A DNA stretch of 46,650 nucleotides from a virus, in the IMG/VR virus record IMGVR_UViG_3300034198_024540, positions 1 through 46,650 of that record. The stretch is one strand, 5' to 3'. The notes below the pieces were generated by a model, which had not been told where the DNA came from, ran no database searches, and worked only from the letters and a program-made list of their open reading frames with translations. Shown here piece by piece: positions 1-46,650 of this stretch. Numbering within the stretch: position 1 is the stretch's first letter; each line of letters begins with the position of its first letter. The position numbers and the translations under genes are program-made.

Positions 1-25
1 ATTGCATGATTTCGTTCCTTCAATT

Positions 26-158
26 CCTCCCCTGCAAGGGGAGGGGACCATGCGAAGCATGGTGGAGGGGTGTCCCCGGTGGTGAGTCTCCACCGTCTCT
101 CTCACCGCGACACCCCTCCGTCAGGGCTGCGCCCTGCCACCTCCCCTTGCAGGGGAGG
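26..158. repeat. Sphingomonad-type palindromic intergenic repeat
   Basis: Two copies of one module face each other. CCTCCCC-TGCAA-GGGGAGG (26-44) is mirrored by CCTCCCC-TTGCA-GGGGAGG (140-158), and each copy has an inner hairpin: CCATGC-GAA-GCATGG (48-62) and CAGGGC-TGC-GCCCTG (122-136). The flanking GGAGGGGTGTC strings are also in inverted order, so the whole block can fold into one large imperfect hairpin. It lies just after the stop of the tape-measure-like gene and could stop minus-strand transcription. From memory, this kind of element is scattered between genes in sphingomonad genomes. Confidence 0.75.
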
Positions 159-166
159 AAAGATGC

Positions 167-703
167 TCAATCCTCCGCCAGCGCCGCGCGCACCGCCCGC
201 GCCACCTGTCGGCTGGAGCGTTGCAGCACGTCCGCTGCCTCGCCCGCCCCGGCGTTGATCGTGATCGCCACCCGCACGTCGCGCGGGGAACCACCGGGGC
301 GCAGCGTCTCAACCCGCCCGCTGCTCGTCGGCACGAACACCTCCGGCCCGCGCTCACCGACCAGATAGGGGTGGTCGGGCGATACCGGCCCGCCGGTCGC
401 CCGCCCCGGCAGGCCCGAGGCCAGGCTGCCCAACAGGCCGAGCAACCCGCCGTCGCTGAGTGCCCCCACCCCCTGTTTCAGCGCCATGCGCGCGATCTGG
501 TCGAGCACCGACAGCGCCGTCGCCTTCAGTTCCTCGAAACCGAACTTGCCGGTCCGTGCGGCGCGCAACAGCGCCCCCTCGACCGAGCGCGCGCCGATCT
601 CCGCCGCATCGGCCAGTCCGCGCGACAATTCGGCCCGCATCGACCCCATGTCCGCCATGAAGCCCCGCATATCGATGCGGGGTGCGAAATCCTGCTCATC
701 CAT
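167..703 (-). CDS. GTA g11-like tail tape measure protein
   Basis: A 178-residue protein resembling the short tape-measure-like product of GTA clusters, which helps set tail length. The N-terminal half is helical. The C-terminal half has the sequence GRATGGPVSPDHPYLVGERG followed by PEVFVPTSSG, a signature common near the C-terminus of phage tape measure proteins. The start at 703 is chosen because it overlaps the end of the upstream chaperone gene by 8 bases (ATGGATGA). A longer in-frame start at 757 would run deep into that gene. It is host GTA, not prophage, and is much shorter than the prophage tape measure (1367 residues). The next GTA genes (g12 onward) are not in the window; a palindromic repeat follows instead. 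Confidence 0.85.
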   Translation of the reverse strand: MDEQDFAPRIDMRGFMADMGSMRAELSRGLADAAEIGARSVEGALLRAARTGKFGFEELKATALSVLDQIARMALKQGVGALSDGGLLGLLGSLASGLPGRATGGPVSPDHPYLVGERGPEVFVPTSSGRVETLRPGGSPRDVRVAITINAGAGEAADVLQRSSRQVARAVRAALAED

Positions 704-893
704 CCGGATACATCTCCCGCAAGCGGGCGAGGGTGGCGGGCGAGGGCGGATCGCCACCCTCCGCCCCGCCCGTCATCGCCGCCACGATTCCCTGAAGCTC
801 GGCCGGGGTGGCGCGCCAGAAGCGGTCGGGCGACCAGCCAAGCACCGCGCCCGCCATCCCCGCCAGCCGCGCCGCCACCTCGGCGAAGGTCAT
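696..893 (-). CDS. GTA tail assembly chaperone (rcc01693-like)
   Basis: A 65-residue protein of the small phage tail assembly chaperone family that follows g10 in GTA clusters. Typical features are the start MTFAEVAARL, the motif LGWSPDRFWRATPAEL and a C-terminus ending in LREMYPDG. The start at 893 overlaps the g10 stop as ATGA, and the stop overlaps the start of g11. Tight overlaps on both sides show an operon read leftwards. It probably assists loading of tail tube subunits on the tape measure. Identification rests on sequence look and position. Confidence 0.82.
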   Translation of the reverse strand: MTFAEVAARLAGMAGAVLGWSPDRFWRATPAELQGIVAAMTGGAEGGDPPSPATLARLREMYPDG

Positions 894-1198
894 CGGCCGC
901 CCAGTATCTGACGCAGCAATTGCCGCAGTATGGGTGCCAGCGCAGCCAGACCCAGATCGACCAGCGCCTCGCCCAGCTGTTCGCGGCTCAGCCCCTCGGG
1001 CACCTCGCGCAGGCAATGCCAGATCAGCGCCGCCGCCTCGCCCAGCGAAAGTTTGCCCTCGCCCGCCCGCTCGACCAGCTCGAACAACGGCCCCAGCTCG
1101 CCCTCCGCCGCGACCAGCGCCTGAAAGCTCGGCCGTACGACCAGCTCGCTGCCGCCGACCCGAACGCTCGCCTCGCCGCGCATCGGATTCGCGCTCAT
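890..1198 (-). CDS. GTA g10-like protein (GTA_TIM/DUF3356)
   Basis: A 102-residue protein that fits g10 of GTA clusters in length, position and sequence. It starts with MSANPMRGEASVRVGG and continues into a predicted helical region (SFQALVAAEGELGPLFELVERA, then LGEAAALIWHCLRE). It overlaps the upstream g9 by ATGA and the downstream chaperone by ATGA. In phage terms this position usually encodes a tail chaperone, so a role in tail assembly is likely. No catalytic motif is visible. Confidence 0.82.
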   Translation of the reverse strand: MSANPMRGEASVRVGGSELVVRPSFQALVAAEGELGPLFELVERAGEGKLSLGEAAALIWHCLREVPEGLSREQLGEALVDLGLAALAPILRQLLRQILGGR

Positions 1199-1602
1199 GC
1201 CGACACCACCGGGCCGGAGCTTTCCAGCGCCAGCGTGTAGGTCCGCTCGCCACCGAAATCGCCGCTATAGTCGAGGCGCGTGACCAGGAACCGCCCGGTC
1301 ATCGACCCGCCGCTCTCGAAGCTCAGCCGATAGGTTTCGATCGTGCCTGCCAGGGCATGGCCGCGCATCCGCGACTCCGCCGCCGATCCGGTGAACACGC
1401 CCGCGCCCGCCACGCTGACATGCCGCACGCCAGCGCCCGACAGCAATTCGCGCCAGCCGCCCGAATCCTTGCTCGTCACCACCACCGTCTCGCCATTGAT
1501 CGACAACTGTGTGGTGCGCAGCCCCGCCATCGTCGCGAAGGCAGGCGGCTCCGCACCGTCGCCAATCTTGAGCAGAAAGGCGCTTCCCTTTTCGATTGCC
1601 AT
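1195..1602 (-). CDS. GTA g9 major tail tube protein (TP901-1 family)
   Basis: A 135-residue major tail protein of the TP901-1 family, which forms the tail tube of GTA particles. Motifs include GLRTTQLSINGETVVVTSKD, then GGWRELLSGAG and VSVAGAGVFT, all typical of the family N-terminus, and a C-terminus ending TYTLALESSGPV. The start at 1602 has a GGGGGGACAGGAC stretch just upstream as ribosome binding site. The Mu-like prophage begins only about 14 bases upstream of this start, so the gene is intact but separated by 44 kb from g8, its natural upstream neighbour. Confidence 0.9.
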   Translation of the reverse strand: MAIEKGSAFLLKIGDGAEPPAFATMAGLRTTQLSINGETVVVTSKDSGGWRELLSGAGVRHVSVAGAGVFTGSAAESRMRGHALAGTIETYRLSFESGGSMTGRFLVTRLDYSGDFGGERTYTLALESSGPVVSA

Positions 1603-1610
1603 GTCCTGTC

Positions 1611-1617
1611 CCCCCTA
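1611..1617. repeat. Left copy of target-site duplication
   Basis: The string CCCCCTA sits here and again at 45628-45634. Mu-family transposition duplicates 5 bases; the true 5-base duplication lies inside this 7-base match (CCCTA, CCCCT or CCCCC cannot be told apart). Joining host sequence across one copy restores g8 stop - ribosome binding site - g9 start. Confidence 0.8.
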
Positions 1618-1668
1618 TTGTCCCGTGCGCCACAGCCGGGCGCGCCATTGTAGCCGGTCAAAAATTTT

Positions 1669-1700
1669 GGCCATTAATTCGGCGAAACGGCCATTAATTC
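1669..1700. repeat. Left-end direct repeats (candidate transposase sites)
   Basis: GGCCATTAATTC occurs at 1669-1680 and 1689-1700, 20 bases apart, and a partial copy (GCCATT) lies at 1644-1649. They sit within 85 bases of the left edge of the prophage, where Mu-type phages carry MuA binding sites. They do not obviously match the right-end repeats apart from a following CATCGCG shared with one right-end copy. The role is inferred from position. Confidence 0.45.
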
Positions 1701-1896
1701 ATCGCGCCGCTGCCTGGACCTGATCATGCAGCCGATCGGACTGGTCCCGCGCGGCGAGGTAAAACGCCTCCAGCTCGGCCTGATCGGCGTCGCTGACAAG
1801 CACGCTGAAACCCTCGTACAACCGCATTGCAGCGGGCGTTAAAGCGCCCACGATCTCGATCGCCTTGACGATCGTCGCCACGTCCATCGTCAGCAT
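1699..1896 (-). CDS. Small hypothetical protein, end of lysis operon
   Basis: A 65-residue protein (MLTMDVATIVKAIEIVGALT...), mostly helical, not recognised. Its start overlaps the stop of the upstream lipoprotein gene by 7 bases, so it is the last gene of the endolysin-holin-lipoprotein operon. It has an acidic stretch (SDADQAELEAFYLAARDQ). It ends within the left-end repeat region of the prophage. A lysis accessory or a moron are both possible; nothing in the sequence decides. Confidence 0.65.
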   Translation of the reverse strand: MLTMDVATIVKAIEIVGALTPAAMRLYEGFSVLVSDADQAELEAFYLAARDQSDRLHDQVQAAAR

Positions 1897-2252
1897 CCCC
1901 GCCGAATGAGTAGCGTCGTGATCGCCCCTCGCGCATTCACGACCTGGGACAGGAAGAGGCCGTCATGGTGGTCATAGGCGTCCCGCGCCGCCTTCACCTG
2001 CCGGAACGCCTGATCGTCCAGCGCCGCGACGCATCGCTTTTGCGCGGGATTGAGCGCATCGCTGTGCATCGCCGTCAGCGCCGCGATCGCCGTCGCCTGA
2101 TAGGCCAGCTCGATCGACAGCGCCGCCTGTTCGTCGGCCCGGCGGTCCGCCCCCATCGTGGCGCAGCCGGGCAGCAATGCGACGATGACCAGCGCCGCGA
2201 TCGTCATGCACCCCGGCACCGCGAGCAGGACGACATCCCAGGCGCGCTTCAC
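1890..2252 (-). CDS. Phage lipoprotein, possible spanin-like lysis protein
   Basis: A 120-residue protein with an N-terminal hydrophobic segment (MTIAALVIVALLPGC) ending in a lipobox-like L-P-G-C, so it is probably lipid-anchored. The rest is helical (YQATAIAALTAMHSDAL, VKAARDAYDHHDG). Start at GTG 2252 overlaps the holin stop as GTGA; longer in-frame starts would sit wholly inside the holin gene. Its place after endolysin and holin suggests a role in outer-membrane disruption (spanin-like), but it is not a clear match to Rz or Rz1 and this is an inference from context. Confidence 0.7.
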   Translation of the reverse strand: MKRAWDVVLLAVPGCMTIAALVIVALLPGCATMGADRRADEQAALSIELAYQATAIAALTAMHSDALNPAQKRCVAALDDQAFRQVKAARDAYDHHDGLFLSQVVNARGAITTLLIRRGC

Positions 2253-2668
2253 CGCGCACCCCGCAGCCGCTCGACCGACTTGGCCAGCCCATAGCCGGAC
2301 GCCAGCGTCCCGATCAGGACGACGATGTCGGTCGGGATGCCCGCCAGAAAGCCGGTGGAGGCGGCCACCATCGCCTTCGCGGCAGTCGGCGAGACGACCG
2401 CGACCAGGCCGACCGATGCCGCGCCCAGCGTCGGGATCGCCATCAGCGCGCCGACGCAAAGCGGCCGGATCGACCGGGCCAGCGCGGTCATCCAGGGCGG
2501 CGCGCCCGGCCCCAGGTCCAGCGTGTCCAACCCGCCCAGGTCGTCGCCCAGGCGAAGCCCTTCGGCCATGGCGGGGTCGAAGGCGATCGGCGGCGGCAGG
2601 CCCGCCGGGTCATGCGTCCCCGCCTCGATCGGCGAGGGCGAGCCTTGGTCACGAAGCGTCGGGGTCAT
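2249..2668 (-). CDS. Holin (3TM, GTA-type holin family)
   Basis: A 139-residue membrane protein. After a proline-rich N-terminus (residues 1-55) comes WMTALARSIRPLCVGALM and then hydrophobic segments near residues 70-85, 88-105 and 110-130. The W..RSIRPL motif before the first membrane segment is typical of the three-TM holins found in GTA clusters and alphaproteobacterial phages. It follows the endolysin gene with an ATGA overlap. It would form the inner-membrane lesion that lets the endolysin reach peptidoglycan. Confidence 0.82.
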   Translation of the reverse strand: MTPTLRDQGSPSPIEAGTHDPAGLPPPIAFDPAMAEGLRLGDDLGGLDTLDLGPGAPPWMTALARSIRPLCVGALMAIPTLGAASVGLVAVVSPTAAKAMVAASTGFLAGIPTDIVVLIGTLASGYGLAKSVERLRGAR

Positions 2669-3246
2669 GCGGCCTTCCTGATGGTCATGGAAAAGGGGAA
2701 AGCGACGCGCAGCGCCCAGCCGAGCATGAAGTCCTCATTGGCGGCGCGCGCCTCGGCCAGCTCGACGTAACGCGCGCCCTGAAGGGCATTCAGATAGGTC
2801 AGCACGGCGTTGCGGCCGACCAGCCCGCGCCGGGCGATCAGCGCGCGCAGGGCCGACGCGGTGGCGGGTCCGGCACTGCCGTCCACCTTCAGGTCGGGAT
2901 AGTCACGCCCCTGCCGATTCAAGGCATTCAGCACGCGCTGGAGGAAGACGACGGCGACCGATACGCCCATATTGACGCCGGTATCGAAAAGCTCGGCCGC
3001 GATGTCGCGGTCGACGGCGGCGATCCAGTCCAGGCCGATGCGATCCCAGTACAGGCGGCGATAGATGGACAGCGCCCGCGACTTGGGTAGGGCCGCCATC
3101 GCGCCGGTATAGCCATCGGCGCGGGCCACGGCCTCGGTAATGCCCCATTGGGTCGCGCCGCCCCGGTCGGACGGATGGTCGCTGAAGCCGCCCTCGATGC
3201 CCAGCGTGTGGGCGGCGGCGTCTTCGAAGGGGGACAGGTCAGCCAT
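2665..3246 (-). CDS. Endolysin, glycoside hydrolase family 108
   Basis: A 193-residue peptidoglycan hydrolase. The catalytic signature is H-T-L-G-I-E-G-G-F-S near residues 13-22, with Glu18 as the expected acid, followed by SDRGGATQWGIT. Further family features are the YWDRIGLD motif, LFDTGVNMG, and a C-terminal peptidoglycan-binding half (DLKVDGSAGPATASAL). No signal peptide is seen, so export depends on the holin encoded downstream. A late-operon motif lies 31-49 bases upstream (3277-3295), which suggests its own late promoter. Confidence 0.93.
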   Translation of the reverse strand: MADLSPFEDAAAHTLGIEGGFSDHPSDRGGATQWGITEAVARADGYTGAMAALPKSRALSIYRRLYWDRIGLDWIAAVDRDIAAELFDTGVNMGVSVAVVFLQRVLNALNRQGRDYPDLKVDGSAGPATASALRALIARRGLVGRNAVLTYLNALQGARYVELAEARAANEDFMLGWALRVAFPFSMTIRKAA

Positions 3247-3276
3247 GCCCCCCGATAGTCGGAACGCCAGTGCCCC

Positions 3277-3295
3277 GTTGGGGGGCGCTGGCGCA
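3277..3295 (-). promoter_or_regulatory. Late-operon motif upstream of endolysin
   Basis: Read on the minus strand, TGCGCCAGCGCCCCCCAAC matches the 19-bp motif TGCGCCAGYGC-N3-CCGAC with one mismatch in the last five bases. It lies in the 49-base gap upstream of the endolysin, in the same orientation as the gene. It corresponds by position to Mu's lys promoter. Confidence 0.6.
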
Positions 3296-4024
3296 TCAGG
3301 CCCAGTCGGCGATCGCCATGGGCAGCTTGGACGTGCCGTCGCCCTGCCGCTCGAACGTCTCCAACTTCGGTAGCCTGCCCCAGTGGATACGCTCGTTCAG
3401 GCCGTCCGTCGCCGCCTCGTCCTCGACGACGAGGAAATCGCCGGTCGTGCCCAGGTCGAGCTGCATCGCATACAACCGATCGCGCAGCGTGTCGGACAGG
3501 TCGACCATCGTCCAGGCATAGCCGCCCGCGACCGCCCCTTTCTCCCCGCCGAAGCCGCCCGACCAAAGCCGCTCCGACCGGCCGGTATCGACCAGCGGGC
3601 GGCCCGAGCCATATTCATACGCCGAACGCATCGTCTGTCCCACAACAGCCACCCCGGCGCTGATCGGCGCGGCGGCGGTGACGCGGAGCTGGACGTAACG
3701 GGTGACGACCGGCGCGGGCAGCACGCAAAGCCCGTGACGCAGGACGGGCGGGCGGCGATGGCTATGCGCGAAGACGCCCGGCACCGCCGCCCCGTCGAGG
3801 CCGGGCACGACGGCAAAGCCATCGGCCGCGCTGGCGGTGGTGAAGCCCAGGACAACGCGGTCGATCGCCTGCGCCGTGCCCAGGTCCAGGACGATGATGG
3901 CCTGGGCGGCGGCGGCGGCAAAGGCTTCGCGTGGGCTGGGCGTCGCCAGATTGGCGCGGCCGGTTCCCGCCGACGACCGCGCCTCGTCGACGGTGAAGGC
4001 GATGGGGTTCACAATCGACAGCAT
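3296..4024 (-). CDS. Tail fibre/spike-associated hypothetical protein
   Basis: A 242-residue protein. The N-terminal half contains IIVLDLGTAQAIDRVVLGF and later RYVQLRVTA, a pattern like F5/8-type (discoidin-like) beta-sandwich carbohydrate-binding domains; this is a tentative match. The C-terminal half (residues 130-242) has GEKGAVAGGYAWTMVDLSD and a hydrophilic end. Start at 4024 overlaps the upstream gene stop (TGATG). It sits between the tailspike and the lysis genes, which fits a distal tail or host-surface-binding part. Confidence 0.6.
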   Translation of the reverse strand: MLSIVNPIAFTVDEARSSAGTGRANLATPSPREAFAAAAAQAIIVLDLGTAQAIDRVVLGFTTASAADGFAVVPGLDGAAVPGVFAHSHRRPPVLRHGLCVLPAPVVTRYVQLRVTAAAPISAGVAVVGQTMRSAYEYGSGRPLVDTGRSERLWSGGFGGEKGAVAGGYAWTMVDLSDTLRDRLYAMQLDLGTTGDFLVVEDEAATDGLNERIHWGRLPKLETFERQGDGTSKLPMAIADWA

Positions 4025-4383
4025 CAGGCCCCCACGCGCTTCAGGATGGTCAACGAGGTCGTGCCGTTGTCCAGCTCCTGCGCTCCGATTACGAAGACGA
4101 GGTCGCCGGGGCGATAGTCCAGCCGGGTGCAGTCGGCGACGATGCAACGGCCTTGCAGGTCCGCCCGCGCACCCGCCACGATCGCCACGTCCTCGACGAG
4201 CGGATAGCCGTAGAACGCGGCCAGCCGCGCCCCCTCGGCCTGCGCCCCCGCCTCGGTCGCGAAGGGCGAGGCCGACGTGATCGTCCGCCCCTTGGGAAAG
4301 CGGGCGGCGGAGGCGGTCGCCACCGGCAGCTCGCGCTGGGGGGCCTTGAGCTGGGCGGCATATCCCGCCGCGACTTGGGTCAT
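4024..4383 (-). CDS. Hypothetical phage protein downstream of tailspike
   Basis: A 119-residue protein, not recognised. The first half is Ala-rich (GYAAQLKAPQRELPVATASA), the second predicted beta (VAIVAGARADLQGRCIVADC, YRPGDLVFVIGAQELDNG). It lies 13 bases after the beta-helix tailspike gene and overlaps the next gene, so it belongs to the tail fibre operon. A capping or attachment protein for the spike is possible. Confidence 0.6.
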   Translation of the reverse strand: MTQVAAGYAAQLKAPQRELPVATASAARFPKGRTITSASPFATEAGAQAEGARLAAFYGYPLVEDVAIVAGARADLQGRCIVADCTRLDYRPGDLVFVIGAQELDNGTTSLTILKRVGA

Positions 4384-4396
4384 TGCATTTCTCCGG

Positions 4397-6994
4397 TCAT
4401 GCCGCCTGGCTTACGAATGCCTGATCCGTGCGCAGCTCAGTTTCGCCGGGTGGCAGCGCTGCGGTGCGGATGTCGAACAGCTTTACGACATTCGTGACGC
4501 GATTAGATTGTACCCGACCGCCGGTCGGGCGATCGACGAAGAGGCCGACCGGGCAGTCGCGGATATCATTGTCGTTGGCGACAAAACGGGTGCGATATTG
4601 CAGGCGCTGAATACGACCGGCCAGCGTGAAGGTGGTCGGGCCAGTGCCTGACACCGCGATCGCACGATTGCAGCGGACGATGACGTTCCCGTAGATTTCG
4701 AGGTCGGCACAGTCGAAATCGCCGCCCGGCCCGATCGCCCAGGAATAACCGTAGAGGTCCGCGTCGGAACAGTAATTCCACCGGACGATGGCGCGCCCAA
4801 GCGTATTGATGCCAATGCAGAAGTTGTGGCCCTTTACGTTGTTGCATTCGACCAGGGCGGTCTGCGACAGCACCACGATCGCGCCCTTGCCACCGCCAGT
4901 GTAGGCGGCGACGCGGTTGTGGCGGACGATCGCATGGCATGGGTTGGCGACGTAAAATTCATTGTTCCGGCCAATCTGAATACAGTCCGCCTGAACCCCT
5001 TCGGGCGGCGGGATCAGATTACTTTCGACGATCGCGATGCCCCCGACACCCTCGACATACACGCCATCGCCCGCTGTCAGACCGAGATTGTCATGGATGT
5101 GGCAACGCCGAACCGCCACGTCCTCCGACAATGCGTTGCCGGGCAGAGGGATTTCCTGAAACGGAAGCGCGCGCAGCTCGACCACATCGCCGATCGCGGC
5201 GGTCCCGGTGATCGTGAACAGAATGCCGACCGTTGTCGAGGAATAGGCGATTTCGCCGCTGGCAGTGCCGCCGACCGTTCCGTCCGGGCGAAGCACGCGC
5301 CATTGGGTTGCGGCACCGCTGCCGCCCGTGGTGCATTCCACACGAAAGACGCCGGTCAGCGCCGCTTCCGTGGCCCCGACCCCTGTCACCTGGACATTGG
5401 CCGGTGCCGATTGCAGGACGGCCATCGCCTTGCGGGTGTTTCCGCGCAAAGCAACGGCGATCGCGTTACGGTCGGACCGCGACCCGTTCCCCGTCACTTC
5501 GCAATTGTCGATGATGATGCCCGAGCCACCATAGGCATTGATCCCGCGCTGGGTCGCGCCGGTGATGCAAAGCCCGTCCAGCCGCCAGAGAGTCGCGCCG
5601 TTCTCGTCGACGCCATTCAGCCCGCCGCCCACGCGGGGTGGGGCTCCGGCACCGAAGGCCGTGTAGGTACAGCCATAGATGGGCAGAAGCGTCTCGGCCC
5701 AGGCACCGCCCCGCGCCAGCCGCACATCGCTGCCCGCCGCCAGCACACCGAGCATCGCCGCGACCGCCAGTGATTTCCACGCCGTCGCCGGGGTCTTGCC
5801 GTCCGCCGTGTCGTCGCCGGTCGGCGAGACATAGCGCGCCGCGTCGACCACCATCGTACCCGTCGCGGTCCAATGCTCCAGCGCCCCGTCCGACAACTCG
5901 CCGCGCACCTCAACGGACCGGACCGTGCCGTTCAGCGGCGTGCCCCCGGCCGCGTCGGCGCCGACGATCAGCCGCGACAGCCCGGCGGGCGGCTCTCGCC
6001 AGCAATCGTGGCGCAGCATCCCCGCCGCTGCCAGCGTCCAGCCCCTGGGCGACACGCGCAGCGCCACCCGCAAGCGCCCCGGCCCCAGGACGCGCGCGAT
6101 ACGCGGTCGCCATGGGCTGGCGGTCGAGGTGACGGACAGCGCATTGTCGATCGTGCGGCTGACCGCGATCTCGCCGCCGGTCGGCGACACAAGGGTCAGG
6201 ACGCGCCGATCGACGCCGTCCGCGCGATCCAGCTCCAGCTCGATCAGGATCGTGTGCGGCCGGGAATAGCGCGACGCGACATCGGCCAGCGTCTCGGCCC
6301 CGCGCGTGACCGGCTGGCCCAGCGTGACGATCGGACTTGTGATGCGGTCCAGCTCGACCTGCGGCAGGATGATCAGCACCTCGGACCCCGCCCGCACCAT
6401 CAGGCGCGCCTGGCCTCCGGTCGCGGTCGCGGTGTGGATGCGGCCGACCCGCCGCCATTCGGGGCCGGTGAAATCCGGCGTCGACCCGCCGCCCCCCGTG
6501 ACGGTCAAATAGCCGGAGCCTTTGACGCACCGGACATAAGCCGAAATGCCCAGCCGCTGCCCCCCGGCCGCGTTGGCGAAGGGGACCGCGAAATCCGTGT
6601 CGCTGGGATTGATGCAGCGAATGACCTTGCCCGACATCACGCCCGCCGCCAGCAACTCGTCGAAAATGCCCGACGCGGCCAGCGCCGCGCTGTCGTCGGC
6701 GACCATGATGTCCGCACCGGCGGGGCGACTGGAAAGCCGGGCATAGCCGTCGATCGAGGTCGGCGCGGCATTGCGCATCGACAGGAGGTTGGTAGCGGCA
6801 GGCTCCAGCTTCAGCCCGCCACCCGACACGATGCGCGGCTGTCCGGCGGGTGACAGGCGCAGCCGCCCGTCCGACGCCAGCGCGATCCCGCCCGCGCCGA
6901 TAATCGTCAGCCCGGCCACGTCGGCCGCGCGCGCGAAGCTGCGCTTGCCGACAGAGAAGCGACCGCCTGCAAAATCGACCTTCAGCTTGCTCAT
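4397..6994 (-). CDS. Tailspike with parallel beta-helix
   Basis: An 865-residue receptor-binding protein. The start at 6994 overlaps the upstream stop as ATGA. Residues 1-35 (MSKLKVDFAGGRFSVGKRSF) probably attach it to the tail. The middle contains a lectin-like beta domain. From about residue 385 (ARYVSPTGDDTADGKTPATA) comes a right-handed beta-helix with repeated short strands such as GIIIDNCEVTGNG, AIVRHNRVAAYTGGG, ALVECNNVKGHN and AIVRWNYCSDADL, as in pectate-lyase-like tailspikes. It probably binds or degrades surface polysaccharide of the host. The catalytic residues cannot be assigned from sequence alone. Confidence 0.85.
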   Translation of the reverse strand: MSKLKVDFAGGRFSVGKRSFARAADVAGLTIIGAGGIALASDGRLRLSPAGQPRIVSGGGLKLEPAATNLLSMRNAAPTSIDGYARLSSRPAGADIMVADDSAALAASGIFDELLAAGVMSGKVIRCINPSDTDFAVPFANAAGGQRLGISAYVRCVKGSGYLTVTGGGGSTPDFTGPEWRRVGRIHTATATGGQARLMVRAGSEVLIILPQVELDRITSPIVTLGQPVTRGAETLADVASRYSRPHTILIELELDRADGVDRRVLTLVSPTGGEIAVSRTIDNALSVTSTASPWRPRIARVLGPGRLRVALRVSPRGWTLAAAGMLRHDCWREPPAGLSRLIVGADAAGGTPLNGTVRSVEVRGELSDGALEHWTATGTMVVDAARYVSPTGDDTADGKTPATAWKSLAVAAMLGVLAAGSDVRLARGGAWAETLLPIYGCTYTAFGAGAPPRVGGGLNGVDENGATLWRLDGLCITGATQRGINAYGGSGIIIDNCEVTGNGSRSDRNAIAVALRGNTRKAMAVLQSAPANVQVTGVGATEAALTGVFRVECTTGGSGAATQWRVLRPDGTVGGTASGEIAYSSTTVGILFTITGTAAIGDVVELRALPFQEIPLPGNALSEDVAVRRCHIHDNLGLTAGDGVYVEGVGGIAIVESNLIPPPEGVQADCIQIGRNNEFYVANPCHAIVRHNRVAAYTGGGKGAIVVLSQTALVECNNVKGHNFCIGINTLGRAIVRWNYCSDADLYGYSWAIGPGGDFDCADLEIYGNVIVRCNRAIAVSGTGPTTFTLAGRIQRLQYRTRFVANDNDIRDCPVGLFVDRPTGGRVQSNRVTNVVKLFDIRTAALPPGETELRTDQAFVSQAA

Positions 6995-7803
6995 GCCCAA
7001 GTCCCCTGAAGGACCAGGCGCAAGCCCTCGGCATCCTTGCCCTCGGCCTGGACCGCCAGCGTGATGAGGCTGTCCAGGGCGACCGGCGCACGGGTGATCG
7101 TGGGCTGGGTGGTGCCCGCCGCCCGGCTGGATCGCTGCCCAGGCAGGACGCGCAGGGGTGACGAGAGGATCGACGCCCCACTGATCCGCAGGTCGGCCTG
7201 GATGCCGAGCGTCCCGGCCGGGGATTGATCCGGCTTGCGCACCGACAGGCTGGCGGCCGACAGCATCATCGCGGCAGGCGCGATCATCCATCCCGCCTCC
7301 TCGTTGACGCGAACGATCTCGTCATCCGCATAGCATCCGATGGTCAGGGTGAAGGGCGCGCCGACCGCCCCGACGACCTGGCCCGCGTCGACCAGCACGC
7401 CATCGGTCTTGCGAATCATCAGATGGCCGGTCGCCTGATCGACATAGGCGTTCGCCACGCCGACGCCCTGGGGACCACGGTCGCCCGGCGGGGGGCTGAT
7501 GACCGCCGATCCGGCCAGCGCCTCGGTCGAGGCGATGAGAGACAGCACCTTCCGGGAAAGGGCGTAATTCTCATTCATGATCGGCAGCAGGAAATAGGTC
7601 AGCCCGGTCGCGCTCGCGCCCGGATAGGGCTCGACCAGCGTCAGGCTGGTCGGGCCGTCGACCGATGCGACCGGATACACCCCACCCGCGATGTTGAGCA
7701 CCAGGCCGTCATAGCCCGCAAGCCATGACGATCCGGTGCCCGTCACCGTGCGCGACCCGCGCGTGACGGCGATCGTGCCCGCCTGTTCGAAGGGACTGGC
7801 CAT
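6991..7803 (-). CDS. Tail fibre/adhesin protein
   Basis: A 270-residue protein. The N-terminal 80 residues (GTIAVTRGSRTVTGTGSSWL, then PTSLTLVEPYPGASATGLTY) match the small beta domain at the start of many phage tail fibres. A short GDRGPQG segment near residue 107 looks collagen-like, followed by beta-rich sequence. Start ATG 7803 overlaps the stop of the 51-residue gene (TGATG). It probably links the tail tip to the beta-helix spike encoded next. Confidence 0.75.
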   Translation of the reverse strand: MASPFEQAGTIAVTRGSRTVTGTGSSWLAGYDGLVLNIAGGVYPVASVDGPTSLTLVEPYPGASATGLTYFLLPIMNENYALSRKVLSLIASTEALAGSAVISPPPGDRGPQGVGVANAYVDQATGHLMIRKTDGVLVDAGQVVGAVGAPFTLTIGCYADDEIVRVNEEAGWMIAPAAMMLSAASLSVRKPDQSPAGTLGIQADLRISGASILSSPLRVLPGQRSSRAAGTTQPTITRAPVALDSLITLAVQAEGKDAEGLRLVLQGTWA

Positions 7804-7958
7804 CACTCCGGCTCCACGATGCCGAAGCCGTCGACCAGCGGGTCGACGACTTCATACGTCTCGCCGGGCGCGAGCTGGGCGGCGATATCTTCGCGGGGAC
7901 AAAGGACCTTGCGCAGGCGCGCGCCGTCCGGCCCCAGGATCACGATCAGGACCATCAT
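7803..7958 (-). CDS. Small phage tail protein, 51 residues
   Basis: A short gene with the product MMVLIVILGPDGARLRKVLC followed by a beta-like hydrophilic tail ending DGFGIVEPE. It overlaps the tail tip stop (ATGA) and the next gene start (TGATG), which leaves little doubt that it is translated. Function unknown; the tail fibre context suggests a small structural or chaperone role. Confidence 0.7.
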   Translation of the reverse strand: MMVLIVILGPDGARLRKVLCPREDIAAQLAPGETYEVVDPLVDGFGIVEPE

Positions 7959-10612
7959 ACCTTTATCTCTTCGACGTAGAAGTTGGACCCGGCCTCCATG
8001 AAGCCTTGGTCATTGCCGCCGCCATAGGCGACGAAATCGATCCAGAAGCTGTGCGAGCCAGCGGGAAGACCGGCAAAGGCGCGGCCATAGTTAAACGGCA
8101 GCCGGACCGACCGGAAACCGTTGATGACGCAGGCCGTGACCCAATACCATTTGGTGTCCATGACGGTGTCCGCACCATCGGTGGTCCGCCCGAACACGAA
8201 GTAGCCCGCGTAATCGCGGCCGGGGCGCGGTGCCATGTTGCACTCGATCCGAATGCTGCTGTCGGCGAGCTGCTTGGTCACCCCGAGCGTCAGATAGCGC
8301 GATCGCCCGCCATCGCTGTTCGGCAATGCGACATTGCCCGCCAGCTCGGCGCTGTAGCTGCGCCGGATCGCATAATCGGCCAGCGCTGGCGTATCGATCG
8401 ACTTTACCTTGAAGCGGTCGACCCGGACGTCCGGCATGTAGACGCCATCCTTGTCCGCGTGAAAAAGCTGCTTCTCGGTTTCGTCAGGCAGGGCGATGGT
8501 GAAGGCGTCGGTGGAAAACGCGATCGCTGACACGCCATTGTCGATCGCGATCCCCATGCCCGCGACGTATTTCTTGCCGCCTTGGGTGGTCTGGACCTTC
8601 AGCGTATATTCGGCCGACAGGCCTTTGATCTTGTCGGCCACCGCTTTCATGGACTGCTCGAGCGTCGCGTCACCGACATTGTCCAGGCGAGCAGTGAGCG
8701 TCTTCACGCTCTCCGCGACGGTGCCGGTGGCCGTCCTGTACGATTTATCGACGGTCTGGATCGCTGACTCCAGCGTGACCGTTTCTCCATTGAGAATGAC
8801 GGTCACGCGCGTGCCCAGGTTCTGGATGCGCTGGGCGATCAGATTGCCGTCCTTATCGATAAGGACTTCGCGCAGGTCCTTGATCGAAGCTTGCCGATCC
8901 AGACCCTCTTGCGTCACGCGCGCGCCTATGTCGTCGACGCTCTTGATGACGGCGCTGTTGGCATCGACCCGCGCCTTTTCCTCCTTGACCTGCCACGCCG
9001 ACACGGCTTCGCCGAAATTGGCGATCCGCTTGTCGACGGCCTCGAAGGAGGCGAAATTCGCGTTGGCGATGGTGCGGCGCAGCTGGGTCATCCCCGCTTC
9101 GACCTCGCCCTTCACATTGATCCCGGCGACCTTCTTTTCGTTTTCGTCGAGGCGGCTGGTCAGCTGCTGGAAGCTCTCGGCGACCTTGCTGCCATCTTTT
9201 TCGATCCGGGTACCCAAGGTCTGGATCGCGACGAGGTTCTGGCTCGCGAGGGCGCTCGCCGCGCTGATCGCAGCCGAGCCGTAATCGATGTTGAGCGCGG
9301 CCTGTCCGTCGATCGCCGACTGTAGAAGCCCGGTCAGCCTGCGGCCGACCAGATTGGCCGTGACCGCGTCGGCCTTATCGACAGCCTTCTGCACCCCATC
9401 CGTGAGCGTCGTCGCCAACTTGTCGAGCGTCGAGCCGTCACCGAACGCCACGTCGCCCGCCAGCACGGCGGCGCTGATCTCGGCATCGGTGTGGACGCGG
9501 TGATTCTTCTGCCAGCCGACCTTCACATTGGCGATCGGCGCATAGGCCGCACGCCGCTCGACATCCTCGAACACCACCGTCTCGACCGGGTCGGCAAAGG
9601 CGATGGGGCGAAGCGCGATGCGCTTGTCGGCGGTCACGCCCCAGGACAGCGAGGCGCGCAGGCACAGGCGGTCCAGCATCTGGGCAGGCGTCTCGCTGGC
9701 ATCGTCGGCGTGCAGCCCGGCCGGATCGGGGCGAAGCGCGGCGATCGCCGCCAGTCCGTCCACGACCGGCCCCTCGGCGGCGGCGGAAATGGCGGCGGCG
9801 ATGCCGGGCACATGCTCGACATAGCCGGTGCCCAGCTCACCGCGCAGGTCGGCGGTCAGGGTGGACGGCTGGGTCCAGAACTTCACGCACGCGATGGAGG
9901 GGGCGGCGGCGCACCCGCCCTCGGGCACCGATGCAGCCTTCAACGCGTCGAGCGTCGCGGCGACCGACCCGGCCCAGGCGACGGTGACGATCGCGACCGG
10001 GCGGCCCTTGTCCTTGACCGCGTCGAACGCCGAAAGCGCACGCGCCGGGTCGCCGAACTCGTAGATATTCCAGGCGGCGAGCAGGACGCGCCCCTCGACA
10101 TTCCAGCACCGGCCCCAGCTCCGGCGCTTCACCCGCCCCTTCGCCGCCGCATCGCCCTCAATGCCGCCGGTCCCGGCGAAGCTGTCCTTGACCAGCGGTT
10201 CGCCCAGGCGGCCCGCCATGTCGGACAGGGTGAACACGAACCGCCCGGCGCTGACCGAATAGCCCGCGACCGTGCCCGCCAGACGTACCTTGAAGCCGGG
10301 GTCGGCGGCCTCGTCGTCGGCGACGGACACGGTGATGGGCGCGTCGTTCCAGACCAGCCCGGCGATCAGCGCACGGGTCGCGGCCATGGCGGGGGAAAAG
10401 CCGATCGCGCTGGCCTGCGCCACCGCGCCCCCGGTGAAGCCGTCCTTGCCGAAGCCCAGCGCCGATTCGATGCGCGGCACGCTGATGACGCCCGCGCGCC
10501 AGTCGGACTGGCCCTTGAACAGGTAATGGGTGCGCCCGCCGCCAGCGAGGCGGATGTCCACCGGCTGGCCGGTCGCATCGCTGGGGCGTGCCTCGACGAT
10601 GACCGTCTTCAT
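7955..10612 (-). CDS. Tail tip / central fibre protein
   Basis: An 885-residue protein. Residues 1-400 hold beta-rich and mixed sequence typical of the baseplate hub or tail-tip attachment region of B3/lambda-J-like phages (KGQSDWRAGVISVPRIESAL, TPAQMLDRLCLRASLSWGVT). Residues 410-690 are long coiled-coil sequence with repeated LT-x-R-L/ID-x heptads. After residue 700 comes a segment (KYVAGMGIAIDNGVSAIAFS) typical of DUF1983-like fibre regions, then a beta-rich C-terminal domain. It follows the tape measure with an overlap. It probably forms the tail tip and central fibre. Confidence 0.82.
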   Translation of the reverse strand: MKTVIVEARPSDATGQPVDIRLAGGGRTHYLFKGQSDWRAGVISVPRIESALGFGKDGFTGGAVAQASAIGFSPAMAATRALIAGLVWNDAPITVSVADDEAADPGFKVRLAGTVAGYSVSAGRFVFTLSDMAGRLGEPLVKDSFAGTGGIEGDAAAKGRVKRRSWGRCWNVEGRVLLAAWNIYEFGDPARALSAFDAVKDKGRPVAIVTVAWAGSVAATLDALKAASVPEGGCAAAPSIACVKFWTQPSTLTADLRGELGTGYVEHVPGIAAAISAAAEGPVVDGLAAIAALRPDPAGLHADDASETPAQMLDRLCLRASLSWGVTADKRIALRPIAFADPVETVVFEDVERRAAYAPIANVKVGWQKNHRVHTDAEISAAVLAGDVAFGDGSTLDKLATTLTDGVQKAVDKADAVTANLVGRRLTGLLQSAIDGQAALNIDYGSAAISAASALASQNLVAIQTLGTRIEKDGSKVAESFQQLTSRLDENEKKVAGINVKGEVEAGMTQLRRTIANANFASFEAVDKRIANFGEAVSAWQVKEEKARVDANSAVIKSVDDIGARVTQEGLDRQASIKDLREVLIDKDGNLIAQRIQNLGTRVTVILNGETVTLESAIQTVDKSYRTATGTVAESVKTLTARLDNVGDATLEQSMKAVADKIKGLSAEYTLKVQTTQGGKKYVAGMGIAIDNGVSAIAFSTDAFTIALPDETEKQLFHADKDGVYMPDVRVDRFKVKSIDTPALADYAIRRSYSAELAGNVALPNSDGGRSRYLTLGVTKQLADSSIRIECNMAPRPGRDYAGYFVFGRTTDGADTVMDTKWYWVTACVINGFRSVRLPFNYGRAFAGLPAGSHSFWIDFVAYGGGNDQGFMEAGSNFYVEEIKV

Positions 10613-13600
10613 CGGACATAATCCCGCTCGACCAGCGTCCGGTCGGGCACCACCGTCAGGCCCGCATCCTGCCTGCCCTGATCGACCAGCTCCTGGAGCA
10701 AGGCGGTCTGCGCCTCGGCCGCCTTCAGCATCTGCGCCGACAGCGCGTTGCCCGTCTCGATCGCGCTGGTCTGTGCCGCCTGGACGCCCGCCGCGCTGTC
10801 GACGCGCTTGGTCTCGATGTCGATCAGCGCGCGTGCCGTGTCGCCCGCCGCCTTGCGGTCGGCGGCATATTCCTCGCCGCCCGTGCCGAACGCGTCCTTC
10901 GTCGTCGCCAGCAATTGCCGGTACAGCTCGGCCACGCGGTCGGCCGCGCCGTCCTTGCCCTGTTCGGCATCGGCGCGTGCGGTGGCGATGTCCTTCAACA
11001 GGCTCTGGCGCCGGTCGACGGCCGAGCCCTCGAACAGGTCGCCGCCGGACATGCTGGCCAGCAAATCCTTCAGGCTGCCGACCCGCGATTTCAGCGTGTC
11101 TTCCAGAAGCTTGGCGCGCTCGGTCGCGTTCAGCTTCTCGACCTGGAGCAGGTCCAGGCCGTACGCCTTGGCCAGCCGGACGCGCTCGGCGGCGGTGCGG
11201 TCGAACGTCTCGAACACGGCCCGGAGCTGGCCGGTCAGCCCGCCCAGCGACCGTTCGAGCTGCTGGACCTTCACCGCCTCGGCGACCGCCTTGTCCAGCG
11301 ATCCGGAGCGTTGCAACGCCTTTGCAACGGCGGGCGACACGTCCTTGACCGCACCGTCCGCGATCGCGTTGCGGATGGCGATCTCGATCGCCTCGGCCTC
11401 GTCCTTGCCATTGTAGAGCAGCGGGATGCCGGGATGCTTTTCCGACACACGGCTGCTGCCGCCGCCGTCGACGCGGTAGTAATCCTCGCGCTTGCCGATC
11501 GAGACGTTGAAGCTGCCGACCTCCGCGCCCAGGGCGTCGGCAATCTTCTGGATGCCGGACTGGACGTTCTTGGCGGTGCCCGACAGCGCCTCGCTGATCT
11601 TCTCGTCGCCGCCCAACGCGGCCTTGCCGTCGACCGAGCTGATCGTGGCCCGGCCGGACTTCACCCCCTCGAACAGCTTGCCGATGATGCCGCCCGCCAG
11701 CCCGGCGATCGCGCCCGCCCCCGGAATGCCGGTCAGGCCGCCCAGCGCGCCGCCGATCATGCTGCCGGTCGCGCTGGTCTTGATGCCGACCAGATTGGCG
11801 ATCGACGACGCGGCCTGCCCCTCGAACGCACCCGCCAGCCCCTTGCCCGCGAATTTGCCCAGGTTCTGACCGATCTTCGACGCCGTCTCGGGATTGGTGA
11901 ACAGGCCGATGGTTTTGGTCGAGATGCCGCCGATCGCCTTGGAAAATAGCTCTTCGGGACTGCGAATGGTCCGGCGCGGGGCGGTGACTTTCACCTCGGG
12001 TCCGTCGATCCCCTCCGCACCGGCCGGAGGCGGCGCGGCGGGCGCGGTCCCGCCCGGAGCCTTTTGCACCGCAGTGGCGGCACCGCTGGCAGCGCGGGCA
12101 AGCGTGTCCAGCGCGGTGCTGGCCTGCCCGGTGCGGGTGGACACGATGTCGAGCGCGTCCGCCATGCGGGTCGACGCATCCTCGACAATGCTGGTCCCGG
12201 TGACACTGTCTTCCAGCTGCTGGAACAGGTCGCCAAACAGGCTGTCGACGATCTTCTCGGCCGACACGCGCGAGAAGCTTTGCATGATCCGCTCGGGCAG
12301 CTTGTCGAGGCCGCTGTCGCCGGAAATGGTCGCGGTCAGAAGGCCGCGGATATCGGCGATACCGGCGAGGTAGATCCGCTGGCGCTGGACCATCCGGTCG
12401 AGCAGCCGCTCCTGTGCCGACAGCGCCTGGGTGGCGGCGAGGATCGCGTCTTTCTGTTCCTCGGTCAGGGGACCGCGCTGGCGCTCCAGCTGTTGGATCG
12501 TGCGCAGCGCCTCGGCCTGATCGCGGTGGCCGTACAGCATTTCTTGCCCGACGGCGTAAGCGTCGCGCTGGCTTTCGACGAAATCCTGGATCGGGCGGTT
12601 CAGGCCGTCGCGCACGACGCCCTTCGCCTCCTGCGCCTGAGCGATCAGGTCCTTGAACCCCGGCGGCTTCTTGCGCGCCAGATCGTCCATGATGTCGTCG
12701 AGCTGGCGCAGGGCGGCATTGGCCTGGCGCACGGCGGGCGGCGTCCGGTCGAACGCATGGGTGATCCCGGCGATGCGCGCGGCGGCGTCGCGGCCGAACT
12801 CGTCGCGCGCGTCGTTGCTCTTCGGCTTCGGGGGCTTCTTGCCCCTCGCGTCGCGCCGGAGCCCTTCGGCCAGCTTGCCGTCGTCCAGCGACTGGTCGAT
12901 CAGGTCGGCGATCTTCTCCTTTGCGCCCGACGCGGCGCGGTCGATGATCGCCTGCTGGAATTGCTCTCGGGTAATCTTCAGGCCGGTGAAGTCGAACTTG
13001 TCGGTCACGCGCAGGACGTCGGCGGCCGATGTCCGCCCGGCCTCCAGGTCGGTGACGACGCCGCGCAGGTTGCGGGCATTCTGCCGCGCCTGATCCGACC
13101 CGGTGATCGCGCCTGCCAGATAGCCCGCCGGTCCGCGCCCTTCCAGCGCACCGCGAAAACGCCCGGCCGCGCTGATGCTGTCGACATTCCCGAACGTCTC
13201 GCGGGCGCTGTCGCGCTCCTTCGCCGCCGTGCCGCGCAGGTTCAGGGCGGTCAGCCGCGCGTTGAGGATCAGCAATTCATTCTGTTTCTTCAGCTTGCCG
13301 CTGGTCAGGTCGAACATGCCGCCCAGCACGCCCTGCGCCTCGGCCAGACCGTCCGCGCCGACCTTCGCCGCCTCGGCCGCTTCCTCGGCCTTGAACAGGT
13401 TTTCGATGAACGGGAGGATCACCGCCGCGCCGACCGTCAGGGCGATGCCCCAGGGGCCGGTCAGGAACGCGCCGACCTTGCCCGCCGTGCCGGACATTTC
13501 CGACATCGCATAGCCCATCTGCCCCATCTGCTGGGTGAAGGCGCGCACCACGTCGCCGGTCGTGATCGCCTGCAACCCGAAGTCGCCGAATTGCTGGCCC

Positions 13601-14712
13601 ATGGAGCGCACGGCGAAGCTGTTGCGCCGGGCCTCCGCCTCCGCCTCGGCGGTGCGGCGGGCGGCTTCCCGCTGCGCCTGGGCGAGCTTGATGGCGGCGA
13701 TCGCGGCGGCGGCTTCCTCGCGCTCCGTCTCGGTCGTGGCCGCCGCCAGCCGGGCCTCGGCCGCCGCCAGCTCGGCCGCCTCGCGCGCTGCCGCACCGCG
13801 CGCCTGGCTCTGGGCGGTGGTGGCGCGGGTCGAGTCCTCGGCCGACCCGGTCGCCTGATCGGTGGCGGTCGCCTGCTGGCGCGAGGCGTCCGACGCGGTG
13901 GCCGACGCCTCGGCCAGCGCCTGCGCGGCCTGTGCCGTCGAGCCCGCCGCGTCGCCGCTGCGCTCCAGCGCCTGGGCGAGTTGGCCGGTGTCGCCGGCGC
14001 TGGCCTGGGACTGGGTGGTCAGCGCGGACACGGCGGCGGTCGCTGTCGCGGATGCCGCCGTGCTGTCGCGCAGGGACTGGGAATAGGCCTCTTCGGCGAC
14101 CTGGGCGCGCTGGCGTGCCTGGGCGAGGTCGGCCGTCGCCGTCGCGATCGCCTGGGCATCGCCCGCCGCATGCGCGCTGCCGCCTCCGGGCGACAGGGTG
14201 ATGGTCGGATTATCGGGCGTCAGCTCGACGCGGCCCTTCGCCTGGGCCAGCTTCGTCTCGGCCGCCGTCACCGCCTCACGTGCGGCATCGCGCTCGGCCT
14301 TCGCCAGATCGGATGCCGCACGCGCCGCCTCGGCCGCCTTGGCGGTGGTGGCAGTGTGGGCGCGGGCGACACGACCGGCGGCGGCGACCAGCTCGTCCGC
14401 GCCGGACGCCGCGCCGCGCGACTGGTCGGTCAACTGGCCCAGCGCGGCGCTCGCCTGTTTCGTCGATCCGCTCGCCGTGATCGCGGCGCGGCCGGTGCCC
14501 TCCAGCGCAGTCGCGGCCTCGCGTGCGGTGGTGGTGACGCCCGCCGCGCGCGAGGCCTCGCCGATCGCCGTGACCAGCGCGCGGGCCTGCGTTGCCGCCC
14601 CCTCGGCGGCGGTGCCGATCCCGGCGATGGCGGCGGCGCTGTCCTTGGCCGCGCCGACCAGGCCGGAGCCATCGGCCTTCAGCCGGACGGAAACGATCAG
14701 GTCGCGACTCAT
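10609..14712 (-). CDS. Tail tape measure protein
   Basis: A 1367-residue protein, the longest in the window, which would set tail length. The first ~360 residues are Ala/Gln/Glu-rich coiled coil. A hydrophobic segment (GIALTVGAAVILPFIENLF) lies near residues 418-438 and a Gly-rich hydrophobic region (GIPGAGAIAGLAGGIIGKLF) near 990-1010. By the usual rule of about 1.5 angstrom per residue, a tail near 200 nm would be expected. It starts one base after the chaperone stop and overlaps the tail tip gene. Long antisense ORFs here are mirror artefacts of its GC-rich codons. Confidence 0.93.
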   Translation of the reverse strand: MSRDLIVSVRLKADGSGLVGAAKDSAAAIAGIGTAAEGAATQARALVTAIGEASRAAGVTTTAREAATALEGTGRAAITASGSTKQASAALGQLTDQSRGAASGADELVAAAGRVARAHTATTAKAAEAARAASDLAKAERDAAREAVTAAETKLAQAKGRVELTPDNPTITLSPGGGSAHAAGDAQAIATATADLAQARQRAQVAEEAYSQSLRDSTAASATATAAVSALTTQSQASAGDTGQLAQALERSGDAAGSTAQAAQALAEASATASDASRQQATATDQATGSAEDSTRATTAQSQARGAAAREAAELAAAEARLAAATTETEREEAAAAIAAIKLAQAQREAARRTAEAEAEARRNSFAVRSMGQQFGDFGLQAITTGDVVRAFTQQMGQMGYAMSEMSGTAGKVGAFLTGPWGIALTVGAAVILPFIENLFKAEEAAEAAKVGADGLAEAQGVLGGMFDLTSGKLKKQNELLILNARLTALNLRGTAAKERDSARETFGNVDSISAAGRFRGALEGRGPAGYLAGAITGSDQARQNARNLRGVVTDLEAGRTSAADVLRVTDKFDFTGLKITREQFQQAIIDRAASGAKEKIADLIDQSLDDGKLAEGLRRDARGKKPPKPKSNDARDEFGRDAAARIAGITHAFDRTPPAVRQANAALRQLDDIMDDLARKKPPGFKDLIAQAQEAKGVVRDGLNRPIQDFVESQRDAYAVGQEMLYGHRDQAEALRTIQQLERQRGPLTEEQKDAILAATQALSAQERLLDRMVQRQRIYLAGIADIRGLLTATISGDSGLDKLPERIMQSFSRVSAEKIVDSLFGDLFQQLEDSVTGTSIVEDASTRMADALDIVSTRTGQASTALDTLARAASGAATAVQKAPGGTAPAAPPPAGAEGIDGPEVKVTAPRRTIRSPEELFSKAIGGISTKTIGLFTNPETASKIGQNLGKFAGKGLAGAFEGQAASSIANLVGIKTSATGSMIGGALGGLTGIPGAGAIAGLAGGIIGKLFEGVKSGRATISSVDGKAALGGDEKISEALSGTAKNVQSGIQKIADALGAEVGSFNVSIGKREDYYRVDGGGSSRVSEKHPGIPLLYNGKDEAEAIEIAIRNAIADGAVKDVSPAVAKALQRSGSLDKAVAEAVKVQQLERSLGGLTGQLRAVFETFDRTAAERVRLAKAYGLDLLQVEKLNATERAKLLEDTLKSRVGSLKDLLASMSGGDLFEGSAVDRRQSLLKDIATARADAEQGKDGAADRVAELYRQLLATTKDAFGTGGEEYAADRKAAGDTARALIDIETKRVDSAAGVQAAQTSAIETGNALSAQMLKAAEAQTALLQELVDQGRQDAGLTVVPDRTLVERDYVR

Positions 14713-14713
14713 A

Positions 14714-15504
14714 TCATGCCAGCGCGATCAGGGCCGCGCGCTCCATCATTTGCAGGTCGAGGAAGAGGTCGGCCGTCATGGCGATCGCCAGCATGTCGGC
14801 GGTCGGGCGGACGGCGGCGTAATCCAGGCCGAGCCGCCCGCCCATCGCGTGGAATCGCCACTGGCTGGTCAGCGCCATGAACAGCGTGACCACGTCCACC
14901 TCGTCGGGGCCGATCTCCACCGTGTCGTCGCGCCGTCCGGCCGCGCGGCGCGCCTCGATCGCGGCGATCGCGGCGGCGGCGCTGTCGGTCGCGGTGTCCT
15001 CGGCCGGTTTGGTGCCGCCGCGACCCTTGGCCCAGCCAGTCGCGACGGCCTTCAGTTTCCCGCGCGGGCCTTGGGCTGACCGGCGAGGCAGGCGCGGAAG
15101 GCGTCGAAGATGTGGATGAACATGCCACCCTCGTTCATGAGGCTGCGCAGGTTCGGCGCGACCAGCGGCTTGCGCTTGCCCCCTGCGTCCAGGTCGGTCA
15201 GCCACGTCTCCGGCACGTCGAAGCGCAACGGCTCCTCGTTTTCGGCGTGGACGCCGCGCCAGTCGGTCGCAATCTGAGCGACCAGCTCGGTGTAAAGCTG
15301 CGCACGGTCGGCCCCCTCCTGATCCTCCAACGCCTGGACGCGGACGACTTCGCCGATGAACGCGGTTGCCGCATCCACCTTGAGAAGGCGGAAGCGCATC
15401 TCGATCATGAAGGTTTGGACGCTGCCATCGTCCATGACGACGGGAAAGGTGACGGGGGTCCAGGCGCGCGGCTGGGCGACGATGCGGTAAATGGGCTGGG
15501 TCAT
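14714..15504 (-). CDS. Tail assembly chaperone GT (frameshift product)
   Basis: The C-terminal extension is made by a -1 ribosomal frameshift at GGGAAAC (15055-15061) just before the stop of the short chaperone. The shifted reading frame goes on to 14714 without a stop and gives a 263-residue fusion. The extra part ends with LTSQWRFHAMGGRLGLDYAA and TADLFLDLQMMERAALIAL, which looks like the DUF1799 family of tail chaperone extensions. It corresponds to GT of lambda and would load tail tube subunits on the tape measure, which is encoded next. Confidence 0.82.
15052..15504 (-). CDS. Tail assembly chaperone G-like (short form)
   Basis: A 150-residue protein, the unshifted product. It has beta-rich sequence (TFPVVMDDGSVQTFMIEMRF) and a helical C-terminal half with LYTELVAQIATDWRGV, typical of phage tail chaperones placed between tube and tape measure. 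It starts one base after the tail tube stop. The stop TGA at 15052-15054 follows directly on the slippery heptamer, so most ribosomes should end here and a small fraction should make the longer form. Confidence 0.82.
   Translation of the reverse strand: MTQPIYRIVAQPRAWTPVTFPVVMDDGSVQTFMIEMRFRLLKVDAATAFIGEVVRVQALEDQEGADRAQLYTELVAQIATDWRGVHAENEEPLRFDVPETWLTDLDAGGKRKPLVAPNLRSLMNEGGMFIHIFDAFRACLAGQPKARAGN
15055..15061 (-). other. -1 programmed frameshift site GGGAAAC
   Basis: On the minus strand the reading frame is G-GGA-AAC-TGA, a canonical X-XXY-YYZ slippery heptamer with the zero-frame stop as the next codon. The -1 frame reads GGG-AAA-CTG-AAG and joins the downstream frame encoding the chaperone extension. 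Position and heptamer are as in lambda G/GT. Confidence 0.85.
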
Positions 15505-15505
15505 G

Positions 15506-16444
15506 TCACTTGGCCGTGATGATGAGGTCGTCGGGCGTGGTGCCGACGTTCAGCTTCCCCGTGATCGAAATCATGAGGACGTTGTTTTCGTCGGACAGCT
15601 CGATGTCGGTGATTTGCAGATGGTCCGACTTGAACTGGAGGATATTGCCGGGCGTGGTGCCGTGATCGAGCTGCACCGGGATTTCATCGCCCTTGCGAAG
15701 CGTGGTGAAATAGTCCTTCGCGCCGATCGTCGGGCATTCGGCCAGCACGCGGCAGGTCAGGCCGTGATTGCCGCGATTGATGTAGTTCGCGCCGACCAGG
15801 TTGCGTGGCGTGATCTCGGCATTGGCCTCGCCGGTGAAGCTGCGCAGGTTGGCCGCAAAGCCGCCCAGAAGGAAATCGGTGTTGGCGGTGTTGACCTCCA
15901 CCGGGTCCTTCCACTGGTCGAAGGCGACGGCACCCGGCGCGGCATCGGTGATCGCCCCGGCCGCCGGGAGCAGCGCGGTCATGTCGATCTTGATGAACGG
16001 ATACTGCCCGGCGGTGAAATCCCAGGAGAAGGTCCCCCGGCCGCCCAGGCCGACCCGCTTCTGGGTGCCGTGCCAGTGATAGGCGGTGGCGGACGACAGA
16101 AGCGCGCCGATCGCGGCGAAGCGCTGCACCGCGCTGGTATTGGCGGTCAGCACGGGCGCGGCCATGCCGCACGCCTCCAGATGCTCCATCCAGGCGGGGG
16201 CGGTCCCGGCGGCGCCTGAACCCGCCAGCTCCAGCTCGTAACCATAGGTCTGGCGCTCGTTGGACGGCGCGTCCTTGGAGCTGCCGCGAACCGGACGATC
16301 CAGATTGCGCTGGATGCGGTCGACGACCACGGGCTTGGCGGTGAAGTTGCGGGTCAGCGCGGCATTGACGGCACCCGTGGGCGCGGCGTCGGTGGCGTAG
16401 GTCGCCTCTTTCTTGAAAAAGAGGACTTTGACGGCGTCGACCAT
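15506..16444 (-). CDS. Tail tube protein
   Basis: A 312-residue protein with the position and make-up of the tail tube of siphoviral Mu-like phages (B3/D3112 group). It contains RNFTAKPVVVDRIQRNLDRP, GYELELAGSGAAGTAPAWME, and a C-terminal Ig-like beta region (HLQITDIELSDENNVLMISI). No sheath gene lies beside it, which supports a non-contractile tail. It lies 3 bases after the 65-residue gene, in the transcription unit that starts at the late motif at 16705-16723. Confidence 0.85.
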   Translation of the reverse strand: MVDAVKVLFFKKEATYATDAAPTGAVNAALTRNFTAKPVVVDRIQRNLDRPVRGSSKDAPSNERQTYGYELELAGSGAAGTAPAWMEHLEACGMAAPVLTANTSAVQRFAAIGALLSSATAYHWHGTQKRVGLGGRGTFSWDFTAGQYPFIKIDMTALLPAAGAITDAAPGAVAFDQWKDPVEVNTANTDFLLGGFAANLRSFTGEANAEITPRNLVGANYINRGNHGLTCRVLAECPTIGAKDYFTTLRKGDEIPVQLDHGTTPGNILQFKSDHLQITDIELSDENNVLMISITGKLNVGTTPDDLIITAK

Positions 16445-16447
16445 GGG

Positions 16448-16645
16448 TCAGTCCTTGTCGGTGGTGGCAACGGGGGGCGCGTCGGGCGCGGCCTCGGCCA
16501 GCGCGGGGTCGGGCTTGCCGCCCAGCGCCTTCAGGCGCGCAGGACCCGACACGGGGAGGTCCCACTGGTCGAGCGTGCGCCCGGTCGCATCGACCGGGCG
16601 GGGCTGGGTTGGATCAGCCTGGGTTGTCTTGGGGCCAGCGGCCAT
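16448..16645 (-). CDS. Small hypothetical phage protein
   Basis: A 65-residue hydrophilic, Pro/Ala-rich protein containing ATGRTLDQWDLPVSGPARLK. It is the first gene of the tail tube transcription unit, ending 3 bases before the tail tube start. Not recognised; a short protein of this style before the tube gene is usual in Mu-like tails. The upstream gap holds the late-operon motif. Confidence 0.65.
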   Translation of the reverse strand: MAAGPKTTQADPTQPRPVDATGRTLDQWDLPVSGPARLKALGGKPDPALAEAAPDAPPVATTDKD

Positions 16646-16704
16646 CGGTCAGCGGTCCTTTTGCCGGGATTGTGCCGACAGTCAGACCGGATTTCGCGCG
16701 CGCG

Positions 16705-16723
16705 CGCGGGGGGCGCTGGCGCA
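16705..16723 (-). promoter_or_regulatory. Late-operon motif upstream of tail genes
   Basis: Minus strand TGCGCCAGCGCCCCCCGCG: the TGCGCCAGCGC core is complete and the last part deviates (CCGCG instead of CCGAC). The 15 bases GCGCCAGCGCCCCCC are identical to the sites at 3277 and 43303. It lies 60 bases upstream of the first gene of the tail tube unit. Confidence 0.6.
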
Positions 16724-16815
16724 GTCGGTTCAAACAAACTCGCGCGATGAGTTTAGAATTGAATTAATTCACCCGCTATGTTTGCTTGATCGACCTTGCT
16801 TCCAGGAGCTTTCAG

Positions 16816-18213
16816 ATGCCGCGCTACAACCCCTTCAAAAAGCCATTCGAGGAAATAGGGGTCGCGGATTTGCAGTCTCTCCAGTCCGTGTCGGAGGGCT
16901 GGTACGTTGAATACAAGCGGGAAGCGTCCAAGGCCGACGCCATGGCTAAATCCGTTTCAGCTTTTGCAAACACGCATGGCGGTTGGCTTTTTTACGGCGT
17001 CACGGAAAAATCGAAGGAAGATGCCGTGGCCGGGGCATTCCCTGGAATACCAAAAATGGATGTCGATCCAGCACTACAACGGCTCCGCCAAGCAATCGCC
17101 AATTCGGTCAATCCGTCGCCGCACTATGAGGCGCGAGCAATTTGGGGGCCAAATCTGGAAATAGGGCTTGCACCGGATCACGCGGTGATTTGCATCTATG
17201 TGCCTAAGGGGCCCAATTCGCCCTACGTCCACAAAAGCGGTCAGATATACCGGAGAGTTGCCGACGGATCGGAGCCTAAGCCGGAGAATGACCGTTTCGT
17301 CCTCGATCAACTTTGGCGCCGATCGGACGCAATCAACAAGGAGTTTGAAGAATGGGTAGCCCGCGACCCTGAATTTTCAGAAGGTGAGACGAAACGCCCC
17401 TACATTCGCTTGTTAATGATTGCCGATCCATGGGGTGATCGGGACGCATGGCTCGATGCCTCGCTTTCCGAGGTTCGCACTTTTCTGAAAGCAGAGCAAT
17501 CAGATGCTTATGCTATCCCATTCGATACTGTATACACGTCAGCCAATGGCTTTGTCGGTCGTCAGATTCGTCATAATAATCCCAACAGTTTTGGGCTAAC
17601 CTATCGCTTGCGGCGCGATCTTGTCAGCGAACTCATCATTCCAATGCCACTTCATAAACCACGGAATATTGACGATCTCCGAGAAAGCCTTATCCACTAT
17701 CGTCATGCAGACCAACTTTGCAAACTATTCGATCAGCAAGGATATGAAAACCCAAAAGTCGTCGACCTAAATTTCGTCCTGAATATTTTTATGGCCGTTT
17801 CTGAACTTCAATCCAAGATTTTAAATAGAGCCGGATGGAATAATGGATATTTCTGCAAGGCAGTTCTACTTAACGTTTGGCGCACAATTCCCTTTTTGAA
17901 TTCCCCCACAGTCTTACAGGAATATGAAAAGCACGGCATACCGATGATGATGGACGGCAGGGTCGTTTCGCGTCCAGATTCGCGCCCAGATTCTTTCAAA
18001 AGCGTCGCCCAGTTTGATGAAGTTGAAATGCCTTCAGCGAAATTTGCGCTCCAAGGCTTGGACATGTTTTGGCCCATAGCAAACGCCTACGGCATTCCGA
18101 TGTTCGAAGCCGAGGACGAAGGTGAATACCGGAATTTCTTAAGTGAATTGCTTGCGCTTGGGCCCAGCGCAATCGGTGCCCAAACAGCGCGAAATGCGCG
18201 CCTGGATGGCTAG
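16816..18213 (+). CDS. Schlafen/AlbA_2-domain cargo protein
   Basis: A 465-residue protein with an N-terminal AlbA_2 (Schlafen-like) domain: W-Y-V-E-Y-K-R-E near residue 30 followed by SVSAFANTHGGWLFYGVTEK (residues 47-66) and later YVPKGPNSPYVHKSGQIYRR. These are the typical E-x-K, A-F-A-N-T-x-G-G and R-x-G-x-x-Y/R elements. The C-terminal 300 residues are not recognised. The start at 16816 has AGGAG nine bases upstream. It is transcribed against the tail genes on both sides, is clearly more AT-rich than they are, and has an AT-rich upstream region, all signs of recent acquisition. Proteins with this domain occur in regulators and defence systems; an antiviral role here is an inference. Confidence 0.8.
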   Translation: MPRYNPFKKPFEEIGVADLQSLQSVSEGWYVEYKREASKADAMAKSVSAFANTHGGWLFYGVTEKSKEDAVAGAFPGIPKMDVDPALQRLRQAIANSVNPSPHYEARAIWGPNLEIGLAPDHAVICIYVPKGPNSPYVHKSGQIYRRVADGSEPKPENDRFVLDQLWRRSDAINKEFEEWVARDPEFSEGETKRPYIRLLMIADPWGDRDAWLDASLSEVRTFLKAEQSDAYAIPFDTVYTSANGFVGRQIRHNNPNSFGLTYRLRRDLVSELIIPMPLHKPRNIDDLRESLIHYRHADQLCKLFDQQGYENPKVVDLNFVLNIFMAVSELQSKILNRAGWNNGYFCKAVLLNVWRTIPFLNSPTVLQEYEKHGIPMMMDGRVVSRPDSRPDSFKSVAQFDEVEMPSAKFALQGLDMFWPIANAYGIPMFEAEDEGEYRNFLSELLALGPSAIGAQTARNARLDG

Positions 18214-18229
18214 TCTGTTCAGGGACCGA

Positions 18230-18640
18230 CTAGCCCCTCATCCGCAAACGATACGCGCAGCGCAGCCGGACCTCCCACGTCACGCTGCCCGCGCTGACAT
18301 TCGCCAATCGGCCGCCGACATAATCGACCGGGCTGGACGCATCCGGATGCGTCCAGCCGACGACCAGCTCGATCACGCGGTCCTCGCTCGCCTTCAGCTC
18401 GTCGGACACCTGACCTTGGCCGATCCGGGCGGCGACGGTGACGAGGACGGAGAAGTCGAACGTCACCCGCTGGTCGCGCGCGCCGGACAGGGTGTTGGGC
18501 GCGGCGGTGTCGGCGGCGGGGACGACGAACAGCGCAGGCAGCGCGCGGGGCAGGTCGGACTGGGCAGGTGCCTCCAGCACGCCGTCGACCGATTTGAAGC
18601 CGGTCCGCAACACCGCGACGATGGGGGACAGGGTCAGCAT
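18230..18640 (-). CDS. Mu gp37-like (DUF1834) tail terminator
   Basis: A 136-residue protein starting with ATG overlapping the upstream gpG stop (ATGA). It has ALPALFVVPAADTAAPN and RVTFDFSVLVTVAARI followed by helical and beta segments (VELVVGWTHPDASSPVDYVG), the usual pattern of phage tail terminator proteins (minor tail U/gp37). Longer in-frame starts lie within the upstream gene and are rejected. It is the last gene of the capsid-connector unit before the Schlafen insertion, 16 bases from the converging cargo gene end. Confidence 0.75.
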   Translation of the reverse strand: MLTLSPIVAVLRTGFKSVDGVLEAPAQSDLPRALPALFVVPAADTAAPNTLSGARDQRVTFDFSVLVTVAARIGQGQVSDELKASEDRVIELVVGWTHPDASSPVDYVGGRLANVSAGSVTWEVRLRCAYRLRMRG

Positions 18641-19131
18641 CAGGCGGCAGTCCCAAAGCCCAGATGGCGGGCCAAAGCGCCGATCGCGTAGTCGGCGTTC
18701 ACGTCGGTGAAGCCCACATACGGACGCGCCGGGATGATGACCTTGGCGACGATCCGGCCGCCGAAGGACAGCGCCTTTTTCTCGCGCGGGCGGATTTCGC
18801 CGCCGGTCTGGTGAATCAGGGCATAGACGCCAGCGCCCCCCGATCGCTCCGGCCCGGCGGCGGCGAAGTCCGGCCCCCAATCCTCGGTGATCGAATTGCC
18901 CAGGTCGCCGGTCAGGGTCAGCGTCTTGCCGCCATGCTCAATCACACGCCGGGACGGGATCCACTTCTTGCCGGTCGGGTCCGTTTCCGTCTCGAACCGC
19001 TCGCGCGTCGTGTCGGCGAGGTGCCCGGCGATGTCCTTCATGGCCGGGGTCATGTCCGTGCCATCGGCCGCCAGCCGATTCATGGCAGCGGTCACGTCCT
19101 CCTGGATGGTGATCGCGATGTCGACCATCAA
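18640..19131 (-). CDS. Virion morphogenesis protein (Mu gpG-like)
   Basis: A 163-residue protein of the phage virion morphogenesis family (PF05069). The core is RFETETDPTGKKWIPSRR, TLTLTGDLGNSITEDW, VYALIHQTGGEIRPREKKAL and IPARPYVGFTD. The motif PTGKKW...L..TG.L..S....VYA.IHQ.GG..ARP..G is characteristic. It acts at the head-tail junction. In Mu the G gene directly follows F, but here it sits after gp36 in the other arm, so the order is altered. Two start codons in tandem (19131 and 19128) are possible. Confidence 0.88.
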   Translation of the reverse strand: MMVDIAITIQEDVTAAMNRLAADGTDMTPAMKDIAGHLADTTRERFETETDPTGKKWIPSRRVIEHGGKTLTLTGDLGNSITEDWGPDFAAAGPERSGGAGVYALIHQTGGEIRPREKKALSFGGRIVAKVIIPARPYVGFTDVNADYAIGALARHLGFGTAA

Positions 19132-19856
19132 TAGCCCTTCAGCCAGTCAGGATAGGCGCGCTGGCCGGGCGCGATGACGACGGGGGCATCGCTGGCCGCC
19201 TCGGCCGGGGTTTCTGCGGCGGGCAGGCCCAGCGTCGCGTCGCCCTTCTGAATACGGACCAGCAGCGCCATCGCCGCCTTGGCCTGGTCGGCGATACCCT
19301 CGGGCGCGCCGCGCGGATACAGCCGGGCGCGGGCGAGGTCGCCGACCGCCATTTCCACGATGCGCGGCACGGTGGCGAGCGGCAGGGCGTAGCGGCTGGC
19401 GATATGTGCCTCGACGATCGCCTGGGCATCGACCAGCGCGCCGATCAGCAGGTCGCGATCGATCCGGCCGGAGCCGTCCGTGTCGGTCATCCGGACGACC
19501 TCGTCCAGGCTGAAGCGCTTGACCAGCGCCGCGATCGACAGCCAGCCCGCGCCGCCGTCCGGCGTCGCCCAGACCGACTCGATCAGGACGATTTCGACCT
19601 CGCTTTCCAGCGTCTGGCCCTGCGCATCCTCGGCCCGGACCGTGACCGCGTACCGCTCGCCGTCGCTGCCGCCCGACAGCGCCAGCGTGACCACGCCGCC
19701 CGCCAGTGCGGCGCTGGCGACGAGCGCGGCGGCACCCGGCACGAGGCCCCGCGCGGTGACGGTCACGCCTCGGATGGCGGCGATCGAAGCGGACCCGGAA
19801 AAGGCGACAGCCGGGCGAAGTGTCTCGCCCGGCTGCTTGATGATGGTGGCGATCAT
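19128..19856 (-). CDS. Mu gp36-like (DUF1320) connector with extra N-terminal domain
   Basis: A 242-residue protein. Residues ~100-242 match DUF1320 (gp36): [54 protein letters not shown] and DLARARLYP. Usual family length is about 140 residues. The N-terminal ~95 residues ([20 protein letters not shown] to [10 protein letters not shown]) form a beta-rich Ig-like domain with no break in frame. It overlaps the upstream and downstream genes. It probably acts as head-tail connector, with the extra domain displayed outwards or packed at the neck. Confidence 0.8.
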
Positions 19857-20302
19857 GCGCCCGCACGCTTCGCCTCGATGGCGGCGATGATCTCCTGTAC
19901 CGTCGCGTCGCCGGTCAGTTCGACACCCTCATTCGCTGCGATCGCGATCAGCTCGGGCTTTTTCTTGCCGGTCAGCACGGGGATTTCCGGCGGCGGCGGG
20001 GTGTTCTGGGTTTCCGCCTGGCCGGAGGTGTCCGCGCCTTCCGGGGCGGGCGTCGAGCCGGTCAGGAACAACGGCACCGACGACGACTGTGTCATGGCGT
20101 CCGCCTGCGCCGCCGCAAGCTGTTCGCGCAGGAGGAAATTGTCGGCAAAATCCTCGTCGTCCACGATCGCTTCGCGGGCCAGCAAGTCGCGCCGCGCCTC
20201 GTCCTCAACCTGGTCGTTGATGTCGAAGCGGATCGGCGCGCCGGGCAGATATTCCTTGCCGCCGAAAATGACGGTCCGCTCGACCTTGTAGGGGTAACTC
20301 AT
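19853..20302 (-). CDS. Hypothetical capsid-cluster protein
   Basis: A 149-residue acidic protein. The first 40 residues are beta-like ([20 protein letters not shown]), the middle is Pro/Thr-rich and the end helical, resembling a HeH/SAP-like DNA-binding fold ([20 protein letters not shown] then [12 protein letters not shown]). Genes of this type follow the major capsid gene in B3-like phages. It overlaps gp36 by 4 bases. Role not known. Confidence 0.7.
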
Positions 20303-20368
20303 GGCAGGTGCTTTCCAGTCTGGGGAGGATTGGCGGGCGGCTGGATCGCCGCCCGCAACGGATCGGGA

Positions 20369-21301
20369 TCAATTCGGCGAGAAGGCGTTCTCGAAGAAAT
20401 ATCCCGCCTGGGCCGCGATCACGCGTTCCTTGACGCTCTCGCCGACCAGCACGGCGGTGCCGCCGCGAAGGCCCATTTCGCCCGGCTTCAGCTCGCGTTG
20501 CGACGCCTGCCGCTCGCCCCAGGTGAAGGTGCCCGCGAATGTCGGCGTCTCACGCGACAGGACGGGGGCCTTGTAGGTCAGCGCCAAGTGGTTGCCCCAG
20601 AGGCGCGACACGATCGGGGCCTGACCTTTTCGCGTCTGGTTGCCGAACGCCTGGCCGACCACGACCTCGCTGACCTCGAACAGCTCGGCCACCTCCTGCT
20701 TGGTGACGAGGCCGCCGCCGTTGGTGCCGCGAATGGCCTTGATGACGCCCGCGTTGCGGCGGAACTTGGTCCAGCCGCGCTGGCCGAACACCATCTGATT
20801 GGGACGCATCAGCGGCTTGTCCAACGCGTCCGTGATGAGGGTCACGGTGTCGGTGTTCGGATTGTCCAGCACATCGGTCGTCGCGAGCGTCGTGCGCAAC
20901 GCCGGGTCGTAGGTCGCCGGATTGAAGATCGTCCCGGCCGCACGGATTTCGCGCCGGATTTCGATCAGCTCGGCCACCAACGCCGCCGCATTGCCCAGCG
21001 GGTCGTACCGCTCGTCGGCATTGTCGACATCGGCTTTGGGGACTGGCGACTCCAGGCCGTGATCCTCGGTGGCGTCGGCGATCTCGACGCCGTCCATCGT
21101 GACCTGGTTCGCCTGGCCGCGACGGCCGATCAGCGTTTCCGGCGTGTTGAAAAAGGTGTCCATGCCGTACTGCATGAAGCTGAAGGCCTGCTTGCCGACC
21201 TCGATACGGGGCATGACGATGTCGGCGATGTATCCGGCATTCTTGTAGGCGATGGCGATCGCGGTCAGGTGCGGATCGATAGGATAAGGCGACTGGGCCA
21301 T
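20369..21301 (-). CDS. Major capsid protein
   Basis: A 310-residue protein placed as Mu gpT/B3 capsid. It contains PYPIDPHLTAIAIAYKNAGY, the N-terminal part of a capsid E-loop (EVGKQAFSFMQYGMDTFFN), PTETLIGRRG-like segment, RREIRAAGTIFNPATYDPAL and a C-terminal end YFFENAFSPN. No cleavable leader is obvious. Gene order protease-decoration-capsid supports the call. It has its own ribosome binding site 46 bases after the decoration gene. Confidence 0.88.
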   Translation of the reverse strand: MAQSPYPIDPHLTAIAIAYKNAGYIADIVMPRIEVGKQAFSFMQYGMDTFFNTPETLIGRRGQANQVTMDGVEIADATEDHGLESPVPKADVDNADERYDPLGNAAALVAELIEIRREIRAAGTIFNPATYDPALRTTLATTDVLDNPNTDTVTLITDALDKPLMRPNQMVFGQRGWTKFRRNAGVIKAIRGTNGGGLVTKQEVAELFEVSEVVVGQAFGNQTRKGQAPIVSRLWGNHLALTYKAPVLSRETPTFAGTFTWGERQASQRELKPGEMGLRGGTAVLVGESVKERVIAAQAGYFFENAFSPN

Positions 21302-21347
21302 GGAAAGCGTCCTGAAAGAGCGTTGAAACGGGGATGAAGGGGCAGCG

Positions 21348-21728
21348 TCAGCCGGTCATGAAGCCGGGCGCGGGGCGGTAGGCGAGGACATCGCCCAGGA
21401 CACCGGTCGCCATCGAAAAACCGATGATGCGCACGCGCACCCCGGCGGCGGGGGTGGCCTCGACGGCGCGGCCCTGGGCATCGGAGGTGATCGGCTTGCC
21501 GCGACCAATCGGGCCGCCATAGCGAACCTCGGGCAGGCCGCCGATCGCCGCGTCGAAGCGCTCGCCCTGGACGGCGGGCAGTTCGACATTGGTCGCGATC
21601 AGTTCGTCGGTCGGGCCGGTCGCCGGGACCAACGTCTGGTCGTCCGCCCCGAATTTTAGGATCAGATAGGGGGCAAGCGCTGCCCCCGCGCGGAAATTCT
21701 TGGTCAGTCCGTCCGTCCGGCCAGCCAT
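21348..21728 (-). CDS. Head decoration / capsid cement protein
   Basis: A 126-residue protein between protease and major capsid, the usual place of decoration proteins. It is beta-rich with GAALAPYLILKFGADDQTLV, VELPAVQGERFDAAIGGLPE and VRYGGPIGRGKPITSDAQGR, a pattern typical of DUF2190-type capsid cement proteins (GG.V.V..GG.V..G...TSDA.G.). It probably binds at the outer capsid surface. Confidence 0.78.
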   Translation of the reverse strand: MAGRTDGLTKNFRAGAALAPYLILKFGADDQTLVPATGPTDELIATNVELPAVQGERFDAAIGGLPEVRYGGPIGRGKPITSDAQGRAVEATPAAGVRVRIIGFSMATGVLGDVLAYRPAPGFMTG

Positions 21729-21773
21729 GGTCTAAAGCTCCTGTCGTGTCGTGTCTGGGGAAGCCCGCGCCGG

Positions 21774-22262
21774 TCAGGCGTCGGGATTGGCAGTGACGTG
21801 GCGCACGGCCGCCTGCGTCGTGATCGGCTTGCCCGCCTTCCGCTGGGCCTCGGCATAGGCCTGGGCGCGGCGGGCGATGTCGGCGGGCTTCGGCGCGTCG
21901 CCGGGCTTCTTGTCGGCGGGCGCGGCCTCGCCCAGGGCGACGACCGGCTGCGCGCCGTCGAACAGCGACTTGAAGGCGGCGGCGGCGGTCATGCTGTTCG
22001 CGTCGCCCTCGCCGAAGGCCACCGGCTGGCTGGCGTCGAGCAGGTCGAGCAGGCCGACCACCTTGTCCTTGCCCGCCGGGGCGAGCTTCACATCGGCGAT
22101 CAGCCCTTCGGCAAAGGCGACATGCTCGGCATGGCGCGCGTCCTGGTCGCGCTTGGCCTGGTCCGCCTCGCGCGCCTTCAGGGCATTTTCGCGCTCGGCC
22201 AGCGCGGCTTCGCGCTCCGCGAACGCGACCGCGTCCGGGGTGCTGGTGTCTTCGGTGCTCAT
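21774..22262 (-). CDS. Internal scaffold protein (Mu Z-like), nested in I
   Basis: An in-frame start inside the protease gene, ATG at 22262 (residue 151), has AGAGGA six bases upstream. It would give a 162-residue product of only the charged coiled-coil part (AFAEREAALAERENALKARE onwards), as Mu gpZ is made from within gene I. Translation from this start is inferred from the ribosome binding site and the Mu precedent. Confidence 0.6.
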   Translation of the reverse strand: MSTEDTSTPDAVAFAEREAALAERENALKAREADQAKRDQDARHAEHVAFAEGLIADVKLAPAGKDKVVGLLDLLDASQPVAFGEGDANSMTAAAAFKSLFDGAQPVVALGEAAPADKKPGDAPKPADIARRAQAYAEAQRKAGKPITTQAAVRHVTANPDA

Positions 22263-22712
22263 GGAGTCCTCTTCGATGGAAAGCGTCACGACGCCGATCG
22301 CGGCATCGGAAAAGGCTACCGTCCCCAGACCCTTGATCGCCGGAGCCGCGCCGCCCAGGAAGCCGACATGCTGGAGATACCAGCTCCCCGGCTTCGGGTT
22401 GTTGGGGCTCGACGGCGGATAGAGCTGGGGGGAAATCTTGCGGTAATGCCCGGCCTCGACCGCTTCGGCGAAGGCGGGCGCGACTTCGGACGGGTGCGCG
22501 ACCAGCACGCCATTTTCCATCGCCAGCGAGCCGATCCAGCCAAAGGCGGGCGCGTCGATCTTGGGATGGCCGACGACGATCGGCGCGGGATCGCTTTCCC
22601 GGTCATAGGACGCGATGACCTGGTCCAGGTCCGACTGCGTGAAAGTCACCTTCGTCCCGTGAATATCGGTGAAGGTGCCGGGGCGCAGGATTTTGATGGG
22701 GGGCGGTGCCAT
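21774..22712 (-). CDS. Prohead protease-scaffold (Mu gpI-like)
   Basis: A 312-residue protein. Residues 1-145 form the protease (ILRPGTFTDIHGTKVTFTQS, APIVVGHPKIDAPAFGWIG, PQLYPPSSPNNPKPGSWYLQ, HVGFLGGAAPAIKGL), as in Mu I proteases. The rest is charged coiled-coil scaffold ending in AAVRHVTANPDA. It starts the capsid arm of the late genes and is read leftwards. The 19-bp late motif is at 22743-22763, 31 bases upstream of the start, equal in place to Mu's PI. Confidence 0.9.
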   Translation of the reverse strand: MAPPPIKILRPGTFTDIHGTKVTFTQSDLDQVIASYDRESDPAPIVVGHPKIDAPAFGWIGSLAMENGVLVAHPSEVAPAFAEAVEAGHYRKISPQLYPPSSPNNPKPGSWYLQHVGFLGGAAPAIKGLGTVAFSDAAIGVVTLSIEEDSMSTEDTSTPDAVAFAEREAALAERENALKAREADQAKRDQDARHAEHVAFAEGLIADVKLAPAGKDKVVGLLDLLDASQPVAFGEGDANSMTAAAAFKSLFDGAQPVVALGEAAPADKKPGDAPKPADIARRAQAYAEAQRKAGKPITTQAAVRHVTANPDA

Positions 22713-22742
22713 GCCGCCGGATTAGGCGGAGGCGGCCATCCA

Positions 22743-22763
22743 GTCGGCCTGCGCTGGCGCAGG
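22743..22763 (-). promoter_or_regulatory. Late-operon motif, perfect dyad, upstream of protease
   Basis: Minus strand CCTGCGCCAGCGCAGGCCGAC: a perfect dyad (CCTGCGC-CA-GCGCAGG) followed by CCGAC. It is the most symmetrical of five similar sites. It lies between two divergent genes, the protease (minus) and an SGNH protein (plus), and could serve either. Confidence 0.65.
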
Positions 22764-22974
22764 CCCGAAAAGTCCAACTCCACGCAGATACGCGGGGCCA
22801 CATGATCAGGTCAAGTTGATCGCCCGCAAGTCAAGCGATCCGGCATTCTCGGTGAGCTTTTTTACAGGGCCCCGCTGCTTGTGTCCTTATTCGAGATTCC
22901 GCGCCAAGCCTCGGGATTGCAAGACGACCGTCGCAAATGCAGGTGCGTGGCTTCGGGGAAAACGGGGACAATCC

Positions 22975-24441
22975 ATGAGCACTCGCACGACACTTCCAGT
23001 CGCGCTTTCGATGATGATCGGAAGCTGTTCGGTCATGATGAACGGCAGCGTCGATTCCCCCGATGGCTTTCCTTTTCCGGTGCCGGGAGCCACCGCCACT
23101 CCGACCCCAACGCCGACGGCCACCCCGACGCCCAGCGCGGGAAGCCCCGACCGTTACATGTTCGCTTTTACCCGTCTGCGGATGCCCAGCGGCCCGCTCG
23201 TCACCGCTGCGGCCGACACGCCGTTCGTCATGACGCGGATCGTGGCGGGGTCGCCGCAATATCGGCTGTGGGGCGTGCGTTGCCACTTTTCGGGCTTCGC
23301 CTCCACGGAAGGCGGCATGGCGCCGCAGGAGTCGATCCTGCCGGGCAATGCGACGCGGATCGACGGCTTCTGGCTGTCGATCGGGCGCACTCGGGTTCGC
23401 GCGACCTTTGCCGACGCCATGACCGCCAATGTGGACAGCGGGACGACCGGCGTCTGGACCGACGAGATTGACTTCGCAGGCGGCATTCCCGCCAACAGCG
23501 ATGTCGGCATGACCACCGCGTACCACACCGCCGCCGGTGAAAAGCAGATTCCGGTCTATCGCATCCAGTCGAACCGGGGCGAACGGGTCTGGGGCGGCAC
23601 CGATCTCGCTTCGGTCACGGCGCATCTGGATAGCCCCGGCGATTTCAGCACCGCTTCGCTCGACACCGGCTCGGGTCAGGCGATGCCGCAATATTACGGC
23701 CCGGACGTTTGCCTGGGCAAGGGATGGGACGGCAATCCGGTCGTGCTGGGCGCGGTCGATTCCATCGGCGAGTCGCGACAGGAATATGCGGTCGAGGCCG
23801 ATACGCGGGGCAATCTGGGCTGGCTTCGCAAATGGCTGGACACGGCCGATGGCACCTATGGCCGGACGCCCCATTTCCTGATCGGAATGCCCGGCGCGCG
23901 GTCGCAATATGAACTGGCGGCGGGCGCGACACTGCGCTGGCAGGTCATCGACCAGGCGGCGGCGTTCAACACCGGTCGCGCCCTGCCGTTCACGGTGCTG
24001 GTCAACCAGCTGGGCCAGAACGACCTGAACAGCAAATTTGCGACCATGCGGGCCAACTATACCGGTTTCCTCGACCGGTTCGCCGCGCGTTATCCCGGTA
24101 TCCGCGTGGTGGCGACCGGCGTCCTGCCGCGTACCTCCAGCACGGACCTGTGGATGTCCCGCGCCAACCAGACGCTGGTCACCGGCAACGAATGGGGCAC
24201 GGCGGGCGGCCGCTGGGGCACCGGCTTCAAATGGCAATTGGAGGCGTACAAGGAATCCGGCGCTGAGGGCCGCATCGCAGGCTACATCGACACCCGCCCC
24301 TTCTGGTATGACGACACCGCGCCCGGCACTTGGCCGGTCCTGTCCAGCCAGCCGAGCCCGGAAGGCGTCCACCCCTATGCGGTCGCGGTGACCGCGATCG
24401 TCGGGGCGATCCCGCAATCAGGCAAGGCAAAGCTCCGCTGA
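22975..24441 (+). CDS. SGNH/GDSL-hydrolase-like protein, copy 1
   Basis: A 488-residue protein. Start at 22975 with GGGGAC upstream; the longer frame from 22816 has no clear ribosome site. Residues 1-55 look like an export or anchor segment followed by a Thr-Pro repeat (ATPTPTPTATPTPSAG). SGNH-like blocks: VDSIGES near 261 (candidate nucleophile Ser), NQLGQND near 344-350 (Asn block), and SPEGVHP near 465 (His). It is a clear paralogue of the protein at 43842-45431. Possible role: deacetylation or binding of host exopolysaccharide as a virion or secreted part. It diverges from the protease gene. Confidence 0.75.
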   Translation: MSTRTTLPVALSMMIGSCSVMMNGSVDSPDGFPFPVPGATATPTPTPTATPTPSAGSPDRYMFAFTRLRMPSGPLVTAAADTPFVMTRIVAGSPQYRLWGVRCHFSGFASTEGGMAPQESILPGNATRIDGFWLSIGRTRVRATFADAMTANVDSGTTGVWTDEIDFAGGIPANSDVGMTTAYHTAAGEKQIPVYRIQSNRGERVWGGTDLASVTAHLDSPGDFSTASLDTGSGQAMPQYYGPDVCLGKGWDGNPVVLGAVDSIGESRQEYAVEADTRGNLGWLRKWLDTADGTYGRTPHFLIGMPGARSQYELAAGATLRWQVIDQAAAFNTGRALPFTVLVNQLGQNDLNSKFATMRANYTGFLDRFAARYPGIRVVATGVLPRTSSTDLWMSRANQTLVTGNEWGTAGGRWGTGFKWQLEAYKESGAEGRIAGYIDTRPFWYDDTAPGTWPVLSSQPSPEGVHPYAVAVTAIVGAIPQSGKAKLR

Positions 24442-24447
24442 TCGACG

Positions 24448-24478
24448 GTCCGTGGCGCGATCAGGTCGCGCCACGGAC
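24448..24478. terminator. Terminator hairpin between converging genes
   Basis: A perfect 13-bp stem GTCCGTGGCGCGA / TCGCGCCACGGAC with a 5-base loop lies 6 bases after the SGNH stop and 15 bases after (on the minus strand) the converging hypothetical gene. There is no T-run, as is usual in GC-rich alphaproteobacteria. It can act in both directions. Confidence 0.75.
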
Positions 24479-24493
24479 GACGGCCGGACCATT

Positions 24494-24790
24494 TCACTCC
24501 GCCGCCAGACGCTCCGCCCGAATCATCCGCATTCGCAAACGGTCGCTGGCAAAGGGCGGGTCGCGCTGGATCGCAGCCGCCGCATCGAGATAGGTCGTAT
24601 TGTCGTCCGGACAGCGCCGGGCATTCCGGCTGAGGACCGCATCGCGCAGCGCCTCGCTTTTGGTTGCGCGCCACGGCCAGCATGTATCGAAGACGCGCAG
24701 CCGCCAGCGCGGATGCGTGTCGGTCGGGAAGGCCAGAGGATCGGGGACCGCCTCCCTCAAGACAGTCCGAAGCATCACGCGCAGCCCCAT
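24494..24790 (-). CDS. Hypothetical protein in SOS-linked pair
   Basis: A 98-residue basic protein (MGLRVMLRTVLREAVPDPLA..., ending MRMIRAERLAAE) with RVFDTCWPWRATKSEALRDA and TYLDAAAAIQRDPPFASDRL. Not recognised. Its start overlaps the upstream YozE-like gene by 16 bases, so the two should be co-transcribed from the promoter with the SOS box. Codon use matches its neighbours. A modulator of replication, host division or prophage induction would fit an SOS unit; no direct evidence. Confidence 0.6.
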   Translation of the reverse strand: MGLRVMLRTVLREAVPDPLAFPTDTHPRWRLRVFDTCWPWRATKSEALRDAVLSRNARRCPDDNTTYLDAAAAIQRDPPFASDRLRMRMIRAERLAAE

Positions 24791-24996
24791 TCCCGCACGG
24801 CGGTATCCAGCATGTCGATCGCATCGGCACCCGCGCCGGTGGCGGTCAGGTAAGTCCGCACGCCTTCGGGATCGGCGGTCCGTGGGAATGCCCCGTCCCG
24901 GCGCACGTAAAACGCGAAAAGCCCCACCCAGTCGTCGCGTTCAGACTGCGCGACCAGCCACGCCCCAAAATCCTGCTTCAATGTTCTGACTCCCAT
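24775..24996 (-). CDS. YozE-SAM-like small protein, SOS-controlled
   Basis: A 73-residue protein starting at 24996. The sequence TLKQDFGAWLVAQSERDDWV then FAFYVRRDGAFPR resembles the YozE SAM-like fold family (D-F-x-x-W-L...RDD...G...D..FP). A longer frame from 25095 would read through the SOS box and is not favoured. The GAAC-N7-GAAC box lies 3-17 bases upstream of the start, so LexA would block initiation. It heads a two-gene unit ended by the hairpin at 24448-24478. Confidence 0.65.
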   Translation of the reverse strand: MGVRTLKQDFGAWLVAQSERDDWVGLFAFYVRRDGAFPRTADPEGVRTYLTATGAGADAIDMLDTAVREWGCA

Positions 24997-24998
24997 AA

Positions 24999-25013
24999 GA
25001 ACAGAACGTGAAC
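24999..25013 (-). promoter_or_regulatory. LexA (SOS) box
   Basis: GAAC-AGAACGT-GAAC on the plus strand, equal to GTTC-N7-GTTC on the minus strand, is an exact match to the direct-repeat LexA site known in alphaproteobacteria. It ends 3 bases before the start codon of the YozE-like gene, a place where repressor binding would block transcription start or elongation. Confidence 0.7.
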
Positions 25014-25152
25014 ATGGATCAATCGATGTTGGTTTGTCCAGACGGCATCGAGCGACCGGAATGGAACAGGCCGTGTACGCCGCGCACACGGTCACTGGAT
25101 GGGGTCGGGGCTATTTAGCCGGGGATGGGCCGCAAATTCTCAACCAAAGCGC

Positions 25153-25174
25153 TCTGGCGTCCTGCTACGCCAGA
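25153..25174 (-). terminator. Hairpin at end of repressor-cargo operon
   Basis: TCTGGCGT-CCTGCT-ACGCCAGA, an 8-bp stem with a 6-base loop, overlaps the stop codon of the 38-residue gene. It is the likely end of the leftward repressor-cargo transcript. Confidence 0.55.
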
Positions 25175-25281
25175 AGCTCGCGGACCCAGGAAAGCACGGG
25201 CAGCACGACTCGGACGCCTACAATGAGCGCCAAGGCCGCGATCTCGATCGCGATGATGACGCGCTCGGCCCTTATCGACAT
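25165..25281 (-). CDS. Small membrane peptide, 38 residues
   Basis: The product MSIRAERVIIAIEIAALALI plus VGVRVVLPVLSWVRELLA has one long hydrophobic stretch (residues 8-32) behind a basic N-terminus and would cross the inner membrane. Its start overlaps the thermonuclease stop by 10 bases, so it is co-translated. Too short for family assignment. Candidate partner or immunity peptide of the neighbouring secreted proteins or DUF6161 membrane protein. Confidence 0.55.
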   Translation of the reverse strand: MSIRAERVIIAIEIAALALIVGVRVVLPVLSWVRELLA

Positions 25282-25643
25282 CGCTTGCCGACCAGACGCC
25301 GATTATCCCAATCCGCCCGATATCGTGCCTGCCCCGCCCGCAGCTGCCAGCAAGACAGGTCGCCCCGCCGCCCAGCCACGGTCGCAAGCGTTCGGCCGTA
25401 ACGGTCGAGGCCGACGCGCACGATCCGAAACGGCGGCTGCAACGCCGATGCAAGAGACGCCTTCGACGCGACCGGGTCACCCCGCACGCATCGCCGCCCT
25501 GGCCGACAATGGCCCGGCATCTCGGGCGCATCGATGGCCAGCAGGCGTATCCGCTCTCGGCCGCAGCGCAGGGTGTCGCCATCAACGGCGATCGGCGTGC
25601 AGGTCAGCGCCTGAGCCGCGATGGCGGCGATCAGAGGCAGCAT
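25272..25643 (-). CDS. Thermonuclease family protein (SNase-like), secreted
   Basis: A 123-residue protein. It begins with a short signal-like segment (MLPLIAAIAAQALTC) and then has PIAVDGDTLRCGRERIRLLA-IDAPE, the hallmark of staphylococcal-nuclease-like proteins: calcium-site Asp in DGDT, catalytic Arg in RIRLL and Glu in DAPE, and the second Arg in DRYGR. Start ATG at 25643 is preferred to the longer 25673 frame because it begins right at the signal segment. It overlaps the upstream gene by 13 bases. It should degrade DNA or RNA in the periplasm or outside the cell. Because it sits in the repressor operon, it may be made in the lysogen and could attack incoming phage DNA; that is an inference. 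Confidence 0.82.
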   Translation of the reverse strand: MLPLIAAIAAQALTCTPIAVDGDTLRCGRERIRLLAIDAPEMPGHCRPGRRCVRGDPVASKASLASALQPPFRIVRVGLDRYGRTLATVAGRRGDLSCWQLRAGQARYRADWDNRRLVGKRCR

Positions 25644-26146
25644 GAATGCTTCGGCTTGGACTGGCGCGCCCATTTGCCGCGATCGGCGAGGAAGTCGATC
25701 GCTTCGCCCGTCCGGGACGTGGCGTTGGCATTCAGCGTTTCGGCGCTCTGCAACTTGCCCCCCTCCAGCCGAAACGCGCAGACCTGTTTCCGTGGCTGTG
25801 CTTCGTTGCCGAGCCGATAGGTCAACACCATGCGCCGAAGGGACAGGCGACCGGCCTTAGCCGCCAGTTCGTCGGCGAGGTTGCGCAACGCCTCAGCCTC
25901 GCCCAAGCCATGCACCGACGCAGATACCCCGGCCTGTTCCTTAAAGGCAGCAGGCGACAGCGGACCGCTATCCTCTCTCGCTACACTAAGGAGTTTATAA
26001 ATGCCCCCCTCCGGCACATGTCGTTTAATGTGTAATTCACAAGCCATGAAATCCGGCCCCTTAGTTACGGCCGAATAATCACTCTGTGATGCGTTTGAGT
26101 TGAGCGGAAAAGAGGTTAAAATAACAATGAAAACAGCCGGTTTCAT
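25631..26146 (-). CDS. Secreted hypothetical protein
   Basis: A 171-residue protein with a signal peptide (MKPAVFIVILTSFPLNSNA, cleavage near residue 19). The mature part is mixed helix/beta with ACELHIKRHVPEGGIYKLLS and RRMVLTYRLGNEAQPRKQVC. A cysteine pair (ACEL, QVCAF) could form a disulfide. Start overlaps the stop of the DUF6161-like gene as ATGA, and its end overlaps the nuclease gene. No family recognised. Its base composition is between that of the AT-rich gene upstream and the GC-rich nuclease. Confidence 0.7.
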   Translation of the reverse strand: MKPAVFIVILTSFPLNSNASQSDYSAVTKGPDFMACELHIKRHVPEGGIYKLLSVAREDSGPLSPAAFKEQAGVSASVHGLGEAEALRNLADELAAKAGRLSLRRMVLTYRLGNEAQPRKQVCAFRLEGGKLQSAETLNANATSRTGEAIDFLADRGKWARQSKPKHSCCL

Positions 26147-27483
26147 GCTTGCTTACCGGCAGCCATCGTAGCCAAAAGAGATGGCATAGAGATAACCGGC
26201 GGGCCATCATCAGTTGTACCGTCAGAAACTGGAAGAAAAAGATTACTTAGGACTATAGGGCGCTCATTGTCCTTGACGCCGCCTTCCAGCATCAAGCCTA
26301 TATAGGTTTGAGTCATCGCCTCTCTTCCTGCCGCATCCACAGCCAATCGACGTTGCTGAACGTAATTTCGAACCAGAACTCTGGTCACCCAAAGAGACAT
26401 TGTCACCCAAAGTAACGTCACCGACGCCGCAACAATAAGCTGAGTATGCAAAATCGTATTAGCAAATTCTAATTTCTGATCTGCTGTTATATTTACATCG
26501 CTTGGGATAGTAACAAAGTATCGAGCCAGCTTGTTGATCGAAAATGCTATTAAGGGTGTTCCGGCAATACCAGCAACACCCGTTCCGATTGCAGCCAACC
26601 CAAATTTGTTTGCCGACCTTTCGTGCTTTATAGCTCTATCATGCCAAAGTTGCGCCGCAGGCTGCAATATAACCTCATCACGAAAAGCCTTTCTAGATTT
26701 CTCCATCTCCTCAAGAGCCGTTACTTTTGTTTCCCGGACATTCTCATGGTATGAGTTTGATTTCAAAACCAAATCATCAGCTAGTGAGTGAAGGTCCTTT
26801 CTTATATCGGAAAACTCATCCAAAACTACAATTCGCGAACTATTAATATCAGACGAATATTCTTCTATCTTTTGAATAGTTATATTAAAGTTCCGTTCGA
26901 CATCCGACAAACTTTTGCCAATCAGAAGGGAGAGCTTGTTGTATTTTTGATTAACATCTGACCAATTTTCGTTAGATGTGCGAATTTGTTCCTGGATAAC
27001 AGATCCGTGCGATCCAAGGGCGATTCTGGAGTAATGAAATGCACCGGCCGTACACGATGTATTCGTCCAGTCGATCTTGGAGCTCCCAATTCCAGCAATT
27101 GCAAATGCGGCTTCAAGTGCAGATATATTAATATTGTGGTATATCCATCTGAACGCCTGTCCAGCGGTAGACCTAACCATGACTATAGTCTGCTCGTTTC
27201 CCCAGTCAGCGTTGGTTAAGTCAATTATCCTATTATCATCGACGCTTTTCGAAAAAATCTTTTCTAACTGCAACCAGGACTGCGTTACACTATCGACACA
27301 AGGAATCGACTCTTTGTGAACGCCAACGCCATTTTCATCAAGAAGCGTGAATGCCGCCTCCCAATCCTCCCGTTCGCGCTGACACCAAAGTACGGCCTGA
27401 GAAATGTGATCGAGATGTACTGGGCCGCCAAACTCGTCTCGCGAAATAACCTCAACCATTGCCGCCCGCCCCCGCCGGTTCAT
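26143..27483 (-). CDS. DUF6161-like membrane protein, cargo
   Basis: A 446-residue protein, clearly AT-rich beside its neighbours. The N-terminal ~270 residues are helical and coiled-coil rich (SDVERNFNITIQKIEEYSSD, NVRETKVTALEEMEKSRKAF). Two membrane segments follow, near residues 292-312 (FGLAAIGTGVAGIAGTPLIA) and 348-370. The C-terminal end (MTQTYIGLMLEGGVKDNERP, NLFLPVSDGTTDDGPP) resembles the conserved end of DUF6161 proteins. Start is uncertain: TTG 27495, ATG 27483 or ATG 27459. It begins about 30 bases after the repressor stop, so it is likely read with the repressor in the lysogen. Superinfection exclusion or abortive defence is a reasonable guess. Confidence 0.68.
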   Translation of the reverse strand: MNRRGRAAMVEVISRDEFGGPVHLDHISQAVLWCQREREDWEAAFTLLDENGVGVHKESIPCVDSVTQSWLQLEKIFSKSVDDNRIIDLTNADWGNEQTIVMVRSTAGQAFRWIYHNINISALEAAFAIAGIGSSKIDWTNTSCTAGAFHYSRIALGSHGSVIQEQIRTSNENWSDVNQKYNKLSLLIGKSLSDVERNFNITIQKIEEYSSDINSSRIVVLDEFSDIRKDLHSLADDLVLKSNSYHENVRETKVTALEEMEKSRKAFRDEVILQPAAQLWHDRAIKHERSANKFGLAAIGTGVAGIAGTPLIAFSINKLARYFVTIPSDVNITADQKLEFANTILHTQLIVAASVTLLWVTMSLWVTRVLVRNYVQQRRLAVDAAGREAMTQTYIGLMLEGGVKDNERPIVLSNLFLPVSDGTTDDGPPVISMPSLLATMAAGKQA

Positions 27484-27513
27484 AACGATGTTCAATCAAC
27501 AGCAAAAAATAGA

Positions 27514-28254
27514 TTACAACATCTTGCTGGCCCACACCGCGCGCCCGACCACCTCGAACCGCTCCTCGATCCCCGGTTCGTGCAGGTCGATTTCGACCGG
27601 ATCGTACATCGGGTTCCGGCTCATCAGGCGAACGGTCCGGCCGTCGACCTGGATGTGCTTGATGACCAGCAGGTCATCCAGGCGCACGACGAACAGCCCT
27701 TCGCGCAGCCGCGACTGGTCCAGGTCGACCGCAACTAGGTCGCCTTCCGACAGCTCCGGTTCCTGGCTGGAGCCTGACACCTCCACCATGACGAGCTGGC
27801 CGACGCCCCGCAGGTTCGCCTCCATCCAGTCGCGCGAGAACGACCAGTAATAGATTGGCGGCGGCAGGCGATCGGCGAGCCTGCCCGCCCCGGCCGCGAC
27901 CTGCACGTCATGCACCGGGACCGAGACAATCGCGGCTGAATCCACGGCCGACGCCTCACGCTTGCCAGCGACCGGCGCGGCGTCCTCCTCGACGACTCGG
28001 CCCAGCATGGCATCCAGGCTGACCCCCAGCGCATCGGCGAGCTTGATCGCGACTTCGGTGCGGGCCGGTCCGCGCAGGATGGCGTCGCCGACCGTACTCT
28101 CGGGGAGGCCCGATTCCTGGGCCAGCCATTTGCGTGAACGATCCCCCAGGGCCGACAAAATGCGCTGCCCAACCGAATTTTCGGTTGGAAGCGGTTGACG
28201 CCCCCGAGTTCTCGGATTACCCGAATCTTCGGAACGAACTTTCGGGGAATTCAT
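27514..28254 (-). CDS. LexA/CI-type prophage repressor (c), self-cleaving
   Basis: A 246-residue repressor. Helix-turn-helix at about residues 28-80 (RKWLAQESGLPESTVGDAIL then VAIKLADALGVSLDAMLG). The C-terminal half is an S24 peptidase domain: Ala-Gly cleavage site at VAAGAG (121-122), Ser163 in GSSQEPEL, Lys199 in LLVIKH. This dyad is intact, so RecA-stimulated self-cleavage and induction by DNA damage are expected, unlike Mu c. Start ATG at 28254 has no free upstream room: the Ner-like gene starts at the next base on the other strand. Operator-like palindromes lie on both sides of the start. Confidence 0.88.
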   Translation of the reverse strand: MNSPKVRSEDSGNPRTRGRQPLPTENSVGQRILSALGDRSRKWLAQESGLPESTVGDAILRGPARTEVAIKLADALGVSLDAMLGRVVEEDAAPVAGKREASAVDSAAIVSVPVHDVQVAAGAGRLADRLPPPIYYWSFSRDWMEANLRGVGQLVMVEVSGSSQEPELSEGDLVAVDLDQSRLREGLFVVRLDDLLVIKHIQVDGRTVRLMSRNPMYDPVEIDLHEPGIEERFEVVGRAVWASKML

Positions 28255-28456
28255 GTGGCGCTCACATTGACGGACAAACACGGGATAAAGGCAGAAATCT
28301 GCCGAAAATTCGGCAGTCTGGCCGCCTTCGAGCGCGCCCACAACTTCCCCGAAAAGTCGGTTAGCGACGTTCTGCGCGGTAGCTCGAGTGCGCGCATCGA
28401 GCGGGCGATTCTGGCCACGATCAATCCTCCTGTCCGCTCGGCAACCGAAAAGTCGG
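28171..28456. promoter_or_regulatory. Operator array CCGAA-N2-TTCGG, seven sites
   Basis: Palindromes with two-base spacers: AACCGAA-TT-TTCGGTT (28171-28186), CCGAG-TT-CTCGG (28204-28215), CCGAA-TC-TTCGG (28221-28232), ACGAA-CT-TTCGG (28234-28245, one mismatch), CTGCCGAA-AA-TTCGGCAG (28299-28316), CCGAA-AA-GTCGG (28349-28360) and again CCGAA-AA-GTCGG (28445-28456), the last two with one mismatch. They spread over the starts of the repressor and Ner-like genes. They are the likely binding sites of the repressor, the Ner-like protein or both. Confidence 0.75.
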
Positions 28457-28497
28457 GGAATGCGTCGGCGACCACCGATTGCGGTGCCGCACAATGA
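28255..28497 (+). CDS. Ner-like DNA-binding protein
   Basis: An 80-residue protein starting at GTG 28255, directly beside the repressor start on the other strand. The core DKHGIKAEICRKFGSLAAFE followed by EKSVSDVLRGSSSARIERAI is a Ner/Nlp-type winged helix-turn-helix, as in Mu Ner, which turns down early and repressor transcription. A longer frame from 28195 would read through operator sites within the repressor gene and is not favoured. A GGGGAA stretch just upstream serves as ribosome site. First gene of the rightward early operon; its stop overlaps the next start (ATGA). Confidence 0.8.
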   Translation: MALTLTDKHGIKAEICRKFGSLAAFERAHNFPEKSVSDVLRGSSSARIERAILATINPPVRSATEKSGNASATTDCGAAQ

Positions 28498-28706
28498 CCC
28501 CCGTGCTGTCGATTACTGGCTTGGCCCATGCTGCTGCGTCGACCAGTTCGGCAGCCGCACAACCCTGTGCAATTCCTGTGGTCATTCGGCCCATCCGCTT
28601 CGCGTGCGACGAGACGCACGACCACCCCCAATCTGTCGATAACTACCGGACAGAAGACCGCTTTCGCAAGCCGCGCCGCGTGTCCCAGCCGGAGACCCGC
28701 GCATGA
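28494..28706 (+). CDS. Small early hypothetical protein
   Basis: A 70-residue protein (MTPVLSITGLAHAAASTSSA...VSQPETRA). The first part is Ala/Ser-rich, the second is charged (VDNYRTEDRFRKPRRVSQPE). Both ends overlap neighbours as ATGA (Ner-like upstream, transposase downstream), so translation is coupled. No family recognised. Confidence 0.55.
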   Translation: MTPVLSITGLAHAAASTSSAAAQPCAIPVVIRPIRFACDETHDHPQSVDNYRTEDRFRKPRRVSQPETRA

Positions 28707-30514
28707 CGCTGCTCGGCCGTGATTATCTGTCGGCATTGGAGATCGCTTCGCTGGAGCTGGAGGGCCTGCCGACCAACCGCACGGCCGTCGCCAATCGTGC
28801 GAGCCGGGGCGAGTGGCGCTGGATCACGCGCCAAGGACAAGGCGGCGGGCGGCTGTTCGCCGTCGCCGACTTGCCCGAGGCGGCGCGCCGGGATTATGCG
28901 GATCGCACCGCGGCCCAGCCGGTCGGCGGGCAGCGCGGTCGGCCGAAGGGCTCCGATTTCTTCACCCGCAATCCCGACGCGGCCGATGCCGTCGAGGCCT
29001 GGCTGGCCGAGCGCGACCTGTCGGCGACCGCGATCCTGGAGCTGATGCACAGCCGCTTCGCACCGCTGCCGTCGATCCGCACCGTCCGCCGCTTCATCGC
29101 CCGGCTGGAGGCATCCAAACCGGCGCTGCTCGCCAGCTTCCGCGACCCGGACCTGTACAAGTCCAAATACCGTGTCGCGCTAGGCCGCGCCGATGCGGGC
29201 GTGTCCTACTCCCATCAGATTTGGGAGATCGACACCACCAAGGCCGACGTGATGACCAAGGAGGGGCGCAAGTCGATCCTGGGCATCGTCGATGTCTGGT
29301 CGCGCCAGACCTTTTACCTCGTCGTCGACAGCGAGTCCGCCCAGTCAGTCCGCCGGACGCTGGTTGCCGCCATGACCGCCTGGGGCGTGATGCCCGAGGT
29401 GCTGCGCACCGACCAGGGATCGGGCTATATCAACGCCACGGTGCGCACCGCCTGCGCGCTGCTGGGCATCGTCCATGATCCGGTGCCGCCCGCCAGCGGT
29501 GATAAAAAGCCGTTCGTCGAGCGGATGTTTGGCACCTTCACCCGCGAGCGGGCCGAGCTGCTGGGCGGCTATATCGGCCATAATGTCGCCGAAGCGTCGC
29601 GGCTGCGCGCCGTTGCTCGCAAGGAGACGAAGCGCCCGGTCATCGTGCCCGAGCTATCGGCCGACGAGCTTCAGGCGATCGTCACCAACTGGCTCGATGG
29701 TGTGTACCATGTCCGCGACCATTCCAGCCTGGGCGCATCGCCCATGTCGCGCTGGACCAATTCCCCGCGCCCCGCGCGCGGTGCCCCGGACGAAGGCACG
29801 CTCAAGCTTCTGCTGTCGGCGCTGATCGGCCCGGCCCAGGTCACGAAGCGCGGCATTACCTGGAAAAAGGGACGCTACTGGACCCCGCCGTTGGCGGCGC
29901 ATGTCGGCTGCACGGTTATCCTGCGCCGCGACGAGGACGATCTGGGGGCGCTCTACGTCTTCGACGAGGACCAGCGCTACATCGGGACAGCGGTCAATGC
30001 CGAGCGCTCCGGCCTATCGGACCGCGACTTCGCGGTCGAGGCACGCCGCCAGCAAGCCGCGCTGATGAAGACGCACCGGGCCGAGCTGCGCGAGAAGCAG
30101 CGCCGCTTCTCGTTCGAGGATGCCCGCAACGCCGTCCTGCGCCGCGATGCGGAGGAAGCGGGCAAGCTGGTCACGCTGCCGGTCCGCACGGTGGAGCATC
30201 AGACGCCCGCCATCGCCAGCATTGCCGACGCGCCCGACGTGCTGCCCAGCGCCAGCGCGATCGAGGCGGCGGAGGCGCGCTACCCCCGCACGGTCGTCAG
30301 CGCACCCCGGACGTTCGAGGATCGCATGGCCGAGGCGGACCGCACCCTGGCGGACCATGCCGCCGGTCGGCCGGTCGAGCCGGACGCGCTGTCCCGCGCC
30401 CACGTCTTCACCCAGTCCCACGAATATCGCGCTCACAAATTGCTGACCGCCGATTTCACGGCGCGGCGCAGCCCGCCCGCCGTCACCCCTTCGCTCAAGG
30501 AGAGTTCGCTTTGA
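28703..30514 (+). CDS. Mu-type DDE transposase A
   Basis: A 603-residue transposase (MuA is 663). N-terminal Mu-type DNA-binding domain (residues 1-70: SALEIASLELEGLPTNRTAV, GRLFAVADLPEAARRDYA). The rve catalytic core has WEIDTT (Asp177), RTDQGSGY (Asp237) and KPFVERMFGT (Glu273), a D-D-35-E arrangement. A Mu C-terminal beta-barrel region follows (TKRGITWKKGRYWTPPLAAH). The end is charged and would contact the B ATPase. It catalyses integration and replicative transposition. Overlaps its neighbours by 4 bases each. Confidence 0.95.
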   Translation: MTLLGRDYLSALEIASLELEGLPTNRTAVANRASRGEWRWITRQGQGGGRLFAVADLPEAARRDYADRTAAQPVGGQRGRPKGSDFFTRNPDAADAVEAWLAERDLSATAILELMHSRFAPLPSIRTVRRFIARLEASKPALLASFRDPDLYKSKYRVALGRADAGVSYSHQIWEIDTTKADVMTKEGRKSILGIVDVWSRQTFYLVVDSESAQSVRRTLVAAMTAWGVMPEVLRTDQGSGYINATVRTACALLGIVHDPVPPASGDKKPFVERMFGTFTRERAELLGGYIGHNVAEASRLRAVARKETKRPVIVPELSADELQAIVTNWLDGVYHVRDHSSLGASPMSRWTNSPRPARGAPDEGTLKLLLSALIGPAQVTKRGITWKKGRYWTPPLAAHVGCTVILRRDEDDLGALYVFDEDQRYIGTAVNAERSGLSDRDFAVEARRQQAALMKTHRAELREKQRRFSFEDARNAVLRRDAEEAGKLVTLPVRTVEHQTPAIASIADAPDVLPSASAIEAAEARYPRTVVSAPRTFEDRMAEADRTLADHAAGRPVEPDALSRAHVFTQSHEYRAHKLLTADFTARRSPPAVTPSLKESSL

Positions 30515-31239
30515 CCCATATCCACGAGCCTGCGCAGCTCACCAACATGCGCCTGGGCCTGGCCACCATGATGCGCTGTCAGGAAGCACCCCAGGGGAGC
30601 CCGCGCATCGGCCTGCTGTACGGCCCCTCCGGCTACGGCAAATCGGTCGCCGCCGCGACGATCGCGGCGCGGTTCAACGCGGCCTATGTGGTCGCCCGTT
30701 CGACCTGGACGCAAAAGTCCATGCTGCGCGCGATCGCCATGGACCTGGGCATCACGCGCATGGGCCGCACCGCCGACGAGCTGCTGGACCAGGTGATCGA
30801 ACAGCTCCAGGTCGCGCCCCAGCCGGTGATCGTCGACGAGACGGACTATGTCGTTCACCGCAAGAACGTCGAGATCATTCGCGACATTCACGATCATGGC
30901 GGCGTGCCGGTGATGCTGATCGGCGAGGAAGCGCTTCCCGCCAAGCTGAAGGACTGGGAGCGGTTCGACAATCGCATCCTCGTCGCCACGCCCGCCCAGC
31001 CGTCCAGCCTCGCCGATGCCTGCCTGCTGCGCGACTATTACTGCCCGCGCGTCACGGTCGCGGACGATCTGGTCGACGCGATCGTCCGCGCGACCAAGGG
31101 CATCACGCGCCGCATCGTGACCAATCTTCAGGAGGTGCAGTCGCAGGCCATGTCGAACGGCCTGACGGCCATCGACCGTGCGACCTGGGGACCGCGTCCA
31201 TTCTCGACCGGCGACATTCCGATCCGGAGGGCGGCATGA
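30511..31239 (+). CDS. Mu B-like AAA transposition ATPase
   Basis: A 242-residue ATPase that would deliver target DNA to the transposase and give target immunity. Walker A is GPSGYGKS (residues 38-45), Walker B is VIVDE (106-110) followed by TDYV, and a sensor-like region lies near LVATPAQPSSLADA. It is shorter than MuB (312 residues) and seems to lack MuB's N-terminal helix-turn-helix domain. Overlaps A and the next gene by ATGA. Confidence 0.92.
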   Translation: MTHIHEPAQLTNMRLGLATMMRCQEAPQGSPRIGLLYGPSGYGKSVAAATIAARFNAAYVVARSTWTQKSMLRAIAMDLGITRMGRTADELLDQVIEQLQVAPQPVIVDETDYVVHRKNVEIIRDIHDHGGVPVMLIGEEALPAKLKDWERFDNRILVATPAQPSSLADACLLRDYYCPRVTVADDLVDAIVRATKGITRRIVTNLQEVQSQAMSNGLTAIDRATWGPRPFSTGDIPIRRAA

Positions 31240-31868
31240 TGGCGCTGACCACCAAGGGCTCGCCCCGCGTCAGGGCGACGGTCTCGCGTCCTCTCTGGGC
31301 GGCGCTCCGCTCCGCCACCGCGCCCCGGAGCATCGCGGACCTTCTGGCGGAATGTCCCGGCACCTATGACACGGTCCATACCGCGTTGAAGCGGTGGCAG
31401 GATCGCGGCGCGGTCGTGCGCCAGCCCGGCAAGCCGCTGCGCTTCCGTATCGTCGACGGGGCCGACCATCTGCCGCCCGATGGTCGTAGCGACACGGCCA
31501 AGACGAACATTCGCGAGCGTAGCGCCCGGCAGCGCATTTGGGCGGCGATGCGCGTCTTGAAGACGTTCGACGCGCCGACCCTGCGCATGACGGCCAATGC
31601 AACGGAGCGCGCCGTGGCGACCTATATCGATCAGCTTCAGCGCGCCCGATACGTGCAGATGGTCGAGCGCGGGTTCCGCCAGACCGGCCGTGTCAGCGTC
31701 TATCGCCTGGCCCGCAACACGGGACCGAAATGCCCGATGACCAGCCGCCCCGAGGGCAAGCTGGTCCTGGTCGACAACAACAATGGTCGCCGCATCGACA
31801 TTTCGCCCGGTGCCGTCTCGCTTCGGAGAAAAGACCAGGAAGTTAATGCGGACGGGGGGGTAGGTTAA
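31236..31868 (+). CDS. Winged-helix-type early protein
   Basis: A 210-residue basic protein. Residues 15-75 (IADLLAECPGTYDTVHTALK then RWQDRGAVVRQPGKPLRFRI) and 95-165 (RQRIWAAMRVLKTFDAPTLR, YIDQLQRARYVQMVERGFRQ) look like two winged helix-turn-helix domains in tandem. Similar proteins follow B in alphaproteobacterial Mu-like phages. It overlaps the B gene stop. Likely a DNA-binding early regulator. Confidence 0.68.
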   Translation: MMALTTKGSPRVRATVSRPLWAALRSATAPRSIADLLAECPGTYDTVHTALKRWQDRGAVVRQPGKPLRFRIVDGADHLPPDGRSDTAKTNIRERSARQRIWAAMRVLKTFDAPTLRMTANATERAVATYIDQLQRARYVQMVERGFRQTGRVSVYRLARNTGPKCPMTSRPEGKLVLVDNNNGRRIDISPGAVSLRRKDQEVNADGGVG

Positions 31869-31870
31869 CC

Positions 31871-32251
31871 ATGTTTGTTAACCACTCCAACCGCGACAAG
31901 GCATTGTCCGCCTGGGGCGCCGATGCACCTGCCTGGGTCTTGGTGCTGGCGGATGCCTGCGACCGAACCAACCAGCGCGCGGTCGCCAGCCAGCTCGACA
32001 AATCGGGCGGCTATGTCAGCCGTCTCATCAACCGGAGCTATGCCGGGTCCTACCCCGAGGCCGAGCAACTGGTCCGCGCCACGCTGACCGAGGAAGAGGT
32101 CGTCTGTCCGCTTTACGGCCAGATGCCGCTGAAGACCTGCATCCGAAATCGCCGCCGCACGAAGTCCGTCAACTGGCTGCACGCCCAGTTCGCCGGATCG
32201 TGCCCGACCTGCCCGAACAACACCGACCGCCCCCACGAACAGGAGGATTGA
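31871..32251 (+). CDS. HTH plus Cys-cluster early protein
   Basis: A 126-residue protein. Residues 15-60 (APAWVLVLADACDRTNQRAV then LDKSGGYVSRLINRSY) resemble a helix-turn-helix. The second half has VVCPLYGQMPLKTCI and AGSCPTCPNN, four cysteines that could bind zinc. The pattern (HTH, then V.CP..G.....C, then C..CP at the end) occurs in early proteins of Mu-like phages. A G-run precedes the start by about 10 bases. Confidence 0.68.
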   Translation: MFVNHSNRDKALSAWGADAPAWVLVLADACDRTNQRAVASQLDKSGGYVSRLINRSYAGSYPEAEQLVRATLTEEEVVCPLYGQMPLKTCIRNRRRTKSVNWLHAQFAGSCPTCPNNTDRPHEQED

Positions 32252-32539
32252 ATGTCCCTTGCAACCGATCTGCAAAACCTCGTGTCGGACGTGTCCGCCG
32301 CGATCGCCGCGAACCGCCAGCTCGGCCGTGCCGACCTGGAAATCATGCGCCGCAACCTGACGGCGATGGCCGACGATGCCCGACAGGCCGACACGTCCCA
32401 GACCGTCGCCGGGCTGGTCCTGCGCGACCTGTTCGACGGGATCGAGAAACAGGCGATCGACCTGGGGCGGCTGGCCGCACACCAGCGCCACCGCCTGACC
32501 GGCGAAGTCGCCCGCATGGTGGAGGGGCAGGCATCATGA
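32252..32539 (+). CDS. Small early helical protein
   Basis: A 95-residue helical protein (MSLATDLQNLVSDVSAAIAA...) with no recognised family. A strong AGGAGG lies six bases upstream of the start. Its stop overlaps the next start (ATGA). It is in the early operon between the Cys-cluster gene and a run of small overlapping genes. Confidence 0.65.
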   Translation: MSLATDLQNLVSDVSAAIAANRQLGRADLEIMRRNLTAMADDARQADTSQTVAGLVLRDLFDGIEKQAIDLGRLAAHQRHRLTGEVARMVEGQAS

Positions 32540-32754
32540 CCCGCTTCGATGAGGATTATTTTCGGTCTGTTCATTGGGACCGCGAGCATGTCCGGGTGGA
32601 CAGCTTCCGTACCCTGACCGGCAAGGCGAAGGCGACGACCGTCGTCGTCCACCTGTCGGCCAAGGACGGCTATGCCCTGTCCGATCTGTTGCGCCAGCTC
32701 CACGAGCTGCGCGCCGAGCCTGCCCTCAAGGCGGGGAGTGCCGCCCGTGGCTGA
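32536..32754 (+). CDS. Small early hypothetical protein
   Basis: A 72-residue protein (MTRFDEDYFRSVHWDREHVR...), starting in an ATGA overlap. It has a predicted beta-alpha pattern (KATTVVVHLSAKDGYALSDL then LRQLHELRAEP). Not recognised. Confidence 0.6.
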   Translation: MTRFDEDYFRSVHWDREHVRVDSFRTLTGKAKATTVVVHLSAKDGYALSDLLRQLHELRAEPALKAGSAARG

Positions 32755-32947
32755 CACGATACTCAAAAGCACGAAGTCCCCGGCCGTCACGACGAATGAC
32801 GTGGAGGTCTTCGCCTCGCACGCATTCCGCAACCTGCCGATCAGCGCGCTGACCCTCGACGATATCGAGGACATCCGCGTCGCGATGCAGATGGTGTTCG
32901 AGGCCATCGGGCGGCGCGCCGCCGCCGGGATCAAACCCCATGGATAG
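32747..32947 (+). CDS. Small early hypothetical protein
   Basis: A 66-residue protein with GTG start at 32747, chosen because GGGGAG lies about 10 bases upstream and it overlaps the previous stop by 8 bases; a longer frame from 32672 would sit inside the preceding gene. The C-terminal part (LPISALTLDDIEDIRVAMQM) is helical. Not recognised. Confidence 0.55.
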   Translation: MADTILKSTKSPAVTTNDVEVFASHAFRNLPISALTLDDIEDIRVAMQMVFEAIGRRAAAGIKPHG

Positions 32948-33212
32948 CCCCTTGCGCATGGTGGCGATGCGCGGCTTCACCGCCGCCATCGCCCAGGAGC
33001 GCGCCGCGCCCCATGCCGGTCAGGTCGGCGCGATCGCGGTCGGCTATGACGGGGTCGGCGACGATGCGATCGTGTCGCTGTCGCTCCGGCACAGCGACGG
33101 GACGATGCTGGTCGCCTCGCTGTCGGTCGCGGGCCTGGACCGGCTGCTCGGCATGGTCGCGGATGCGATGGCGGCCGGTGGCGATGGCGCAGCCTGGGGC
33201 ACGGTGCAATGA
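32940..33212 (+). CDS. Small early hypothetical protein
   Basis: A 90-residue protein, overlapping the previous gene by 8 bases and the next by 4. Beta-rich middle (VGAIAVGYDGVGDDAIVSLS then DGTMLVASLSVAGLDRLLGM). Not recognised. Confidence 0.6.
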   Translation: MDSPLRMVAMRGFTAAIAQERAAPHAGQVGAIAVGYDGVGDDAIVSLSLRHSDGTMLVASLSVAGLDRLLGMVADAMAAGGDGAAWGTVQ

Positions 33213-33517
33213 CCGCCGCCCTGGACCGCCAGCTTGGCGAAATCCTCGCCGCCGCCGCGATCGCCACCGGCTTCCCGGTCGAGGCGCTGCTGCGCCAGTG
33301 TCGGGAAAAGCCGCTGGTCATCGCCCGGCAGGCGACCATCCTGGCGATGCGCGAGGCCACCGACGCCTCGCTGCCCGCGATCGGCCGCGTGATGCAGCGC
33401 GGGCATCCCGCCATCCACACCGCCCTGCGCAGGGCCGAGGCCCGGCGCGCGCTGCACACCGATTTCCGTGCGCTGACCGACCGGCTGCGCGCCTTTGGAG
33501 GCAAGACCGATGACTGA
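33209..33517 (+). CDS. DnaA domain IV-like DNA-binding protein
   Basis: A 102-residue protein. Residues 22-82 match the DnaA C-terminal domain (domain IV): ARQATILAMREATDASLPAI (39-58), then GRVM-Q-R-G-H-P-A-I-H-T-A-L-R-R (59-74), which parallels the DnaA signature ARx..MYL.RE.T..SLP.IG..FGGRDHTTVLHA. There is no ATPase domain and no room for one. It might bind DnaA-box-like DNA, on the host origin or phage DNA, to control replication. Start overlaps the previous stop (ATGA). Confidence 0.75.
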   Translation: MTAALDRQLGEILAAAAIATGFPVEALLRQCREKPLVIARQATILAMREATDASLPAIGRVMQRGHPAIHTALRRAEARRALHTDFRALTDRLRAFGGKTDD

Positions 33518-33944
33518 CCCGCTGGGCCGCGTCACGCTGGCCGACTGCCCACCCGGGCCTTTCCTGTTCGACGGGATACTGGGCTTCAAGACCGAGTACC
33601 GGGCGATGGTCCAGGCATCGTCGCCTTGCCATTGCTCGCCTGTCGACCCACGATTTGCGACCAGCCGCTGGCCCGATGCCTATTGCATCGCGACCGGCGA
33701 GGCGTTCTGGGGCGGCACCACCCGACACCGCGACCGCGCCGCCCTGCTGGTCCTGCCGATCGTCCTGTCGGAGGACGTGGTCCGGTCGGCGCGGGCCGGG
33801 GTGATGCTCTATCGCGGCCCCGGCACCATCTGCCCGACCTGCTTCGGCGCGTCCTGGCTGGTCGGGCGGCGCTCTGCCCAGTGCGGCGGGTGCGGGACCG
33901 CGCTCGATCTGGCGACGCCCCAGGCCGCGCAGGTGCACGGATGA
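33510..33944 (+). CDS. Cys-rich phage protein with zinc-ribbon C-terminus
   Basis: A 144-residue protein. N-terminal half contains FLFDGILGFKTEYRAMVQ and DAYCIATGEAFWGGT. C-terminal CPTCFGASWLVGRRSAQCGG then C makes a CxxC...CxxC zinc ribbon (about residues 111-131). ATG 33510 overlaps the previous gene by 8 bases; stop overlaps the gp16 start (ATGA). Proteins with this FLF.G...F.SEY pattern are seen in early regions of Mu-like phages. Function unknown. Confidence 0.65.
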   Translation: MTDPLGRVTLADCPPGPFLFDGILGFKTEYRAMVQASSPCHCSPVDPRFATSRWPDAYCIATGEAFWGGTTRHRDRAALLVLPIVLSEDVVRSARAGVMLYRGPGTICPTCFGASWLVGRRSAQCGGCGTALDLATPQAAQVHG

Positions 33945-34567
33945 CCGCCGCCCATCCGCTGAACGCCCGCCGCCGGGCGATCTTCGCCGCCGCCCGCGAC
34001 GCTGGCCTGGACGAGGAAGACCGCCGCGCGGTGCAGCTCCGCGTCACCGGCAAGCCGTCGCTGACCGGCATGACCCTGGCCGACATGGACAAAGTGCTGG
34101 TCGCGATCCGGGGCAGCGGCCCCGCCACCCGCAATCGGCCGGTCGGATCGACCCGCGCGCATGTCGGCAAGATTTGGGCGCTCTGGTGGTCGCTCTACTG
34201 GCTGCGCGCGGTCGACCGGCCGGAGGAAGCCGCGCTGAATAGCTGGGTGAAGCGCCAGACGGGCATGGATGCCGTGCGTTTCCTCGACCACAAATCGGCG
34301 GTTGCCGTGATCGAGGCGCTGAAGGCCTGGGCCGCGCGCGAGGGCGTGGAATGGAGCGTGCCGCCCTGCGCCCAGGCCGATCGCCGCGCCGTGGTCGACG
34401 CGATCTGGGCAAAGCTGCTGGTCGGCAACCGCGTCACCGGCCGAACCGCCGACGCCTTCCTGATCCAGGCGCTGGGCCTGCCGCCCCGGCGCTGGACCGA
34501 CCGCCAGACCGACGAGGCGATCCGGCATCTGGGCCGGATGCTGCGCGAGGGGACCGATCATGGCTGA
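33941..34567 (+). CDS. Mu gp16-like regulatory protein (DUF1018)
   Basis: A 208-residue protein of the gp16/DUF1018 family found between early and late regions of Mu-like phages. Features: AIFAAARDAGLDEEDRRAVQ, ...GKPSLTGMTLADMDKVL near residues 37-54, HVGKIWALWWSLYWLRAV (residues 73-90), then SWVKRQTGMDAVRFLDHKSA. The start at 33941 overlaps the previous stop; a longer frame upstream is a shadow in the previous gene. Exact role unknown. Confidence 0.85.
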   Translation: MTAAHPLNARRRAIFAAARDAGLDEEDRRAVQLRVTGKPSLTGMTLADMDKVLVAIRGSGPATRNRPVGSTRAHVGKIWALWWSLYWLRAVDRPEEAALNSWVKRQTGMDAVRFLDHKSAVAVIEALKAWAAREGVEWSVPPCAQADRRAVVDAIWAKLLVGNRVTGRTADAFLIQALGLPPRRWTDRQTDEAIRHLGRMLREGTDHG

Positions 34568-35069
34568 CGACCTGCCGCGCCTCGCCGACCTGCCCATCCC
34601 GGACGATGTGAAGCCGGGCCGGGGCTGGTCGCCCTTCATGCTGGAAATGGCCGCGCATATCCGCCCGAAGCACGTCCTGATGCTGGTCGACCGCTTCGGC
34701 GGGCAGGACGTGTACGTGCCGATCGCGCCGGAGCGGTCGCCCTTTATCGACGTGCTGCCGTCCGAGACGGTGGCGACGCTGGCGCGTGTCTATGGCCGCG
34801 AAAAGCTGGAAATCCCGACCGGGCGCGAGGCCCTGGCGCGGGCACGCCGCGCGCCGGTCATCGCCGCCGTGCGTGCGGGCAAGCTGAACAAGAACGACGC
34901 GGCGCGGATGATCGGCAGCAATCGCCGCTATGTCGCGCATCTTGCAAATCAGACGAATGAAGCCGATGACGCTCCCGTCTTCGTGCCGCAGCGCCGGGTC
35001 GACACCCGACAATTGGAAATGTTTCCGGACGCTTCGCCGGAGCCGCCTGCGCCAGTGCATCCCGACTAA
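34560..35069 (+). CDS. Mor/C-like late transcription activator
   Basis: A 169-residue protein. FGGQDVYVPIAPERSP (residues 46-61) and the following helical part resemble the Mor/C dimer domain. Residues 103-130 (AVRAGKLNKNDAARMIGSNR then RYVAHLA) give a helix-turn-helix. Mor and C activate the middle and late promoters in Mu. Here only one such gene is seen, and five copies of a dyad motif lie upstream of late units, which makes it the natural candidate binder. Start overlaps gp16 by 8 bases. Confidence 0.75.
   Translation: MADDLPRLADLPIPDDVKPGRGWSPFMLEMAAHIRPKHVLMLVDRFGGQDVYVPIAPERSPFIDVLPSETVATLARVYGREKLEIPTGREALARARRAPVIAAVRAGKLNKNDAARMIGSNRRYVAHLANQTNEADDAPVFVPQRRVDTRQLEMFPDASPEPPAPVHPD
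35048..35066 (+). promoter_or_regulatory. Late-operon motif upstream of gp25
   Basis: TGCGCCAGTGCATCCCGAC, within the last codons of the Mor/C-like gene and 54 bases upstream of the gp25 start. It matches TGCGCCAGYGC-N3-CCGAC exactly. It would start the packaging/portal unit, or mark a binding site for it. Confidence 0.6.
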
Positions 35070-35120
35070 ATCCAGCGCGCGTGTCACGCCGGTCCCAATT
35101 CAACGGGGACCCGACACGCA

Positions 35121-35486
35121 ATGTGGATGGAATATGTTCGGGTCATCTGGCCCATCGCGTCGACTCTGACGCCTTTGCTGATTGCGACCGGCCTTTTCTG
35201 GCTGCGCAATCAATTCGCGCTCAAGACCGAGCTGGCTGCGCTGGCGGCCGAGGTCGCGCGGCAGAACGCAGTCCAGGACAAGGAACTGGCGGGCCACCAG
35301 ACCCGCATTACCCTCCTGGAAAAGGAATGCGAAGCGCCGCCCACGCGCAACACGCTGAACGACAAGCTTTCACAGGTATCCGAGCGTCTGGGTAAGGTCG
35401 AGCGCGGCGTCGAGGGTGTCGGCGATCAGCTCGGAACGCAAAACGAGTATCTGCGCGCGCTCCTGACCGAAGGGGTCAGGCGGTGA
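35121..35486 (+). CDS. Mu gp25-like (DUF2730) protein
   Basis: A 121-residue protein with an N-terminal membrane segment (residues 8-27, IWPIASTLTPLLIATGLFWL) and a long coiled-coil part with KTELAALAAEVARQNAVQDK and NDKLSQVSERLGKVERGVEG. This is typical of the DUF2730/gp25 family that precedes gp26-gp28 in Mu-like phages. A second start at 35127 is possible. First gene after the late motif; role unknown, perhaps in lysis or membrane contact. Confidence 0.78.
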   Translation: MWMEYVRVIWPIASTLTPLLIATGLFWLRNQFALKTELAALAAEVARQNAVQDKELAGHQTRITLLEKECEAPPTRNTLNDKLSQVSERLGKVERGVEGVGDQLGTQNEYLRALLTEGVRR

Positions 35487-35788
35487 GCGACGCCCTGAAC
35501 GCGGTCGTCCGCCGCGCCATCCTGGACTTCATGGCCGAGATCGGTGGCGAGCAATCCGATGACACGCTGACCCTCTTGCTGAAACAGCGTGGCCACCCGG
35601 TCGCGCGCCGGACGGTCGTCGATCAATTGCGCTGGCTGGCCGCCACCGGTCTGATTTCGGTCGAAGAGGTCGAGCCGTTCCTGCTCGCGCAAATCCTGCC
35701 CGATGGCGAGGACGTGGCGAACGGCCATTTCTTTTACGACGGCGTCCACCGCCACGCGGCCCGCCGCAAAGTCGGGACGGCGCGCTGA
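35483..35788 (+). CDS. Mu gp26-like protein
   Basis: A 101-residue protein starting with GTG in a GTGA overlap. Residues 10-75 form a winged-helix-like fold (QSDDTLTLLLKQRGHPVARR then TVVDQLRWLAATGLISVEEV). Position directly before gp27 fits Mu gp26. Likely a packaging-region accessory. Confidence 0.78.
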   Translation: MSDALNAVVRRAILDFMAEIGGEQSDDTLTLLLKQRGHPVARRTVVDQLRWLAATGLISVEEVEPFLLAQILPDGEDVANGHFFYDGVHRHAARRKVGTAR

Positions 35789-36357
35789 TGGCCGGGCGTT
35801 CGTCCCTGAAAAGCCTGCCGCCCCAGGTCCTGGACGCCGTCCATGACGCGATCGGGCGCGGCGAGACGATCGACGACATTTGCGGCCTGCTGCGCGACCT
35901 GGGGACCGAGCGGTCGCGCTCGGCCGTGGGCCGCTATGCCAAGGGCTTTGCCGAGCTGGCGACGCAACAGCGGCGGGTGCAGAGCATCGCGGCGGCGTTC
36001 GGCAATGAGTTCGGATCGTCCGGCGACAATCAGGTCCGCATGATGAACCAGCTCATGACCAGCGTCATGACGCGCGCCATCATCCCGATCGCCAGCGCCG
36101 CCGACGATGCGGGCGGTGACGACGAGGAAGGCGGCGGCATCGACACGCTGGGGCTGTCGCGGCTGGCCAAGGCGGTCAAGGACGTGACCAGCTCGTCCAA
36201 GATCGACATCGAGCGCGAGGCAAAAATTCGCGAGGAAGAGGCGCGCCGCACCCGCGAACGCGCGGCGGCCGACGCGACCGAGGCGGGCCGGGCGGCGGGC
36301 GCCAGCGAGGCGACGCTGGCCGCGATCCGGACCAGCATTCTCGGGTTCGCGGCGTGA
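35788..36357 (+). CDS. Small terminase subunit (Mu gp27-like, DUF3486)
   Basis: A 189-residue protein. Opening KSLPPQVLDAVHDAIGRGET then ERSRSAVGRYAKGFAELATQ is the DUF3486 signature (LP..V...L..RL..G....S.SAVGRY). The middle mediates oligomerisation and the end (EREAKIREEEARRTRERAAA) is a charged helix. It would recognise phage DNA for headful packaging. Overlaps the large subunit start. Confidence 0.88.
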   Translation: MAGRSSLKSLPPQVLDAVHDAIGRGETIDDICGLLRDLGTERSRSAVGRYAKGFAELATQQRRVQSIAAAFGNEFGSSGDNQVRMMNQLMTSVMTRAIIPIASAADDAGGDDEEGGGIDTLGLSRLAKAVKDVTSSSKIDIEREAKIREEEARRTRERAAADATEAGRAAGASEATLAAIRTSILGFAA

Positions 36358-37949
36358 CGACCTCTGTCCTGCTGCCCTATCAGGTCGAGGCGATCGAGCT
36401 GAGCCGCGCACATCCGCTGTTCGTGTCGGAAAAGTCGCGGCGTACCGGTCTGACCTATGGCTTCGCCGCCGACGCTGTGCTGACCGCGTCCCCGGCCGAG
36501 CGGCCCCAGAACGTCTATTACCTGGCGTACAACAAGGACATGACGCGCGAATTCATCGGCTATTGCGCCGATTTCGCGAAGGCGTTCAACCAGGCCGCGA
36601 CCCAGCCCGACGAGTTCCTGTTCGACGACGGATCGGAGCGCGGCATCCTGTCGCTTCGGGTCGACTTCCCGTCCGGCAAGTCCATCGTCGCCCTGTCGTC
36701 CAAGCCGCGCAGCCTGCGCGGTATGCAGGGCATCGTCATCATCGACGAAGCGGCCTTCCACGATGACTTCTGGGGCGTGCTGAAGGCGGCGCTGGCGCTG
36801 TTGATGTGGGGCGGCCGGGTGGTCGTCATCTCCACGCATGACGGCGCGGACAACCCCTTTGCCGAGCTGATCGAGCAAATCAACGCGGGCAAGCGCGCCG
36901 GGATCGTCCAGCGCGTGACGCTCACCCGCGCACTCGACGAGGGACTGTTCAAGCGCATCTGCCAGCGGACCGGCAAGACCTGGACCCCGGCAGCCCAGGC
37001 CGCCTGGGAGGCCGATCTGCGCAAGACCTACCAGGACGGCGCGGACGAGGAACTGGACGTGATCCCCGCGAAGGGCTCCGGCATCTACTTGCCCGCCGCG
37101 ACGATCGACGCCTGCATGTCGACCGAGCATCACGTCGTGCGCCTGACCCTGGGCAAGGCGTGGGACACGGCGGGCGGCTTGCTGGTCGCGCCCGACACGG
37201 CAGGCACGCCGATCGGCGACAATTTGCGGGCCGAGGTTCGCGCCTGGCGCGAGGCCTGGCTGGCCGAATGGATCGAGCGCGAGCTGGCCCCGCATGTCGC
37301 CCGCTTCGATCCGCACCGCCCCAGCTTCTGGGGGCAGGATTTCGCGCGCACCAACGACCTGTCGACGATCGCGGCCGGGCAGGAAGACGCGGCCTGCGTC
37401 CTGCACAACCGGCTGGGGCTGGAGATGCGCAACGTGCCGTTCTGGGCGCAGTTCGCGATCCTGTGCTGGCTCTGCGACACGCTGCCGTTGTGGGCGGCGG
37501 GCAAGATGGATGCGCGCGGCAACGGGCAACAGCTCGCCGAAGACATGCAGGAAAAATACGGGGCCGACCGGGTCGAGGCCGTGATGGCGACCGAGGCCGT
37601 CTACCTCGCCCGGATGCCCCGCATGAAGGCGCGGTTCGAGGATCGGACGATCCTGATCCCGCGCGACGACGGCATCAAGGACGACCTGCGGCAGGTGAAG
37701 CTGGTGCGCGGCGTCCCCAAGATCGTTGACCGCGTCGCCAGCAAGGAGGACGGCGCAAAGGGCAAGCGCCACGGCGACTATGCGATCGCGGTCATGAATC
37801 TGGTCGGCGCGGCGGACGAGGATGTCCAGCCGGTCGACACCCATGCCGCTGGCCAGCCCCGGTCGATGGGCGGCGATTTCGAGAACACGGAAACCGGCTT
37901 CGGCACGGTCCGGCGGCGCGATGACTTCGGCCGCGCGGGGGATTGGTGA
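36354..37949 (+). CDS. Large terminase subunit (Mu gp28-like)
   Basis: A 531-residue terminase with GTG start overlapping the small subunit stop (GTGA). ATPase: SEKSRRTGLT (residues 25-34) as the Walker A-like loop, IVIIDEAAFHDD (127-138) as Walker B, VISTHDG as motif III. C-terminal nuclease region has FWGQDFARTNDLSTIAAGQE and later DDLRQVKLVRGVPKIVD with GDYAIAVMNL. It packages DNA by the headful mechanism. Confidence 0.93.
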   Translation: MTTSVLLPYQVEAIELSRAHPLFVSEKSRRTGLTYGFAADAVLTASPAERPQNVYYLAYNKDMTREFIGYCADFAKAFNQAATQPDEFLFDDGSERGILSLRVDFPSGKSIVALSSKPRSLRGMQGIVIIDEAAFHDDFWGVLKAALALLMWGGRVVVISTHDGADNPFAELIEQINAGKRAGIVQRVTLTRALDEGLFKRICQRTGKTWTPAAQAAWEADLRKTYQDGADEELDVIPAKGSGIYLPAATIDACMSTEHHVVRLTLGKAWDTAGGLLVAPDTAGTPIGDNLRAEVRAWREAWLAEWIERELAPHVARFDPHRPSFWGQDFARTNDLSTIAAGQEDAACVLHNRLGLEMRNVPFWAQFAILCWLCDTLPLWAAGKMDARGNGQQLAEDMQEKYGADRVEAVMATEAVYLARMPRMKARFEDRTILIPRDDGIKDDLRQVKLVRGVPKIVDRVASKEDGAKGKRHGDYAIAVMNLVGAADEDVQPVDTHAAGQPRSMGGDFENTETGFGTVRRRDDFGRAGDW

Positions 37950-39514
37950 TGGCGAAAAAGAACAAGCGGGGCGGCGGCAAGACCGTTGCCCTTCCGGCCG
38001 GGCTGGCGACCGAAATCGCCTCGACCGGCGACGGCCGCGACATCACGCGGCCGTTCGTCCAGGAACTGCAACAGCCGCTCGACCGCAAGCTGTGGGGTGT
38101 CGTCGACTGGGGCGTGTACGAGCGCATCCGCAAGGACGATCAGGTCAAGTCCTGCATGGAACAGCGTATCCGCGCGGTGGTCAGCCGCGAATGGGACGTG
38201 CTGCCCGGCGACGAGGACGATCCCCGCTCGGTCCAGGCGGCCGAGGCGCTGACCGAGACGCTGGAGCGGATCGGCTGGGACCTCGTCACCGAAAAGATGC
38301 TGTGGGCCAGCTTTTACGGCATTTCGGTCGGCGAGCTGAACTGGGGTTCGCTCGACGGGCTCTTGGACTGGGTGCCGGGCACGAAATGCCGGGCCATCCA
38401 TGTCCGGCACGCCCGCCGCTTCCGGTTCGACCGGGAGGACCGGCTGCGCCTGCTGACCCGTGCCGCGCCGCAGGGCGAGATCCTGCCGCCCCGCAAATTC
38501 TGGGTCGTGCGCGCAGGCGGCACCGACGACGATCAGGTCTACGGCGAGGGGCTGGCCGAATGGCTGTACTGGCCCGTCCAGTTCAAGCGGAACGGCGTCC
38601 GCTTCTGGAATATCTTCCTCGACAAATTCTCGGTGCCGACCGCCAAGGGCATTTACCCGCGCGGGTCATCCCAGAAGGACATCGACAAGCTGCTGATGGC
38701 GATCCAGGCGATCGCCAATGACAGCGGCTTCGCCATCCCGGCGGGGATGGATGTCGAGCTGCTGACGCTCGCCCAGTCGGGCGCGGACTTCGCCGCCGTG
38801 TGCCGATACATGGACGGCTGCATCGCCAAGATCATCCTTTCCCAGACGATGACCACCGACAACGGGTCGTCCAAGGCGCAGGGACAGGTCCATGCCGATG
38901 TAAAGCTGGAGGTGGTGAAGGCCGACGCCGATCTGCTCGCCGACACCTTCAACGCTGGCCCGGCGCGGTGGTGGACCGACCTGAATTTCGGGGCGGATGT
39001 CGACAGCCCGATGGTCGTGCGCATCGTCGAGAAGGAAGACGACCTCAAGACGGCGGCCGAGACGGACAAGGCGCTGGCCGATCTGGGCTGGGTGCGGACC
39101 GAGGAAAGCTTCAAGGACCGATATGGCGACGGCTATGTCCGCGCCACCACGCCGCCGTCCGCCGATGCCCAGGCGACCCAGCCTGCGCCGCCGCCCGCCA
39201 ATGACGACGTGCCGGTCGAGGATGCCCCCGCCGATACCGCGATTGGGCTGGCCGAACCTGCCGCCAACCCGAATCGCGACGACATCGACGATGCGGTGGA
39301 CGCGGCGATGGTGGACGAGGGATGGACCGCGTCGGCCGCCGCGATGATCGCGCCGCTGGTCAACCGACTGCGCTCGGCCGGATCGGTCGAGGACGCCATC
39401 GCCACGCTGGAGGCCGCCGCCGCCGATGACGCGGCTGAACGCCTGGCCGAACGGCTGGCCCGCGCGACCTTCGCCGCCCAGGTGCAGGCGATGACGGACG
39501 CGGAGGCGCGCTGA
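37949..39514 (+). CDS. Portal protein (Mu gp29-like, DUF935)
   Basis: A 521-residue portal. ATG 37949 overlaps the terminase stop (TGATG); the upstream TTG and GTG are less likely. Core motifs: DDQVKSCMEQRIRAVVSREW, FYGISVGELNWGSLDGLLDW, RFRFDREDRLRLLTR, YWPVQFKRNGVRFWNIFLDK, KFSVPTAKGIYPRG and ILSQTMTTDNGSSKAQGQVH, all typical of DUF935 portals. The C-terminal 130 residues are Ala/Asp-rich. Confidence 0.93.
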   Translation: MAKKNKRGGGKTVALPAGLATEIASTGDGRDITRPFVQELQQPLDRKLWGVVDWGVYERIRKDDQVKSCMEQRIRAVVSREWDVLPGDEDDPRSVQAAEALTETLERIGWDLVTEKMLWASFYGISVGELNWGSLDGLLDWVPGTKCRAIHVRHARRFRFDREDRLRLLTRAAPQGEILPPRKFWVVRAGGTDDDQVYGEGLAEWLYWPVQFKRNGVRFWNIFLDKFSVPTAKGIYPRGSSQKDIDKLLMAIQAIANDSGFAIPAGMDVELLTLAQSGADFAAVCRYMDGCIAKIILSQTMTTDNGSSKAQGQVHADVKLEVVKADADLLADTFNAGPARWWTDLNFGADVDSPMVVRIVEKEDDLKTAAETDKALADLGWVRTEESFKDRYGDGYVRATTPPSADAQATQPAPPPANDDVPVEDAPADTAIGLAEPAANPNRDDIDDAVDAAMVDEGWTASAAAMIAPLVNRLRSAGSVEDAIATLEAAAADDAAERLAERLARATFAAQVQAMTDAEAR

Positions 39515-39687
39515 TGTCCGACGAAATGGACCTGTCCGTCATGGTCGCCGATCGCGAGCTGTCGCGCCTGATCGATGCCGCACGTCGGCCGGTGCCGGTC
39601 GGCGTGGCGGGCGAATGTCGGGAATGCGGCTGGGACTCGCCCCGGCTGGTCGGGGGCCGCTGCGCGCCGTGCCGGGATCGGCGCTGA
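39514..39687 (+). CDS. Small zinc-ribbon (TraR/DksA-like) protein
   Basis: A 57-residue protein starting in a TGATG overlap. C-terminal sequence CRECGWDSPRLVGGRCAPC has two CxxC pairs (a four-Cys zinc ribbon) like TraR/DksA. It may contact RNA polymerase, or simply be a structural zinc protein. The gene is short but the start overlap and the zinc motif support it. Confidence 0.65.
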   Translation: MSDEMDLSVMVADRELSRLIDAARRPVPVGVAGECRECGWDSPRLVGGRCAPCRDRR

Positions 39688-39689
39688 CC

Positions 39690-40037
39690 ATGGCCGCGCC
39701 GCGCTGGGACCGGGACACGCTCCCGCATATTCCGCCCAAGGATCGTTGCCCGTGCGAGGCGTGCGACGCCAAGCGCCGCGCCCGCTGGTCCGCGCTGTCC
39801 CCGGCCCAGCGGCGCGCCATGCTGGCGGTGCATCCGACCTCGCCCCGCCATGTCCCCGACGTACTGCGCACCGGGGTGCGCTGGCGCAGCATTGCGCCGC
39901 TGTTGCAACGCGCGCGCGACCGGCCTGCGCTGATCGAGCAACTGGGGCTGAAGACATGGTCGCTGAACAGCGAGTCCATGCCGTTCCTGCGCCTGTCCCA
40001 GGCCGGGCGCGACATGCTCGACACGGTGCAGCCGTGA
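39690..40037 (+). CDS. Hypothetical protein in portal region
   Basis: A 115-residue basic protein with ATG 39690, two bases after the zinc-ribbon stop. It has a CPCEACDAKRRARW segment (residues 20-33) and helical sequence after it, ending DMLDTVQP. The longer frame from 39615 overlaps the preceding gene. No family recognised. Its stop overlaps the next start (GTGA). Confidence 0.65.
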   Translation: MAAPRWDRDTLPHIPPKDRCPCEACDAKRRARWSALSPAQRRAMLAVHPTSPRHVPDVLRTGVRWRSIAPLLQRARDRPALIEQLGLKTWSLNSESMPFLRLSQAGRDMLDTVQP

Positions 40038-40489
40038 AGCGTCGTCCGCCCCCGCGCGCCCGCAAGCCCGACCAGGACGAGATCGCCGCCGCCTGGGTCC
40101 GGCGCGGCATGAGGGATTTAGACGACACCTATCCGTCCGAGGAACGCCGCCCCCTGGGCTGGGTCGCGCCCAGCCGCGACCGGCCGCCGCCCGAATGCCC
40201 GCGCGCCATGGTTCGGTACTGGCTGACCGGCTGGGACCTTCGCGCCGCCGTGCGCCAGCGTTGGGACGACCAGCTCGACCAGATGAAGGTCCAGCTCGAC
40301 AAGGCGAAGGCCTTTCTAGATCGGAATTGGAAGCCGGGGACACTCAAGCGGTCGGATGCGCTGGCGCTACGCTTCTACTCGCTGGCGACCGACGATGTCG
40401 GCCCCGACTACGCCTGGCACTGGTTCCAGGACCGCCTCGCCGATGCTCGCGACGAGTATCGCGAAGCCCAGGCCGAGGGGCTGTTGTGA
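40034..40489 (+). CDS. Hypothetical protein in portal region
   Basis: A 151-residue protein with GTG start in a GTGA overlap. It begins with a basic, Pro-rich stretch (KRRPPPRARKPDQDEIAAAW) and ends in helical sequence (WHWFQDRLADARDEYREAQA). No known family. A longer frame from 39575 is a shadow over the preceding genes. Confidence 0.65.
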   Translation: MKRRPPPRARKPDQDEIAAAWVRRGMRDLDDTYPSEERRPLGWVAPSRDRPPPECPRAMVRYWLTGWDLRAAVRQRWDDQLDQMKVQLDKAKAFLDRNWKPGTLKRSDALALRFYSLATDDVGPDYAWHWFQDRLADARDEYREAQAEGLL

Positions 40490-40665
40490 AGAGCAACCCC
40501 GGCCGCATCCCGAATGACGCCATCGGCAAGCGTGTCACCGGCACGCTGCGCAACGGTGATCGCTTCGGCGTGCCCGGCGGCTGGCCCGCCGATGGCCGCA
40601 CCGGATGCCGCTGGTCGCTGACCCGCCAGCCCCACGACATCGAATTTTACGAGGTGCTTTCTTGA
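40486..40665 (+). CDS. Small hypothetical protein
   Basis: A 59-residue protein, GTG start overlapping the previous stop (GTGA), and its stop overlapping the TTG start of the methyltransferase. Sequence IGKRVTGTLRNGDRFGVPGG suggests a small beta-barrel (a DNA- or RNA-binding-like fold is possible). Not recognised. Confidence 0.55.
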   Translation: MKSNPGRIPNDAIGKRVTGTLRNGDRFGVPGGWPADGRTGCRWSLTRQPHDIEFYEVLS

Positions 40666-41402
40666 TCCGTGTCGAAACCATCGGCGATGCCACCCTTTAT
40701 CTGGGCGATTGCCTGTCCGTTCTGCCCCAGCTCCCGGCAGTGGACGGCGTTTTGACCGATCCGCCGTACAGTTCGGGCGGCCTGTTCCGTGGCGATCGTA
40801 CCAGCCGGACGACGATCAAATATCAGGGGCATGAGTCCCGCCACCTCTACCCGGAGTTCAGCGGCGATAACCGCGACCAGCGCGGCTACGCCTATTGGTC
40901 GGCGATCTGGACAGGCCTCGCGCGGGAAATCGCCCGCCCTGGCGCGATCCTTGGAGCATTCACCGACTGGCGGCAGCTTCCGACGACGGCCGACGCGATC
41001 CAGGCGGGCGGCTGGGTCTGGCGCGGTTTGGCCGTGTGGGACAAGACGGAGGGCGCACGTCCCCAGCGCGGGCGCTACCGCAACCAAGCTGAATATCTGG
41101 TTTGGGGAAGTAACGGGCCGATGGCCGATGCGGGCACCTGCGCGCCCGGCGTATTTCGCCGCGCCGTCAATTCGGAGCGCAAGCATCACGTCGCGGGCAA
41201 GCCGGTCGCCCTGCTCGCCGACATGCTGGAGATTTGTGGCGAGGTGATCGCCGACCCGTTCATGGGCTCCGGCTCGACCGGACTGGCCGCGCTGCAAACG
41301 GGGCGGAAGTTCATCGGATGCGAGGTTAACCCGGAATACTTCGAGATCGCCTGCAATCGCATCGCCCAGTTCTATGCCGTGAAACGGGCGGCCAATGCCT
41401 GA
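40662..41402 (+). CDS. DNA methyltransferase (N4/N6 type)
   Basis: A 246-residue methyltransferase. Motif IV is TDPPYSSGG (DPPY at residues 33-36) near the N-terminus and motif I is ADPFMGSGSTGLAAL (198-207) near the C-terminus, the beta-class order. TTG 40662 overlaps the upstream stop (TTGA); the beginning (ETIGDATLYLGDCLSVLPQL) is the usual one. It has no cognate restriction enzyme. It probably modifies phage DNA to escape host restriction, in the same sense as Mu Mom though not related, or alters host methylation. It is read with the portal/head genes, so it should act late. Confidence 0.9.
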   Translation: MIRVETIGDATLYLGDCLSVLPQLPAVDGVLTDPPYSSGGLFRGDRTSRTTIKYQGHESRHLYPEFSGDNRDQRGYAYWSAIWTGLAREIARPGAILGAFTDWRQLPTTADAIQAGGWVWRGLAVWDKTEGARPQRGRYRNQAEYLVWGSNGPMADAGTCAPGVFRRAVNSERKHHVAGKPVALLADMLEICGEVIADPFMGSGSTGLAALQTGRKFIGCEVNPEYFEIACNRIAQFYAVKRAANA

Positions 41403-43191
41403 CCCGACGCTCCGCGCCACCATCAACATGCCCGCCACCGACACGGTGGCGGCATTCGAGGCGCGGGATAAGCTCCGCCCGACCGTCCACTGGACGGAGA
41501 TGTGGCAGGCCGACCATGCCCGCGCCTTCACCGTCGCGAAGGTCGCGAACCTCGACCTGCTAACCACCATCCGCCAGTCGCTCGACACGGTGATGCGCGA
41601 AGGCGGCACGCTGGAGCAATGGAAGGCGGGCCTTGTCCCCGAGCTGAAGAAGGCCGGGTGGTGGGGCATGGTCGAGAATGAGGCGCTGACCGGCACCGCC
41701 GATCCCGTCTTCATCGGCGGCCGACGACTGCGCACCATCTACGACACCAATCTGCGCATCAGCCGCGCGGCCGGGCGGTGGAAGCGCATCCAGGAGATGA
41801 AGGATGTCCGGCCGTACCTGATGTACGTGTCGATCGGCGACGACCGGACGCGCCCGCTGCATCGGCGCTGGGGCGGCAACGACCCGGCCTTTCCCTTTCG
41901 CATCATCCTGCCCGTCGATCATCCGGCCTGGGCGATCTTCTATCCGCCCAATGACTGGGGGTGCCGCTGTTCGGTGCGCCAGCTGTCACAGGCCGATCTG
42001 GATCGGCTGGGCTACCGCGTCACGACCGACGACGAGTTGGTCCGCATCGGGTGGATGACGGCGGACGGACAGGTCGGCGGGCGGCTGCGTACTTTCTGGC
42101 GCAAAGGTGCCGACAAGCCCGAGGCGGTGCCGGTCGGCATCGGGCCCGGCTTTGCGTACAATCCCGGCGTCTTCGGGATGCAGGCGGTAGCCGAAAAGGC
42201 GACCCGCTCGCTGGAGGCGATGGCCCCGATCGATCCCAAGGCGGCGCGCACGGTGCTGACCGATCTGGTGAAGTCGGACGCCTTCCTGGAGACGCTGGCC
42301 GAGCCGAACGGCGTCTTTCCAATCATGGTCCTGGGCGACGAGGCGCGCACCGCGCTGGGGGCGAAAAATCATGTCGTCGTGCTGTCCAGCGACAGCTACG
42401 CCAAGCAGCTCGGCAAGACGGACCGCAGCGAGGGGCATCCCGACCTGACGACCCTCGATTATCGCAAATTACCTGCTGTCGGTGCGACCCCGGATCACAT
42501 CATGCGCGACCGCGATCAGCATATCGTCCTGTGGAAGCTGCAAGAGGATCGCTATTTGCGCGCGGTCGTGAAGGTCACCTCCTCGCGCGATGAAATGTAT
42601 CTGCAAAGCTTCCGTATCGGCGAAGAGCGGCATCTCGCCCGCGAGATCAACAAGGGCTTGCGGGTTGGCGGGGCCGTCATCGTCGAGGCCCAGCCGACGA
42701 CCAGCGGACCGCAACTTGCCGCGACGACAGCTCTTGGCCGGCTGGGACCGGATGCCACGCGCAAGGATGGCCGATCTGCGATCCAGGCCTTGGTCGAAGC
42801 CGCGAAGGCGGATCTGCCCGCGACACAAGCCGCGCTCGAAGCTTTTGTCCGGTCCGACCGCTTCGCAGCGGTCGTGGAACGCATGGGGGAAGCGCCAGCC
42901 CTTGCCCTGGCCGACGATCTGCGGCGCTTCCTGGGCGCTCCGCAGGGCATCGCCCGCGTTACCCGCGATCACCTGCCCGCGATCCTTGGCAATATCGAGG
43001 ACCTGACTCTTTTCACCGCAACGCCGGACCGTGTCCTCCGCGATGGCGACGACGCGCTGCTGGTGCGCACCGTCGGGGAGCGGACGGTCATTCTGCGCCT
43101 GCGTCCGCAGGTCAGCCTGCTCCAGATTATCGCCCTGCGCGTTTTGCAGGCGGAGGAGCTGGCCGCCATTCTCGAACTGCCGATATGGTAG
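41395..43191 (+). CDS. MuF head protein fused to nuclease-toxin-like domain
   Basis: A 598-residue protein. Residues ~60-200 are the Mu F minor head domain (RTIYDTNLRISRAAGRWKRI, RPLHRRWGGNDPAFPF, NDWGCRCSVRQLSQAD). Residues ~305-410 (HVVVLSSDSYAKQLGKTDRS, IVLWKLQEDRYLRAVVKVTS, EMYLQSF) resemble the phage-barnase-EndoU-colicin/RelE-like (PBECR) nuclease domains often attached to MuF. Residues ~430-598 are of unknown type. F is essential for capsid assembly; the toxin-like domain could be released into the host at injection. No immunity gene is obvious next to it. Confidence 0.85.
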   Translation: MPDPTLRATINMPATDTVAAFEARDKLRPTVHWTEMWQADHARAFTVAKVANLDLLTTIRQSLDTVMREGGTLEQWKAGLVPELKKAGWWGMVENEALTGTADPVFIGGRRLRTIYDTNLRISRAAGRWKRIQEMKDVRPYLMYVSIGDDRTRPLHRRWGGNDPAFPFRIILPVDHPAWAIFYPPNDWGCRCSVRQLSQADLDRLGYRVTTDDELVRIGWMTADGQVGGRLRTFWRKGADKPEAVPVGIGPGFAYNPGVFGMQAVAEKATRSLEAMAPIDPKAARTVLTDLVKSDAFLETLAEPNGVFPIMVLGDEARTALGAKNHVVVLSSDSYAKQLGKTDRSEGHPDLTTLDYRKLPAVGATPDHIMRDRDQHIVLWKLQEDRYLRAVVKVTSSRDEMYLQSFRIGEERHLAREINKGLRVGGAVIVEAQPTTSGPQLAATTALGRLGPDATRKDGRSAIQALVEAAKADLPATQAALEAFVRSDRFAAVVERMGEAPALALADDLRRFLGAPQGIARVTRDHLPAILGNIEDLTLFTATPDRVLRDGDDALLVRTVGERTVILRLRPQVSLLQIIALRVLQAEELAAILELPIW

Positions 43192-43302
43192 GGGGTGCGT
43201 CGCGCGGCGAGGTCTGACATTCCCTCGCAAGCGATCCCGGATTGCTCCGGTCCTACGGCCGTCAGTTTCACCGTGTAACGCGCGACGCTGTCTCTATTTA
43301 GG

Positions 43303-43321
43303 CGCGCCAGCGCCCCCCGAC
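43303..43321 (+). promoter_or_regulatory. Late-operon motif in the MuF-secreted protein gap
   Basis: CGCGCCAGCGCCCCCCGAC: 18 of 19 positions as in TGCGCCAGYGC-N3-CCGAC, and 15 bases identical to the sites at 3277 and 16705. It lies 57 bases upstream of the secreted protein start, in the 186-base gap after the MuF gene. TATTTAG lies just before it. Confidence 0.6.
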
Positions 43322-43377
43322 AAGCCGTCTCCTGCGCGCCATGCTCGACCCCGGCATTTCGCAAAGGAGCCGTTTTC

Positions 43378-43842
43378 ATGTCACCCCGTCGCGTCGGCGT
43401 CCTTGTCGCCGCCATGCTGGTCGCGCCCAGCGCCATTCTCGCCCAGACGACCAAGCCCATCGCTGCGCCCGGCGCGCTGACACCGCAGACCGCCATCGCC
43501 TTCGGCGCGATCGGCGAGAAGGCGACGCCCGTTACGCCTGCAACGCCGCTGCCGGTCGGCGGCGTGCGTGAGGCGTTCCAGCTTGCCGATCGCAACACCG
43601 CCGCCGCGTCGGTGAAGCTGTATGGCGGCGACTATGTCTTTTCCCAGACCTGCTCGGCCTATGGCTCGGTCAAGCTGGAGGTGAAGGGGCCGGACGGCAC
43701 CACCTGGCTGGCGATGACGACCAGAACCACTGCCGATACGACCTCCGGGTCGGGCTTCGCCTTTGGCTCGGGTGCCGAGGTGCGCGTTAGCCTGTCCGGG
43801 ACGACGGGGTGTTTCGCCAGCCTGTCGCGGGTGCCCGCATAA
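43378..43842 (+). CDS. Secreted hypothetical protein
   Basis: A 154-residue protein with a signal peptide (residues 1-23, VGVLVAAMLVAPSAILAQ). The mature part is small-residue-rich and beta-like (GGDYVFSQTCSAYGSVKLEV, GTTWLAMTTRTTADTTSGSG). AAAGGAG precedes the start by 7 bases. Its TAA overlaps the SGNH start (TAATG). Not recognised; may be an exported partner of the SGNH protein. Confidence 0.65.
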   Translation: MSPRRVGVLVAAMLVAPSAILAQTTKPIAAPGALTPQTAIAFGAIGEKATPVTPATPLPVGGVREAFQLADRNTAAASVKLYGGDYVFSQTCSAYGSVKLEVKGPDGTTWLAMTTRTTADTTSGSGFAFGSGAEVRVSLSGTTGCFASLSRVPA

Positions 43843-45431
43843 TGTCGCGGTGGATCCTCCGCGAAGGCCTGGGCGGCGGGCAGGTGCCGGGCTTCGTGCC
43901 GCCATCCTGGGTGCCGACGCCCGTCGTCGATGCCAGCCGCTTCATGTTCTGGTCGACCCGGTCGCGCTTTCCGTCCGGGGCATTGGTGACGGCAGCTTCT
44001 GCCACGCCATACGTGATGACGCGGATTGTGCTGGCGTCGCCGACCCATGTCGTCACAAATCCCCGATTTCATTTCTCCGGCTTCGCCTGCACCGAAGGCA
44101 GCAACAGCCCGCAGGAAACCGTGCTGCCGGGCAACGCGATGCTGATCGACGGCGTCTGGATCAGTGTGAACGGTGCGGCGGCGATCCCTCTGACCTTCGG
44201 CGGGCAGGCGGGCGTCTCGATCGCCAGCGGCAATGTCGGCGCATGGACCGACGAGCCGACTGTCAGCGTCCCGCCCGAGGCCAGCGTCGCGGTCTACACG
44301 CTTTACCACACGGCGGCCGGGGAAAAGCAAATTCCGGTCTATCGCGTGCAGACGGCGCGCGGCGAACGCGTGTGGGGCGCAACCGATGCCGCCAGCCTGA
44401 CGCCGATGCTCGCCGCGCCCGCGACCGCCTCGACGGCCTCGCTGGATACCGGCTTCGGCCAGTCGATGCCCGCATACTATGGACCTGACTTGACCGTTGC
44501 GCGTGGCTGGGACGGCCGCCCGGTGGCCATCTGTATGGTGGACTCGATCGGTGAAGCCCGACAGGAATTTGCTGCCGAGGCCGACGCGCGGGGCAATTTG
44601 GGGTGGCTAAGGCGATGGCTGGATGTGGACGACCAGACCTATCGGCGCGTGCCGTTCATGATGATGGGCTGCCCCGGTGCCGGGTCGGTCCGCGAACTGA
44701 CGACGAACGCACTGCTGAGATGGCAGGTGGTCGACCAAGCGGCTGGATTTAACGCCGGATCGGCTCTGCCCTTCAGCGTGGCGATCGACCAGCTTGGCCA
44801 GAACGACACCAACGCTTCGGCTGCGACCATGCAGAACAACTGGGGCATATTGGTGGACCGCTTCAAAACGCGTTATCCTGGCATCAAAGTCGTACCCGCC
44901 GGGACTTTTCCCCGGACCACCTCGACAGACCTTTTCACGAGCCGCCAAGGCCAGACCTGGGCCACATACAATGAGTGGGCCACGATCACGAATGGCTGGG
45001 GGAACGGGAATAAATCGCAGCTGGAGGCATTCAAGCAAGCGGGTGCCGGTGGCCGGACATCCGGCTATATCGACACTCGGGCGGCGTGGTTTGATGCGGC
45101 CTATCCCGGCACCTGGCCCGCCATCCCGGAGACTTACACACTCGCTGCGCAGGCGGGCACGGACGGTAGCACCGCCTACACCTCTTTCCAGACGGCGACC
45201 GCGCCCCGCCTTGCCGATATTCTGGTAGGAGGCGGTGCGGCATTGCAAGTATTGGCCGTGACGGGAACGGGGCCTTACACCGTGACGACCAGCGCCAGCA
45301 CTGTGGTCATCCCCGCCGGGACGGCCATGCGGCCGCAGACCTCACCCGAGGGGGTCCACCTGATGTCAGCTATGGTCGCGGTGGCGGTCGCCACTATCCC
45401 GCAGAGTCAGAAGGTGAGCCTGGGTAACTAA
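43842..45431 (+). CDS. SGNH/GDSL-hydrolase-like protein, copy 2
   Basis: A 529-residue protein, a paralogue of the one at 22975-24441 along most of its length (shared motifs include FPSGALVTAASATPYVMTRI / the copy-1 counterpart MPSGPLVTAAADTPFVMTRI, HTAAGEKQIPVYR, RGERVWG, LGQND, SPEGVH). SGNH-like blocks: VDSIGEA with Ser, IDQLGQNDTN with Asn, SPEGVHL with His near the C-terminus. It lacks the Thr-Pro linker of copy 1 and carries an insert of ~55 residues before the His block. It would act on ester groups of surface polysaccharide or be a virion protein. Start at 43842 overlaps the secreted protein stop. Confidence 0.75.
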   Translation: MSRWILREGLGGGQVPGFVPPSWVPTPVVDASRFMFWSTRSRFPSGALVTAASATPYVMTRIVLASPTHVVTNPRFHFSGFACTEGSNSPQETVLPGNAMLIDGVWISVNGAAAIPLTFGGQAGVSIASGNVGAWTDEPTVSVPPEASVAVYTLYHTAAGEKQIPVYRVQTARGERVWGATDAASLTPMLAAPATASTASLDTGFGQSMPAYYGPDLTVARGWDGRPVAICMVDSIGEARQEFAAEADARGNLGWLRRWLDVDDQTYRRVPFMMMGCPGAGSVRELTTNALLRWQVVDQAAGFNAGSALPFSVAIDQLGQNDTNASAATMQNNWGILVDRFKTRYPGIKVVPAGTFPRTTSTDLFTSRQGQTWATYNEWATITNGWGNGNKSQLEAFKQAGAGGRTSGYIDTRAAWFDAAYPGTWPAIPETYTLAAQAGTDGSTAYTSFQTATAPRLADILVGGGAALQVLAVTGTGPYTVTTSASTVVIPAGTAMRPQTSPEGVHLMSAMVAVAVATIPQSQKVSLGN

Positions 45432-45438
45432 TGGACAG

Positions 45439-45623
45439 GAACTGTCACATCGCGACCTGCGCAAGGACTGAACTGGCGTTTAAAACCCGTTTCAGAGCCT
45501 CGAACTGTCACACCCGTGACACTTAGACGGTCAGCCTCCGAAAAGCCCGATTTTCAGCCATTCCCATCCCAGCATAGCCCAGAATGGCCCGGCCAATCCC
45601 ACCGCCCCACGATGTGACAGTTC
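45439..45623. repeat. Right-end transposase-type repeats
   Basis: GAACTGTCACATCG occurs at 45439-45452 and inverted at 45610-45623 (a perfect 14-bp match). A third copy of the first 11 bases is at 45502-45512, where it overlaps a palindrome TGTCAC-ACCC-GTGACA (45506-45521). The set lies within 190 bases of the right edge of the prophage and contains no gene. It matches what R1-R3 sites of a Mu-type transposase should look like. Confidence 0.65.
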
Positions 45624-45627
45624 ATGA

Positions 45628-45634
45628 CCCCCTA
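45628..45634. repeat. Right copy of target-site duplication
   Basis: CCCCCTA, identical to 1611-1617. Its last three bases (CTA) are the stop codon of GTA g8 on the minus strand, so the insertion kept g8 intact. Confidence 0.8.
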
Positions 45635-45997
45635 CAGCCATTCGACGCTCGCGGTCCAGCGCGCGCCCGTCTTCGCCATGCGGGTCGCGGTCACGCTCAG
45701 CCCCGCCACCCGCCACCCGTCCGCTAGAATCTCTGCCAGTCCGATCGCCTCAGCCGCCTGGACGCAGGCGCGCAGCCGTCGGGGCTGTTCGCCCTCATCG
45801 GTCAGGGTCAGCGCGACGCGCAGCTCGCGCCCCTCGATTCCCGCCGCGCCCCAATCACTGTCGCTCGGCTCGCCCAGCACGGCTTGCGGCACGCTCGCCC
45901 GCACCGGCACCACATCGAACAGGGCCACCCCCAGCGGCGCGAGCGCGGGGCGGAGCGCGGTCATCAATCCGGCCCGCAGTGCCTCACGCGCGGTCAT
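45632..45997 (-). CDS. GTA g8-like tail terminator (DUF3168)
   Basis: A 121-residue protein of the DUF3168 family found as g8 in GTA clusters. It opens with REALRAGLMTALRPALAPLG, has VPQAVLGEPSDSDWGAAGIE in the middle, and ends WRVAGLSVTATRMAKTGARW. The start overlaps g6 (ATGA), and a longer frame upstream is a shadow. The stop codon lies in the prophage target duplication. It would close the tail tube at the neck. Confidence 0.87.
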   Translation of the reverse strand: MTAREALRAGLMTALRPALAPLGVALFDVVPVRASVPQAVLGEPSDSDWGAAGIEGRELRVALTLTDEGEQPRRLRACVQAAEAIGLAEILADGWRVAGLSVTATRMAKTGARWTASVEWL

Positions 45998-46491
45998 GCC
46001 CGCCTCGGCCCGTCGAGCCGCATCCGCCGATAGGGCCGCCAGAGTGCGGCAACGGCGGCAGGCGGCACGGCGGCGGCATCGCGATTGTCGAACAGATGCG
46101 CCCCCATGATCGCCACGCCATGTGCGATCTCGGGCGGCAGGCTGTCCCAAGCCTCGGCCAGGCCTGCACGATAGCGCACCGTCGCGGCCTCCTGCATGCG
46201 AACCCAGCCGCGCCCGTCCCGGTCGATCGCGTTTTCCCCGCCGGACAGGATCGTCACGACCGGCGTCGCCGCCAACGCCTGCCACGCTACCGATCCCGGC
46301 ATCGGTTCCTCGACCAACCGCTGAATCAGCATCTGCCCGCAAAAGGATTCGGCCAGTCCCAGCGCAACGCCCGCCACGCGCTCGACCAGCGCCGCTTCAT
46401 TGCCCTCTTCCAGCCGAAGCAATGCGCGCACCGCGCCCGCCGCCGCCGTCACGGTCGCAAGGGGCATGGCCTCCTTCGTCCCGCTCATCAT
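45994..46491 (-). CDS. GTA g6-like head-tail connector
   Basis: A 165-residue protein of the phage gp6-like head-tail connector family. Helical start (VTAAAGAVRALLRLEEGNEA), a beta region (PVVTILSGGENAIDRDG) and the end AHGVAIMGAHLFDNRDAA followed by LWRPYRRMRL, typical for this family (H.......R). A GGAG lies just before the tandem ATG pair at 46491/46488. It runs straight into g8 with no g7-type gene between. The 159 bases upstream (46492-46650) contain no gene that can be supported. Confidence 0.83.
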   Translation of the reverse strand: MMSGTKEAMPLATVTAAAGAVRALLRLEEGNEAALVERVAGVALGLAESFCGQMLIQRLVEEPMPGSVAWQALAATPVVTILSGGENAIDRDGRGWVRMQEAATVRYRAGLAEAWDSLPPEIAHGVAIMGAHLFDNRDAAAVPPAAVAALWRPYRRMRLDGPRRA

Positions 46492-46650
46492 GAATTCTCC
46501 TTCACCGATACAAGTTGCGACAAGCTCGACACACGGGCGTCACAGTTGGCGCGCAGAGAGTCCGACAGCCGCTGCCCGCCTCCCCCTTGGGCACCGGCCA
46601 TGCCGACCCCGCGCCCCCCGGCCGGTTCGGCATCCTCCCTGAACTACGGG

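Follow-up and report, generated by a model that had tools for sequence, protein, structure and literature searches.

A Distant AbiZ-Family Gene as Cargo in the Putative Lysogeny Operon of a Probable Mu-like Sphingomonas Prophage

Results

The DNA analyzed here (the window) is a virus record from IMG/VR, 46,650 bases long, with a GC content of 66.9%. On its minus strand, a gene for an S24 (CI/LexA-like) repressor, P0007 (27514–28254; Peptidase_S24, E 7.9e-16; phrog_4 transcriptional repressor, 1.6e-34), stands at the head of a putative lysogeny unit, and four overlapping minus-strand open reading frames lie 3' of it. These encode a membrane protein of the AbiZ family (DUF6161), P0001 (26143–27459, or to 27483); a putative exported protein that falls into no family, P0002 (25631–26146); a putative exported SNase-type nuclease of 123 amino acids, P0003 (25272–25643); and a single-span membrane peptide of 38 residues, P0004 (25165–25281). 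The overlaps are 4 bases (P0001/P0002), 13 bases (P0002/P0003), and 10 bases (P0003/P0004), and both this layout and the spacing of about 30 bases behind the repressor on the same strand are as a preliminary description of the locus had reported: the repressor stop is 30 bases from the first ATG of P0001 (27483), or 54 bases from the ATG at 27459. The latter is more likely the true start, because the L003 homolog discussed below and other DUF6161 proteins begin there. P0001 has 438 amino acids from this ATG and 446 from the ATG at 27483, and its residue numbers are counted here from 27459.

The four-gene unit plausibly ends at a possible terminator, a nine-pair hairpin (25175–25152, minus strand), because this hairpin overlaps the stop codon of P0004. 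The folded hairpin has a weak T tract; comparable hairpins with a T tract lie 3' of P0002 in two relatives (L040 and L041). Beyond P0004, after a gap, come P0005 (YozE-like) and then P0006. A large transposase-like ORF, putatively of Mu type, lies at 28703–30514 and has syntenic relatives. The nearest relatives of the window are Sphingomonas, S. paucimobilis NBRC 13935 among them, and we read the locus as the probable lysogeny operon of a transposable (Mu-like) Sphingomonas prophage.

P0001 has been described as AT-rich and foreign-looking and as a DUF6161-like protein with two transmembrane segments, and both statements agree with our measurements. Its GC content is 44.6% and its GC3 is 42%, against 65–88% GC3 in the other genes measured and 66.9% GC in the window. 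The protein scores 44.4 bits against Pfam DUF6161 (PF19658; cut-off 27, E 1.8e-11), and it consists of a long coiled coil followed by two predicted membrane helices near the C terminus, with hydropathy peaks at residues ~288–308 and ~336–359. The corresponding peaks of the AbiZ-like protein are at 301–319 and 334–352. The structural model of P0001 is weak (mean pLDDT 68), and a fold search with it gave zero matches at E ≤ 0.001. A sequence search against solved structures brought up only weak matches, to helical stretches of haemagglutinins.

PADLOC already holds an AbiZ model (PDLC02354) for the family of P0001, so that the proposal of an undescribed system does not apply to this gene. P0001 matches the model with an E value of 3.2e-7 over positions 185–375 of 398, that is, over the C-terminal half and not the full length, and because the match is so limited we file P0001 as a distant member of the AbiZ family, not as AbiZ itself. 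The same profile matches all nine of the proteobacterial DUF6161 proteins first aligned (best 8.9e-16). Searching onward from a Sutcliffiella DUF6161 protein, we reached a DUF6161-annotated protein on the Lactococcus plasmid pUCCL629C that matches the AbiZ model over positions 1–397 of 398 (E 2.6e-166); an AbiA gene is situated about 2.4 kb away from the gene for this protein, and restriction genes of LlaJI type are nearby. When the clade of AbiZ, including the pUCCL629C protein, was compared by hhalign with P0001 and its L003 homolog, the probability was 98.4% (E 4.4e-15), and with the nine-protein profile it was 99.5% (E 2.2e-22). Coiled-coil bias alone does not account for the similarity, because the aligned part takes in a C-terminal tail that is conserved beyond the coiled coil. 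The tryptophan W272 is shared by all 23 family members aligned. The proteins of the window and L003 pair at 100/100 in a maximum-likelihood tree, within a prophage-borne clade of sphingomonad DUF6161 genes (96/96), two of which lie in P2-like prophages. On these comparisons, P0001 almost certainly belongs to the AbiZ/DUF6161 family.

The original AbiZ gene lies downstream of abiA on pTR2030, and its product has two predicted membrane helices. P0001 resembles it in having a coiled coil in its C-terminal part, two helices, and a putatively cytoplasmic tail, in the significant profile score, and in an N-terminal G...W pattern that is common to both in the alignment. It is likewise a single gene on a mobile element, as is the AbiZ-matching Lactococcus gene, which stands among defense genes. 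The two differ in that P0001 is only about 17% identical to lactococcal AbiZ, would have a Gram-negative host, and lies in a prophage lysogeny operon instead of beside AbiA and LlaJI genes. We know of no phenotype reported for any Gram-negative DUF6161 member, and we found no mention of DUF6161 in the literature searched. The homology to AbiZ would give this otherwise unnamed family a testable function.

Genes of this family are sporadic. Matches above the cut-off were present in 8 of 301 Sphingomonadaceae genomes and 9 of 399 Pseudomonadota genomes. Direct tblastn of P0001 against phages and plasmids and a first scan of viral contigs returned no relatives; these were reached only through searches with the nuclease and transposase sequences and with the Pfam model. 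Several family members lie in prophages, plasmids, or defense islands. One locus (L083) has the order hsdM-hsdS-DUF6161-(membrane gene)-AbiD-RhuM-hsdR, and another (L065) is a DUF1156 methylase/PLD-helicase island in which a DUF4062 gene overlaps the DUF6161 gene. On Rhizobium and Vibrio plasmids, DUF6161 adjoins integrase or recombinase genes; in Sutcliffiella it is a stand-alone plasmid gene. The association with defense is partial, because other DUF6161 loci show no obvious defense neighbor. In two sphingomonad prophages judged by eye to be P2-like (L064 and L066), the DUF6161 gene is flanked on one side by the region of tail gene D and on the other by that of the repressor. These two resemble P0001 in belonging to the same tree group, in a GC content that is low for their surroundings, and in being cargo near the repressor region, and they differ from the window in phage type and in the slot occupied. 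An abortive-infection family of Lactococcus is thus thinly spread in Proteobacteria, where its genes are carried in prophages, on plasmids, and in restriction islands. Two of the loci can be delimited further: the type I restriction island of L083 that holds the DUF6161, AbiD, and RhuM genes spans 2985–14001 (plus strand), and L067 carries a broken DUF6161 gene at 2627–4337 (minus strand), the fragments of which adjoin a transposase-like ORF.

Sister prophages were gathered by searching with the transposase and nuclease sequences. In four of them (L002, L040, L041, and L048), the stop of the repressor gene overlaps the start of P0002 by four bases and nothing lies between, and in the window and L003 a DUF6161 gene sits exactly at this junction. 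Because of its low GC content and its absence from the junction in those four prophages, we conclude from the sequences that P0001 is foreign cargo inserted between the repressor gene and P0002. The allele in L003 has 48.0% GC in surroundings of 63.1% and is 39% identical to P0001; the identities between window and L003 are 92% for the transposase, 86% for the repressor, and 81% for the nuclease. The presence of the gene in some sister prophages and its absence from others, together with two such alleles at one junction, amounts to a natural experiment.

The other genes of the unit have different histories. P0002, P0005, and P0006 are present in all close relatives. The nuclease gene is lacking in L040, L041, and L049, in which P0002 is followed by P0005. 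L002 and L003 have homologs of P0004, also of 38 residues, in the corresponding position (45–47% identical), and residues 8–26 of P0004 are hydrophobic, in keeping with its description as a membrane peptide. In L015, a nuclease gene lies at 1983–2348 on the plus strand, opposite to P0002, so that it has either moved or been gained independently.

P0002 is part of the backbone of the phage itself. It has no match in Pfam, PHROG, NCBIfam, or PADLOC; its AlphaFold model has a confident core, and a fold search with this model gave zero matches at E ≤ 0.001. An alignment of seven homologs showed four invariant cysteines and an invariant C-terminal CCL. We considered whether the conserved KHSCCL end of P0002 could simply result from its overlap with the start of the nuclease gene, and rejected this, as L040, L041, and L015 retain CCL and have no such overlap. 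P0002 diverges much faster than its neighbors: the L002 and L003 versions share 57% identity, against 93% for the nuclease.

P0003 falls just below the cut-off of the Pfam SNase family (19.4 bits against 21) and matches phrog_18798, a PHROG with no assigned function, over nearly its full length (E 1.1e-25). In the aligned family, D21, R33, E41, and R84 are present in 36 of 36 sequences and D38 in 35 of 36; by motif, we take the catalytic R33, E41, and R84 and the Ca-binding D21 and D38 to correspond to R35, E43, R87, D21, and D40 of SNase. In these conserved residues, P0003 resembles the SNase-type prophage nucleases of phrog_18798. The N terminus of P0003 is hydrophobic (residues 2–20) and Cys27, Cys46, and Cys52 are conserved in 36 of 36 sequences, features that fit export and make P0003 a putative exported protein.

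Relatives of P0003 were found in 37 viral loci, many of them next to repressor genes or in the P2 slot. Judged by these loci, the nuclease gene is a widespread accessory gene of sphingomonad prophages that almost always occurs without DUF6161: among the P0003-family loci, only L003 has both. Conversely, among the DUF6161 loci read with their flanks, an SNase gene was present only in L066, where the DUF6161 gene overlaps the following gene by 4 bases, and in L069, where it lies 2 kb off and on the other strand. The L066 nuclease belongs to a different SNase-like subfamily and lacks the equivalent of D38. We scanned all fetched loci with HMMs and rejected a conserved DUF6161+SNase pair as a rule; the pairing is occasional.

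Discussion

The preliminary description had placed defense cargo behind the repressor, and the foreign origin of P0001 and its AbiZ family are in line with that part of it. The further proposal of a four-gene system that destroys DNA at the envelope, read as one co-evolved unit, is not supported, as the genes are separable: a search for co-occurrence of DUF6161, the secreted P0002 family, and SNase found P0001 missing from L002, L040, L041, and L048, SNase missing from L040, L041, and L049, and DUF6161 mostly without SNase. P0001 is probably a single-gene defense of a known family, not part of a new four-gene envelope nuclease system.

By a narrow balance, we favor the view that the locus is a lysogeny operon into which an AbiZ-family abortive-infection module has been inserted, a module that would act late and at the inner membrane. 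That P0001 serves anti-phage defense is probable from its family and setting; premature membrane failure as its mechanism is a tentative proposal, made by analogy with AbiZ. According to PMC6356687, AbiZ makes cells that express phage holin and lysin lyse sooner and increases membrane permeability, and an interaction with holin is proposed. Premature lysis is also the effect given in PMC10984412, which reports AbiZ escape mutations in the major capsid protein, so that holin is a candidate partner.

In the favored scheme, the repressor transcript would also supply P0001 in the lysogen, and the protein would be held in the inner membrane by its two helices, with its coiled coil and its two ends facing the cytoplasm. 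During infection by another phage, P0001 would respond to a late event in the phage cycle and permeabilize the membrane, and the cell would die or lyse before progeny mature. The partner proposed for AbiZ is a phage holin, and homology suggests the same for P0001; the trigger may differ, because the proteins share only about 17% identity and the PADLOC match is limited to the C-terminal half. Upon induction of the prophage, the repressor unit and with it P0001 would be switched off, so that the timing of the prophage's own lysis would be spared. P0003 and P0002, as parts of the phage's own accessory complement, would act independently of P0001, and P0003 would most likely degrade DNA outside the cytoplasmic membrane.

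P0001 could instead be a superinfection-exclusion protein that blocks DNA entry or passage through the envelope without killing the cell. A two-helix membrane protein expected in the lysogen would suit such a role, and some prophages are known to encode inner-membrane proteins that prevent entry, P22 SieA being an example (PMC10883804). AbiZ, the only characterized relative, nevertheless acts late and through premature lysis, and members of the family occur in restriction and Abi islands; we regard exclusion as unlikely.

Slightly less probable still is a reading that concerns the nuclease, in which P0003, with P0002, has no anti-phage role and degrades free DNA, blocking natural transformation and thereby the loss or exchange of the prophage, or contributing to eDNA turnover. 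There is a direct precedent in Campylobacter, where natural transformation is prevented by secreted DNases encoded on the integrated elements CJIE1, CJIE2, and CJIE4 (PMC4372405). As described in that paper, CJIE1 Dns of C. jejuni and related prophage-encoded extracellular DNases resemble P0003 as secreted nucleases carried as cargo of an integrated element. The recurrence of the P0003 family in unrelated sphingomonad prophages is consistent with a role of this kind. Such a role would leave the AbiZ-type gene unexplained; being limited to the nuclease, it is compatible with the abortive-infection explanation of P0001.

In the preliminary description, P0001, P0002, the nuclease, and the peptide formed one envelope barrier to superinfection, in which the membrane protein would position the nuclease against injected DNA. 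The tight gene overlaps, the conserved catalytic residues of P0003, and the 4-base overlap of DUF6161 with an SNase-like gene in the P2-like prophage L066 speak for it. The genes nonetheless occur separately: L002 and L048 have P0002, SNase, and the peptide without DUF6161, L040 and L041 have P0002 without SNase, L003 is the sole nuclease locus with DUF6161, most DUF6161 loci lack SNase, and the nuclease of L066 is of the other subfamily, without the D38 equivalent. We consider a joint barrier improbable to a marked degree.

To the same degree we doubt that P0001 is a recent passenger without function here. Its low GC content and its absence from most close relatives would fit this, but the frame is intact with all family motifs, an intact 39%-identical allele lies at the same junction in L003, and P0001 overlaps P0002 by 4 bases. 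Very improbable, finally, is a cooperation in which the AbiZ-family protein opens the inner membrane and the periplasmic nuclease enters to destroy phage and host DNA, for which the 4-base DUF6161/SNase-like overlap in L066, an unrelated P2-like prophage, would represent an independent origin of the pairing.

The repressor/P0002 junction and the stretch downstream of it form a cargo site that would repay a search for more defense genes. In the window, a plus-strand gene at 22981–24441, between P0006 and the gene at 21774, encodes an exported GDSL-lipase-like protein (Lipase_GDSL_2, 3.1e-6, below the cut-off); it has no counterpart there in L002 or L003 and looks like a second cargo insert. L048 has a second cargo point between P0004 and P0005, where a minus-strand gene (4428–5609) encodes a protein of 393 amino acids with a zinc-peptidase-like HEVAH motif and no match in Pfam or PADLOC. 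In two more distant relatives, L047 (5631–6410, minus strand) and L050 (6104–6877, minus strand), an unrelated-looking secreted protein is encoded right behind the repressor, so that genes for exported products may occupy this position repeatedly.
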